A DNA stretch of 64,000 nt from Heliocidaris erythrogramma. Lineage: Eukaryota; Echinodermata; Echinoidea; Camarodonta; Echinometridae. A model generated the notes under the pieces. The model had not been told where the DNA came from and did no database searches. It saw only the letters and a program-made list of their open reading frames with translations. Where the stretch lies: the NCBI GenBank assembly GCA_025617745.1, contig CM046853.1, positions 17,653,036 to 17,717,035 of the forward strand, in the 5' to 3' direction. Each line of letters starts with the position of its first letter. Position 1 is the first letter of the stretch. The translations under genes were made by a program, and so were the position numbers. Below, piece after piece: positions 1-64,000 of this stretch.

Positions 1-788
1 TTAAGAAATATCTTAGTGTAAGTTTAGTAACAATGCAAAACACGCTCATCTTCACTTGCTAGCTTGCTCGCATTGTTGATCTAAGTCTTTTCATCTACCA
101 CTACTTTGATCTCATTTCAGTTAAAATTTAAAAGGATACTTGGTCAAACGCTTTTTTTTTGCCATGCTTTCTAATTTCTATCTACCTCAAAGCTTTGTAA
201 TGCAAAGTGGTAAATGTTTGAATAAAGCCAAATCGTTACCATTTTGTATCATATTATCCAGATAGTTTCAAATCCCTGATCCTATTTGGATTGATATTTG
301 GTTGATGTCTGAAAAATTAGGGTTTCGCATTTTAATTCTTTAAATTTTTCAATCTTCATCTAACATTTTCTTACTCTGTTTTCTTTTTTAAAGAATCAGC
401 AAAATAACTAAATGCCAGAATGAAACCGTCATAAAGATTTCATTCTTAGTAAATATGTACACCAGCCTGTAATGTTTAAATGACTGAGCAGCTGCAGATA
501 GACTACTACTAATTTTCTCTTTCAGTAACTTGAGAAGCATTTGTGGATTGTAAATACGGTTTTATAGCATTTGTATCAAAGATGTTTCATGAATAAATCA
601 TGTCGAAAAATGTAGAATATTGTGAATGTAGACAAGTAGTCATTTCAAGAGGGTTGCATGCCAGGGAAAAAGCACAATAATGTTTTTATATGTTCCAATG
701 TTGTCGAAACAGAGTGAAGAAAAACAACACATGATGTAATTATGAAGGAAGAAAAATAAGTACGATATACAAAATGGAGAGAGATTGT

Positions 789-824
<36 letters not shown>

Positions 825-1022
825 GGGAGGGGGAAAGAGAGAGGAAAAGAAAACGAGGGAGCAACTGAAAAAGAAGAGGGTGCGGAAGGGAAAGAATCAA
901 TTATGAAGGAGTAATTTGTAGGACATTTTGCTCAGGCTAGAGAGACAATCAATATGATAAAATTTCGATAGGTAACAAGATCTAATTGATATAGTATATA
1001 TCATATATTATATTTTACTAAA
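1..1022. other. Non-coding, intron or intergenic
   Basis: AT-rich sequence in which I see no coding exon. It contains a compound microsatellite of TG then AG dinucleotides at about 787-833, with purine-rich DNA on to about 890. The short open frames here are low-complexity products of that repeat. It may be an intron of the gene carrying the EGF exon at 2055, since that exon needs an upstream phase-1 partner outside the window. Confidence 0.6.
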
Positions 1023-1158
1023 GGGTACATTAGGTCGACACCTAACAATGCGGTTTATTCCGTCATAATAGCGACCCCTACATTAGGTAGACAGTTGGTG
1101 TCATTAGGTCGACAGTTGTCTATAGAAATGAGACAAAAACTGTCCTCCTAATGTACCC
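1023..1158 (+). repeat. TTATTCCGTC-core element, copy A
   Basis: A 136-bp element whose ends are inverted repeats (GGGTACATTAGG at the left, CCTAATGTACCC at the right). The shared core TTTATTCCGTC lies at 1054-1064, preceded by AACAATG. Its word is CATTAGGTCGACA. The word occurs near the left end, twice inside (CATTAGG starting 21 bp apart) and inverted at the right end. No clear target-site duplication is visible. A (TA)n run follows at about 1169-1190. Confidence 0.7.
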
Positions 1159-2054
1159 ATTAGGGGTATATATATATATATATATATATATTGATATTGA
1201 CAGTATACCTAAATATCGTTTGTTCCCCTTGTCATGAATTTGAGGTTAAGAATGGGGTAATCTGGCATAATACCATTCATCTTGATTTTAACTACCTTAA
1301 TTTATGAAAAGAAATAATATTGATATTACAAATGTATTTTCTACAGTCAATTTTGACTATGTGTGTTGGTTACAACAGTCAGACTTGGCTGATGCCAATC
1401 AAAACCCCACAAACATCAAGCAAAATTTTGAAGTTGTCTTCTAGTTTTGTCTATTCGGTTATTGATATCACAACTTTCGACTAAGACATTTCAAGAAAAT
1501 TATCACAATCTACCACATTGATAGAAAGCTAAGATGGAAAATGCTCAGAATGAGATAGAGAAAGAAAGAAAAAAGAGGAAGATAGAAATAGAGAGAGAGA
1601 TCGGGGAGATGAAAAGAGAGTAAGAGAAGTTGATAACTGACATAAAGTAGATTGTTTATAATAATTATGTCATTGTAACTCCAAGATCTATCAAACACAA
1701 CTATAGGGATTATTAATAATATGACCTTCATTTTGATAAATCAGAATGAAATACCACAGTATTAGTTAGCAGATAGATAATGTTTTAAAGAGTGCATGAA
1801 GTTATTTCTCTGAAAGTTTAACTTTCATGTGTAAAGAAAGGTGTCTGTACTGTGCAACAATGTTCCTGGTTTAGTTTCCTGGCTTGACTATATGATTAAT
1901 TATGGCATTATATCCTCAACATTATTATATTTTTCAAAAAGATTTTGTAATACTTGCATGTCTTATGATTTACTGTGTTCTGAAAAAATATAGAAAATTC
2001 TTTCATCTCCCTATTAAAGTTCTTATCTTAAATTTCTTCTTATTTTGCCCTAAG

Positions 2055-2192
2055 ATATTAATGAGTGCAGCCGAGGTATCTCCAACTGTCACTTCTTCGC
2101 CACCTGTATCAACATCCCTGGTTCCTACCGATGTAGATGCAATCCCGGTTACCTAGGTGATGGAAGGAGTTGCATTCCCATCATGCCTAGAG
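2055..2192 (+). CDS. Calcium-binding EGF-like domain exon (upstream copy)
   Basis: A 138-nt exon with both flanking introns in phase 1; acceptor ends TAAG and donor reads GTGCGT. It encodes one complete cbEGF module starting DINEC, with six cysteines and the Asn/Asp-hydroxylation type pattern C-x-N-x4-Y-x-C-x-C. Such modules bind calcium and act in extracellular matrix or secreted proteins. By my count it matches the exon at 9332-9469 at about 127 of 138 positions, so one copy arose by recent duplication. It may be spliced to 9332 in one long transcript or belong to a separate upstream gene. A complete small gene (4451-8217) lies between the two copies. The domain call is secure; gene membership is not. 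Confidence 0.8.
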
Positions 2193-2718
2193 GTGCGTTG
2201 TCTGCGTGTTTTCTCTTTAACATATTTTTCGGGATATCTAGAAATGCTTCACTTATTTTGTGTGTTTAAAAAAAGAAGAAAAAGAATTTATAATTAACTT
2301 ATCAGAACAGAAAATAGATGCAAATGTTTTTACTGGAATCCCCTGGTGAACGATACAAATTGCACTTGCTGTCTGGTTACGATGCTGTAAGTTTAGAAAC
2401 ACACCCACACTTTTTTTCCAATGATCTTTATTCTGATTCCACTCAATAATAATACTAACTCATATATCAATATTTCAATGAAAGTGTATAACAAATGAAG
2501 CACATTATCATGTAAAATCTTCTATAAACGAATAACTGAAATTCATTTTCATAAAATAGCCCCCCCCCCCCCCATTGAACAAGGGAAATAATATACATGT
2601 ATGTCATATTACTGCATATACATTGTACTGGCCTCCGTGCACCGATACCCCTACCCCCACCCCTTCCTTCAGTCACTGACATACCCACAAACACACACAC
2701 CCACATTCACATACATGG
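2193..2718. other. Non-coding
   Basis: Intron or intergenic DNA following the EGF exon. It has a 14-base C run near 2561-2574 and CA-rich DNA near 2690. No exon was recognised. Confidence 0.5.
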
Positions 2719-2855
2719 ACTTGTGGGGAACTCTATTTATTTCTCCTATTGTGTTTTGTACCCCACAAGTACTTCTCCTATTGTATTTTGTATCCCACAA
2801 GCATGACGGAATAAAGGGCATCATTGTGCTCTTTTGTTCTCTGTACCCCACAAGA
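2719..2855 (-). repeat. TTATTCCGTC-core element, copy E
   Basis: The core is GACGGAATAAA at about 2805-2815, so the element is oriented on the minus strand. Its word is CTTGTGGGGTACA, seen at both ends in inverted orientation and twice internally. Unlike the other copies the internal words are 32 bp apart, inside a tandemly repeated 32-bp unit. Confidence 0.6.
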
Positions 2856-2888
2856 CTATCTATGTAAAACCACACACACACACCCATT

Positions 2889-3017
2889 TTGTGTGTCTTT
2901 CCCTTTGTTCTCTCTATTGTTCAAATGGCCACACAAGCAGCAAAAATAGCCACACAAGCCTGACGGAATAAAGGCATCTATTGTGTTTGACTGTCCAATT
3001 AGTCACACAAGTATACC
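2889..3017 (-). repeat. TTATTCCGTC-core element, copy F1
   Basis: GACGGAATAAA lies at about 2962-2972. The word is CTTGTGTGGC on the minus strand; its two internal copies (GCCACACAAG on the plus strand) start 21 bp apart at 2928 and 2949. It is an inverted relative of the element at 11651-11786, including the flanking GTACCAACAGAGG and CA-rich DNA. The left end looks eroded. Confidence 0.6.
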
Positions 3018-3222
3018 TCTGTTGGTACACATCCACACTCACACACACCCTCACACCTTTTTTGTTTTTCACATATCCATATCCTGACGACTTACATAGT
3101 CATATCCGACATATAAACAGGAAAAGCTGTTTTTTTTTTAAAAGGTCAAAAGACAAGCTAATAACATTTGAGGCAAAAAAATCATTTCAGTAATTTACAA
3201 TGTTCAAAGCTCAAAAGCTACT

Positions 3223-3471
3223 GTGTTATCATCGTCGCCTGTCTCCCTGCAAGGTTGTCAAACCCGTAATCATCAACAACTAGAAGGGTTCCTCCAGATT
3301 TATGTAGGTCTAAGATCCATGCAGATATACACTGACAAGATGGAATCGCGAGACTATAGAACAAGTTCACTCCTGCAAGCGGCGAAACCGCGTCGACTCC
3401 GTTTGATCGGCCACGTTATGAAGACCCGTAAAATGGGTCCGAGGTACGGAAACACTGCCAAAATTCACTAA
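3223..3471 (+). pseudogene. LINE reverse-transcriptase tail fragment
   Basis: A short frame whose C-terminal part resembles the tail of non-LTR retrotransposon ORF2 proteins: a basic stretch with RRLRLIGHV followed by Met/Lys-rich residues, like the RRLRLxGHVxR motif of LINE tails. No polymerase motifs precede it, so it is a dead fragment at best. The match is short and could be chance. Confidence 0.4.
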
Positions 3472-4450
3472 CGTGTTATCCTTGTTGTATTCAAAACAAC
3501 ATAAACGTACGCCGGCTCATAGGGATCTGCACAAGGAATGCCTTTCTAGGATGGAAGCCATCGTGAGTTCCATCCTGTCAGTGGCTTGAGAGCCAATGTC
3601 CTGACAGCAGCTTCATCACCACTAGCTCAGTCACTGGACGTCCGATGTGTGCTGCTACTCTCGTCCTCTGGAGCCACTAGAGAGTAATGAAGCTATGCGC
3701 AGCAAAATATCGTCATACATGGCGGACAATTAATAAGTTTACTATAATGATGGCTTGGATTAATCGCGCCTTTGGCTCTACATCTGACGATATAATTGCA
3801 TTTATGTATCTCTTTTTTTCTCTCCATCACAATTATGATGCCAAATATGTCAACAATGCCAATTGTTGGGGTAGCATAAGCTATTGAATCCCGTTGCGTG
3901 TTTGATTCTAATCCTTTAATGGCAACAGCCTCCGGATTAATTAATCTTTATTACTACGCCCTCGCAAATGGGATTAATAATTAGGCACCAATATTTCAGC
4001 AATAATAGCTTTCCAAGAGAAAAAAAACACGAAATTGTACTTATTTTACCAAAAACAAATGTGTTTTCCTATGCGGTACTTAAAAGATATTGATAAAAGT
4101 AAATTAATGCAAACATGAGGTCCCCGTTTCATAAAACGGGGACCAGATTTGTTACCAGAAATAACCGGAGGCAATGTACTCTCTACAATTCTTACATTGC
4201 TTACAAAATTATGTAGGTAATCAGGTAATTGGAATGCAATTCTTTGAAATCATGCTAACAAATAATGATAACCTACTTAACCTATTTCGATAATTGAATA
4301 TTAGAATGGCAAAATTTTGCGTCACTTGCTCGACAGGATTTCCGAATCATGGCTTAAAAGTTTGTTGACGAATGCCTTAGAAATTGAGCACGACAGGGAA
4401 GCTGAGATGATACCAGTTTTTTTATTTTGAAGCTGGATTAGATTGTTTTC
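3472..4450. other. Non-coding upstream region of small secreted gene 1
   Basis: No exon was recognised. The last few hundred bases before 4451 would carry the proximal promoter of the small secreted-protein gene that follows. A short inverted repeat CCCCGTTTCAT/ATAAAACGGGG lies at about 4122-4141. Confidence 0.4.
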
Positions 4451-4457
4451 TATATAA
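4451..4457 (+). promoter_or_regulatory. TATA box of small secreted gene 1
   Basis: TATATAA about 30 bp upstream of a predicted start site near 4480 and about 115 bp upstream of a strong splice donor. Gene 2 has the same arrangement at 21183. Confidence 0.6.
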
Positions 4458-4479
4458 GCTACAGAGTTTGCAGAGTATC

Positions 4480-4567
4480 AAAGGAAGACTGGTAGTCTAA
4501 GATCTGAGATCACTCTAAGCCTCCTGTCGTCTGAGCTGAGTTTCCGAACAATATAACTGAGATCAAC
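4480..4567 (+). other. Non-coding first exon (5' UTR) of gene 1
   Basis: A predicted exon running from the start site about 30 bp after the TATA box to a consensus donor GTAAGT at 4568. It has no ATG-led frame reaching the next exon. The start is inferred from the TATA box only. Confidence 0.5.
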
Positions 4568-5039
4568 GTAAGTTACCATTATTCAATATGTGTATTTTAA
4601 AGTCGATACAAGTGTAGATGATAGTTGTAGACCTGTTTCAATTAAAGAAAGAACGTTGCATGCAGCAATTATGTCGATTATCTTTAAGTTGTGACCTCAT
4701 TTGTTTAGTTATCAATAGACATATTTTGCTTCGATATTTGTGAGTTCGGAATTCTTATGATTCAAGGTTCCAACTGTGGGAAAGATAAAGGAATGTTTGT
4801 TAAAATCAAACGAACGCGTTTTTATGTCAGTTTTAAAATAAAACTTGCTTGCCGGGGCTTATATCGGGGGACTGGGAGGGGAGAAGGGAGCCGTTGCGCA
4901 ATAATCAGTTGGAAACTAATCTTCATGATGAGTCAATTAATGAGTCCTTGCGGTTCCTAGTGAATGATGGCCCAATATACTTTCTATCTAGCATGGCTTT
5001 CCCTAGTTCCTCTAATCCTCCACCTCCATTCATATGTCC

Positions 5040-5700
5040 TCTTTGAGCACAACTATGTATGTTTTAGGGGGCCTTCCTCTGTCTGTAGTGGTGTCCATTG
5101 CAAGAGTTGGGAGACAAGTTTTTTCTCCTGAAGCAGTGACCAGCCAGTTTCAGTCTTCTCTGTCTAATCTTAAAGATTTTTTGGAGATGGCCATATAGTT
5201 CTGCATTGCTTATGACTTTGTGCACCTATCTTGACATTCTGGGCTGCTCTGAGCAGACCAGTGTAAAACCATCCTTTTTGTCGGTGATTGTCCAGTATTC
5301 ACATATGCTTTGACTCCCTCTATTAGTCTTCATATTATTGCCAGAGTGTGGCTTAGGGTGCTTCATTAAGCTCGGAATCTATTTTGGCTGATTCTGATGA
5401 GATCATCAGCTTTGAGCGTATTGTTAAGAATCATCTTGTTGAACAGTTTAGCCACCACTGAGGTTAGGCTGATTCCTATGCAGTTTCCAGGATTGCTCAG
5501 TTGTCCCATCTTGGGGATCGGGATAATAATGTTTATCGACTAGATATCTTGGTGGGTTTTTTTCTCCTTTTAATGCTTGGTTGCCAAAGTAAAGTAGATT
5601 TTTTTCGAAGTAATTACACCTTTTAACAACTTGTGGTGATATACTATCCTCTCCACTGCACTTTCCCTCAATCATTGACATTTTTGCTGTGACAAGTTCT
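5040..5700 (-). pseudogene. Degenerate non-LTR retrotransposon (LINE) reverse transcriptase
   Basis: On the minus strand, 5681-5448 encodes a stretch typical of the N-terminal part of LINE reverse transcriptases: GEDSISPQVVK, then LLYFGNQALKGEKNPP, then a DPQDGTTEQSW-type motif. The reading resumes after it with AKLFNKMILN. Further on (about 5210-5050, minus strand) comes a tail with RRLKLAGHC. Several stops and frameshifts break the frame, so it is a relic lying antisense inside intron 1 of small secreted gene 1. Confidence 0.7.
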
Positions 5701-6447
5701 TTGAATCTGAAGATTCTTAACTAATATCCAAGTTTCAAAAAATTGGTTCATATCTCCATCCTCACATTGTACGTTGCCATCCCTTGTTACGCACAGCAAG
5801 TTGTTGATTGGTCGTACCACTGTTTCTTCAACTCTTCAAGAGAATCCCCTTTGAATTGTCCCTTCTTAGGGGGTTTTCTCCCCGTTAGGTCATGGATGAG
5901 CTTCCATGCAGCTTTCCTTGTGTTTGCAGTTAGTAAGTGCTGATTCTGTCATTTCCACTTTCTTGTTTAGGTCCTCTCCTATCACATTCCAGTAGATGTC
6001 ATTCAAGGACATCTCAGCCTGCTTAAATTTTGCTTTAGTATCTTCACTGGTGTCCATTCTGAATATGTTGTAAGCCAGGTTGACTTCCTACCTGGCTCCT
6101 TTGACTCTTGACTCTTTCCTCTTGGACTCACATAAAGAAAAGTGTGCTATTATTATCAAAATGTTCTCTGAACTTGTGTAATTGATAGGCCTATAGAGAA
6201 TAAATAAAGTGGTACTACTTAAAAAGAAAAATGAAAACTTTTATAATTAAAATGTTCTCTGAACTTATTTAATTGATATCCTTATAGAGTAGAATCAAAT
6301 GATACTACTCTTTATAAAGAACTTCTACTGTAATTATTTTTTGAATATTTTGGTCACTGCTATTTATGTATCATCTCCGTATAATAAATGTGACTTGATA
6401 AGAAACATTAATATTTTCCTTTTTGTTCAATTTTTTTTCTTCTACAG

Positions 6448-6508
6448 ATGAAGCCTATGATGTTTACCGTTTGTGTCTTGCTGTGTGCAATGCTGCTAAC
6501 TGTTGAAG
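6448..6508 (+). CDS. Gene 1 signal-peptide exon
   Basis: The acceptor CTACAG lies immediately before the ATG, so the exon starts at the start codon. It encodes 20 residues of signal peptide and ends in phase 1 at donor GTAAGA. Confidence 0.75.
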
Positions 6509-7728
6509 GTAAGACATATATTTTGCTCTTTATATCTCATCTAAGTTCTTTCTTTTTACTTGACCTGGGGTGTTTCATAAAGCTGTTTGTGAGTTACGCA
6601 CGACTGGTGATCAGTTCTTGTGCTAAACGATTGAGAATCTGATTAGTATAGCACCCAAGAACATGTTCCAGTCGTTCGTAAAGTCATTCGTAACTTTACG
6701 AACAGCTTTATGAAACACCCCCTGCTGAGGATCTAGTGAATACACGTTGACACACCAATTCCATCGACTCTGGAGTTCCTATAACTTTTTTTTTCATTTC
6801 ACAGTGAAAGTAAGAATTACATCGAGGAATAAACACCTCGGAAAATGTATGTGATCCACAATGGAATGTTTCACTAAAAATTGATCTTTTGTATAAAAGG
6901 AAATCTTTTCCATCTGGTTGGTTATTCAGAGTGTATATGAAACTATATTTCTTTTACTATTACTGTATTTTGAATCAAAGAGCATAATATTTGTTTATTT
7001 GGCGTTTTTTTGTTTACCAACTTATTTCTGTGATTCTGGTATTTGTTGTTTGTTGTTTTTTGCATATTTCCTAAATATTCCATTCACGAATAGATATTTA
7101 TATATATACATAATTATATTTCAAGTATATGCATACTTTACTGTACATGTACACACATTGCGTATGCATTACGTAATATTTTGTATTTCACTTGTTTGAG
7201 GATAAAATGTCTATATGATTTGAAAATGAAGATATAACTGCTTTCAAAATCATAACTATCTCTTTCTTCCATTTAGAAAAAAAAGCAAGAGAATATTTGT
7301 TAATTAATATAAGTTTTGTATTTTATCATCATTACTTCATCGCATTTTAATGTGGATATTTTACCCCTGTTTGAACTGGATCCACAGCAAAATGATGATT
7401 ACTTTTCACTATATAAGGAAAACATCAGATAAACACGAGGAGAACATTAAAAGAAGAGCATAAATTTTGCAAATTTGAGGTATTTTAGTCTCGGTTGAAA
7501 TCATATACCCTATTAATCTTGTTATATTCCAATCCAGGTCGTCATCGACACAGGCGATCTTCAAGCAGCTCTGGCAGCAGTTCTGGCAGCAGCTCTGGCA
7601 GCAGCTCTGGCAGCAGCAGCGAAGAGGCCGCCGCGGCTACCACTGCGGCCCCTACCGCAGCACCAGCCCCCGGCCACGGTAGCTACTACTCCTGTACCTA
7701 TAGCGACAATGGTAATGGTTCCTGGTAA
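6448..7728 (+). CDS. Small secreted Ser/Gly-Ala/Pro-rich protein (gene 1)
   Basis: Two coding exons, 6448-6508 and 7538-7728, join in phase 1 to give an 83-aa protein. Residues 1-20 are a hydrophobic signal peptide. The mature part begins with a basic patch (RHRHRR), then Ser-rich blocks of SSSG repeated four times, then SEE, an Ala/Thr/Pro stretch and a Tyr/Asn/Gly-rich tail with one cysteine. SSEE contains an S-x-E pattern, the type phosphorylated by secretory Fam20C-like kinases. There is no membrane segment, so it is probably secreted. It is paralogous to gene 2 (21629-23517) by exon plan and by the basic-to-Ser/Glu opening of the last exon, but lacks gene 2's cysteine exon. Echinoderms have small acidic biomineralisation proteins of this general style; I do not recognise a named one. 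The function is unknown. Confidence 0.75.
6567..6721. mobile_element. MITE with GGGGTGTTTCATAAAGCTGT termini
   Basis: A 155-bp element in intron 2 of gene 1. The terminal GGGGTGTTTCATAAAGCTGTT at 6567 is matched by AACAGCTTTATGAAACACCCC at the right end, with further inverted similarity inside (ACGAACGACTGG-like). It is non-coding. The transposase superfamily is not determined. Confidence 0.8.
7538..7728 (+). CDS. Gene 1 terminal coding exon
   Basis: The acceptor AATCCAG is followed by a phase-1 exon of 63 codons to TAA at 7726-7728. A 12-bp unit coding SSSG is repeated about four times near its start, a site expected to vary in length between alleles. The reading frame also stays open upstream of 7538, but that part is intron. 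Confidence 0.75.
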
Positions 7729-8211
7729 TACGATCCCGTAGAGGACAAGTGTGATACCAATACAGCCTTCATCTCCACATCAACATCATCTATTTCCCGC
7801 CTCTACGCCAGATTTTGAGATAGGCTGATAGATTCATACACAATAAGATTGTATAATCACTGTATTTCTACCATGCATATCAATTTTGTAAAGCGCGAAA
7901 GCAACAGAACATTTCTCACTCTGTCTCGGGAAGCTTATTGAACATGAACGACTCGCCTTTACCACAAAAGTTATAGGAACTAGTCAATATTTGCAGATCT
8001 ATAAAAAGTTCATAATGTTTAGATACGTCATTTAAATTCTGTGATATATTTTATGGATGATTTCTGGATAAATAATTGCAATATGTAATAATATGATCTA
8101 CGTCTGGTAGTTTCAACTCGGTTTCTATAATACATCTAGACAGTCACAGAAGCAATCACAGATTTCGATTTTCAAAACATTCTTTGTTTTTTTGTTTTAT
8201 TACTCTGTGAC

Positions 8212-8217
8212 AATAAA
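8212..8217 (+). terminator. Poly(A) signal of gene 1
   Basis: Canonical AATAAA about 480 bp after the stop codon of gene 1. I see no earlier AATAAA in the 3' region. Confidence 0.55.
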
Positions 8218-8477
8218 TTCAGCATTTCTCTGATATTTTTTGGTCATTCAATTTAATTTCGTTTGTAGAAGAACAAATCGTCATTAATAAACCATACAGA
8301 AAACAGTGGACTATCGTGTATGTATCCGAATCTCTCTGTTGAGTAAGTGTTGGAAGAAACTTGCAAAATGATGTTGGTGCAGCGAATGTTGTTAAAAGGG
8401 AAAATATATAGTGTGAAAACAGAGAGAAAGAGGGGGGGGGGGGGGGGGCGTGGAGAGAAAAAAAACTATGGTCAGTT

Positions 8478-8800
8478 TCATCACCATTCGTAGCCAAAAA
8501 GCTCAAGCTACGGTCATAAAGGTTCTCACTGTTCGTACGAATTCCGGAGTTCGTAGAGATTCGTAGATGGGGCATAGATTCTTACGGCCTTCTTACGAAG
8601 TTCGTACGAACGCCGATTAATTCGCAAGAACAACTTAAGACCTTCTTGAGAAACGTGATTTTAGGTTATACAATGGCCCTAGTCTACGAACGGTCTACGA
8701 ACGCTAGTTTTGTACGGCCTTCTTGAGAAGATCTTACGAAATGGTCTAGAAATCGTTCGTACGGCGTTCGTAGCAGTTCTTAATGGTTGTGACCGAGGCT
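8478..8800. repeat. Element rich in TTCGTACGAA-type words
   Basis: A dense set of short related words in both orientations: TTCGTACGAA and derivatives, CGTAGAGATTCGTAG, TACGGCCTTCTT (twice) and CTTCTTGAGAA (twice). It looks like a decayed inverted-repeat transposon. A run of about 18 G precedes it at 8430-8448 and GA-rich DNA follows at 8810-8930. Boundaries are approximate. Confidence 0.5.
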
Positions 8801-9331
8801 TTAAAAGAGAGGGAGAGCGAGAGAGGGGATTAATGTGAAAGAGGGGTGAGGAGAAGCATGAAAGAAAGAGTGGGAGAGAGAGAAGGAGAGAGAGAAAAAA
8901 AAAGGCAGAGAGAGGGAGGAAATAGAGTTGGATAGTCAGGTCTATTATCATGATAATAGAGAAAACTCCGAGAGTAATCACATTCATTTTCAACGGAGTG
9001 GGATAGAATGATAAAATTTAAAAGCAGAACATTTTGAAGATGCCTATCTAAAAGCCGGGTTTACTAATACTACATTAAGGACTATGACCTTGAAGTTTGA
9101 TGCCTGGAACAGGCATGTTCTTCTCACCTTTTCCTTTGACCTTGAGAATATGCAAATTTTGTTATTCAAAATCAAGCACTCTTTTTTTTTAAATGAATAT
9201 TTTTACATGTTCAAATGAATGATTGGCTATATATATCGTAGTTTCTTCCAAATTGGCAACGTAGTTGGATCGTAAAGTTTGCGATGGTGAAAAGAAAGCT
9301 TTTAATTGTCTTCTTTTCTGGTTTTCAATAG

Positions 9332-9469
9332 ATATTAATGAGTGCAGCCGAGGTATCTCCAACTGTCACTCCTTCGCCACCTGCATCAACATCCCTGGTT
9401 CCTACCGATGTAGATGCAATACCGGTTACCAAGGAGATGGTAGAAACTGCATTCCCATCGCGCCTAGAG
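9332..9469 (+). CDS. Exon: calcium-binding EGF module 1
   Basis: 138 nt, phase 1-1, acceptor TTTTCAATAG, donor GTCAGT. It encodes a cbEGF module beginning DINEC with six cysteines; near-duplicate of 2055-2192. Confidence 0.85.
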
Positions 9470-12400
9470 GTCAGTTGTATATCTGTATCACTGATCACTC
9501 TTGAGCATTGATTTCCGGATGTCTTCTGAGGATATATATTTTCTGTTCTTTATTTTGTATCCATGTATTTTTTAATTTCATTTAAATAATTTCCATTCAT
9601 CTACTTTTCTCCGCTCTCTATATTTGATCCTTTTTCTTTTTTTCTTTTTTTTAAACCAGATGCAGAAATAGACCTGCTAGATTTTCTTATTTTCTTTTCG
9701 TCAATTCTTACTTTCTTTCAAGATATCAACGAGTGTGAGATGAAAGATTCCGCATGTCATCAAAATGCATTGTGTGTAAATACAATGGAAAGTTACCAAT
9801 GTATCTGCAACAGTGGGTATATTGGCAACGGTACTCACTGCGCTCAAGTTGGTAAGTAATCATTCATTGGAATAGTTCACACCACTTTTCACATAGACAC
9901 ATTTTAAACGTTAAGTCAGAACGATAGAATAGCGGATCCCACATACTCTAGCTGCGGGGGGGGGGGGGGGGCACATTAAAACAAATTATGACAAGCAGTG
10001 CCCCAGGGGTCCGCCATGCACTGCGAAGACATGTTTGATGCGTATAGTATTGCTTTTCTGAAATTAGCACTTAGCTTAATAAAAAAAACAAGCAGGAACA
10101 AAATGTTTGTTAACAGTATCTTTATTTTATTTGTAATTCATTTGTCGGGGACAAAATATTCATATTGTCACTGGTACTTGATTACACTGAAGACATTCCC
10201 ATCTCCTTCTTCTAAGCTTTAGAAACCCTGACGAGGGGCGATATCCCGTGTGTTCGTGGTGTGAACTGTACTGATATCGACACAGCAATGGCAGACTATT
10301 CGCAACCGACGAGTAAGCTTTCCAAAGGTGGGAAGTTTATCGGAGATAAATCAGGTGATGATATCGAATGCACAAGTAAGTGCTGATCAGTCCGTTTCCA
10401 TTTATCTGTAACACTGTCCTGCTATGAGTCATTGTTATTTTTTAATACTACAATCTTTTTTGCTATGTTAGATAGATATATTATACTCCTATACGTATTT
10501 TTGATAAAAGAGAAAACAGGAATTGATTGTGGAAAGCTGACGGCTCACGACTGCATTTACATTGATTTGTCTTCACTTTATACACTATAATAACATGTAA
10601 CGGAAAGTTAGTCTTCAAATATGAATTAGAAAGGTGGAATGAATTAGACTTCATAAGTGATTTGTTGAGAAAAAAAACTCTGAAGATGTATGATTTGTGC
10701 CCTCGTCATGAAAGGACGCTTAAATTTCAGCATTTTTCCTTTAATTAAATGGTATCACACCGGTCATTTGACCCCTTTCCTCTTTCCCCCTCTTTCTCAT
10801 AATATAGATGACTACATGCCTCCATTTGTAAATCTCACAGTGATTGCAATTGACCATCTCGATCCAACAATTGACATCGCTTCAAACAGCACGGTAATTT
10901 CGGCATTTGTCGCCGATCCTTCGGCAGAATTCGGCACCGTTCGGATAGATTCGGCCTTAACCGGACCCGATGGTGTGGCCAGATTGTCAGTGCCTCACAA
11001 TCAGACGATTATCATCACTGCAACACGAGATGAATATCTAGCCAATTCTATTACTACAAAGGCAAATCTTAAACAGAGTGAGTAGAGTTTATTATGCTCA
11101 TACTATTAAAAACGGGATGAAAGACAGACAAACGTGCAGACAGCATAATAGAAAGGAAGAGATAGAGACAGATACAGAGACAGGGAGACAGAGACAGAGA
11201 GACAGCGACAGAGAGAGAGACAGAAAGACAAAGAGACAAAAGTTGTTTAGAGTGGTGGGGGCCTCTTGCATTCAAAGTTGGTTGAAAATTTTCAACCAAT
11301 TAGAATCGCGTATTACAACTTGGGCGTGTTTAGCCGTATGTCCGAGAACATTTTCGGACAGAGAACAAAAAAAAATCATGAGAACAATGGTCCTCGGAAG
11401 CCGGACAATAGTCCTCGAACGTCGAACAATGAATTTGTGCCTTATTCCGTCGACTGTCCGAGGACGGAGGAACAATAGAGGAACAATACTTGTCCTCGGA
11501 AATAAAGCAATACAAGACTGTGTGTGTGATTGTGTGCGTGTGTGTGGGTATGTGTTTTATATAGAAATAAATAAAGATTACTGAAAAACAAAAAAAAAAT
11601 TGTTTGTGTGTGTGTGTGTGCGTGCGTGTGTATGTGTGTGTACCAACAGAGGTCTACTTGTGTGACTAATTGTACAGTCAAACACAATAGATTCCTTTAT
11701 TCCGTCAGGCTTGTGTGGCATTTTTTGCTGCTTGTGTGGCTATTTGAACAATAGAGAGAACAAAGGGAAAGACACATAAGTATACCTGCGTGAGTAGGCG
11801 TGTTTGAGAAGCGGTTTTTACGCAAATTGTTATGCAATAGACCACATGAGTGCTATTTTTTAAAATAGTGAACAGAAATCCACAACTTTTCTTACCATTC
11901 ATCTTATATGATGTTTAAAATGAATAATCAACATAACCAAGGTAAAACAAAAGACATTTTTATTTTTTGAAAGACAGTATCTTCCTCAGTTCATGTCAAC
12001 TAGGCATTTCAAATACCGAGTGCATGAGAACAGTTATTCTCCATAATTTTTTATGTGCCATATTGCTTTAGTGACATCCGTTTCATGGGTTACCACATTT
12101 TGTACTGTCAAACATTCAATATATTCATTATGAGAGACACACCGTGATAATGTTTTCGCTTACCTAGAAGTTGTCTATTTTAGTGTTGACATTGTCTTCT
12201 AATTTCATACAGATAATGTTGTGACCATACCCTTGGCAGTATCAGACGTGTTTAACATGTTTCTTTGGCGTAGAGCCACATCAAATACCGTTGAGTTTGG
12301 ACGGGGCAATAGCGGAGCACTATATAGGGTAGCCTTTCCAGTAGGTAAGAATTCAACATTGCATACATTTTGATAGCATGCCAGAATTTTTGCTTGACAA

Positions 12401-12449
<49 letters not shown>

Positions 12450-15400
12450 TTTTGGGGGGGGGGGGGAGCATGTATGTAGGTTTTGAATGTAACGTGTGTG
12501 TATTTTGTATATGTTGTCCATATAATGCAATTATTCAAAGGAGATTTCATGACCCCCTCACAGGCAGGATATAGACCAACGTGTCTTTTCCTTCTTTTTT
12601 CGTCTAAATTGTTCTGTGTCACATGAACTATTTCATTAATTAAAAGGAAGCTAAGTTTGTGCGGGTAAGTTTACAAAACATGCATTATCTAATAATCATA
12701 AAATTATGTTTATAGATAAAGTTACATTTTCTTGTAGGTGGACTGTTTGTTCCAGAAAGGGTATTAGTGGAAATTGAATTCTACGAAGTCAACATTACAA
12801 ATCTTGAAGATTTTCAACATGCCCCAGAATTAATTGCAGTGGTTCCTAAAGGTTTGTTTTTTTCCATCTAATGTGTAGATCTATGGTGTAAATGGCATGA
12901 ATATCGAATAATAATAATAATTATTATTATTATTATAACTCTAACTGCGACTTAGGGCGAAATCTTTTATCTCATTCTTTTGTTACGTTTCGCCCTAACC
13001 CACACTCGTTTCGCCCGAACGTTGAGTTTCTATTTTGACGGAATAAACCTATTGTTAGGTTTCGCCTTAAGTCGCAGTTAGGTAAATACCACTGTTCTTG
13101 TATAGCGCATATTACATTATGATATAACGTCCCTATGCGCTTCCAAAGGGTTTTGGATATTATTACCCTGGCTTTAGCTCCGGCAGCCGTAATCAGCGCA
13201 CAGTGCATTTCAAGGAATAAATCCTGCCAGGTACCCATTTACTACACCTGGGTGGAGAGTGGCAAATGTGGATTAATGTCTTGCCAAAAGACGCTTGCCA
13301 AAAGACGCTTGCCAAATCGAAACAATGATGATTTCATTTAACCCTAAAAGGGCCGGGGGTAGAATCCACCCCAGACGTTTCTCGCGATATGTCCGCAACG
13401 CGCGAAGCAATCACCGCGGCGTTTCATGATATTTTTCTTTCGAATCTCACGCACCTTTTGAGACCAAATTCGCGATGTCCGGACATGCGGTTCCGAAGTT
13501 ACGCAACATTTCGTACTTGCACGTCAGACCGAAAATTGCTCAAAAACGTGATTTCATGTATAATTTCAATACACAATGTGTTTCCAGCAAAAATTTAGAA
13601 ATCTATGAATATATTTACATTTGCTGATTGAAATTAATTTATTTTAGGCTGTTTATGTTCGCGAAAGTGTCCCCGACAAATTTCATCAAAAGAAAATAAA
13701 AAACAAAAGGTAATAAAAACAAAGAAATACATAAATTTTAAATACAATAAAATACATAAGAAATCAATTTTGATACCAAATATTTTTCAAGTATATTTGC
13801 TAAGAATACTGGAAAGAGTGTCTAGACCAAAAATTAGCATATTTTGAGCTTTATTTAACGATTTAAAGCAAAATTTTGATTTCATGCATAAATTTGCATA
13901 ATTAATGTGACACTTTTTCAGAGCATTTAACTATACAGTTTTGTAGATTACGTTGTGGACGACGTGCGTGCCGATTTTCGGCGCAATCGCACGGTCGAGA
14001 TATGAGGGGGGGGGGGTGGATTCCACCCCCCCCCCCCGGCTGTGGCTTAGCCAAAATATCCCGGCCCTTTTAGGGTTAAGATAAAAAATGTATTTTGGTT
14101 GCACAAGGGATTAAGCCAGGGACAATGAGTCCCGAAATTGTTAAGCCTGTGCTTTTTTTGAGAGAGAGCATCAAAATATCAAGAAGCTATCTTTGAGAAA
14201 AGGGACATCGTCCCAAGTATACCGATCGCCAGTTAATTCAGTCACGATAGTTACCAACGATTTATAGATCAACAATAATCTATAACAAGTAAAAAAAAAT
14301 GTAAACACCAATGACATCTCTCTTGGAACATTGTTCATTGGTTTCTGAAATATTGTCTTGTCGAAATAATGAGCCTGTCTCAACGACCCATATCATTATT
14401 CATAGTTTTTATCCCAGATACATTTTACACCTTCTTTGCCTGTCTATTTAAAAATTTGCCCATTACCAGCATTACCAGAACAGATTTAACTTTCTTAAAA
14501 TGAATGAATATTTTGTTTCAATTTATTTTTTTTCTCGCCGTTACAGTACCTCTTGTGGAGTTTGGACGACGGGACAAACAAGAAATTATACGTAAGAAGA
14601 TGACAACTATAATAAGAAATTGTCATCAATAACATCTGTCGTCTAAATATATAAAACAATTACCAGGAGGGAACAGTGTTCTCAAGCGGTCTTTCTCTTT
14701 GTGGTATTTTTCATCGTTTCACGTGTCGCCCCTTTAGTACATAATAGTGAGTTTTCGAATGTGTCGTAGTGAACGCCGTCCTAGATCCCCCACCTACAAT
14801 GGACTGCTTTGTGTTAACTGCATATCGCGCTTTGTGCAAGAACGGCTTACCCGTTCACTTGCTCGTCCACGAGTCAGATCGAGAACGCGTCAAACATGGT
14901 ATTGCCGTCTTCTCTAAAACGTGAACCTCGTTTCACCCATTGTTAGCTTCATGCTTCACCTACGTTGTATACAGTTTACACAAAGCAGTTCATTATCCCT
15001 GGGAGGATCTAGGACGGCGTTCACGTCGACACATTCGAAAGCTCCCTAATATCGTTTTTAAGTGCCCAATAGACCTGTTTACTAATTTTATGCATACTTT
15101 TTGAACAAAAGTTTCTCTTGACGACTCAAAAGCTTGCAAGAGGCTTGCCCGACATAGCAACAACTAATGTATGCAAAATGGATTCCATCTATAGAGATGC
15201 CATTATGCATAGTAGGTGCACCAAATAGTTGGTAACTAAGGATTCTGGAGATAAACATCCATAAATTTGACAACTTAGTAAACAGGTCTATTGATCGGTC
15301 TAATTAGCATTAGCATGTTAGTGCTATAAGCCATTCTACAGTAGGATACCCTATTGAAACCGTAAGCTGTGTCTGTGACTGTGACTTCAATCACCTCAGT

Positions 15401-17536
15401 AGTCTACATTAAAGTTTTAACGATTCAACCAATTGTCGTCAATGATTGTCAGCCTAATGAAGCGTCTCGGATCGGAGTGCGCGTAAAATGTCGCAAGCTC
15501 ACCTTATTAACTACATGTAGCTTGTTACATTAAATGTTCAAAATAAGCTGTGATATCTTTTTGTTGATAGAATATGACCTTGTCCCTCTGGAGGTGGTGA
15601 GTGTGATGGAGCTCTGTGTATTCCGCCAGGATACAGGGGAGGTACCCAAACTCATCGTACCCGTCACACTGACCATGCCGATCTCCAATCTACCCCAGGA
15701 TCTATCCGTAGGAGATCCTTTGGATGCTTGGTACTTTGATACTGATCATGGTGGGTGACTATGTTCAAGATCTTTCGACATCAATGATAACATTAACGAT
15801 ATTCCAGTAAGACGATATTCTTGTCTACATTCAAATCTGTCTATTTTTATCCACATTCTTCGGTCATTTTATGAACAGAAGAATGAGAAAACAAATATAC
15901 GATGATAATAAAAGGCCCTACAAAATGATAGATTGGATTGTGACGCCAAAGGTTGCCTATTGTAGATATCCGCTATTGAACCTTTTGCCAACTAGTAAAC
16001 GCCTCCCTTCAAACGTTGATCGTATTGTAATACATATTCCACTTTTTAATGTAAAAAGAAGTTGTCTTCACTAAGACGCTAAAACCTAATGTTACGTATC
16101 AGTGATTGGTATTCCAAAGATCCAAACTTCAAAAGTTTTTTATTTTCTCCCTACGTTTCTTTCTATACAGGAGTGTGGAGGAAGGACGGAACAGGTATTA
16201 TTGAACAAAGCAGTGAGAGCAATAAGCTGGTGTGGACCTACCAAGCAACACACTTCACTTGGTGGGCAGCAGGAAGACCACAGATTCAACCTACTTGTGT
16301 CAAGGTTAAGACCTGTCTGGATGAATCATGCACTAAGCCTGCCCCAGGAATCAGGATAAGGTATTCTTAATATTGCATGTGATACAGTACTAATGAGGTA
16401 GTGTTATGCACATTCGTTTTGATAAATTTATTTTATTTTTTAAATCTAAGTGTAACTCATTCTAAAATCGGATGAATAACATCATGAAAAAGTAGAACGA
16501 TGATGTTAGAATTACCATGTGGTTGGTATTTTCGTTGGAAGATTGGCCGTAGTCAAATCTTTCACATCTTATTGTCCATGACGAGTTTTGTTGATTCAGT
16601 CTTCCTTGTCTTTATTTCCTTTTACTGAAATGAAATAGTTCCCCTTTTCCGATTCACTTTTCATTACAATGGTGAAACCATTTCCCCATTTTATTGATAC
16701 TTTGTAATACCATTGAGCTTACACAAAATTTTCAAAGTCCTAACCTTTCTCAACCCACTAGAATGATAAGTATTCTTCATATTCCTATATAGTTTGATGG
16801 GCGAAGACTATGGATTCATGACCTCCAGGACAACCGACCAATATGCCGAAATTTGTCTTACATTCAAACACGGAAGCGTCATATCTCTTCAGGCAGCATG
16901 CACCACAAAAAGCACCAGGGTCGTTAGTACAACACAGCCCACTCTCTGCGACAATACAGCCGTAGACATACCTTCATTTCGTTCTTTCCAAGGGACTCCA
17001 ACCGATGTCTGCCAGGAGGTTACACTAGTAGTCCCTTCATCAGCAGGTATTAAATTTATTGAAATATATTAGAAATATCAGTATTTTAAACTGTTTTCCT
17101 AAAGGAGTCAAAACAGTAGAGCCATAGAAGAGGGTTCCTGCCCTAGAACTACACCTTGCGTAAAACCCAATAACAGTTTTTTTTCTTTATGGTTGTTTTG
17201 GTGGTCCACTATAATGGAATAGACCTCACTTAGTACAGCTTACAGAACGGGCAGCAGCATGTAACTCAAGAATTCGTAATAAAATCTTTTTGTTTGTCTC
17301 AGTTTTTTCATCTTTATTTTTAATATCCATCCACAGGTAATTCGTCATGCCCTGATCCTGGGGAGATCGCGTTTGCCAACCGCACTCTAGGCGGTCTAGA
17401 ATATTCCAACTCTGTGCAATACACATGTGCCATCGGGTACTCACCCGAGGTAGGATATGGTTACAGGACGTGTTTAGAATGCGGACTGTGGTCTGATCGA
17501 CAAGTAAACTGTGTATATTCCGACTGGTTTCCATGA
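9332..17536 (+). CDS. Secreted EGF / FAM171-CILP-like / Sushi modular protein (3' part)
   Basis: Eleven exons splice in frame to 601 codons plus stop (9332-9469, 9723-9851, 10223-10375, 10808-11077, 12213-12344, 12738-12851, 14547-14591, 15571-15750, 16171-16360, 16793-17046, 17337-17536). In order: cbEGF (1-46), cbEGF (47-89), a linker with two close cysteines (90-140), a region like the extracellular part of FAM171/astroprincin and CILP (about 141-425; it has a GPDGVA turn, an ITATRDEY strand, a [13 protein letters not shown] segment and [18 protein letters not shown]), a Cys-containing part (426-535), and one Sushi/CCP module (536-601). Several N-glycosylation sequons and the absence of a membrane segment indicate an extracellular protein. 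FAM171 proteins are normally single-pass membrane proteins; here a Sushi module ends the chain instead. The signal peptide and start lie upstream, possibly via the EGF exon at 2055. Specific ligand and role are unknown. Confidence 0.8.
9723..9851 (+). CDS. Exon: calcium-binding EGF module 2
   Basis: 129 nt, phase 1-1, acceptor TTTCAAG, donor GTAAGT. It encodes [12 protein letters not shown] and the remaining four cysteines of a cbEGF module ending THCAQV. Confidence 0.85.
10223..10375 (+). CDS. Exon: linker after EGF modules
   Basis: 153 nt, phase 1-1, acceptor CTTTAG, donor GTAAGT. The 51 residues contain IPCVRGVNC and a late cysteine. I recognise no named domain. Confidence 0.7.
10808..11077 (+). 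CDS. Exon: FAM171/CILP-like region, first part
   Basis: 270 nt, phase 1-1, acceptor AATATAG, donor GTGAGT. It encodes a beta-sandwich-like stretch with [13 protein letters not shown] and [13 protein letters not shown]. The turn 'G-x-DG-x-A' followed by 'TATRxxY' is the pattern of the FAM171 N-terminal carboxypeptidase-regulatory-like fold. It has sequons NLT, NST and NQT. Confidence 0.8.
11341..11500 (+). repeat. TTATTCCGTC-core element, copy D (inverted core)
   Basis: 160 bp with ends TCCGAGAACA and TGTCCTCGGA. TTATTCCGTC lies at 11442-11451. The word is TCCGAGGACA; its two internal inverted copies (GTCCTCG) start 21 bp apart near 11390 and 11411. Here the paired words sit on the opposite side of the core relative to copies A, B and C, so the core segment is inverted. 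Confidence 0.6.
11651..11786 (+). repeat. TTATTCCGTC-core element, copy F2
   Basis: 136 bp with ends GGTCTACTTGTGTGAC and GACACATAAGTATACC. The core TTTATTCCGTC is at 11696-11706. The word CTTGTGTGGC occurs twice inside with a 21-bp period. It is an inverted relative of 2889-3017, preceded by (GT)n DNA at 11521-11642. Confidence 0.7.
12213..12344 (+). CDS. Exon: FAM171/CILP-like region, second part
   Basis: 132 nt, phase 1-1, acceptor CATACAG, donor GTAAGA. Residues include [18 protein letters not shown] and a Gly-rich turn. Confidence 0.75.
12738..12851 (+). CDS. Exon: FAM171/CILP-like region, third part
   Basis: 114 nt, phase 1-1, acceptor CTTGTAG, donor GTTTGT (weak). It encodes [19 protein letters not shown] and a following acidic loop. 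Confidence 0.75.
12941..13081 (-). repeat. TTATTCCGTC-core element, copy C
   Basis: 141 bp with near-perfect 22-bp inverted ends beginning CTAACTGCGACTTAGGGCG. The core GACGGAATAAA lies at about 13038-13048. The word is CTTAGGGCGAAAC, with two internal copies 21 bp apart. An (ATT)n microsatellite abuts its left end. Confidence 0.75.
13100..13320 (+). repeat. Interspersed repeat with TAGCGCATAT box
   Basis: It contains TGTATAGCGCATATTACA, CCCTATGCGCTTCCAAAGG, TATTACCCTGGCTTTAGC, GCCAGGTACCCATTTACT and TGGATTAATGTCTTGCC. I recall this order of motifs as a widespread repeat of marine invertebrate genomes. It is non-coding; the class is not certain. Confidence 0.5.
13342..14075. mobile_element. 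Non-autonomous piggyBac-like element
   Basis: Flanked by TTAA at 13338-13341 and 14076-14079. The ends CCCTAAAAGGGCCGGG and CCCGGCCCTTTTAGGG are perfect inverts, and a second inverted pair with GGATTCCACCCC and GGTAGAATCCACCCC lies inside. A TTAA target and CCC-starting termini are the piggyBac signature. It is 734 bp, has no transposase, and sits in an intron of the EGF/FAM171/Sushi gene. Confidence 0.8.
14547..14591 (+). CDS. Exon: 15-codon microexon
   Basis: 45 nt between acceptor CGTTACAG and donor GTAAGA. It reads [15 protein letters not shown] and keeps phase 1 on both sides, so it could be skipped without breaking the frame. Confidence 0.7.
14748..15046. mobile_element. MITE with ~70-bp inverted ends
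   Basis: The left arm contains TTCGAATGTGTCG, GTGAACGCCGTCCTAGATCC and CTGCTTTGTG; the right arm repeats them inverted (AGGATCTAGGACGGCGTTCAC and CGACACATTCGAA). It is about 300 bp and non-coding. Confidence 0.75.
15068..15292. mobile_element. MITE with AATAGACCTGTTTACTAA ends
   Basis: AATAGACCTGTTTACTAA at 15068 is matched by a perfect inverse ending at 15292, and inverted similarity continues inside (TTATGCATA boxes). It is 225 bp, in the same intron as the preceding MITE and only 21 bp from it. Confidence 0.75.
15571..15750 (+). CDS. Exon: FAM171-like region, fourth part
   Basis: 180 nt, phase 1-1, acceptor TTGATAG, donor GTGGGT. It encodes [24 protein letters not shown] and [13 protein letters not shown], matching the FAM171 pattern of a 'vPlxxxS' strand before 'aWxFdxxxGxW'. 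Confidence 0.85.
16171..16360 (+). CDS. Exon: FAM171-like WTY/WW motif and Cys region
   Basis: 190 nt, acceptor CTATACAG, donor GTATTC; it ends in phase 2. It encodes [31 protein letters not shown] (the most diagnostic FAM171/CILP-like stretch), then [12 protein letters not shown]. Confidence 0.85.
16793..17046 (+). CDS. Exon: Cys-containing region before Sushi
   Basis: 254 nt, acceptor CTATATAG, donor GTATTA (weak); phase 2 in, phase 1 out. It contains five cysteines and Thr-rich stretches. No named domain is recognised. Confidence 0.7.
17337..17536 (+). CDS. Exon: Sushi/CCP module and stop
   Basis: 200 nt, acceptor ATCCACAG. It encodes [35 protein letters not shown] and VNC: the Cys and Gly-x-Trp pattern of a complement-control module with one additional cysteine. 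It ends in TGA at 17534-17536. Confidence 0.85.
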
Positions 17537-18153
17537 AACAAGTGTTTAGTAGGTGGTTGGTGTTGAAGTATTCAGCCCATTTTCAGGGAAGGATCCAGGA
17601 TAGTCCGAAAAGGAAGGGGACGGAATGTATGGAAACAGCGAATGTCCGCTATTCCAGCGAAGCCTGCAGAACATCGCGACATACAGAGTCAATAGTCAGT
17701 GGTATAAGATCCACCATTTTTTCCATGACATTTGTTTGCCAGAATATGGGAATAGGAGTATTTGATTTTCTTGACATTGCTTTCTATCTTGGGGACCACT
17801 TCGCCGCTATACTTCCACCCCAAACATGCCGAATCCTGGTATGTAGGCCTATATCAAAACGCATGTGATTTGCTTATAGAGTAGAAAAAACAGAAGTTCC
17901 TATATGAAAAAAGGAGTCTTTCACCGAAAGCGTCAAAAGTGAAGGAAACAGATAAACAGGGTTTGAAGAAATGTATATTTGGATGAAAGGCACCATTTGG
18001 CATTATTCTATTTTAAAACATGTCTTTTTCGCATGCCATGTATATTATGTATGTTTTATCCATGTTCGTTTCAAACCTTCATCACCAACGATTCTGCATC
18101 AGGAGTCCGAGAAAAACGTGCTTTCAGAAAACGCCATCGAATACTTGATTAAA
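17537..18153 (+). other. Probable 3' UTR of the EGF/FAM171/Sushi gene
   Basis: Sequence after the stop codon at 17536. The first plausible cleavage signal I see is ATTAAA at 18148-18153. An open frame from 17533 runs through it but has no family resemblance. Confidence 0.4.
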
Positions 18154-21100
18154 GCATTTGATAATTTCATTATATACATATACAATAATCTAATAATTTT
18201 AATGTACCTAATATAAGACATTTTTCCGTTGTATAGGTCATGCCCCGCTTTGCTTTATGCCCATTTGAGTTAATGTGCTCGATCACTATCTCGGTAATTT
18301 TGATTCTACTACACGTGCTCCGACTATTATAGCTGCGCGGTAAATTTCCTGTACTTATCGAACTCCTTACTTCCACCCTGTATATACCTTAGAATTCTAA
18401 TCCTAAACCTAATCTAAAACCAAATATCAACCCTCATACTACAGTCACACCGCCAAACGGACCGATTCCTAGCCACTGGTGTCCATGTATTTTTTTTGTT
18501 CGCTCTGTTGTCGGTCTGGCGTCGCGACGCGTCGGTCTTGTTGATGAGACTGTGGTATAAGCATCGATGGGTATAACCCTCGCCCTATATTATCTGACTA
18601 AATAGAACCCAGAGCAATTGTCGCTTGGGGCAAATACGGGGTTACCCGTCTTTGCCATATTTCAAAGTTAACCTCTTCAATATATATATAATTCATCTTT
18701 ATTTCAGTAGAAGAAAAGCAAAGAAGTTGCATTGAATGATACCCAGGTCCTCTGCCAGAAGAAGAGGAATATTATTTCCTCATCAACTGGCAAGAGGCAG
18801 GGTCACGGAATACAATAACATATACAAAAACAAAGAACATGTATTAAAGAGAACAAAAACGACGATAAATCAATTAATGATAACGATAACTATAAAGGCG
18901 ATAACGTATAGGCCTATAGTGTAGCAATATTATATATCTAAAACTAACCAGTAGTCAATAATTGTAATTTGAGACAATTTAAAGAAAAATTATAGAATTT
19001 TATCATCAATGATGATTTTATGAAGATTAAATAATACATAATCTCTTACAAGATATTACTCGTCCTTTTCCTCTAAAATGTTTGTGATATAATGACGCAT
19101 CCGAAGATAGATGGCGCTCTGGAAAATAATGATCATATTAATGAAATTTCAACTCGACATGCTCAATGCTAAACTCCGTACTTGACATAACACTCTCACT
19201 ATAGCTGCATTGCTATCTCTATATTTCAGCAAATTGAAGGGAAGCCAGTTTTCATAATGTTGATCAAAATTTCATGTCGAAAAGAGATGATAGATGTATT
19301 ACCAGCAGTACGGTAAGAAAAAAAAATGCTTCAGTGAGCATCTATATATAGCTTCCTTCAAATAGTGAAACTATAAAATATCTCATTATCATCATTGGCT
19401 CTAAAAACAACTTTAATCTTCTTACAAAATGAATATATCATAGATCTCTCACAAAAAATAACTCAAGCTTTTTATATCATCCACATTAATTCCTCCTTAT
19501 AAAAGTGATTAATTTTTCCTATTATCGCGAATTCTGTCTCCAAAATAAGGCGTTCCTCTATTTTGTTTCGCATGCATTGGGAATTAGCCATTTCCCATTG
19601 AATATCTACACGCTCTTTTCCATGGATTACAAAATTAAAACAAACAAATTGATTAAACCTATCGCATGTCTGATATAAGATTTGAGGGAAAACATTGGTT
19701 CATAATCATTCGAAGCATTGATCGATTGAAAATACTCATTGCGAAACTTGGAATCCTTGAAACTTGAGGGTGTCGAATGAAGCGGATGGGTCATAATGAG
19801 AGGCATAATGAGAGGCATAATGAATGGTCAGTGTGATCGGCTGTCTCAAAGGCAAAACAATTCTGTTGTCGACCTATTTCTGAGTTGGCAGATCAAGCTG
19901 CATGAAACCTCGAAATATCCCTCCTGATGTTCACAGTTCTCGTGATCCCAACGTCAAAGTGGAGCTGTTGTGCCAAGACAGTGAGTCGATCTTTAAAACC
20001 AAATCCTTGATAACAACTATATTCGATGTGTCATCCATGTGGGATTCACGAGAAATGACATCATCTATCCTTCGTGACGTCATAGTCATCACGTACTAAA
20101 TATTCTTGGAAGGACAGGCGAGAAATCTAATCAATATGCAAGCAATGTTATAAGCTGATCTGGAAAATAAGTGTGATTGGTGCTCTTTTGTCCATAATTT
20201 TGTGAATGGGTTTTTTACACTGTATTTTCATTGATAACTCGTGAATGTGATATGATATGTCAAATTTAACCTTTTTTTTTTACCGATTACCAATCATCTC
20301 ATCATCGTCATGATTATTAGCACAAAATAATCATAATCATAAATCATGGTTGATATTTTTAACAGTTCCAATACAAGAAAATCAATGTCAGAAATGGACT
20401 TTTATAATCACAGGTCTCAAAAATGATAATGCTTTATTTTAACACTCAGTAATTTGAACTAGATCGAGAAGAACAGTATTAGAATTGCGCAACCAATATC
20501 AGATTTGACGAAATTGGTAAAACTTACTCAGATAATGTTTTTAGTGCTTTAAATCTCTGAGCACAAAATATTGGAATAAAAGGATCCAAGTGAGAAAAAC
20601 AGATTTTTGAAAGTCTGAGCTAAATCCGACAAAAAAATAAGAAAATTATGAATATTTGAAGTTGTAATCAATCGAACATAATGGAAACTCGGTGACGTAC
20701 ACCTTGCGAGCTCCTCTCCCATTTGGTCTGTACAAAAAAAAATCATAAATTTTTATTTTCTTAGTTGTTGATGAAGGAATACATTTGTTTCAGACAGGTT
20801 TTGTGGAAAATGATGTAAACATGGTCAGTAATAATTGTTTTTGCTTGCATGATCTATTTCACGATGCATTTTTAAATAATTATGAAAGTGTTATTTCATT
20901 AATTTTTCAATATTATTAATTATGAACGTCAGAAATGTAATACCACGAAAAAGATGATTTGAAATATAGATCAGTATATTGCATTGCCTGGTTACTGTCT
21001 GTTGTTTTGTGGTGTTGTGTTTTGTTTGGTTTTGTTGTGGGAAGCCGTGACTGTCACCTGGCAAAGTTCATTTCTTAGTAATCCTTGTTCTCTGACGAAC

Positions 21101-21182
21101 ACGTCAAAGGAAATAAGATATTAGCATGAGACTGTAATGATGATCGAGGGGTCATTATACTTCAGAGTGCTTCAGATTTGTC
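18154..21182. other. Intergenic DNA between modular gene and gene 2
   Basis: AT-rich, with no exon recognised. A segment at about 18443-18560 is GC-rich with GGACCGATTCC- and CGCGACGCG-like words. About 20555-20830 is a single arm of the MITE family described at 38694, with the shared box CTTGCGAGCTCCTCTCCCAT. The last few hundred bases hold the promoter of gene 2. Confidence 0.45.
20555..20830 (+). mobile_element. Single-arm copy of the CTTGCGAGCTCCTCTCCCAT MITE
   Basis: It shares AAGTTGTAATCAATCGAACA-like, GTGACGTAC and CTTGCGAGCTCCTCTCCCAT boxes with the two-armed elements at 38694 and 56702. Only one arm is present, so it is truncated or a solo form. Confidence 0.6.
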
Positions 21183-21190
21183 TATATATA
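21183..21190 (+). promoter_or_regulatory. TATA box of small secreted gene 2
   Basis: TATATATA about 110 bp before a consensus splice donor; the predicted start site is near 21213. Same plan as at 4451. Confidence 0.55.
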
Positions 21191-21212
21191 CCGGTAATCA
21201 TCGAAGAGTTCT

Positions 21213-21293
21213 CAAAGCCGGAGTCGCAGAACAGATACACCACTATCATCTTCTTCCGCTTAAAATCGTACTCGTATCACCACGAAATTAAAA
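21213..21293 (+). other. Non-coding first exon (5' UTR) of gene 2
   Basis: A predicted exon ending at donor GTAAGTATT (21294). It has no ATG. The start is inferred from the TATA box. Confidence 0.5.
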
Positions 21294-21628
21294 GTAAGTA
21301 TTAGATTTGATATTGCAATATTGATAATAGGCCGGTTGAATTTTCTTATATCTCAACCGATATATCCGGAGGGCCTATAGTGTACAGTATCAACAACAAT
21401 TCCCCCCTCATTTTGATGGGGAAGAGTAGCCCTATGTATACCTAGATGATTTATCTTTATGTATTGAAAGCATGACTATGTATAATCATATTGATGTCCT
21501 GTATAAGTTTCCAAAGGGAATGCCTTCCTTTTCTTTTTTTTTTTTTTAAATATGAATTCATACCCTTCTTTTTGCATTCGAAGAAAAAAAAGTCTTATCG
21601 TTCCATGAATGTTTCTTTTTAACAACAG

Positions 21629-21692
21629 ATGAAGCAACACACTGTGATGGCAGCTTGCATTTTGCTATGCGTCCTTGCAGTAATTTCAGAGG
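21629..21692 (+). CDS. Gene 2 signal-peptide exon
   Basis: The acceptor AACAACAG lies directly before the ATG; 21 codons of signal peptide, phase 1 at donor GTAAGT. Layout identical to the gene 1 exon at 6448. Confidence 0.8.
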
Positions 21693-23517
21693 GTAAGTGG
21701 ATTGTCCTTCATTTCATACTTTGAATTGTGTTAACCTAATATTGAAATTTTGTTATCGAATTTTGTAAATTTTTAATCGAAGACTGATTGAATTGCGATA
21801 TTATTTGTTCTGAGCTATTTGTGTCAAATTATTGTTTAGCTCTGACCAGCAACTGATCATGGGAAGTCTAACCAAATTTTGATTTTTGAATTTAATTGTG
21901 TATGTAACGAGTTGATAAACCAAACAATAATGACCTTTCAATGCAGTTCTAATCATGGATTTATGAATGAAGTGTTGTGGTTGAAACCATTTTACTTTCA
22001 AAACGAACATATAATAAAGTTCTGCAACAAAAGTGAGAAAAATATCTCTGAAGCAAGACCCGAAAAGAATTACATTATCACACTCATATGATATTGCCTC
22101 ATATTCTGCGTGTACAATATCATGTTTATTGCTACGTCACTGTTATATTTTTAGCGCATCCCCGTGGCGGACACAGCAGGCGAAACATCAACTCCTTTCT
22201 CCGAGTGTTACAAAGACTTGGCATTTGCGACGAATACATCGCCGCAACGGATAACGATCGTACAACATGTTCAGATGAGTTCGTCAACGGTCTCCATCCT
22301 AGCAATGGACAGGGCAACAGGCGTGGTCGTTCGCTGGTAGACATCGTCGATTTCATTTGTCTCGAAGATGGTGTGGTGGCGACGTCTGCTTGCGAAATTC
22401 TCGACATCGCGTGCGAAAGTGGTACCCCGGAAGCTTCAGCATTGGAGAAATGCCCCCGTCCTCAAGGTACAACTTTAAAAAAAAATTGTTTTGTCTTGAA
22501 TTATATATTATAATTTACTTTATAAAAAAACACTTTCCCAAGTTTGAAACAAAAAGATCATTGTTTATTTTGATTATAGGGCTAATCATTGTTTCCTTCT
22601 TGTTTTCAAAGGATATTAAAGAAATTCATTCAGCAAATCAGAAACAAAAACAGTGCAAAACAATACGAAAGGAAAGAGATCAAAAGAAACCATAACAAAA
22701 CCGAACAGAACAGAAAACGTTCTGATTATTATAAGAAAATAATGTGGAAATAAATCAGTTAGATTCGGTTCGATCATTTATAAATGGGCACGTCCAAGAT
22801 ATTTCTCATATACATGTATTATAGATTTGTGAACATAAATTGACATAAAAATATCATTTTATTTGGTATTTTGTTAGATCTAAGCTCTATAGGACGGCTA
22901 TCAGTTTGATAAAGTTATAAAATATACTTAAATCTGCGGTCGGAAATGTATGGGTTAGATTAACTTGGACTTGCCCCAATACGAATGTCATTTTGAGACA
23001 ACTAAATATTTACTAATTCATTCGAAATTTTTCCAAACCTCAGTATTTCATTAAGATGGAAGATTAGTTTCTGAACATTGACGGTTTTCCCACTGGACTA
23101 ACTTGCGTGTGGCGGCACTGATCGCCTATATTGTGAAGGTGATAAAATGTCATTTTTTAAAATGAAAGAATCCCCTACCTGCCTACCAGACGGCTGCTTT
23201 TATCTACTGGTAATGACGATATTTTGTTTTCTGAGTCGGCTACTCTCATTCTGAAATTCCATGTTTCCTCTTCAGGCAACAGGCAAAGGCGTGACGATTC
23301 TGAAGAGGAAAACAGCAGCGAAGAAGAAGAAGGAGAAGAAGAAGAAGAAGCAGAAACAGAGGAAGGTGACGGTGAAGTTGTTGGACAGGGTGCCGGTGCT
23401 GGAACCGCTGGTAGCTCTGGAACCACGGTAGGTGGCACCACTAGCGCCGTGACTCCTGCACCAGTAGATACAGGAACCACTTCAGCTGCTACCACCCCTG
23501 CTCCCACCGCCCCTTGA
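21629..23517 (+). CDS. Small secreted Cys-domain plus acidic-tail protein (gene 2)
   Basis: Three coding exons (21629-21692, 22155-22466, 23276-23517), all joined in phase 1, give 205 aa. Residues 1-21 are a signal peptide. Residues 22-125, a single symmetrical exon, start with a basic His/Arg patch and hold six cysteines in a probably helical domain (RLGIC, TTCSDEF, DFICLED, SACEILDIAC, EKCP). Residues 126-205 open RQRRDDSEEE, continue as a Glu-rich run with several S-x-E sites, then become Gly/Ala and finally Thr/Pro/Ala-rich, resembling an O-glycosylated tail. There is no membrane segment. It is paralogous to gene 1, which lacks the cysteine exon. Known analogues in style are secreted acidic phosphoproteins of mineralising tissue and small immune effectors; the sequence does not decide between them. 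Confidence 0.8.
22155..22466 (+). CDS. Gene 2 six-cysteine domain exon
   Basis: 312 nt, phase 1-1, acceptor ATTTTTAG, donor GTACAA. It encodes 104 residues with six cysteines. GC content and codon use are higher than in the surroundings. Being symmetrical, it can be gained or lost without a frameshift. Confidence 0.8.
23276..23517 (+). CDS. Gene 2 acidic and Thr/Pro-rich terminal exon
   Basis: The acceptor CCTCTTCAG is followed by 80 codons and TGA at 23515-23517. The GAA/GAG-rich part is prone to length variation. Confidence 0.8.
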
Positions 23518-24432
23518 AATCGCTATAATGATTTCGTCTGGATGTAAAAGTTTTGGTAAATTTTAACGATGTCAGCAGTCAGCATGTTATTTAGGAATAT
23601 TTAATTAATCTGAACGGTACTTAAACCATTTTCCTCAGTTCTACGAGAGAACTTGTAGAAGAAATGGGCTCAGAGTCAGAGGGCTCCATACTTTTCTTTT
23701 TAACTGAATGGACTGACGCCCATGACTATGGACCCCAGTTTTCTCTTTCATTGAGAAATCCCACTTCTAAAATCGTTCCGCGACACCTGTGAATTTACCA
23801 TGGTTACGCTTGGTAGCGCTTATTAAACAAAAATGAGTCATTATGTTATGCTGACGATCTAAGCTCACAAAATTACTTTGACAAGTTGATTCAATGTTAG
23901 GTCGTCAAGACCAAGATACAAACAGTACCATGTATCAGTATTTTTATATGTAAATTCCTTTGGTTGATTCTTGTCGTCTCTAAATTTTTATAGGCCTTTA
24001 TTTACAAAGTCATTATAAGCATGTTAAGGTTTTATCAGTCACTGCCATTTAGAGTGTTTTAGTTTAACAAAATGTATAACATAAAAAGTCAAAGCTACAG
24101 AAATGAAATATATGCTTGTTATTTATGTGTTAAAATAACTCTATAAAAAAGATTGACCCTTTCCAAAATGGATAGATATATTGCGTCCGGTCAAGATCGT
24201 GGAAAAATAACCAATCACTGGTTGTTCGTTGAGTAGGACCGTAAGTTTGGCCGAACTGCTAATAATTCAGTGGTGGTTACTTTGTCCAAACCCTGGTCAT
24301 GAAGACAATTTTATGTGATTGACTGAGCTAGACCATACTAGTTTTTAGCGCGCAGCTAAATGACGCAAGTATGAAAGGCCTCGAATTTTAATTGTGAATA
24401 TAGTTTATGTATATAAATCCATTTATTACAGA

Positions 24433-24438
24433 AATAAA
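24433..24438 (+). terminator. Candidate poly(A) signal of gene 2
   Basis: AATAAA about 915 bp after the stop codon; another lies at 24573. The long distance makes the assignment tentative. Confidence 0.4.
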
Positions 24439-25084
24439 TTTTGTGTAAAATATCTTGCAATGGAAATGTTTATATCTTATTTATAACTTTTGTTGAGACA
24501 GTGGTAATGTTGAACTATTAGGTGATATCAGGCTTTTAAGAGTAAGAGTATTGGAGAGAAGAGGAAGTGTCAAATAAAAATTACATTGATAGGGACAGGC
24601 GTAGAGAGCCTGAGAAAGAGGCCGAGAAGGGGAGAGAGAGGGGGAGCAAGAGGTGAATAAAAGAGTATTGGAGAGAAGGGGAAGGGTGAACTAAAATTCA
24701 CATTTATATAGGGACATGCGTAGAGGGGGTGAAAGAGGGGAGCTCGAATGCATCACGTTCATTCTTGTATCAAACAAAATGAAACAAGAGGTGTAGCGCC
24801 ATCTCTTGTTTAAAACATTATAATGGTGCCTCCTGTTTGCACGAATGTATTGCGATAATGGTAAGGCCGCACAACTGTCATTAGGTCCAGTCATTTTCGG
24901 AAATTCCCCTTCGACCACCAATGATGTTATTGTTGAAAAAAAAATCATATAAATCAATGATACATATTTGAGCACTTTTTGTCATATGTTCCTAATGGAT
25001 AATTACTTGTTCAGATCACTTCCATGACTGAGAGAGCAGGAGTTGGCCCCAGCGGAATTATATGGGGACTCTATTAGCAAGAAA
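24439..25084. other. Intergenic, purine-rich repeats
   Basis: Two imperfect copies of a GA-rich segment with AAGAGTATTGGAGAGAAG start near 24540 and 24660. No gene seen. Confidence 0.45.
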
Positions 25085-25268
25085 CATAACTGGGCGTTGT
25101 GGTGTGCGCCTGTAATCCAGCTACCAGTGGAAGTTATAAACTGATTCAGCGGACCCAGGTTCGAGACTGAGTCACGTCTTTCGGATGATGACGTTAAAGG
25201 TCGGTCCCAGACGTAAATAATCATATCTGATTGATACACGTCTGTAAAAACCCAATTACACACACATA
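25085..25268 (+). mobile_element. SINE with 7SL-like head
   Basis: At 25090-25124 the sequence CTGGGCGTTGTGGTGTGC followed by GCCTGTAATCCAGCTAC closely follows the 5' Alu domain of 7SL (SRP) RNA. GGACCCAGGTTCGAGACTGA at 25151-25170 continues the similarity and could act as a pol III B box. The body contains CTTTCGGATGATGACGTTAAA and GGTCGGTCCCAGACG, a type of conserved box I know from other marine invertebrate SINEs. The tail ends in an ACACAC run. Confidence 0.6.
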
Positions 25269-25388
25269 ATAACCACTGTAGCTTAGACCAGGTTTGTGGT
25301 TTGTCTATAAGTTGCAGCCCCTGTAGAGAGAAAATGCTGAAAACACCCCTTCAAATTTTCATGAAGTCAAGGGAATTGTATGAACTAG

Positions 25389-25658
25389 CACTATGAACAC
25401 GATGACAAAGAGAGCGGACAAAATATACAGCTCCCCATTGTACCCTCCACAACTGCTCTGGTAGACAAAAGAACATCCCTTCATTGCTATCATGTAAAAT
25501 AAGTAGAACAGGTGAATATGCATGTGACACCTGTTCTACATATGTTTACATAATAGCAATGAAAAAATGTTCTTTTGTCTACCAGAGTAATTGTGGAAGG
25601 TACAATGGGAAGCTGTATATTTTTTCCACTTCTTTGTTCACCATGTTCATAGTGTAGT
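25389..25658. repeat. Long palindrome (foldback element)
   Basis: Two arms of about 130 bp meet around a roughly 10-bp centre near 25523. The left arm contains CTCTGGTAGACAAAAGAACAT and AGTAGAACAGGTG; the right arm carries CACCTGTTCTAC and ATGTTCTTTTGTCTACCAGAG. Transcribed RNA would fold into a long hairpin. It is non-coding. Confidence 0.8.
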
Positions 25659-25766
25659 GACGACACGAGTTTGATAGGTGCCATTGCTAGCAGTATGCTA
25701 GCAACGTGAACCTATGGGTAAATAATTACAAGTGGTCTAGCGCCACCTTTCGTTGAATACATTACA

Positions 25767-26368
25767 ATGAGGGCTGTTATAGGAGTAAATCCAACAAGGA
25801 CATCTTACCAGATAAGTGGAGTCAACCTTGAGGAGACCACTCACAGTAGATATTCATCCTACAGAGTGAGAAGAGATGGAACAAGCAAGTCGAAAATTCC
25901 AATGAAAGGCTATGAAAGTCTTCAACTTCTTGAAAAGAAACTTCTACCAAACTGCAACTACAACGAAGGAGAATTGATATTCCATGATATTGTTATAGTT
26001 AACCCCCACCATTCCTCTGCTGTCCCAGCCTGGGATCCTTACGCAACCAAAAACGTCAACCACCTTGAAAGGGTCCAGAATACAGCAGCTAGGTGCACCT
26101 ACGGGAGAGATTCGCGTGTCACCGCGTTGAAGGAATCTCTTGGTTGGTCTCCACTTCAGGAGGGAAGACGAAGATCCCTCGTCGCATGGACCTGTGGACA
26201 TGAATCACAAGAAATACATCTCGGCCAAAGGAAAACCGGACTAGACGTGGCATGATATCAAATATGATATCACTATTCAATATCAACCAAGTCAGGACTG
26301 ATGCACATGCATATTCATTCTTCCCAATGACTATAAACGACATGAACAGCCTATCCCTCAGTAGTTAA
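25767..26368 (+). pseudogene. LINE ORF2 3' end relic
   Basis: It contains the classic LINE C-terminal sequence AWDPYATKNVNHLERVQNTA, then SRVTALKESLGWSPLQEGRR. After a frameshift comes AYSFFPMTINDMNSLS just before TAA at 26366-26368. These correspond to the 'WDPyt..i..lErVQ..aaR', 'LgW.pL..RR' and 'SFFPrtI..WNsL' blocks of jockey/CR1-type elements. The catalytic reverse-transcriptase core is missing. Confidence 0.8.
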
Positions 26369-26636
26369 CCAACCATCTATAAATACCTTCAGAGCATCTC
26401 TTAAAAATTAAACTCACGACACACCTCCCGTTTAAACACTTTCATGGCTTCTTGACCTTCGAGAGGATTATCAACCATTGTGTGCATGATCGTTTTTTCA
26501 AAGCGTCAACTGAGGGGTCCGAGGAATCGGGAAAATAATGTCCAGTCATTAAAAAAGAAAAGTTGAGCAATAATTATTAGGGATGTCAGGAATCATGCTC
26601 TTTAAATTGTTATACATTTTTAAACGTCCATCTCTC

Positions 26637-26679
<43 letters not shown>

Positions 26680-27411
26680 CACACACACACTTTTTAAAAT
26701 TTTTATTAAAAACAATATTAATAAGCAATATAAGCATTTTAAAAAGCAACAATATTGATTTAATCGAGTTCAATGCAGTAGTTATAGGCAGCAGTATAAA
26801 GTAGTATAAAGCCAATCTATAAATTATGACAATGAGAAATGAGTGCAAAAGGCACCAAGAGGCAGTAAATGAAAAATAATGTGTCTAAAAAGTGCATGAT
26901 TTGGACCGAAAAGGTTAGATGTGTTGGTCTCTGATAGGAAAATCCGTACATGTTGGTATGCATGTATAAATAAATATTAAATGTTAGCTGTGTCAGATGT
27001 GTTAGTCCAGTGACTAACACTTTTTTGTTTTTCAGTAATCTTTATTCATTTCTATAACATTCGTCTTGAATGGATACAACAAATTACAATCGATAAAATC
27101 ATTGAAACAAGGCATATACAACAAAAATATCACTGAATGAAATGTAATCATTAAAAGAAAAGAAGACGAAAAAAAAAATGCCCCCTCCTTATTCCACTTT
27201 AATACTTCCACACCCCCCCCCCTTCGTCCACCTACTAAACCCATATCATAGCATACACACACACACACACACACCCTCACACACACACACACACTCTCTC
27301 TCTCTATCTATATCTCTGTGTGTCTCTCCGAAATGAACGACATGCTGCAACTACCGGTACAGAAAGTTGGTATGTACCCCTTTCAACTGTGCTCCAGAAA
27401 TCGTATACCCT
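26369..27411. other. Intergenic with microsatellites
   Basis: It holds a (CT)n/(AC)n tract at 26641-26690 and a second CA/CT tract at 27253-27305. No exon is recognised. Confidence 0.5.
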
Positions 27412-28270
27412 ATGCATTGGCGGATCCAGGGGGGGGGGGGGCACTTCCGGCACGTGCCCCCCCCCCCTTCTGGAAGAGAAGTATGCATTTTGACCATAGA
27501 CGATCCACCATTTTCTCGATTGTGCCCCGGCCCCCCTTTTAGAATGAAGACCTTTTTTTTTTTTTTTTTCTTGTCAGGGAATTATGGAGGGAAAGTGAGC
27601 GAATTTTGAAGGTTTGGCGAAAATTTTTTTTTATGGATGCGAGGACCGAGCGAAAATCTGTAGTTGAGAACTCTGCAATTGAGTAGCACGACTTTTACCC
27701 ACAATCATTGGCAAATCAAAATCTGATTAATATGATCATGCTCAATTTGTATCTCGTACCGCACTTGGGTTACCACGGCGTTGAATTCAATATTTAGACA
27801 TTTTAATGATTTTCTAGTTTTTTTTCTTCTTCAGCATTCCAGGGAAACAAATGTTCCCCCATCATCCCCAGTGATACTTATCGCCGACAAAATTTGTTCT
27901 CTAGGCTATAGCTTTTCCACTAAATGAAACCTCTGCCTCTAGACTATACTGCGGTCTATATAATTCTAAAACTTATATTTGGTATCATTATTCGACTCCG
28001 GCGATGATATTTCGGCCCCGTCCTCCAGTGCTGAATCTCGGTGGGGCCGCCCACCGTGAGGCCAAACGTTAACAAAACTAAATATTTAGCCGTTTAAGTA
28101 ATCTTGTCGATGATAAGGATTTGGCATATTGGTGATTATCTTAAACAAATGAATATGTTTATGAAGACACAGCTACAGGGAGGTGAGGATGGGGAAAGAT
28201 GGAGAAAAAAAATCCTTGGCGGTGACGCGCCCCGACGCGCCCCGACGCGCGCCCCGGCTCCGCCATGCAT
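27412..28270. mobile_element. Element with ATGCAT-GGCGGA-CC-GGGG inverted ends
   Basis: The left end ATGCATTGGCGGATCCAGGG is mirrored at the right by CCCCGGCTCCGCCATGCAT. It contains long G and C runs and the 11-bp unit GACGCGCCCC repeated near 28224-28255. About 860 bp, non-coding, superfamily not determined. Confidence 0.5.
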
Positions 28271-29498
28271 CTTCTGGATGTCTATATCATCAAACAAAAG
28301 CTGAAACGGTAAATAAAGCATACATCCCCACTACTTTGCAAAGAGTAACCAATAGAAAGGACAAGAAAAATCAAACCTTAACCCTAAATTTCATTAGCTG
28401 GCTTCCAGTATGGGACATACAAAATGTAGGTCCTTGGTATTGAGTGTGCATGCATGCACATGCAGACATCGAACTCAAACTCCCTGCATGCTCAGTGCGT
28501 ATCTAAATTATGTTTGAGTTTATAGTGCCCATACATATTATAGTACCGGTACACTGACTAGCTGCATGCGCTATATGAGCCCCACCCGATCCGATCGGTG
28601 GTACGGTCGTACACGCGCCGCGCCCGCGCACGCTATGTGTTGCGTTAATTTGTGAAACAATTTGTGCCCTTCGTAATTTCAGTCGCATGTCAGACCGGGA
28701 GCTACCTAACATTTGTTTTGGAATTACCCTGTCTAGTCAGATGTAGAGTTGATTTTCTTTAACATCGCAGGTGAGTACGGTACCATTATAATGAAATTAA
28801 AACAAATTGTATCTTCCAAAACCAAGATTTAAGAGTCATTCTCAATCTCTGTCAAAGAGACAGGCAAGGGTCAAGCTGGGGGGTCAAGATGGGAACTGAA
28901 ACAAGGGCAAGGCAGGTGAAGCCATGGGTGAAGCCAGGCATCATCACCAGCGAAGCCTCCAAGGGGATCGGAGCTGAGGGCCCAGCTCGGCCAACTGAAC
29001 ATTTTCATGATGGGGGACCAAATCTAGCTTACGCAGTTTGTTTTCCAAGGTTGAAATTTGAAAACTTTTGTAATTTATTTGTTTAACTTGGTTCTGATGT
29101 GCTGATATTACATTTTTGAGAGAAGTATGAAACGACAGACTTGGACTTGGTAAGACATAACCATAAAAGTTAACTCCAGTAATTCCAGGTAGACAGGTGA
29201 GTTAGGTCGGAATCAGTTTTTCACTATTTTAGAAAAAGATCTCGATAGTACTTACAAGACTTAGGGCCTAGTAGATGTATTTACTGAACTGAGAAAGGTC
29301 TAGACCATATTATTTACCTTAGTTAGATCTATATAATTAAAAGTTTAAAAAATAAAGTAGATAAGGTAATAATTAGAAATGGAATAGACTTACCGAGCAG
29401 CCGGCTACGACGCTACGAGTTCGCTACCCTGTTTGCTGCGTACGTTCCGGTTATCGTTCGCATTACGTACTATATACTGCACGGGTACGCCACTGACA
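28271..29498. other. Non-coding
   Basis: No gene seen. A GC-richer patch at about 28600-28640 (CACGCGCCGCGCCCGCGCAC) could be regulatory, but nothing downstream supports a transcript. Confidence 0.4.
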
Positions 29499-29724
29499 TG
29501 TCCAACATTCACTGTTGCAGCAGTCAAAACAGACAACAAAATTGCTCTAAGCAAGATTTAATTTTCTTAAATTTGCTAGATTACCTGATTCGGGGACTCT
29601 TCAACTCTTACTGTGCCACAAATTTGGGGATTCAGAATTGAAAGTGAAATTTTAAAGAATTATTTTCCTCTCATGTATGAATGATCTACACTGGAAAAAG
29701 GCCCACTAATACACACAAAAGCTA
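29499..29724 (+). repeat. Direct repeat, copy 1
   Basis: 226 bp matching 34663-34896 in the same orientation, from TGTCCAACATTCACTGTTGC to ACACACAAAAGCTA, about 90% identical by eye. The two copies bracket about 4.9 kb. Confidence 0.75.
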
Positions 29725-29799
29725 TTGAAGCCTATTCACCCGTAAAAGCTAGTCTGGAGTACAAGGTTATCTTCAGATAAGCTTGTACATGTATAAGTG

Positions 29800-30387
29800 G
29801 GCTAGGCCTAGCCCTGGGACGCTGCCACTTCGTGGCAGCGTCCTGAGTGAACGTGAAACCGCTACTATTCCGTGTGTCTCACAATTTTCATGGGCAAATG
29901 ACAATGTATAGTTATATCGTAGGGACTATTTTTTAAATCAAAGACAAGTATCATATATGTGATGCCACTTACCTAAACAGACCTTCCGCAGATCAGCTCT
30001 TAGAAATGTATAGAATCAATCAAATGTCACTTTTTTCACTCCATTGTAATCCTCCCTCTTGTCTCTCACGAGCGAGAATTCAAACGTATGAAAAAAATAT
30101 ACTGACGCGCATGCGTATTGTAAACTATACATCGGCCTCCGAAAATTTTTATTACAGGAGCCGGGCAATTAATAGGCCTTTTTTATATCATCCTCATCGA
30201 AAAGAAAGACGACAGTTATTCGGAAAGTATTGTAAGTACCTAAAGCATCCTCAAATGAAGTTATGTAATATTTCATGGTATAATTTTGACATACGAGCTT
30301 GGATTTAAGAGGCATCCAACCTTTCAAAGCCTGCTGATCGCAGCCCGAACGCTATGCGTTCGGGCTGCCGCAGTAAGGCTAGGCCTA
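29800..30387. mobile_element. Helitron-like cassette with two outward hairpin-CTAG ends
   Basis: Both ends carry GGCTAGGCCTA (29800-29810 and 30377-30387). Next to the left copy is a perfect 12-bp stem with a 3-nt loop (29817-29843, stem GGACGCTGCCAC). Next to the right copy is a perfect 13-bp stem with a 3-nt loop (30340-30368, stem GCAGCCCGAACGC). Each hairpin is followed outward by CTAG after 5-10 bp, as at Helitron 3' ends. No Rep/helicase is present. Confidence 0.5.
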
Positions 30388-31502
30388 ACTTACATGTACG
30401 GTATGTATGCGTCTGACAATGACACATAGACTTTCATTGCGACTCCCCTAAATGTCGCTTAAAACAATGTACAAAATTAGTTTTAAATGTATGTTATAAT
30501 TCCAATTTTACGCTATAAATACTCACATGAAATCAATTGCTTGGATCGATTTGTTGAAATTCAATCCCAGCAAGTAGCGAGTTCAGCGAAATGCCACTTC
30601 CAGACTTTGTATCTGTCATGCACATAAAAAAAGTACTTGAAAACTCGCTAATAACAGCAATCTAGATTCATATTTTACCTTTTCGAACACATCTGCTGGT
30701 AGCTAAGAGGTATTTTTTTCTTTTGATGTCAATTACTTGGACAGATTTTCAGTATAATCTGAAATAAACGTGTGACAATCCGAGAGACTTTGGAGCACTA
30801 TGCGGTCGGGACTGCTCCAGATATCTTGAAAATTACTCCTACTTGATTATTTAAGAAGGAGAACAGTGTCTCCAAAAGTTGCAGTTTCCTTGCTTGACAT
30901 TATCCCATGGGGGCTGCCATTTTCTTTACAAAGTAATGTCAGAGCAGTTCTATTTGTGAGATACCCACTGACCTATACACTAGCTACCATGACACTCATG
31001 ATCAGCTGTGGAATGCATAACACTGGATTTTCTCATAATAAACCATTTTTGTAGTCATGTATAAGCCTGAGTCATATCGATTATTTCATAATCCGAGATT
31101 CGATGGCTTTGATCCGGTCGAATACCGGTGCATCGATAATGATGGGCGGTGAAAACAGAGTTCCACACGGTTGCACGCAGTGCATGCACCATGCACCGGT
31201 GACCGGTCCGCTGGCATCGCAGGCATATGTATGGGGCTCTCGCTGCTCGACATTAACGTTAGCCCGCTAGCCAATGGCTAATAAAAATCACGGCGGACTA
31301 GCCAAAATCAAAGTTTCTAGTCCGTATGGCGAGCCAAAATATCACTCTAGTGTCGCACGAAGCGATGCTCATTGTCCACACATCCGACAATGATTCAAAT
31401 TCAAAGAGTTAATAATCTTAACTTGTCTTTGGAGAGCTGAATGGAACACGTTTGTTCGATGCAAAAAAAAAACCAATACGAAAAAAACTTTTCGTCCCTC
31501 AT

Positions 31503-31604
31503 GACTTCATGAGCAAGGATATTATCGTAAACTTTAGTTCGTAACGACAAAACGACTTCATGAGCAAGAATATTATCGTAAACTTTAGTTCGTAACGACA
31601 AAAC
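31503..31604 (+). repeat. 51-bp tandem duplication
   Basis: GACTTCATGAGCAAG and the following 36 bp are repeated at 31503 and 31554 with one or two differences. A separate 66-bp direct repeat (ACACAGGTAAAGCG to AACAGTTTGAAGTC) occurs at about 31625-31686 and 31841-31903. Confidence 0.8.
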
Positions 31605-32035
31605 GATTTTTCCGTAGAGAAAACACAGGTAAAGCGTGACGTCCTCCGCGAGCGAATTAGCGAAAGTTAGCCAACAGTTTGAAGTCATTCAGCTTCAGAT
31701 CATTTCCAAGAAGTAATTGCCAATTTGATGAGAGTGTGATATAGTTATTGCGAAGTTGGAACACTCGTACTCATGCCTGTATTTATCATGTTCAATTATA
31801 CAATTGTCAAATTGACAATGCAGAGAGAGTGCAAGAATAAACACAGGTAAAGCGCGACGTCCTCCGCGAGCGCATTAGCGAAAGTTAGCCAACAGTTTGA
31901 AGTCGCCTTCACGTTCTCTGCTAGTATATATGCTGTACGTTACGGAGTTTCTTTTTTTATTTGCTTTTTTATGCCTCCGCCTAAGGCATTATGTTTTCGG
32001 GTTGTCCGTCCGTGCGTGCGTCTGTGTGTCCGTCT

Positions 32036-32870
32036 GTCCCACTTATCGTTACCGCGATATCTGAAGAATCATTTGAGGTAGGAACCTCAAACTTGGTACC
32101 AGTATGTATCCCCATAGAAAGAGGAACTGATTAGATTTTGGGGTAGGTAGGTCAAAGTTCAGAGGTCACAGAGGTCAATTTACATGAAATTACATGGAAT
32201 TACTGGTTTTTAGCACCGTTACCGCGATATCTCAAGAACTATCTGAGGTGAGAACTTCAAACTTGGTACCAGTATGTATCCCCATAGAAAGATGAACCGA
32301 TTAGATTTTGAGGTAAGTAGGTCAAAGGTCAGAGGTCACAGAGGTCAATTTACATGAAATTACATGAAATTACTGGTTTTTAGCCTCGTTACTGCGATAT
32401 CTCAAGAACTGTTTGAGGTAAGAACTTCAAACTTGCTACTAGTATGTATCCCCATAGAAAGAGGAACTGATTAGATTTTGGGATAAGGAAGTCACAGAGG
32501 TCAATTTACATGAAATTACATGAAATTCTTGGTTTTTAGCACCGTTATCGCGATTTCTGAAGAACTGTTTGAGGTAAGAACTTCAAACTTGGTACCAGTA
32601 TGTATCCCCATAGAAAGAGGAACTGATTAGATTTTGGGGTAGGTAGGTCAAAGTTCAGAGGTCACAGAGGTCAATTTACATGAAATTACATGGAATTACT
32701 GGTTTTTAGCACCGTTACCTTGATATCTCAAGAACCATCTGAGGTGAGAACTTCAAACTTGGTACCAGTATGTATCCCCATAGAAAGATGAACTGATTAG
32801 ATTTTTGGGTAAGTAGGTCAAAGTTCAGAGGTCACAGAGGTCAATTTGCATGAAATGTCTACGTTTAAGA
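32036..32870 (+). repeat. ~170-bp tandem repeat, five copies
   Basis: Copies begin with ACCGTTACCGCGATATCT-like sequence at about 32047, 32216, 32387, 32542 and 32711, so the period is 155-171 bp. Each contains CTTGGTACCAGTATGTATCC and AGAGGTCACAGAGGTCAATT. A TTCGGGTTGTCCGTCCGTGC start at about 31997 leads into the array. No coding capacity. Confidence 0.85.
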
Positions 32871-34662
32871 TATTAAACATCCATGGGTTTTCAGCGGCCA
32901 ATTTACATGATATTAATACAGTTTTTGGCTACATTTCCACAATATCTCAAGAACAACTGATTATATTGCTTTATAGTCAGAGGTCAATTAGTAGTATAGG
33001 ATTTTAGTGTTTTAAATCACAATTTCGCAATAACCATTTGATGAATGCGCATCAACTATATTATACTTGTAGGTGATCAGGAATTATCTGAATACAAGCG
33101 GAGGCATATTGAAGACGCAGTCGTATCTTTTGCTTGTTCTTGGTGGCTAGTAAAAAAACTGGCGGACTACAAATCGATGCACCGGTTTTGCCAAAACGAA
33201 ATCGGGATTCGATGTCTTCGATCGAACACCGGCTAACCAATCGATTCGACTCGGGCTTAGTCATGTACATTCAGATGAAGATACTGTTATCCTGTCATAT
33301 ACATACATGTAACCTATTCGTGTCAAGATATTTGGTTCAGCTGTTTCCTTTGTTAGCAGGATTTGGCATGCACTTGTAAGTTGCTTGGTCTGACAAAGGT
33401 TTGTCAATTCTTCAAAGAAGTGACAAAGACCTACAACTGCTCTTAGATATCACCTCTGCGAGACAGTGGGGGTACCAAGATGGCTGCCATTCTGCATGGG
33501 TGGCTTTAGTTGTACAATAGCTATCCATTGTGTACAGGTAAATGGACATGTACCGCAATGACATCACAGTTTTTCAAAATGGCAGCCCCCATGGGATAAT
33601 ATCTAGCAAGAAATCTGCAAACTTTAGAGAGACTGTTTTCCTTTAATACTGAGTAATCAGAGTATTTTCAAGATATTTTGAACAGGCTGACAATTTTCCA
33701 CATGATTATCAGCAATTATGTTGAGTTTCATTCTCCTTTAAGAAATCTGTTCAACTTAGCAATTTGATTGAATAATCCGTCTAATGCTCCTTTTTCAGGT
33801 AATTCAGGTCCAAGGTATCCTCCGTTTGAAAATCTTGCAGCCATATTCAAACTGTTATTGTGTGTAGTCGAGTGTAGTCGGGTTTGCACAGCAGATCGGA
33901 CGGCCCGCTTCTGGGTCTAATTAAATGTGCATGGCTTCTGTAGTGCCTAGTGGCATGAGTGGGTATCCCAAGGCATCAATATTAAATAAATATGTATACC
34001 CTCTAGAACAATAAAATGCTACTTCGCGTAATCAAACTGCTTAGTATCTTAAAAAGGAAACATAAAAGAACCTGAAATGAGATATTTTGTTGCTTTTCAA
34101 ATTTTAAATATTTTCAAATGCATTTTAATGAGTGTTTTGATGAATACTTGAATGAATAGCAAGATGGAGATATGTGTGATTCAAGATCTCATTGAGGAGA
34201 CATTTTAAAGAAATTACATTTGGGATTCAATGATTATACTGTACATTAGTATGTGACTTGGTTTGAGAAGAAGAGGCTGAGCCATTTTGAGAAGGTGATA
34301 ATTCTGTTCATGTGATTGTTTTATTTTTGTAGTACTGGTATTCTCTTAAGTTTGAAGTAAAATGACAGAATTATAAACAGTGACAGAACAATCAACTAAT
34401 TGATTTGCGGTTGCTCACCAGGAAGAAGAAGTGAGTGACACAGAATAATCAACTAGTTGATTGTGGTAGCTCACCAGGAAGGAGTATATTGTTTGTGTAG
34501 CTCTATATCTAATGACAGATAAGATATTTCTTAAAGTTGAGCTATCACATGATAAAGTGTTTAGGATGTTTGCAGTATTTGATGTATTTTCAAGTTGATA
34601 TGTATCTGTACATGCATATCAATGCCCACTCGTACTCATAGGCCCTTGCCTTTGTGGGATCG

Positions 34663-34896
34663 TGTCCAACATTCACTGTTGCAGCAGTCAAACCAGACAA
34701 CAAAATTGAATTGCTTTTAAAAGCAAGATTTAATTTTCTTAAATTTGCTATAGATTACCTGATTCAGGGACTCTTCAACTCTTACTGCGCCACAAATTTG
34801 GGGTTTCAGAGTTGAAAGTGAAATTTTAAATAATTCTTTTTTCTCATGTATGAATGATCTAGACTGGAAAAGGCCCGATGATACACACAAAAGCTA
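34663..34896 (+). repeat. Direct repeat, copy 2
   Basis: Partner of 29499-29724, with an extra GAATTGCTTTTAAAAG-like insertion near 34705. A G-run follows at about 34972-34985. Confidence 0.75.
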
Positions 34897-35280
34897 AAAG
34901 TTTTCCCTCCTCTTTTAATGATTTGCAATTTTGCATAAATAAAAAAATCATGATTGGAAGTACCATTGAAGGGGGGGGGGGGGGGTGGGGAAACACTGTC
35001 ATTTACAGATGGAATCGGCTTTCTCCGGCCAGACAGAAACTTACAACCAAAGTTAACTTGAACTTGAACTTTATTTATCCAATAACAATACAAAACATGA
35101 AACAAAATATATACAAATTTAAATATAACAGAGTAAAGGATAAAAAGGAACCAGAAAAAAAGCATGAATGCTAAACGAGTCTGGTACCTTTAAACATTGG
35201 AAAACAATGTTTGGTAATAGAATAAGTTTACAAGAAAAATGTAATGGTAAATATGAAGAGGATTATATATATAACTCTAT

Positions 35281-35418
35281 ATGGTACCTTAGCAGGACAG
35301 TGCTTTGTTAGGAGCATTGTCTGAATGTCCTGCTAATGTCCGCGAGTGTCCTGCTAATGTACAGCAATGTATTGTGACGGAATAAACCTCATTGTTCACT
35401 GTCCCGCTAACGTACCAT
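35281..35418 (-). repeat. TTATTCCGTC-core element, copy B
   Basis: 138 bp with inverted ends ATGGTACCTTAGCAGGACAG and its near-perfect inverse. The core GACGGAATAAA is at about 35376-35386. The word is CATTAGCAGGACA, with internal copies 21 bp apart. Every block sits at nearly the same offset as in copy A, although the word differs in the middle (GCAGG versus GGTCG). Confidence 0.75.
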
Positions 35419-38400
35419 CCAGTGATATAAACAAAACTATAATACAAATATAATGGATGAATAAACATTGTTTGGTAATAGAATGAACAATGAAAAATGT
35501 AATGGTAAATATGAAGAAGATAATAAACAAAACTATAATACAAATATACATATAAGTGGATGAAAGGTCAGTATCAAATATCTATCAGTTTAATCAGATA
35601 CTTAATACCATTTAGCTACATTTATTTGAAAGAAATTATAGTGTGAGACCATCTACTTGTACATTTAACATTGTAAATGAACTAAGAAAATATGTGTAAA
35701 TTATACATGACCCTGAGCAAAGTGTATAATTATCGTTATTCCGCAGGTGTTACATTTTGATTATTTCTGTTCATTTGTACAGAATTAGCCAATTAGTCTT
35801 TCACGTGGCACTGATAGCATATATTTGTGTTTGCATTTTGTAACAGTCAGAATTGGGACAGGAGGCAAAATTGTATGTTATTCTTTCCCTGGAACTCCAG
35901 TGGTTGTCTAAATCTGAATTTGTTAAGTTTTGAATTATGAAGTTGTATTGAATAGGGCCTATTTTCTTCCCTGATCGAGTAATTTAAAGAAAAGAAGAAA
36001 ATAAAAGTTGTGCGGCCCACACATTGATTGAATGATAGTGCTACATGTGTATGGACATGTGTAGGTACATGTACATTTATAAATCTACATGTAGGCCTAC
36101 TTGTACCAGTATGAGAGAAATCACAGGTTAATACAAAATAAAAGAATTATTTTGTGATAAAGCAGTATATTCTGGTGCATTATTATTCAGAAACCCACCA
36201 GGAAAGGGCAGAAAACACATGTAATGTACTTTACAAAGGGGCAGGAATTCCTACACCAAATAGGCGTCTCATGAGTGAGCCAGGGAATGCGATTGTTTGC
36301 TAGAGTTGGAGCATCCAAGTGCATGCTGTGGGCTGACGTCTCCTCAGGGAGTCTCGTGCAAAGTTCGCTGCATTGATCTGTAGCAGAGGAGTGAAGATTC
36401 CTCCAGAATTCACTGAGTTCAGGTTCATTCTTGCAATCAATAGTGCTCTGCACATGTACAGTTGTGTGTTTCCTACATGCTCTACATGTACATCTAGGCC
36501 TTACAATACATGACTTGTATCATAATCTGTTTGTTGCATGAGCATGCAATCTTTTAGATTGCTCAAGAAAAAAATGAAGGCATTGTTCCAATTTATTTCT
36601 CTGAGAGTCTGAATGCATTAAATGATATTAATATAGCATGTGGTAACTTCGGATTTAAAGAGAAGGTTGAGTTCTGGGAAAGGTGAAAAATAATTTGTGA
36701 GCTTTCTCATTGCCTTTAATTTCATGTCAGTTTGGAAGAACATCATACTTAAAAATGTCTCCTGAAAAGGATTGCTCTTCCAAATGTCCTCATTTTTGGA
36801 ATGTGACGAGGAATAGCTGAAGTGTTCGGGCCGAACGTTCATGCTACATGTGTGTGCAGTCCCATGTACCCATTTCTGTGTGCAGTGCATACACTATTCA
36901 ATGAGATTGGGTCAGTTCCTTTATATCATTTTGATAGTTCAAAACCTCACAGTAATGAGTATATACCAATTCTGATGTACATGTAGCCAACCTTTCCCAA
37001 CTGATTAGAGACAGTTTCTTTCACAATGAAGCTTGTGACAGAGTGGGCTTTTGGTAATTCTGAAGAACATGTGTATGTACATGTAGGCCTATTTGGAGTG
37101 GTAATTAATTTGTGTAAATTCATGAATTGAGAGTTACATTACAAGTGAAGGTTTGTTGGTCTGTTGAAATATGTCCAATTGTGTGCATGTTCATGTACTC
37201 TTTCTAAAGTAGTTTTTTTTACTTCAGTCAAATCTAAAGCCTTGAATTGACGGCAGTATTTGTGTGAATATTGCTGACATCATAATTTTCCATGAAAAAT
37301 GAAAGTGAAAGGTAACTTTTAACATTAGCAATAACATTTGGCATACTTGACAGTAATAATATTTTGTAGGCCACCATATTTCTTAACACCAGAAACTCAT
37401 GCGTGCAAGAAAAAAACTTTCACGAAATATCATGAGTGGTCCAGATTTGTGAAAGTTTCTTGCTGCTAATTGATAAATTACAACACAGCACGAACTGACA
37501 AAAGGTTTTTTGACACCAAACTTGCAGTTTGAGGAGAGTTGTGGTTTAACACACGTTCATGTATAACTGGCTCTCTGCCAATAATTAATTCCCTCTTTCA
37601 ACCAGATTTTTTTTTGTTTACCTTTATATTCATGTGATCCCCTTCATGTACATGTACATCTACTGTCATTGTACATGTAGTTTTATTCACACTTTTAGTA
37701 TATCCAAAGATAATTGTAGCATCCATAAGTTTACTTTTACGATAAATTGTACTTTTTTCTGGCATGTACATGTACTTGTACACTTTGGAAATGGAATGTA
37801 GCCTACATGTATACTACATGCCACTGTAGGTCTCCATTCAACTCTTACACATTTTACTTTTGATAAAGAAACCAAAGGGCTTGTCTCAAGATTATTAAAA
37901 GCAATTGGAAACTGTACCTTAATTAAAAGAATTTAAAAGAATTTAAAATGAAAGGCACATACTTGTAAAAGTAGTGCCCTAATCCAAAACACCCCAATGG
38001 GTAATATTGTGGTTAATATATAGTTATGCCCCCTGCTGTTATTTAATTAGTAAGTACTTTATTGTTTCCTACTTCTAGGCAAATCCAATTTCCTGTTCTT
38101 AGAAGTATTATGGTGTTGATTTCCATTTGAAGGGCAGTGTACTTTGTAGAGCTGTACATTACATACACAACAGGTACTGCATTTGTGAACGGGGCTTGGT
38201 GCTCAGGTACATGGGGTGCTGGAGTCACTATAAAGCAGCCCCAAATATGTACACACACTGTAATCCTGATATTCACTTGTCTTCAGTTCTAATGTAATTA
38301 CTAAGGGGAAAATTACCCTAGAACAGAAAAAAAATACACAGAAAAAAAAATACACAGAATGAAAAAATTCAGATTTGCCACTAAAGATGTTGGAAATATG

Positions 38401-38693
38401 CCTACAAAAAAAAGAGAAAAATTTGCATGATATTTGACATCAGTCACGTCAAGAGTGTGTTGTAGTTTTATCATGACTTTGAGTCACTGAGTTGACCGTT
38501 AAACAATCAATGGGCAAACACCTTACATGTATACCTAGATACAATATATATTTAATGTTGGCAACTTGGCAGATATATAATGAAAAAATTGTAATTCATA
38601 ATAATTGGCATAAATCTGAATAATGTTCATACATGTAATGTAAAATATTTTGCAGGATAATTCATTTTCATATTTTACATTGTATGACATTAT
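35419..38693. other. Non-coding, AT-rich
   Basis: No exon recognised over about 3.3 kb. ACATGTACATGTA runs are common (for example 36040-36100 and 37060-37090). A 267-nt minus-strand frame at 36453-36187 lies in slightly GC-richer sequence but shows no family resemblance. Confidence 0.45.
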
Positions 38694-39190
38694 TTAAAGG
38701 GAATGTCCACCCTGGTATTACATTGTATGTTGATTTGAATAAAAGCAGAAAATGAGAAGCGGATTAGAGAAAGTTTGAGAAAAATCCGATAAGAAATAAG
38801 AAAGTTATGAACTTTGACGTTGTAATCAATCAAACAAATTGGTAACTCTGTGATGTACATGTACATGTAACTTGCGAGCTACTCTCCCATTTGCTCAGTA
38901 CATCAGGTTTTATGTATAAAACATATGAATAATGATTATATCTAAGTACATATATGATTGAAAAGTTTCTTTGGAGAATATGGAAAGTAATGATTTTGTG
39001 ATACAGGGGAAATGGGAGAGGAACTCGCAAAATATGGGACAGAGTTGCCAATTTGTGTTTTATTGATTACGTGTACACCTTCAAAAATTCATAACTCTCT
39101 TTAATACGTACCTTTGCTCAAACCTTCGATAATCTGTTTCTTTGATTTTCTTTTAAAACCAACTTGTAAGCAGGCCTTCAGGGTGGACTT
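38694..39190. mobile_element. MITE with TTAAAGGGAATGTCCACC ends
   Basis: Two inverted arms of about 190 bp. The left starts TTAAAGGGAATGTCCACCC and the right ends CAGGGTGGACTTC. Shared boxes are AGAAAGTTATGAACTTTG, GGTAACTCTGTGA and CTTGCGAGCTACTCTCCCAT. The same family occurs at 20555 (one arm), 56702 and 59604. Confidence 0.8.
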
Positions 39191-39563
39191 CGGATGTAGA
39201 TTCCTGTATATATGCACATCATGTCCGCCCTACGACTAAATTTTGAATTACCAAGCGTACACTTACATGTACTTGTATTAAAAGAAGACACCACTGGCAA
39301 ATTTTGAAAAAATATGTTGTTCTGCATGTCCCTAGGAACTAATCAGTATCGAAATTGTAATTTTTGAACAGCCTACAAGTGCGTATATTTTGATATAAAA
39401 AGTATGATTTTGCCACTGTCGATACGCAAATTGGCTCGTGTCGGCCAAAGCTGTCACGTCATTGCAGCACTTTGAGTTTCCACCACAATGCGTGTGCGTT
39501 ACGCGTCCGTAAAAGCAGACGATAGCGCATACAGCATGCATACATATTCGTGGAGTTGCAAAA

Positions 39564-39912
39564 ATGCCGTTGTGCCAAGCAATTTACTGTTCGAATCGTC
39601 GTGAAATTGTCCCGTAAAATTTTTTTTGCCATCCCTGATCCGAAGAAGGATAGAGAAAGGTGTGCTGTATGGATAAGGAACATTGGAACAACTAAATTCA
39701 ACGTCAAAACGTACATTTATTCCCGTTTTCGAGTGGTCTGTGAAGACCATTTTGACGTTTTGGCGTTCGAGACCAACCTACAAGCCGTGTGCCTGGGATA
39801 CAAACCCAGGAAGCTGCTAAAGCCAGACGCTGTACCAACCATATTCTCCCACAAAATCTTTACAAGCAAGCAATCTTTCTTCGCCCAGAAAATCCCTCAT
39901 TCATCTCCTTAG
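39564..39912 (+). pseudogene. THAP-domain sequence with a frameshift
   Basis: The ATG at 39564 begins MPLCQAIYC, the start of a THAP C2CH zinc finger. The frame stops after about 17 codons. In the +1-shifted frame, from about 39612, the domain continues: FFAIPDPKKDRERCAVWIRN, RFRVVCEDHF (Cys-x2-His pair) and LLKPDAVPTIF (the AVPTIF box). The break lies beside an 8-T run. THAP domains bind DNA in transposases such as P elements and in host factors. It ends at 39912 with no transposase behind it. It could be a relic, or a sequencing error in a short THAP gene. Confidence 0.7.
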
Positions 39913-41533
39913 CTTAGATTACAAGCTTATTGAAGAATGTGATCAGATTTTACTTGCAGATTAACCAGGAATTTATGTTAATGTCGTACTTGCTACACAT
40001 GTATCTATATCGCGAACGTAAGAACGTAAACAATGCAGCTTGCTGCATTAGCTTTCCGCGCGTGCCTTAAAGCACACGCGTTAATGGGAAGCACGTACGA
40101 ACGATCACAAACAGTAGTGCCAATTTTAATTTTATTAATTCGATAAATTGTGAAAAAAATTTGCTAAAGCACTTTATTTTTTCAGCAGATAATATTCAAA
40201 AATACCAAAAACTGAAAAATGAATAACATTTTCTTTTTGTCATACATAATTGTCTCACAAATAGCATTTTTATAGGCGCTGTGAAAGCGATCTGTGTATT
40301 GCTCCAAATCGGCATTACCGTGATTTGCCATGGTAAAACCAGTAGTGCTGCAGTGACGTAACGGATTTTTGCGGCTCGTATTTGTAGATATTGTAATATT
40401 TATTTTTTAAAAATCGAGATCTATGATTTTATCGACCTGAGCGATGAGTTTTTTGGTCAATCTGACTAGTTTTATAACATTAAAAATTGTAAAAGTGCTA
40501 AAATTTGTCAGTGGTGTCTTCTTTTAAAGCATACATGTATCACATAAATGTACAGCTTACATGTACTGCTAGTATTCGGTACAGTATGGACTGCAGCTCC
40601 AAACATTCCAGTGAAGATAAAATTTTACTTGTTTATACATGAAGTTGTTTTTCATGGTTTGCTCTTTCGTAGAATCATGGTTTGCTTGGAACTTCCCCGC
40701 ACTTGTATTGAGCAATCCTCTTGTTTGCTGGATTGGCAAATCCCCATTGTGTAGTAGCTTATTGACTCCATGATGTTGTTCTGTTATGTCTGTAATAAAG
40801 ATCCTTTGTATGATGTACCTGTAGCAATCATTTGGACCATTGTTCACAGAATGGATGAACCACTCTCAGTACATAGAGTTTATACATGTACGAAGTAAAG
40901 GAGCCTTCATCTAGAGCCTTCAGTAGTGAGTTAAAAGCTGTTGAGTTATAAATACAGCATAATACTTGAAATTGTTTTTTGCTATTTACTATGTATGTGA
41001 CAGTATATAGAATACACTTCTTCTCTTTTTTAAGTACATGTATATGATTTCAATATTTCTGGGATATGGACCTGAAACGAACAATTTGTTCACTCCTGTT
41101 GGCCTACATTTAACAACATTTAATACACAATGTACTCTTTGGCCACATGGCTATCCCTATGATAATAATATAATATTCCGTTTTTATATAGCGCCTAATA
41201 CATCGATGATGTCTCTAAGCGCTTTACAGATATAATATGATCACTGTATTGTAGCAATTGTCTGTTTTCGAGTTAAGTTACACACAGGTATAATTAAAAC
41301 TTTTTATTTGTTTGTATGTACATGTAGGTCTACATCATAAGTGGTTTAATTTGTGGTACCACAATGGGACACCAATGCCAAATGTGGCTACATGATTTGG
41401 ACCATAGGAATTTAAATCCTGTATTACAGGGTACATCATGGTGTTGGGCTATGTGTATATGTACGTATGTATTTTTGTACTGGCAGTCAGGAACAAAGAA
41501 AAACTGGTCAAAATTTGTGGGTTGTTACATGTA
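39913..41533. other. Non-coding
   Basis: No exon seen. At about 41175-41235 lies TTTTTATATAGCGCCTAATA with CTCTAAGCGCTTTACAGATA, a short interspersed repeat I recall as widespread in marine invertebrates. The rest is AT-rich. Confidence 0.45.
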
Positions 41534-42857
41534 CAGTCAAACCTGTCTTAGCGGCCACCTGTCTATAGCGGCCACCTGCTTATAGCGGCCACCAAAAAAT
41601 CCCCCGCAGGAAATTACTGTGTTGTAGACCCTGCATATAGCGGTCACCTGCCTAACGCGGCCAGCGGCCACCCATTATGTATCCCTCGGACAATATCTGA
41701 CCGCGTATAGCGGCCACTATTATCGAGTCGAGCCGTAGCTTCATGCACAAAAAAGTAGTTTTTTGCCATAGGCGCGATGTGTTTACCGAGTCCTAGCTCA
41801 GTCACACTCTCACACAAACGTCGTGATTAGATTCTACAATGGCCATGAAGATCTAATAGTTTCACCACATTGCCGACTAATTGGAGATTAAAAGTCTTTT
41901 TAGTAAGAATTAAGCACTAGTATTGTTCGTTTACGTAATGTTCGCACCATCCTGCTGCAATCCCCTGCACTTTAGTTGTATTGTTCTCCTAAGCTATAGC
42001 GGTCGGCATTGCATTGATATTGATCGCTATTGCGCAATAGCGCAGGCTCGTACACTGCAATATAATTTTTTATTTTTAAAAGATTTATAAAAAAAAAAAT
42101 TTAAAGCGTTAAAACTTTTGGAAAAAATAATAAAGGAGTGATTTTTTTTAGAAAGTGAAAATAATAAAATACTACCCAAGTATTATTTTTTTAAAGATCA
42201 ATAATAACGATTTCATGTACGAGAGATTGTCCTGCTGAAAAACGGCGTGAAAACTCGACTCGGATCGTCCACCGGCGATCCAGGCCATTGTCGACGTTCG
42301 CACTTTCGACGAATGCAAGCGAGCACCTTCTAGTTCTATCGCCTGTTCTCAAAAACAGTTAAAACTTCTTTTAAACCATTCAAAAGGCAAATATTTATTG
42401 AATGAAAATTGATTGCACGATTTTATTCAAAAGATAAACTTATTATTGTAATTTTTTGACAGGAAGCAAAAGCATGATTAGACATCGTTTTTAGACTATA
42501 AAAATCAAGAAAAGCAGTCTACCGCGGGTGGTACGTACGTGGTAATTTGAGGGAAAATTCATTTTACACAGACATGACAGATTGCTCGTATATCTATTGT
42601 TTTTCTCATTTATTGACAACAAAGCATATTATTTTAACATTTATATATCATATGACATGTCATACGTCAAATTTGTTGATCTATAGCTTGTTTTCCTAAG
42701 TGATATATATGGATGCATGTACACTAACTTTGTTGCGTGTAACAGTGTATGTGCAAAAAAATAAAAATGGCCGCCGACCTGTCTATAGCGGCCACCTGTC
42801 TATAGCGGCCACTTTTTCCGTTTCCCTTCGGTGGCCGCTATAGACAGGTTTGACATG
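41534..42857. mobile_element. pogo/Tigger-type non-autonomous element
   Basis: The left end CAGTCAAACCTGTCTTAGCG, preceded by TA (41532-41533), matches the inverted right end GCTATAGACAGGTTTGACA, followed by TA (42858-42859). The subterminal unit CTATAGCGGCCACCTG is repeated several times at both ends. A TA target and CAGTCAAACC termini fit Tc1/mariner pogo-like elements. The interior has no intact transposase. Confidence 0.75.
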
Positions 42858-44257
42858 TAGTTAATACACCTGGAGCCTGCATGAAAAAGTATTTACCAAC
42901 CTAACCCCAAGTCTGTTTTCAGATATCTCTGAATTTAGTTGTGGGGCTTAGTTTTAAACAACACCTTTATTTCAACCATACAGAGTAGAAGATCAGTAAT
43001 CGTTCATTTTTAGGCATAAATTTATATTGTCTTTTTATGGACCACCAATAGGCAATATATATACATTTAACTCTGCTCCATTCAGTGATATTTTAAAGAG
43101 GAAACATGCTGTAAAACGAGTCATCCTGAGATGTCATATTGGTTACCTCATGGATTGGATGCAATACATGCACCATGTACTAATCTGAATCAAAACAAAG
43201 CATGGAGGTATTAACCCTTTGGAGACGACGGGCTTCTACAGAAGCCGAGCGTGGTGTTCAGTCTGTGACGGAGGGCTTCTACAGAAGCCGAGATTTATGC
43301 CTAATATGTTGGCAAAGTTTTCCAGCTAAATATCAGCTCTTATGCGCTAAAATTCTTAGTAGTATTATGCAGATATATTCATTCACAATACCCGTTAAAA
43401 AAATTATGAGGTTACGTGGAGAAAAATCGAGAAAAAATGATTTCGTTTCAACTTTACCCGAAATTCTTGTTTGGAATCGTAAATCCTGTAAACCTAGAGA
43501 CGTACGCGTACGCGTCCGCTCCGATCATGTTATTTCCATTGTCTAGAGCTCCGATCACGTGATATCAAAGCGTTCAGAGCGCTGATCGATCTTGAGCGGA
43601 TCTTGAGTCGAGTCGACGACAACAAGCCACAGCTAGCTACACATTCACTGTCTTCAGTTCCACTTCGATCCTGACGTTGTTTACTTATTTATTTCATCTA
43701 AGGCATTTTTCATCATATAAGGCAAGGCTTCAATTACCGACCATACCGTAGACTACCGTACTTCATCACCGACGTAAGCCAAGTTCGCTGTACAAAAAAG
43801 TCAGGTTAGTAGACTTAGTCTAAAATAGTGTCACTGGTCCCATTGCTGTACTTTCGTGTAGCCTGTAGGGTAATGCAGTGTTGTTTTTTTGTAACTTGAA
43901 GCTATGAATATTTGCATTATTTACATGTATGTGGTAAAATAGTTTGCTTAAATTATCAACATCATTATGTGATTGCCATGCCAAGTAATTATACACAGAC
44001 TCTACTCTTAAATTAAATCGCTGAGAAAATTACGGAGTCGATGTGTATTACATACTACATGTAAATTAGTGACCATGTCAAATTCGGTTGACAGAATGAT
44101 TTTTCAATTGAAACTTTGAAAGGGTAGCACACATTATAAATGAATGCAAATCTTAATTTTGAAGCCAAATTTCGCTCCAATTTTTCTGATAATGATAATG
44201 TCACAAAAATGAAAATTTACTCATTTTTTTTGGCAAAAGTAAATGGCTTTTACAGTG

Positions 44258-44347
44258 GTGTAGACACGAACACGCTTTCTATTGTTAGTGGGGGGATGAT
44301 GAATAGATCATTCCCCACTAACAATGAATAATTATGCGTGTCTACGC
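44258..44347. repeat. Short hairpin element
   Basis: GTGTAGACACG and ATTGTTAGTGGGG are mirrored by CCCCACTAACAAT and CGTGTCTACGC. About 90 bp; probably a minimal MITE. Confidence 0.65.
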
Positions 44348-44448
44348 TCATGGCTTTTAACACCACGTGGGGGTGGGGTGCATGGATGGCCTGGTGGTTC
44401 ATAGCAATAATAATACTAAATATTTATCAAAATATTATGAAACTGCAT

Positions 44449-44925
44449 TGTCTGACATCTAGCTGTACGAGCTCCTTGGCTTATCAATCTGGTACTAGCC
44501 GGCAAAACTTGTACATGGAATCCATATACTGTGTGTGGAGGGATCGAGATATAAAAAAATAGATCTAAATATCACCATTTCGCAGATACTGTGATGTGAG
44601 CCATGGAAACCACCCTCGTCGTTTGCTAAAATTGGCAGGTTCTTTTTAACATGCATGCGTAACTTGTATATATATTGGGACTGCACAAATCTTACGTTGC
44701 CTGTGTAGTCCCATATTCAAGTTACATGTCGAGGTAAAAAAAAATGATTTCTATTTTTTTCCTTTTTTATTCAATTTCATTCAATTTTTACAATCCTAGT
44801 TGATCCTGGAAAGTAACCCATTTCTCCCTCCACACACACTATATTGATCCCATGTACAGCTACGTAGTCCTGTACTAGATTGATAAGCCAAGGAGCTCGT
44901 ACAGACATCTCACATGACACTCTGT
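44449..44925. mobile_element. Foldback element, ~95-bp arms
   Basis: The left arm at 44458-44550 contains TACGAGCTCCTTGGCTTATC and GTGTGTGGAGGGA; the right arm at 44815-44912 carries the inverse. About 0.47 kb. Confidence 0.75.
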
Positions 44926-45009
44926 ATTAAAATAATAATCTGCACGCCGATATCAATTATTAGTGAAATATGAATATATATTTTTTTATCCAACTCATTT
45001 GTTGTATAT

Positions 45010-45960
45010 TTTTAGCTCACCTGAGCCTATGGCTCGAGTGAGCTATTGCGATGGAAATTTGTCCGTCGTCCGTCGTGCGTCGTGCGTCGTGCGTCGTGCG
45101 TCGTGCGTCGTGCGTCGTGCGTCGTCCGTTAACTTTTTACATTTTCATCTTCTTCTCCAAAACCCATGATCGGAATTCAACCAAACTTGGTAGGAATCAT
45201 CCTTAGGGGTAGGGGACCCAAAGTTGCTAAAATGGTACATGTGGCCCCCAGGGGGGCCCAGGGGGAGGGCCCCCAATTGTAAAAGCTATGTAAATTTCAA
45301 ACATCTTCTTCTCCAGAACCAGGCATAGCTCAGACTTGGTATTGTGTATGGAGATACCTCTATGGATGAAGAATGAATGTTGTTCATGAAATTTATCTGA
45401 ATGGCCTTGTAGGGGCCCTGTTGGGGTAACATACTGGAGGGGGGGGGGGCGCTGCCAGGCAAAATGTACATTCTGATCTTCTCCAAAACACATGATCGGA
45501 ATTCAACCAAACTTGGTAGGAATCATCCTTAGGGGTAGGGGATCCAAAGGTGCTAAAATGGTACATGTGGCCCCCAGGGGGCCCAGGGGGAGAGCCCCCA
45601 ATTGTAAAAGCTATGTAAATTTCAAACATCTTCTCCAGAACCAGGAATAGCTCAGACTTGGTATTGTGTATGGAGATTTTTTTTCTGAGTGGCCCTATAG
45701 GGGGTCTGTGGGGGTAACATACTGGAGGGGGGGGGGTGGGGCAAGTTGTCCGCCATCCATAAACTTTTTACATTTTCAGCTTCTTCTCCAAAACCCATGA
45801 TTGGAATTTAACCGAACTTGGTAGGAAGCTCAGACTTGGTATTGTGTATAGAGATACCTCTATAGATGAAGAATGAAAGTTGGTGGTGCTAGAGAGAACA
45901 TGCACCAAATGTGAATTGATCCACCTCAGGTGAGCGTCGTGCCCCCTGGGGCTCTTGTTT
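45010..45960. repeat. Repeat with AGCTCACCTGAGC / CTCAGGTGAGC ends
   Basis: It starts TTAGCTCACCTGAGCC and ends with CCACCTCAGGTGAGCG and GGGGCTCTTG. After a (GTCGTGC)n microsatellite (45061-45128) it holds two long and one partial copy of a roughly 340-bp unit with ATCGGAATTCAACCAAACTT. It lies about 50 bp before the transposase start codon. Confidence 0.7.
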
Positions 45961-46010
45961 TATCTTGCAGGGTCTTGCTAGAAGAGTGAAGTGTGTGGTG
46001 GTCAGGCAAC

Positions 46011-47831
46011 ATGCCCAGAAGGAGGTTCCTCAACGAAGATGAGATCCAGGAGGTTATTGATGGATTCATGGCTGACGACAACAGCGAACATGGAGACGAT
46101 GATTATCTTCTCGATATGGAGGCTCGAGAGGCAGGGTACGACATGTCTGATGACGACGACAGGTCTGATGACGACGAAGAGCAAGTGGACATCCAAGATG
46201 ACATCCCAGATAACTATATGGAGGATGCTTATGATGATATGTGGTGTCGTGCATTTGATCATCGTGTAGGACCTCTTCTTCGCGCACCTCTTGATGAAGT
46301 CACACCAAGTGAAGTTTTTTCCGACTTCTTGTCAGCAGAGATCATCGATAGAATAGTTGTGGAGACGAATCGTTATGCGGACCAGTACTTCAGGAGAGTA
46401 GGAGGGAAAGATAACCTGTCTCCTTGGTCCAGGGCAAGGACCTGGATACCAACTTGTCCAGGAGAGATGAAGGCTGTAATAGGAATCATCTTGTACACCG
46501 GTTTGGTTCGCTTGCCAGCGTACAATCTGTACTGGAGTAGGAACTCACTGCTTGATCTCGGCATTAAGAGCATCATGTCACGGGACCGCTTCATGCAGCT
46601 GTTATCTTTTCTTCACCTGGCAAACAACGAAGATGCTCCTGAAGGTGACGATAGAGATCGACTTTTCAAGGTGAGAGGGGTGATGGATATGTTCACAGAG
46701 AGATGGGTTGCGAATTTCTACCCTGGTCGTGAACTTAGTGTCGACGAGACAGTCATAGCGTTCAAGGGAAGGACTCGGTTCACACGCTATAATCCCAACA
46801 AGCCTCATAAGTGGGGGATGATAGCTTGGAGCCTCTGTGATGCCAACACTGGCTATGTACAGAATTGGAATATCTCCACTGGGCAGGAAGTCCAGGAGAA
46901 CGATCGCGGGGCCATGCACCAGATAGTGATGGATGTTTCATCCGGCTACTTGAACAATGGTCATCACATTTACATGGATAATCTCTTTTCTTCTCCAAGT
47001 CTATTTGAAGAACTGGCCATCAACGACACTGGTGCATGTGGTACCCTCAGAGCTAACCGGAGAGGTGTCCCTGATGTGATTAAAGCTCACAAGCCCAAGA
47101 AGGACGATCCACCATTAGTAGTAAAGGAAGGGGACATCACTTATATTTCGTGGGCTGACAAGCGACAAGTGAAGCTCATCACGTCAGTACATAATGGAGA
47201 GACTTTCATCAAAGAAGTCAGAGCAAAGAATGGTCCAGAACACAGGAGGAGATATGTCAAACCCAAGGCTATCGAGCTCTACTCACAGAATATGGGCGGA
47301 GTCGACCTTGCTGATCAGCTTCTCTGGCACTCCCTGAACATCCACAGGTCCTGCAAATGGTGGAAGAAGATCTTCTTCGCTCTTCTCGAGGTATCCTTCT
47401 GTAATGCCGTCATCGTGCTTAGGGCCCTCAATATAATGAAGCCAGCTCATCTACAAAATAGGATCGACGTGAACAAAGTACGGCTATCCATAATCACTGG
47501 CCTTCTTGCAGATTACGAGAGGCCGTATGCTATTCACGTCGGACCAAGACTAGTGGATGATCAACCACTAAGACGACTGACAGAGAAGCACTTCCCTGCG
47601 AACAACCCCAAGAGGAAGAGAGATGGGAAACCAGGTTTCCGTGACTGTGAGGTGTGCTCAGACAGGGAGAACAAACGCCACCAAACATCAGCGGTTTGCA
47701 GAGACTGTGGGAACGTCCCCCTTTGTGAAAAGCCATGCTTCAGACTCTACCACACGCAAAGGAACTACAAGATGGCCTGTACTCATGCGTTTCACCTTGA
47801 GATTAACGATGACGAGGCCGTGGAGCAGTGA
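46011..47831 (+). CDS. piggyBac transposase, intact
   Basis: 606 aa from ATG 46011 (context GGCAACATG). This enzyme cuts and pastes DNA at TTAA. The N-terminus (1-80) is acidic, with runs of Asp. The DDE_Tnp_1_7 region follows. The expected catalytic aspartates are D245 in LSVDETVIAFKGR, D323 in YMDNLFSS and D432 in MGGVDLADQ. A C-terminal Cys-rich finger starts at C546 (CEVCSD, VCRDCG, LCEKPC, YH). No stop or frameshift breaks it, so it is young, active or conserved as a host gene. A possible acceptor TCTTGCAG at 45963-45970 suggests a spliced 5' UTR. It lies inside TTAA-bounded ends 2.8 kb upstream and 7.2 kb downstream. Confidence 0.95.
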   Translation: MPRRRFLNEDEIQEVIDGFMADDNSEHGDDDYLLDMEAREAGYDMSDDDDRSDDDEEQVDIQDDIPDNYMEDAYDDMWCRAFDHRVGPLLRAPLDEVTPSEVFSDFLSAEIIDRIVVETNRYADQYFRRVGGKDNLSPWSRARTWIPTCPGEMKAVIGIILYTGLVRLPAYNLYWSRNSLLDLGIKSIMSRDRFMQLLSFLHLANNEDAPEGDDRDRLFKVRGVMDMFTERWVANFYPGRELSVDETVIAFKGRTRFTRYNPNKPHKWGMIAWSLCDANTGYVQNWNISTGQEVQENDRGAMHQIVMDVSSGYLNNGHHIYMDNLFSSPSLFEELAINDTGACGTLRANRRGVPDVIKAHKPKKDDPPLVVKEGDITYISWADKRQVKLITSVHNGETFIKEVRAKNGPEHRRRYVKPKAIELYSQNMGGVDLADQLLWHSLNIHRSCKWWKKIFFALLEVSFCNAVIVLRALNIMKPAHLQNRIDVNKVRLSIITGLLADYERPYAIHVGPRLVDDQPLRRLTEKHFPANNPKRKRDGKPGFRDCEVCSDRENKRHQTSAVCRDCGNVPLCEKPCFRLYHTQRNYKMACTHAFHLEINDDEAVEQ

Positions 47832-48639
47832 ATAGTTTAGTTCTATTTAGTACCATAAATTGCTTGTAATATGTATGAAATTGCCAGGGAAAGATAACAG
47901 ACCACACAGAAATTATCCTAGGCAGACACAAATATTTTGATCATGTGTTGTGCAAGTTCAGCTACATAATTATATACTTACCATTAGATGAATTCAATTG
48001 CCATAATCTAATAAGTGCAATGTAATTTTTGATGCAATTAAATTTTTCTGTTATAGAAAGACAAAAATATTCCACACAAACTATCTTTCTTATTATAATG
48101 CATTGATACATTTGATAATTTATTTTTTCATATATCTTCATGCACGTCACCTGTTTTGGTGGACGTGCTACTTGCCATGCTAGGTTAATTGCGCTTGTGC
48201 AATAATATTCTTATGCCTGGGATTGAGTGAATGTTTATATATTTTATCTTGCTTTATAATAATATTGTTCAAATGATATAAGTGCAACAAAAGACTTTGT
48301 GCACTGTTTCACGATAGTTATGCCACGGTATGATTTAGATAATAGATGTATTCAATTAATTAAAAAGACCATTTTCATTGCCAAACACAATATTGATAAT
48401 TCAAAATTGTATCTAATGTTCTACAAGTATGTTATTATATTCAAGGAACACATGTTAGAACTGATTTGAAATAAGCACATGATTTGTTGTTTCTCGTAAG
48501 AATTAAATTGCTGTGCACCCATGAACTATACTACCTATGATTGGTGGTTTGATTTTTATAGTAAAAGTAGTAATATTTTAATGTTTTAGGAATATAGAAT
48601 ATAGTAAAAGTATTAATATTTTAATGTTTTAGGAATATA
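47832..48639. other. Non-coding, between transposase and minisatellite
   Basis: AT-rich. No canonical AATAAA was found close after the stop codon. A direct repeat of about 40 bp containing TATTTTAATGTTTTAGGAAT occurs at about 48570-48643. Confidence 0.5.
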
Positions 48640-51505
48640 GAATATAGAGCGAGACAGAGAATTGAAGATAGAGGGAGAGAAGATAGAGCGAGAGAGAAGA
48701 AGAAGATACATTGAGGGAGTGACTATAGAGCGAGACAGAGAATTGATGATAGAGCATGAGGGAGAGAAGAAGATAGAGCAAGAGGGAGAGACTATAGAGA
48801 GAGAGACAGAGAAATGATGATAGAGCATGAGGGAGAGAAGAAGATAGAGCGAGAGAAAAGAAGATGCATTGAGGTAGAGACTATAGAGCGAGACAGAATT
48901 GATGATAGAGCATGAGGGAGAGAAGAAGATAGAGCGAGAGAAAAGAAGATGCATTGAGGTAGAGACTATAGAGCGAGACAGAGAATTGATGATAGAGCAT
49001 GAGGGAGAGAAGAAGATAGAGCAAGAGGGAGAGAAGATAGAGCGAGAGAGAGAGAGAGAGAGAAGAAGACGATACATTGAGGAAGAGAATATAGAGCGAG
49101 ACAGAGAATTGAAGATAGAGCATGAGGGAGAGTAGAAGATGGAGAAAGAGGTAGAGACTATAGAGCGAGACAGAGAATTGATGATAGAGCATGAGGGAGA
49201 GAAGATAGAGCGAGAGATAGAGCGAGAGAGAAGAAGATACATTGAGGGAGAGACTATAGAGCGAGACAGAGAATTGATGATAGAGCATGAGGGAGAGAAG
49301 ATAGAGCGAGAGATAGAGCGAGAGAGAAGAAGATACATTGAGGGAGAGACTATAGAGCGAGACAGAGAATTGATGATAGAGCACGAGGGAGAGAAGAAGA
49401 TAGAGCGAGAGAAAAGAAGATGCATTGAGGTAGAGACTATAGAGCGAGACAGAGAATTGATGATAGAGCATGAGGGAGAGAAGAAGATAGAGCAAGAGGG
49501 AGAGAAGATAGAGCGAGAGAGAAGAAGATACATTGAGGGAGAGACTATAGAGCGAGACAGAATTGATGATAGAGCATGAGGGAGAGAAGAAGATAGAGCG
49601 AGAGAAAAGAAGATGCATTGAGGTAGAGACTATAGAGCGAGACAGAGAATTGATGATAGAGCATGAGGGAAAGAAGAAGATAGAGCAAGAGGGAGAGAAG
49701 ATAGAGCGAGAGAGAGAGAGAGAGAGAAGAAGACGATACATTGAGGAAGAGAATATAGAGCGAGACAGAGAATTGAAGATAGAGCATGAGGGAGAGTAGA
49801 AGATGGAGAAAGAGGTAGAGACTATAGAGCGAGACAGAGAATTGATGATAGAGCATGAGGGAGAGAAGATAGAGCGAGAGATAGAGCGAGAGAGAAGAAG
49901 ATACATTGAGGGAGAGACTATAGAGCGAGACAGAGAATTGATGATAGAGCACGAGGGAGAGAAGAAGATAGAGCGAGAGAAAAGAAGATGCATTGAGGTA
50001 GAGACTATAGAGCGAGACAGAGAATTGATGATAGAGCATGAGGGAGAGAAGAAGATAGAGCAAGAGGGAGAGAAGATAGAGCGAGAGAGAAGAAGATACA
50101 TTGAGGGAGAGACTATAGAGCGAGACAGAATTGATGATAGAGCATGAGGGAGAGAAGAAGATAGAGCGAGAGAAAAGAAGATGCATTGAGGTAGAGACTA
50201 TAGAGCGAGACAGAGAATTGATGATAGAGCATGAGGGAAAGAAGAAGATAGAGCAAGAGGGAGAGAAGATAGAGCGAGAGAGAGAGAGAGAGAGAAGAAG
50301 ACGATACATTGAGGAAGAGAATATAGAGCGAGACAGAGAATTGAAGATAGAGCATGAGGGAGAGTAGAAGATGGAGAAAGAGGTAGAGACTATAGAGCGA
50401 GACAGAGAATTGATGATAGAGCATGAGGGAGAGAAGATAGAGCGAGAGATAGAGCGAGAGAGAAGAAGATACATTGAGGGAGAGACTATAGAGCGAGACA
50501 GAGAATTGATGATAGAGCATGAGGGAGAGAAGATAGAGCGAGAGATAGAGCGAGAGAGAAGAAGATACATTGAGGGAGAGACTATAGAGCGAGACAGAGA
50601 ATTGATGATAGAGCACGAGGGAGAGAAGAAGATAGAGCGAGAGAAAAGAAGATGCATTGAGGTAGAGACTATAGAGCGAGACAGAGAATTGATGATAGAG
50701 CATGAGGGAGAGAAGAAGATAGAGCAAGAGGGAGAGAAGATAGAGCGAGAGAGAAGAAGATACATTGAGGGAGAGACTATAGAGCGAGACAGAATTGATG
50801 ATAGAGCATGAGGGAGAGAAGAAGATAGAGCGAGAGAAAAGAAGATGCATTGAGGTAGAGACTATAGAGCGAGACAGAGAATTGATGATAGAGCATGAGG
50901 GAGAGAAGAAGATAGAGCAAGAGGGAGAGAAGATAGAGCGAGAGAGAGAGAGAGAGAGAAGAAGACGATACATTGAGGAAGAGAATATAGAGCGAGACAG
51001 AGAATTGAAGATAGAGCATGAGGGAGAGTAGAAGATGGAGAAAGAGGTAGAGACTATAGAGCGAGACAGAGAATTGATGATAGAGCATGAGGGAGAGAAG
51101 ATAGAGCGAGAGATAGAGCGAGAGAGAAGAAGATACATTGAGGGAGAGACTATAGAGCGAGACAGAGAATTGATGATAGAGCATGAGGGAGAGAAGATAG
51201 AGCGAGAGATAGAGCGAGAGAGAAGAAGATACATTGAGGGAGAGACTATAGAGCGAGACAGAGAATTGATGATAGAGCACGAGGGAGAGAAGAAGATAGA
51301 GCGAGAGAAAAGAAGATGCATTGAGGTAGAGACTATAGAGCGAGACAGAGAATTGATGATAGAGCATGAGGGAGAGAAGAAGATAGAGCAAGAGGGCGAG
51401 AAGAGGTTAGAGCGAGAAAGCGAAGAAACAGTGAGAGATTGAAGACGATACATTGAGGGAGAGAAGAAGATAGAGCGAGGCAGGGAAGAAGATAGAGCCA
51501 CAGAG
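48640..51505 (+). repeat. GA-rich minisatellite with higher-order structure
   Basis: Built from 96-bp and related sub-units such as ATTGATGATAGAGCATGAGG followed by GAGAGAAG blocks. A marker lacking GAGA (AGACAGAATTGATGAT) recurs at 48891, 49555, 50123 and 50787. Higher-order units are therefore 664, 568 and 664 bp plus a partial fourth. The 568-bp unit lacks exactly one 96-bp sub-unit. Copies are almost identical. Both strands stay open for hundreds of codons (ERERRRYIEGET-like on the plus, SRSIFSPSCSII-like on the minus strand); I treat these as by-products, not genes. Confidence 0.9.
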
Positions 51506-51606
51506 AGAGCCCCCCCCCCCCCCTCCAATCCATCCCGGTCAATGACAAGCTATTGCCTCCCTATTCCAAAAATCACGTGCTTTGATATTACTCGACTTCG
51601 CTCCTT

Positions 51607-52020
51607 ATAATCCAAATTCATAAAATAAAATAAAAGGAGCTTGGTCAAGGATTATATGAGTTGAAATTGGCCAATTCATCGCTTCCTTTATGAAATGAAC
51701 CATTCTACTCTTTCCTAAAATCCAGGTTCATAAAATAAAACAAAAGGAGCTTGGTCAAGGATTATATCAGTTGAAATTGGGCAATTCAGCGCGTTATTCA
51801 TGAATGAATCATTCTACACTTTTCTTAAATCCACGTTAATAAGATAAAATAAATGAGGAGCTTGGTCGAAGATTATATCAATTGAAATTGGCCAATTCAT
51901 CGCTTCCTTTATGAAATGAACCATTCTACTCTTTTCTAAAATCCAGGTTGTTAAAATAAAATAAAGGAGCGTGGTCAAGGTTTATATCCATTGAAATTGG
52001 CCAGTTCATTGCTTCATTCA
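51607..52020 (+). repeat. ~110-bp tandem repeat, four copies
   Basis: GGAGCTTGGTCAAGGATTAT recurs at 51636, 51746, 51857 and 51966 (periods 110, 111, 109). Each unit includes ATCCAGGTTCATAAAATAAA and TTGAAATTGGCCAATTCAT. Copies differ by several per cent. Confidence 0.85.
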
Positions 52021-52458
52021 TGAATGAACCAAGAGGAACAAAAGAATGTCAAAACAAAAGGGTTCGCGTTTTGAAAGAAGAGGAAGTAAACGCAGGTCGA
52101 CCTACCGAATACATGTATACATGCATAGAATGTCCTGTAAACATAAGTTGCCATGCTATCAATATGATACAACTTCCAAGAATTACAGGAACCCAGTTAT
52201 ATTGAAATAGTTGTGAAAGTAGTTTTCAATTCAATTTTCTAGACGAACAAAATTAATTAAATCTTGTGACGGATAACAGAAAACCAGTATAAATGTTCAT
52301 TTTTAAATTCACACTACATCCCGTTAAAAATGGTTATCCTGATGAATGGGATTTGTGTCAAAAGGATAATAACCATAATACTGCATATTTTGAAAGCTTT
52401 AATTGCATGCATCTTTATTTTATTCCCGATTCTGTTATCTGCAGTAAAAATATAGGAC

Positions 52459-53403
52459 ATTTTCGTCATCTTTTAAATTTCAAACAATGATCTTTTAATT
52501 TCGTTGCCGGCCCGCAGGAATTTGCGAATGCTTGTTTCAATTTCGTCTTTGATCATTCAATTTAAAAACATTGCCATTCAATTTCGTCGGTCACAGTAGT
52601 TGGGCGCAAAACAACAAGATCCAATTCGTCTTTTGGCATTCGATTTTGTCAATCTTTCACGCAAAATCGTCCTCTATACTACACTGCAGCAAGATGCATC
52701 TACATTTGCTCATCATATCGTTTACTCACCATCTGCATGATCACAATTATGCCACTTTCATCGTAGATAAAACATATTCCAATTTGCAACAATCAATAAA
52801 TCACATCATCTAACTTCACACAGATGAAATACTCTCAAATGAACAACACAATACAAAAAATAAAGATAAAGAAAAGATGCAGTTGAATCAAGTATTTTCG
52901 GGATATAAATAAACTTTTAAATATATATATAGACAAATTTTCAATATTGTCGAATAATAAGGTTCTGTAAACATACAATGCATCGATACAATAAAAAAGA
53001 ATGCTTATCATGCTTACATGTAGCTATTAAAACTTCAATATAAATATATGAATATATACAGTAATAAAAGAATATAGCGTTTAAAGAGTCCTTTTTGAAT
53101 TTCAAATCATTTTTATCCTCTATAGAGAGGAATAAAAAACTTAAGACGAATTTGAACAGCAATATTGAATTTGTTTGAAAAGACGACGAATTTGATCTGA
53201 ACAGTTTTACTTTCTTGCCGATGGGGATGAAATCCAGTGACAATTGACGAATGTGAATGCTAAATTGTTGAATTTGGTTGACCAAAGACGAAATTAAATG
53301 ACATTTGGACGAAATCGATCCTCGTGTTTGAGCGCGGTACGCTTCGCCAGACGAAATTGAATTAAAAGCTGATGAAATCGCTTGAATAGGTGACGAAAAT
53401 GGG
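52459..53403. mobile_element. Element with inverted subterminal TTTCGTC arrays
   Basis: The ends CATTTTCGTCATCT and AGGTGACGAAAATG are inverse. The left 210 bp contain about seven TTTCGTC-type words; the right 270 bp contain about eight copies in the opposite orientation (GACGAAA/GACGAAT), often followed by TTGAAT. Subterminal arrays of transposase-binding words are known for hAT and other elements. There is no transposase frame; boundaries are approximate. Confidence 0.55.
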
Positions 53404-53921
53404 CGGGAAACCTATAATAAAAATAAAAAGGGAGAAGGCGGGCTGTTATTACAGATACTGTATTGCAACATCACTATCAAGATATATTGATTTGGTAACT
53501 CAGCTGTAAGCCTATATTAGAATAAACTTACAACTCACACATTTTCTTTTTCTAACATAAATGTTTTATATTAACCGTCCTGACAAGGGAGGGGCGACTA
53601 GCAAGTACCATCATTGATTGCTATACTGTCGGGATCGCCGCCCATTGTTGTCATTGCCCCCCCCCCCCATTGCTGTTATTTTTCTTCATCGTTTCCGTTT
53701 GTTTATGATTCTTGTCATTTTCCAACTCAACTGTTGTCTTTCTGTTTCAATATTTTCCTCATTATCTCGTAACATACAATGACTTACTACACTCTCGATA
53801 TCATGCCCCTTTCTGCTGTTCTCTTCATTTTTTACTTTCAAATCGATCAAACTGGGATAAATAGCCACATCCTTTTATAATAACAATTACATGAATAATT
53901 TCTTGGTACTACAAAATTTCA

Positions 53922-54135
53922 ATATGGCATGAAAAAGAGACATGATAACGAAGCTTTTCGACCTGCACTCATCAGGTTATCACGCAGGTATATAACAAAT
54001 TACTCGAAATCAACTATATTATGCTCGATGCCTGCGGGTTCATCGAGTATAACTGATTTCGAGTAAATTGTTATATATGCGTGATGAGTGCAGGTCAAAA
54101 AAGCTTCGTTATCATGTCTCTTTTTCGCGCCATAT
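53922..54135. mobile_element. Palindromic MITE
   Basis: The left arm has GAAAAAGAGACATGATAACG, AAGCTTTT and GACCTGCACTCATCA; the right arm is their inverse through GAGACATGATAACGAAGC. Inner arms around ACTCGAAATCA and TGATTTCGAGT continue the fold. About 214 bp. Confidence 0.8.
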
Positions 54136-56701
54136 AAAAATTACATGCAATGCGGAAATAAAACGCACTGAAACAAAGTTTTAATTGCACGAAATTCCTG
54201 ACGAGTTCAGAGAGAGAGAGAGAGAGAGAGAGAAAGCAGGCGGCATTGAGATGTGATAAAGTATTATTTTGTTCCACTCACTGTCATTCATTTAGCTCTT
54301 TCGCATTACAAACAAAACAAATCACATGTGTGTACATGATTTTAATAAATAGTTTTATTGATAAAACAACTACATAGGGGAAAGCGTTGAGAGAGAGAGA
54401 TGGATATATAGATAGAGAAATAAACGAATGAAGCGGGAGAATAAAACAAATACATGTAGTTACGACAAATCAACAGAACTGTATTCGAAAGTAAATATTA
54501 TTATTTTTGTCTTATTGAATAAATAATGTTCATCTTAAAAAAAAAAACAGTTCCCTGATTGAAAGCATTTAGAGTGATCATGTCAAAATGTTGGTCAGAA
54601 TACGGCTACAAAATGAGTTGGAAACACAAGTCATATAAAATGCGGGGCGTAATGCATGACTTGGCAGATAATGGCCCGAGCATTAGCAGACGACAATGGG
54701 GCAAATGAATGGGGTATCGATCGAACCAAGGAGTTATCACAGATCTTGATCGAACCGCGCGTGCGACAGCGTTTACGCAATTTGTATTGTAAGTGTATTG
54801 AAAAGGAAGTAAGCGAAGCTTCAACAAAATAAGACGGCTTTTCCCCTCTAAAATAACAAACAATATTTTTTGTTTCGATAAACAAAACTTATATTTTTAG
54901 AAGGAGAAAGGTCTGATCTTTCATGTTTACATTGACTAAAAATGACGAAAATGACCGAGTGAGGTGCAATGAGCAATCAAAGTAGAAAGCACCTCCAAAA
55001 TTCCCATTACCGGCAATGTAACCGAAATTGCTCCGTCACAGGGAGAACAATCGCTGTGCGCGGGCTCGCACTCAAAGGGTTAAGTATCAACCTTTCTACT
55101 TTGACACCATGTTCATTTGTAAATAACTGTTCTTGAGTTCAAGGTAGACAGAAAATCTGTGCAAATCCATGCCACTCTACATACAATGGCTGTCACCCAT
55201 CCATTGAATGAGTAGACACCCATTACTGCGCTTCTAAATCCTTTTGGCGCGCTATAACTATAAGGTCACAAAGTCCAGATATTCAGAAGCAAGCTATGAA
55301 GATCTTAATAACTTACATGTATTGTGGTACAGCTGCCAAGGCAAACAAAGAAAGAGGAGGGGTGGGGGGGGGGGGGGGGGGGGGGTTGGGGTGGGCAAGC
55401 AAACAGGCAGGTGTTCATGTTTGTAACCTTTGGACTTGGGTATTATCTTATTGCTTATAATTGTATTCAAAATGTTTTAAATTTCCACCCAGGCTTTCAT
55501 ATTGATCATGATCGTTATACACCAACAATATGATGGCTATACCACACACGTGCGTACGCGACTCTATTATCATGCCAGGAACCATATTTGATTTTGTTGG
55601 TGTTTATTATAATTGGCATTCATTCATTGCCATTAAGAATATTGACATAATTTCTTTTTCTAAATTGATATTTTAATGCACGTGTTGTTTGTTATTCATA
55701 AAGTCTTGATATATTTATTCTTTGTTTCTCTTTAGTGCTCGTATATAAAATGTATATATTTTTATGACATTATACAGAGTCAATCAACGGACCAGTGAAT
55801 CGTGGCAACTTTGACACAAACATTAAACAGGGCAAGTCTTTTATAATTAGCAAAAACCATGTCCTGAAATTTGATAACTGCAGTAACAGACATTTTTTGT
55901 AACAAGTACATGTAATATGCACAAATTACTGCACACAGTGATGTATGAATCTTGGTCTTTCAGGTATGCTAAACTATATAACGATAAATTCCCAAGATGT
56001 TCAAAATCTGATGTATTCTTCGAAAATATAAACAATATATAAATTTATCAATAATACAAGAGTCTATTGAATCATTTTGCTCCAATATTACTTTGCAAGA
56101 TTAATCTATACGATTAATATCGATATAAGATACCTATATTATGCACCTGTTACAAAATTGATATATTCTGGGTAGATTTTAACCCCAAAAGTTAATGAAA
56201 AAACAGGGCACATTCTCATTATAAAGATGAGCCTTAACATTGCTGCATTACTGTAGCTCATTGTGGTGCTTCATCCTCATTTCGATATCATATCTTTTCA
56301 AAATGTCTACACTCTTGAAAAGCCTATTCACTAGTAAGTGAATGTACATGTACGTGGTCATACTTGACAGCCAGGTTTATGTTTGACATCACCACTTGTA
56401 TAAGGTAGGCCTACCTGGAATGTTATGAGCTTTTGTACATGAAGGCTGCTTGTAGGGGGACATTTTTAGACTGACGCATGTGTGTACACTGCAATAATAA
56501 TGCATGTAGGCCTTCATGTAGTTTCATGAAATAATGAGATCGAGTATAAGCATGTTCTGTAGGCCATCAGTCCCACTGTCATGATCATGTGCATGTATTT
56601 TTGTACATCCCAAGATCTCATCACCATGCATGCACAGTACATGTATGTTTATGAGCATCTCTCATGCGGATCTGGGCCAGTTATTCCTTCACAATCTCAG
56701 C
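54136..56701. other. Non-coding
   Basis: It contains (GA)n at 54208-54233, the right piggyBac-like end at about 54950-55079 and a run of more than 20 G with one interruption at about 55364-55386. No exon recognised. Confidence 0.45.
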
Positions 56702-57250
56702 TTAAAGGGAAAGAAGAAAAATAAGCGAAGCAGATTAGTGAATGTTTGGGCAAAATCCAATAAATAAAAAAGTTATGAATTTTTGTAGTTGTAATCAGTC
56801 AAACACAAATTGGCAACTCTGTGACATATATGTACATGTACATGTATCTTGCGAGCTCCTCTCCCATCTTGCTCTACAGAAAATCTCATAAATTGTCATT
56901 GTCTTTTAGTTTTTGATAAAGGAATAGATTTGTTTCATACAGGTTTTGTGTGAAAACATACATGTATATGAGCAATGATTATATTTATGGTACATGTATG
57001 ATTGAATATTTTCTTTGGAGAAAATGGAAATTAATGATTTTGGGGGTACAGGGCAAATGGGAGAGGAGCTCACAAGATACATCACAAAGTTGCCAATTTG
57101 TGTGATTGTAACTGATTGATTATAACTTCATAAATTTATAACTATCTTATTTCTTATCGTATTTTTCTCATACCTTCACCTAACTGTTTTGTTAATATTT
57201 CTGCTTTTTTTAAAAACCAACTTGTAATCACGGTTGACTCTCCCTTTAAA
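56702..57250. mobile_element. MITE, TTAAAGGGA family
   Basis: Ends TTAAAGGGAAAG and CTCCCTTTAAA, with arms carrying AAAAAGTTATGAATTTTTG, GGCAACTCTGTGA and CTTGCGAGCTCCTCTCCCAT and their inverses. Same family as 38694. Confidence 0.8.
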
Positions 57251-58607
57251 GGTAATGTTTAGTTTTGGTACCCGCTCATAAAATTTTCGTCAGATTTCTT
57301 GGATTTTTGTTGATAAATAGCAAGATACTAGCAATACTTTAAAGATGCTGTGAAAATTCCCCCTTTAATAAGTGAAATATAGTACAAATGAGAGATAAAA
57401 AATAATTCATATACCGGGTCAGGGATATAAAATCCCAATAACGGCAGCGTGTACTATACCCTATAACATACAGTGTACATGTATGCAAAACCTATGAGGA
57501 TTATGTGTATTCCACACACAGTGACACACATGCTATCTCCACGTGAAGCCCCGAGAATGTTGCGTGGGAAGCCATGGGGGGGGGGGGGGGTCCTACATGT
57601 AGCGTAGGGCAGTATGTTACCGTGATCTAGCGTTCCTTACAGATATTTACACTAAAATTTACCTGAACTCATTGATGGAATACCACATGATCTTGTACAA
57701 ACCTCTTTTGATACAAGGAGGAGAACAAGAGACTATACTGCTATACTGAACACGTTTCTTTTTTATTTATTTTTTTTTGCTACCAAAACTGTCCATGAGC
57801 TCTAAAACTGTTGATGAAGTTTGAGATCTGTTACATGTATGTTTGCAAGTAAAATATACATGCAGGCCACCTTCATGTATGCCTACATGTACATTGTAGC
57901 TCTCAACCCCCATATAACATCATGTTTGAATGTGAGTAGGGAAACAGATATTTTTTGTGTAGAAAGGCAGAGAAAGGCAGAGAAAGGCAGAGAAAGAATG
58001 CACTTTCTATGTATGCTCTAAGGGCCCCGGTCATTGTCATTGTCTTGTGAAATTACCCCTATCTAGGAATCGAGGTCAAACTGTCAGACAGATGAGATTT
58101 GTGATTCTGTTTGTTTGAAATTCTTTAAATCCCAGTTAGGTGATTTGATAAAATTTGAAGGAATGTACATTTTACCAAGAAATCAGGATGTTTGTGATTC
58201 ATGAGTACATGTACATGAAAGTTTTTAAACTAAATTTCTCAGGCCTTGTGAGTATTATGATTTAGAAAGCTTACATCTAATGTACTGTGTTTGCAGCTGT
58301 TTTGTGCATGTGATGTAAATTTATTTTTTATTGTCGCACTAACTAGTAGAATCTGTACGTAGTACAAAATAAATGTGAACTAATGCAAAGTAATGATAAA
58401 GGAAAGGCTATGGTTTTCATTTTACAATACATGTACAGCTATACATGATTTACATGATTTCCTCCCTTAATCAAATTGGTGTAACTTCTTAACAAAAGGG
58501 TTGTGAGCAAAATAACTGGGCAAGAGTTTTTGTTACCCTTATTGACTAACTTCCCTGTATTAAAGATGAGATTGATAAATCGAGTCATGGCATGAGTGGG
58601 CAAACAT
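57251..58607. other. Non-coding
   Basis: No exon seen. A 16-base G run is at about 57578-57591 and a short tandem AGAAAGGCAGAG at 57960-57995. Confidence 0.45.
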
Positions 58608-59260
58608 TAAAGGGAAATTAACCTCAGCGTATGAATTAGCTTATTTTGAATGGTGTAGTATATGCCTCTTATTTGATACATGCAATTTCATGTAAAAACA
58701 CAGGATATAGATATAAATCACTATTTTCCAGCCAAGTTATCGTCTGCTAGCAATAATAAGGGGGCTGCCATTACTTTATGTGTACACGAACATATTTTTC
58801 ATCCCAAGTAAAATTTCCTTCATCGTTAACTTGTAATTGATTTTTAGAGGACAAATATATATTAGATAAAGTCACATATTCTGAAATGTAAGTTTAGTTT
58901 TATATATTTTTTAAAAGGTCTTAATTTGTTCATAAAAAATATACTTCATAAAAAATATACGTCAAGGACGGAGAATTGACGTCAAGGACGGAGACAATCG
59001 TAACAATACCAAAACAAAGCGAGGAATCTGCTTTACAGGATGGCTATTAGAACTCATGGGTCGTCAATTATCTAGGCCCATGGCCAATAACAATCGTAAT
59101 ACAATCAGAACAAAGCGACGTATCTGTTGTAAAGGTAGGCTATTATCAATGCATATGGTACCTAATGATCCGTGTCATGCACAAAATGGCAGCCTCCATG
59201 GAAAGACGTAGCAGACAATAGGTGCATCTAGAATATCACGTGGGGTTAATTGTCCTTTAA
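58608..59260. mobile_element. Inverted-end element with TTAAAGGGAAATTAACC
   Basis: The left TTAAAGGGAAATTAACC pairs with the right GGGGTTAATTGTCCTTTAA. Inner boxes GGGGGCTGCCATT and AATGGCAGCCTCC are also inverted and resemble the boxes of the foldback at 30815. A 16-bp unit GACGTCAAGGACGGAG is duplicated near 58962-58995. Confidence 0.65.
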
Positions 59261-59603
59261 ATGCAAAAATGTCACTTTTCAAAAGTCACAACGGTCATTT
59301 TTTATGCTGTATTAACAGTACAGTTTAGTATTTCTTGCACAGTAAAGTGTGCTCACTGAACCATGACACGATGACCACCTCTTATGTTCACAACATGTGA
59401 TGATACATTTTGGTAAAAATATCTGGAGTTATTTTTTTTCAGTAAGCTGAATGGATTTTGCAATTTCAAATTCATGAGTGTTGATTTTTTTTTTAATTTT
59501 TGCTCACCCAAACATAATGAGAAAAGTTTAAGGATAGGGTGTGAGGGGGTCAAACGATGGATAATAAACAACAACAACACATAAATTTATAGTGATAGTG
59601 ATT

Positions 59604-60119
59604 TAAAAGGGCAATCCAACCTTGGTAAAAAAGATGATTTGTGTGAAAGCAGAAAAATAAAAACAGAATGGTGAAAGTTTGGAAGAAATCGGACTAGGAA
59701 TAAGAAAGTTATGAATGTTTGAAAAATGAAATCACTACATCTGTGCGAATCTCAAATTGGCAACTTGGTATTAAAAGTCGATTGTGACATACTAGTAGGC
59801 AACTCTCCAGTTGTTGTATACAAGAGTATCATTAATTTGCTGTTTTCTCTGAAGCGCCTTTACCCTCGGGGCAGCACTCAAATATATTGGAGATAGCATA
59901 TTGTTATAGGTCCTCATGAAAGAAAAAGATCCTACTGAGCAGTAAATTTTGAAGAAAAAAAATGACATTTTAGTAATTTTGTATGTATAGTGCTTTAACT
60001 TTCAAAAATTCATAACTTTCTTATTGCTAACTAGTCCGTTTTCGTTCAAACTTTCACCAATCTGCTTCTCAGATTTTTCCTCTTTCATTCAGAGGAACTT
60101 GGATTGGATTTCCCTTTAA
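59604..60119. mobile_element. MITE, AAAGGGCAATCCAACC subfamily
   Basis: Ends AAAAGGGCAATCCAACCTTGG and GGATTGGATTTCCCTTTA, arms with AGAAAGTTATGAATGTTTG and AAAAATTCATAACTTTCTTA. Related to 38694 and 56702 but with a different centre. Confidence 0.75.
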
Positions 60120-60436
60120 CTCTTCAGTGAGGCCATATGTTTCTTCAGTTTTGCAGGACATTGTTGAGTGTAGACAGCCTTACACCTGACTCGTGCACTT
60201 GATTACATTTCGTGTACCAGAGTGTATTTATAATAGGAATCAATCTGCATTTGACTGGTAAGATTTTCGTGAATTTGATGTTACAGCATAGTATTTTATA
60301 TGATTGTTTGTCAGATGATCTTTGTCCTGTTCTCAACTGAATATACATGTACAGTAGTTGCAAGTAGAGAGGCAGGCAGTGAGAGCGAATAATCTTTACA
60401 GTGACTCTTTTCCAGACTTGGAATAAAACATTTCAA

Positions 60437-60458
60437 GAGAGACAGAGACAGAGACAGA

Positions 60459-60492
<34 letters not shown>

Positions 60493-60519
60493 CAGAGAGA
60501 GACAGAGAGAGAGAGAGAG

Positions 60520-60550
<31 letters not shown>

Positions 60551-60553
60551 GAG
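60437..60553 (+). repeat. (GA)n/(GACA)n microsatellite
   Basis: About 117 bp of GA with interspersed GACAGA. It lies roughly 260 bp upstream of the first coding exon of plexin. The antisense frames of Leu/Ser are artefacts of this repeat. Confidence 0.9.
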
Positions 60554-60853
60554 ATACAATGTACATGTAGGAAACAGTAATACATCTTGATCATGGAGAA
60601 AGGATCTAGTACTGAGCACAGTTAATGTGTCATCTTCAGTGGAGTCTTGCCCATTAACAGTCTATCCGTCATGTACAGTGTAGCTGTGATAAATCCTTTG
60701 AAATGTTCAGATGGACCTGAGAGATATTGCAAATTTGTAAATTTTTTAAAGATTATTGTAGATTATTTAGAACAATGACATGACTGCTTTCCCTTTTCTT
60801 TTGTGTTGTAGGAAATCTTTTTCAAGGAAACAGAGGAGGTGCTTAAAGGTACA

Positions 60854-61951
60854 ATGGAGCTGGTGCACAGAAAACCATGTAATATACTCCAAGTACAAAA
60901 TGGAAGAACTTCTTACAAACTCTATGTGCTTGTGAACATATTTCTCTTTGTAGCCATCTATTTACATCATCCAGTTACTGTGGTTGCTACACTAGAGGCA
61001 TATGGACCTGTAGAGTTCATTAACGAGTCTGGACAGTTTGACCACTTTGCCGTGGATGAAAGAACTGGTGATATTTACATTGGAGCAAAAAACTCATTAG
61101 TTCATCTTCATTCAGACTTCAGGTTACAGGAGGCAGTGAGTACTAAATGTGGGGATTCATCATGCGATAACTACAACAAGATCCTTGCTGTTGCACCATC
61201 TCCAATAGACAAGCTCATTAACTGTGAAAGCTATTCACGTAAGTGTTACTATCGTAGCCTCGCAAACATATCAGATCTAATAGAGTACCCGAGAACAGTG
61301 CTCTACTCGGATACCCCAGCAGTGGCAGTACTCAGTGACAGTGATAATTCCATGTATGTTGGAGTTAGTCCTGACTTTAGTGATGCAGGTACTAGAATTC
61401 CCTACATCACGAAATTGGGTTTGGAGTCGCTATCTTCGCTGGGAGAGCTCGGAGCTCAGAGCAATTATGCAAAGCAGTTGCCATTTACATTGAACTTTGT
61501 GAATGGATTTGAATTTGAAGGGTTCACATACTTTGTCACCAACCAGCAGGAACTAATAGGTGAAAATCGTCCAGAAGATCATAGCTTTGTATCTAAGATC
61601 AACAGAGTTTGCCAAACAAGTGGCAACAATTTTGATTCATTTACAGAAGTTGAGATAAATTGTTTAGGCAGTGATGGAACTTACAACCTTGTTCAGGCCA
61701 TCGAAGTGTCTAACCCTGGGAAATATCTCAGAGAATCTTACAGTAGCAGTGATGGTGCTCTCCTGTATGCTTTGTTTGCTAAGGCTGCTGGCAATACTGA
61801 TGAAGCTACTGATCCTCCTCAATCTGCACTGTGTATCTACAAAATGTCTGACTTAGAAGCCAGGTTTGCAACTGCAGTGCATGATTGTCTTACCAAAGGA
61901 GACGTTAGCATGTATGGAATACGACATTTAAATTCCAGATGCGAAAATTTG
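60854..61951 (+). CDS. Plexin, first coding exon (signal peptide and N-terminal Sema region)
   Basis: Exon 60812-61951 (acceptor GTGTTGTAG, donor GTGAGT); the ATG at 60854 gives 366 residues that run on into the next exon. Residues about 24-46 are hydrophobic and serve as signal peptide. From about 50 a Sema beta-propeller begins: EFINESGQFDHFAVDERTG, DIYIGAKNSLVHL, NKILAVAP, INCESYSRKCYYRSLANIS, MYVGVSPDF, FEFEGFTYFVTNQQ, ALCIYKMSDLEARF. The last is the 'aLC.y.m.di...F' strand of semaphorin/plexin propellers. Plexins are surface receptors for semaphorins in axon guidance and cell movement. The large first exon covering most of the Sema domain is typical of plexin genes. Subtype (A or B) is not decidable here. 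Confidence 0.85.
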
Positions 61952-62140
61952 GTGAGTAAAAATACTTACCATTGTTTCATATAAAGTGTAAAGAAGTTTA
62001 TAGGGTTCCCTTCCATCTGCATGTACAATCCATTTCAATATTTCAGGGAAAATACCCGAGGCTTCAATTTTCAGTATACCAAATTTCTTGTTTACATGTA
62101 GATAGTGAACAGAACAGATTGTACATTGCCACATACACTG

Positions 62141-63650
62141 GGTGATTTCACGCTCGGTGTTGGTGTTTAGAGCGGAAATTATTTTAAAATCGAGCTCAAA
62201 CACCGCTGTTCAGATTAAGGAGCCGAGACCGATATCCTAACAAAGCGCATTGATAGCTTAAACACTGGCAATGGCGTCAGCACCATTTTTAACAAAGGAA
62301 AAATTAAAAAAAAAACTTTGATTATTAGTCTAGAATATCGTAAAATTACACGAGTAGTCCGGTAATTCTAAAAGAAATAATTACAGTATTTGATCTAGAG
62401 TGCGGTAAGAAACCTCACAGAAATGGATAGTCTTGACAGGAACAGTAAGTTTAGATATGATTTCTCTCAAGTTTATCACTTGCATCAGAAAATGCTGCGG
62501 TAGCTAATCCAGCCAGACGCTGGATCGGACGGTGTAGCGCGTACACGGCAAATGGCCAAATGGCCAAAGCATTGGCTCAGATTCGCCGTGAAGTTTCATG
62601 ATTTTTGTATTGTAAATGTGGATTTTTGTAGAGCTCATCCTGGTAAACGATGTGGATTCTTTGAGTCTTTAACTACGGAATATCTATATATCTATATATA
62701 TATTTTATTCAATCCTTCAGCCCCATTAAAAAGCAAAAGTAGTTCCTTTCAGTGTGCTCTAGATCGAACGTTAGACCAATGTTGGCTTAGATCTAATTTC
62801 AGGCCTATATGAACATAATACCTCTTTAATAACACCTGTGAAATTACACTTCGAATGATGCCTACTATCTTTATTTCTCATGACTAATCAGCAAAATGTC
62901 CCATAGCTAGCAATACCAACACCAACGCCGACCGTGAAATCATTATTTCTTAATCTCTTAAAGACCTCAGCCTGACCGAATTTTGAAATATACCCTTTAT
63001 TCATCCACGGGGAGCTATATATTTTCTGAACAAATTGAAACCAACTTCATGAGATTCCGTTTCCTGTGGAATGAGTAACAGCGTCTCGAATGTTGAGCCC
63101 GGGTGGTTTTTCTGACGAGGGCCCCGTCTCTGAGGAACGCTACTTTGCGGGGGGTGAAAATTTGATGACGACATATCGTGTAGACGCACTCGGAGCTGTA
63201 TACATGACATGTCGTCACACGTCTAGCGACCCCCTGCAGTTTCCTCTGTTGTTACGCCATAGGGAGGGGGCGGACCAAAAAAAATTATCTTTTTTATTTT
63301 TTATGGATAAACAGAGACGAAAATTTATGAATACCCAGGGTAATTATATTCTTTGTTTACTAAGCTTTACGTCAATATATGGTTGTTTTGGGTCAGGCTG
63401 AGGTCTTTAAGGGTATAGTGTTAGTGAATGGGAATTTGTTCATGAAATTAAACACCGACGGCCGAGCTCGGTTCAGCAGACGATAATTGACAAAAAATAA
63501 ACACCGGCAACCGGAACTACGTCAAAAAAATCAGAGGTCAACACCTAACACTGACTGATTTTTTTTCTCATTTCATAGTCGGTGTTAGATCACGATTTCG
63601 CGGCAAAATAGACACTAACACCCAACACCAACACCGAGTGTGAAATCACC
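62141..63650. mobile_element. Inverted-repeat transposon in plexin intron, 5-bp TSD
   Basis: The ends GGTGATTTCACGCTCGGTGT and its inverse (ACACCGAGTGTGAAATCACC) are flanked by CACTG on both sides (62136-62140, 63651-63655). The right flank contains a second tandem copy of the locus with ACATACACTGTATTAG uninterrupted at about 63684, an empty-site reference that supports CACTG as the target duplication. A GTGTTGGTGTT motif extends the ends. No transposase frame. Confidence 0.7.
62957..63411. mobile_element. Nested MITE
   Basis: CTTAAAGACCTCAGCCTGACC at 62957 is matched by its perfect inverse ending at 63411. TTAA lies at both ends, so TTAA targeting is possible. Inserted inside the element at 62141-63650. 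Confidence 0.75.
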
Positions 63651-63985
63651 CACTGTATTAGTCCATAACAGATTGTACATTGCCACATACACTGTATTAG
63701 CCCATTTGATGCTCTTATACACCCAGCAAACCTGGAAAAGTTCCTTCTGTTCAAGTGTTTCTGGTTGATTTGTAATCGTAAGTGGACACTGAACAATTTC
63801 ATTAATGAATAGCCTCCACTTAGGCAATATTCTAGTCATTCTCCTGAAGACGATCAGAGCATACTGATGAAAACGTTGAGAACCAAAGAGCTCTTAGCAA
63901 AGCTCACCAACTCTTTTCAGGGCTTTTTTCTGTGAAAGATTATATGGTGTAAAGCTGTTTCCACCATGAAAAATATCGCTGACAC

Positions 63986-64000
63986 TTCATTAAATTTCAG
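63986..64000 (+). promoter_or_regulatory. Splice acceptor at window end
   Basis: The window ends CATTAAATTTCAG. With the plexin donor at 61952, this is a plausible acceptor for the second plexin coding exon starting at the next base. Confidence 0.45.

Follow-up and report, generated by a model that had tools for sequence, protein, structure and literature searches.

Elements in the window

The window, a stretch of 64,000 nucleotides from the sea urchin Heliocidaris erythrogramma, contains seven short elements (Table 1). Each comprises an exact copy of the 10-mer TTATTCCGTC, found nowhere else in the window, and an ACAAT box starting 9-16 bp upstream of this core (7/7), so that the common core with a nearby ACAAT described by the sequence-only reading is confirmed. 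The 10-mer is extended to the 12-bp TTTATTCCGTCA in six elements, and element 4 carries CTTATTCCGTCG instead. When one mismatch is allowed, the 10-mer has eight matches in the window, a number equalled in 6 of 100 shuffles, and is thus unremarkable alone; the non-random part of the window is the exact core together with an array of repeated words.

Table 1. Elements, inverted arms and empty site, with positions in the window
Feature	Position	Strand	Core	Word and remarks
Element 1	1023-1158	+	1054-1065	CATTAGGTCGACA
Element 1, inverted arms	about 1009-1040 and 1141-1172			adjoining (TA)n
Element 2	2719-2855	-	2804-2815	CTTGTGGGGTACA; internal copies 32 bp apart
Element 3	2889-3017	-	2961-2972	CTTGTGTGGC; same family as element 5
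Element 4	11341-11500	+	11441-11452	TGTCCGAGGACA, palindromic; core CTTATTCCGTCG
Element 5	11651-11786	+	11696-11707	CTTGTGTGGC; adjoins (TG)n, core strand
Element 6	12941-13081	-	13036-13047	TTAGGGCGAAAC
Element 6, arms	12941-12965 and 13057-13081			adjoining ATT/AAT repeats; by eye also a SINE tail
Element 7	35264-35425	-	35375-35386	CATTAGCAGGACA; insertion of about 162 bp
Empty site	35463-35563, approximate	+		duplicate of element 7 flank without the element

The array follows one plan in six of the seven elements, with a word at the left end (L), two internal copies (I1 and I2) and an inverted copy at the right end (R), as had been proposed for all seven; element 4, whose family is the commonest in the genomic sample described below, has about six copies of its word in an array unlike the others. 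An internal spacing of 21 bp had been claimed for six elements. It is found in elements 1, 3, 5, 6 and 7, but not in element 2; the 21-bp pair of element 4 lies upstream of the core and is read on the other strand. A nearly constant length of about 137 bp had also been noted, which element 4, with its 160 bp or so, exceeds. In element 2 the core lies on the TG strand; the left end of element 3 extends to about position 3025, and its right end is devoid of the outer repeat present in element 5.

The mean identity of the word copies is 0.84 within elements versus 0.44 between them. The earlier statement that all copies within an element agree proved too strong, as the measured identity is 0.77-0.90 over six elements (element 4 left out) and as many as 4 of 13 bases differ between copies in the same element. 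The words do differ between elements on average, but elements 3 and 5 belong to one family and the words of elements 1 and 7 are alike (identity 0.76). A scan for four words that ignores the core, run on both strands of the window, reached a score of 38 or more at six of the seven elements and nowhere else, and none of 20 block-Markov shuffles, each scanned on one strand, attained this score. All six elements recovered in this way contain the exact 12-bp core. A single-strand fold was rejected as an explanation: of six folded elements, three greatly exceed shuffles in stability, but the other three do not.

Element 7 provides one case of an insertion together with its empty site, since its 162 bp are missing from a tandem duplicate of its flank.

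Families across the genome

The pattern ACAAT-N(1-12)-TTTATTCCGTCA occurs in 5,831 copies in the 1.06-Gb genome, class-2 and class-3 sites (see below) included, versus 5 copies of a backwards control. The arrangement of words was analysed at 112 distinct core sites, which are the first places listed on one contig (up to about 25 Mb) and not a random sample. A fit with free distances showed that 41 of them carry L-I1-I2-R, and a further 39 belong to two families, E4 and L387, with arrays of their own; the genome-wide search thus upheld the expected pattern in part, but 10 class-2 sites are devoid of such words and a further 16 sites, which have ACAAT, were not fitted. Among the 41 fitted sites, 36 have L and I1 51-53 bp apart. 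The 21-bp spacing of the internal copies holds in most of the 41 (20-22 bp in 35/41), but not in six, where it is 29 or 32 bp (four sites) or 15 bp (two sites). The same-strand spacings of 21, 32 and 53 bp are close to whole helical turns and recur across families; their constancy may partly reflect descent.

In 11 families, with one representative of each, word identity is 0.87 within and 0.59 between elements (best register), so that the excess of within-element identity seen in the window is reproduced, and none of 20,000 slot shuffles matched this contrast. The free-distance fit succeeded at 0 of 336 chance cores of viral and prokaryotic contigs. On these two results, the 5,831 copies against 5 and the comparison of the core-free scan with shuffles, a chance origin of the pattern was rejected. 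The words are not swapped freely, most of the TA/ATT families having variants of a loose pattern, TTA-x4-GA.

Nearly all sites outside the window were found via the exact core, and its invariance among them is partly by construction. The core-free scan of 361,224 fetched bases, in stretches mostly picked for containing the core, gave 56 distinct matches, of which 32 have the exact core and 24 at least four mismatches to it, with nothing between; outside the window the threshold of 38 also picks simple repeats and coreless places, which make up these 24. Sites of classes 2 and 3 have ACAAT or ATAAT with the core and no comparable word array, hence core and words are not coupled.

Slot-specific variants of the word

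In the three families checked, slot-specific variants are inherited at some slots. Of 12 copies of the element-1 type, 11 have GGAGGACA or GGAGGATA as the right word and one has GGAGAACA, while all 12 left words end in GTCGACA. The left word splits 6 to 6 into AGTCGACA and GGTCGACA, hence the left slot has been altered within the family. The element-3 type has CTTGTGTGACTAA on the left versus CTTGTGTGGC inside in 7/7 copies, and the element-6 type CTTAAGGCGAAAC on the left and CTTAGGGCGAAAT on the right in 5/5; element 7 and its sibling also have a left variant in common (2/2). A copying mechanism that rewrites the word, or gene conversion inside the element, either of which would keep all copies identical, had been suggested, and the high identity within elements (0.84; 0.87), the low identity between families and the even split of the element-1 left word would be in line with it. 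However, the retention by slots of their own variants in the families listed argues against rewriting and for a slow co-evolution with a word-binding protein, and the differences between copies of one element also speak against it, making this explanation very improbable.

Flanking microsatellites and orientation

Four families adjoin (TG)n, and their core lies on the TG strand; the other families mostly adjoin (TA)n, (ATT)n or (AAT)n. Of 43 sites in the (TG)n families, 29 have a TG run on the left and 34 on the right, and none has a CA run beside it. Eighteen neighbouring core pairs are at most 400 bp apart, and 16 of these have the same orientation; nesting was judged by eye only. TA or TTA is, by eye, possible as a target duplication in several copies, but the simple-repeat nature of the targets kept any target-site duplication from being pinned down; MULE-like duplications of 8-11 bp were not established for the elements either.

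The core lying on the TG strand, with no CA runs, and the common orientation of neighbouring pairs would be expected of a strand-specific insertion, of a rolling-circle or recombinase type with iteron-like words, that places elements into simple repeats in one orientation. We regard such insertion as quite unlikely, since the TG repeat may have arisen by growth out of the ends of the element itself, in which case the orientation would be a trivial consequence, and terminal inverted repeats better suit a cut-and-paste mechanism.

Transposase loci and database searches

A search for a transposase gene with the same termini and core, the proposed partner, gave none in the Harbinger and MULE loci inspected. 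The core is absent from all of the 30 best Harbinger loci (ca. 3.4-3.5 kb each; 150 scored of 581 candidates), the element ends of which may lie outside, and from six MULE loci of 31 matches; the latter have no long inverted repeats, and their ends may therefore lie outside as well. No relatives were seen in viral and prokaryotic contigs: the first GTDB scan was without any match, and those given by the first viral scan (88) and by the second GTDB scan (24) appear to have arisen by chance. Among 349 core sites, from viral and GTDB loci and from the matches listed by two 14-base viral scans, none scored above 30, the six window elements scoring at least 39.

A stretch of class 2 that seemed tRNA-like by eye was rejected as such, ARAGORN giving no tRNA gene in eight sources and Rfam none in five class-2 loci. 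Rfam gave no RNA match in the window; of 13 fetched loci, L353 has two good tRNA matches in its flank and L445 a borderline one, and microRNA matches stayed below the threshold.

Proposed mechanism

The elements probably represent MITE-like DNA transposons, short, non-autonomous and with inverted repeats, which form many families and reside in microsatellites, their words being putative protein sites that co-evolve; we assign this reading a probability of about 0.65. Of the explanations put forward by the sequence-only reading, co-variation with a DNA-binding protein fits best, as words match within elements, differ between them, and near-helical spacings recur, from which we infer protein binding. 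The word would most likely be bound by a sequence-specific protein belonging to the mobilising machinery, with one site in each terminal inverted repeat and two inside, two (or three) and five helical turns apart, and the bound proteins would thus share one face of the helix. ACAAT, which follows the left word at a distance of about one or two turns, and TTTATTCCGTCA would most likely serve as the docking place of a component that all families share, either a constant part of the transposase or a host DNA-bending factor. Families would diverge once the word-binding protein changes, and the four sites would then follow it under selection, which would explain why copies agree within elements and differ between families. 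The elements build up in microsatellites.

The core with its ACAAT box, a motif resembling the HMG-box/SOX site, could also be a module with promoter or enhancer function that serves several unrelated transposons for germ-line expression or open chromatin and stands outside the transposition complex. Its recurrence in classes 1, 2 and 3, by eye unrelated apart from the core module, is consistent with such a role, as is the L445 element, with the module 54 bp inside its left end and no core seen at the right. Non-coding MITEs need no promoter, yet the six window elements found without recourse to the core hold it exactly, and we consider the module unlikely to have this role. A more elaborate version of the transposon reading, possible but doubtful, makes ACAAT-TTTATTCCGTCA a portable module common to unrelated inverted-repeat classes, in which one constant factor would read the core and a variable adaptor each word. 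Transposition would then be a two-part lock, the diversifying address would bar cross-mobilisation, and (TG)n or (TA)n would serve as the landing site.

If the co-evolution of words and protein is true, the elements form a natural series of transposon families with the same geometry and core and a changing recognition word, in which the joint change of a DNA-binding protein and several of its sites, and the way families gain independence, could be read. They would also be an animal case of the microsatellite-linked arrays of mixed elements found in plants, with (TG)n families in fixed orientation.

Comparison with known systems

Geminivirus-type Rep proteins have iterons, a lineage-specific repeated word combined with an invariant motif. 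The logic of word and motif is similar here, but the elements are chromosomal and have terminal inverted repeats. The elements share with MITEs a short length, inverted arms and many copies (5,831 with ACAAT and core), and with SaTar and MiM elements of plants, the nearest known kind, the microsatellite flanks (TG families; TA, ATT or AAT beside many other word families).

The comparisons below refer to the parts of the cited reports considered here. SaTar elements of guayule and rice are 400-1700 bp long, classed as MULEs and associated with 10-bp duplications (PMC5907723). Like the present elements, they are small, non-autonomous and microsatellite-flanked and have inverted repeats and many families per genome; different SaTar elements form linear arrays, a feature that the present elements may share; unlike in these plant elements as described there, an invariant core, a co-varying internal word and an orientation lock are found here (PMC5907723). 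MuTAnT of Medicago (PMC4486113), for which an autonomous mudrA-like element is known, Ac-mMITEs of pineapple (PMC8449440) and MiMs of carrot and other plants (PMC8227079) are likewise short and located in (TA)n; the present families differ from these accounts in the fixed core with family words and in occupying also (TG)n and (ATT)n.

The IR/DR structure of Sleeping Beauty similarly has four transposase sites per element, similar and not identical, and a host HMG-box protein assists (PMC7827188). Its sites lie two per long end, and efficiency calls for at least about 300 bp separating the ends (PMC7827188), unlike here, where three sites in one direction and one in the opposite are contained in about 140 bp. 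DINE-1/Helentrons, too, are abundant in animals and have subterminal inverted repeats as well as links to microsatellites, and insect elements disrupting (GAAA)n or bearing (GTCY)n are cited in the same source; as portrayed there, the target of DINE-1/Helentrons is T-rich or TT, and they bear a 3' palindrome, without a co-varying word (PMC4067079). Neither TTTATTCCGTCA nor its complement occurs in print in the literature searched; the 10-mers do occur, in 27 papers, one example being an onion PCR primer.

Architecture of the window elements and invariance of the core

The common core proposed for the seven window elements from sequence alone is borne out: TTATTCCGTC has seven exact copies in the window, every one lying within one of the short inverted-repeat elements 1–7, and it extends to the 12-mer TTTATTCCGTCA, here called the core, in six of them. 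On the core strand of elements 1, 2, 3, 5, 6, and 7 come, in order, a left word, an ACAAT box, the core, two internal words in direct orientation, and a right word that is inverted (the four-word plan); in element 4 a palindromic word is present in about six copies, arranged in a different order. ACAAT is enriched on the core strand (17 copies vs. 2.4 expected in 1,190 bp). A four-word scan of the 64-kb window that made no use of the core matched elements 1, 2, 3, 5, 6, and 7 only, with zero matches among 20 one-strand shuffles of the window.

Positions of window features, word centres (bp from the start of the core), and the class 3 element
Feature	Position	Remarks
Elements 1 and 7	-21, +32, +53, +92	all four offsets common to both
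Element 6	-19, +32, +53, +89	
Element 2	-34, +19, +51, +88	
Elements 3 and 5	about -34, +19, +40, +77	
SINE-like stretch	13090-13270 (-)	by eye; adjoins element 6, which its 3' end touches; contains GGATTTATTCCTTGA, 2 mismatches from the core, possibly by chance
piggyBac transposase frame	45993-47831 (+)	open, 612 aa, zinc finger
GA-rich tandem repeats	48557-51528	~2.9 kb, degenerate, giving long spurious frames; chance-looking Corona_7 match in one frame
Class 3 element	L445:3263-4412	1.15 kb; 31-bp terminal repeat; ACAATACGGTTTATTCCGTCAAG near the left end

The exact 12-mer is present in all six elements recovered by the core-free scan, a less biased test of its invariance than the alignment of representatives. 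In the latter all 12 core bases are identical and the spacers variable across eight gap-free sequences (of ten listed, two with different spacing being left out), an invariance that is partly by construction because the representatives were located via the core. The core-free scan of 361,224 fetched bases, most of them in stretches picked for containing the core, gave 56 distinct matches. The exact core is present in 32, and the other 24 are at least four mismatches away, many of the latter being plain simple repeats; none of the 56 had one to three core mismatches.

Genome-wide occurrence of the core and the four-word plan in sampled sites

In the genome (1,064,227,859 bases, 26 contigs) the 10-mer TTATTCCGTC is found 14,301 times vs. 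5,300 for its backwards control, and ACAAT-N(1-12)-TTTATTCCGTCA 5,831 times vs. 5. The sampled stretches lie around the first listed matches on contig C1, up to about 25 Mb, a non-random choice, and nearly all sites in them were located via the exact core. Together with the window they provide 112 distinct core sites, a count that excludes identical copies as well as sites lying too close to the end of a stretch. The pattern expected from the window was recovered in part: a free-distance search fitted the four-word plan to 41 of the 112 sites, and to 0 of 336 chance cores, while 16 sites have ACAAT and the core without a fitted array. The others, labelled by simple motif matches, are 30 sites of the element-4 family, 9 of the GGTCATCGG family (L387), 10 of class 2 (see below), and 6 others, three of which are by eye sub-threshold element-2 or L424-type elements.

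In the fitted sites the distance from the left to the first internal word is 51–53 bp in 36, 56–59 in three, and 38 in two, and the internal spacing is 20–22 bp in 35, 32 in three, 15 in two, and 29 in one. Distances of 21, 32, and 53 bp correspond to 2.0, 3.05, and 5.05 turns at 10.5 bp per turn, and we infer that the word spacings reflect helical phasing; shared descent may explain part of their constancy.

Words within and between elements

At fixed positions, 13-base words show an identity of 0.84 within and 0.44 between elements (n = 6), so that words do differ between elements as had been claimed, while the accompanying claim that all copies agree within an element holds only as high, incomplete agreement. 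When regions were re-paired among the six families, the observed match was reached by 1 of 720 arrangements for left–internal, 3 of 720 for left–right, and 3 of 720 for internal–right pairs. A loose pattern, TTA-x4-GA, underlies the words of most TA/ATT families (TTAGGTCGACA, TTAGCAGGACA, TTAGGGCGAAA, TTAAGGCGAAT, TTATGGGGACA), and the TTTGGGAGACA word is near to it. Among 11 representatives, some related to each other, identity is 0.87 within an element vs. 0.59 between families at the best register, and none of 20,000 slot shuffles approached the observed match.

A copying mechanism that rewrites the words had been one suggestion for this agreement. Recopying at every move would erase differences between slots, yet in multi-copy families each slot has its own word state, and separate variants persist across copies. 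In 12 distinct copies of the element-1 type the right word is GGAGGACA in ten, GGAGGATA in one, and GGAGAACA in one; the left word is AGTCGACA in six and GGTCGACA in six, a split indicating that the left slot was altered within the family. The left and first internal words of the element-3 type are CTTGTGTGACTAA and CTTGTGTGGC in 7 of 7 copies, the left and right words of the element-6 type are CTTAAGGCGAAAC and CTTAGGGCGAAAT in 5 of 5, and CGTTAGCGGGACA is the left word in both element 7 and its sibling. The best explanation, with a probability of about 0.65, is that these are MITE-like families whose words are putative sites of a co-evolving word-binding protein. The choice of stretches by the core lowers confidence in it and slightly raises that in the core as a promoter or enhancer module and in strand-specific insertion.

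Flanks, mobility, and orientation

Element 7, 162 bp long, is an insertion: its flank also occurs as a tandem duplicate without the element. The element-4, -3, -2, and L387 families make up 43 of the 76 sites in the flank survey; runs of TG on the core strand adjoin them on the left in 29 and on the right in 34 of the 43, and CA runs in none. Other word families mostly adjoin (TA)n, (ATT)n, or (AAT)n; there is also a CA run at one L382-type site. Neighbouring cores at most 400 bp apart share orientation in 16 of 18 pairs, with a TG/CA run between the cores in 11 of these 16 and in neither opposite pair, one of which (L354) resembles a single element with core-like sequence at either end. Either orientation is fixed by the target, or the repeats grow from the element ends. 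Locus L413 has members of the element-3 and element-2 families 130 bp apart in the same orientation, and L369 three element-4 copies head to tail, 195–206 bp apart.

The core in other element classes

Class 2 comprises inverted-repeat elements of about 330–390 bp, with clear terminal repeats in L375, L376, L384, L385, and L392 (about 22–53 bp, quite different between loci); no good terminal repeat was found in L367, L372, or L378. The five loci with clear repeats have in common the core, the stretch ATACGGTTTATTCCGTCAAGACTAGTCGGCATGAATATTCATG or near variants, and the palindromic CATGAATATTCATG with variants. A stretch inside class 2 looks tRNA-like by eye; two tRNA tools made no call there. 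Part of L433 matches the class 3 interior at 86%, its left end being unmatched. Since classes 2 and 3 also contain the core, the ACAAT-core module is common to otherwise dissimilar elements. No other finding is as puzzling, and the tentative reading of it as a portable module starts from here.

Classification and candidate transposases

The elements are filed as MITE-like for their repeats, for the number of copies, and for the single empty site observed, and under no transposase superfamily. Nearest in habit are the plant SaTar, MiM, and MuTAnT elements, described in the portions of the accounts consulted as small, non-autonomous, and microsatellite-flanked (PMC5907723, PMC4486113, PMC8449440, PMC8227079). 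There, SaTar (PMC5907723), MuTAnT (PMC4486113), and the pineapple elements (PMC8449440) are assigned to MULEs, and SaTar and the pineapple elements are also clustered (PMC5907723, PMC8449440); unlike the elements here, those portions mention neither an invariant core nor a co-varying internal word. In Sleeping Beauty the working unit can be four similar, non-identical transposase sites with an HMG-box helper (PMC7827188).

A transposase gene sharing the core, sought on the suggestion of the sequence-only reading, did not emerge among the loci fetched. Harbinger transposases are common in the genome (150 scored matches of 581 candidates), and the core is absent from the best 30 loci of the 150. 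Several Harbinger transposases recur on different contigs as identical-scoring open frames, hinting at recent activity. Of 31 MULE matches, the six loci fetched have no core and no visible long inverted repeat, so that the ends of these MULEs may fall outside the stretch. The best named relative of the piggyBac frame is from scallop (45%) and a further one from sea star (40%); the nearest exact core within the window is more than 10 kb off. The window also has, in our reading, an EGF-like coding sequence, and a plexin-like frame whose sole named relative among the matches listed is from an Asterias sea star (36% identity), unnamed ones scoring higher.
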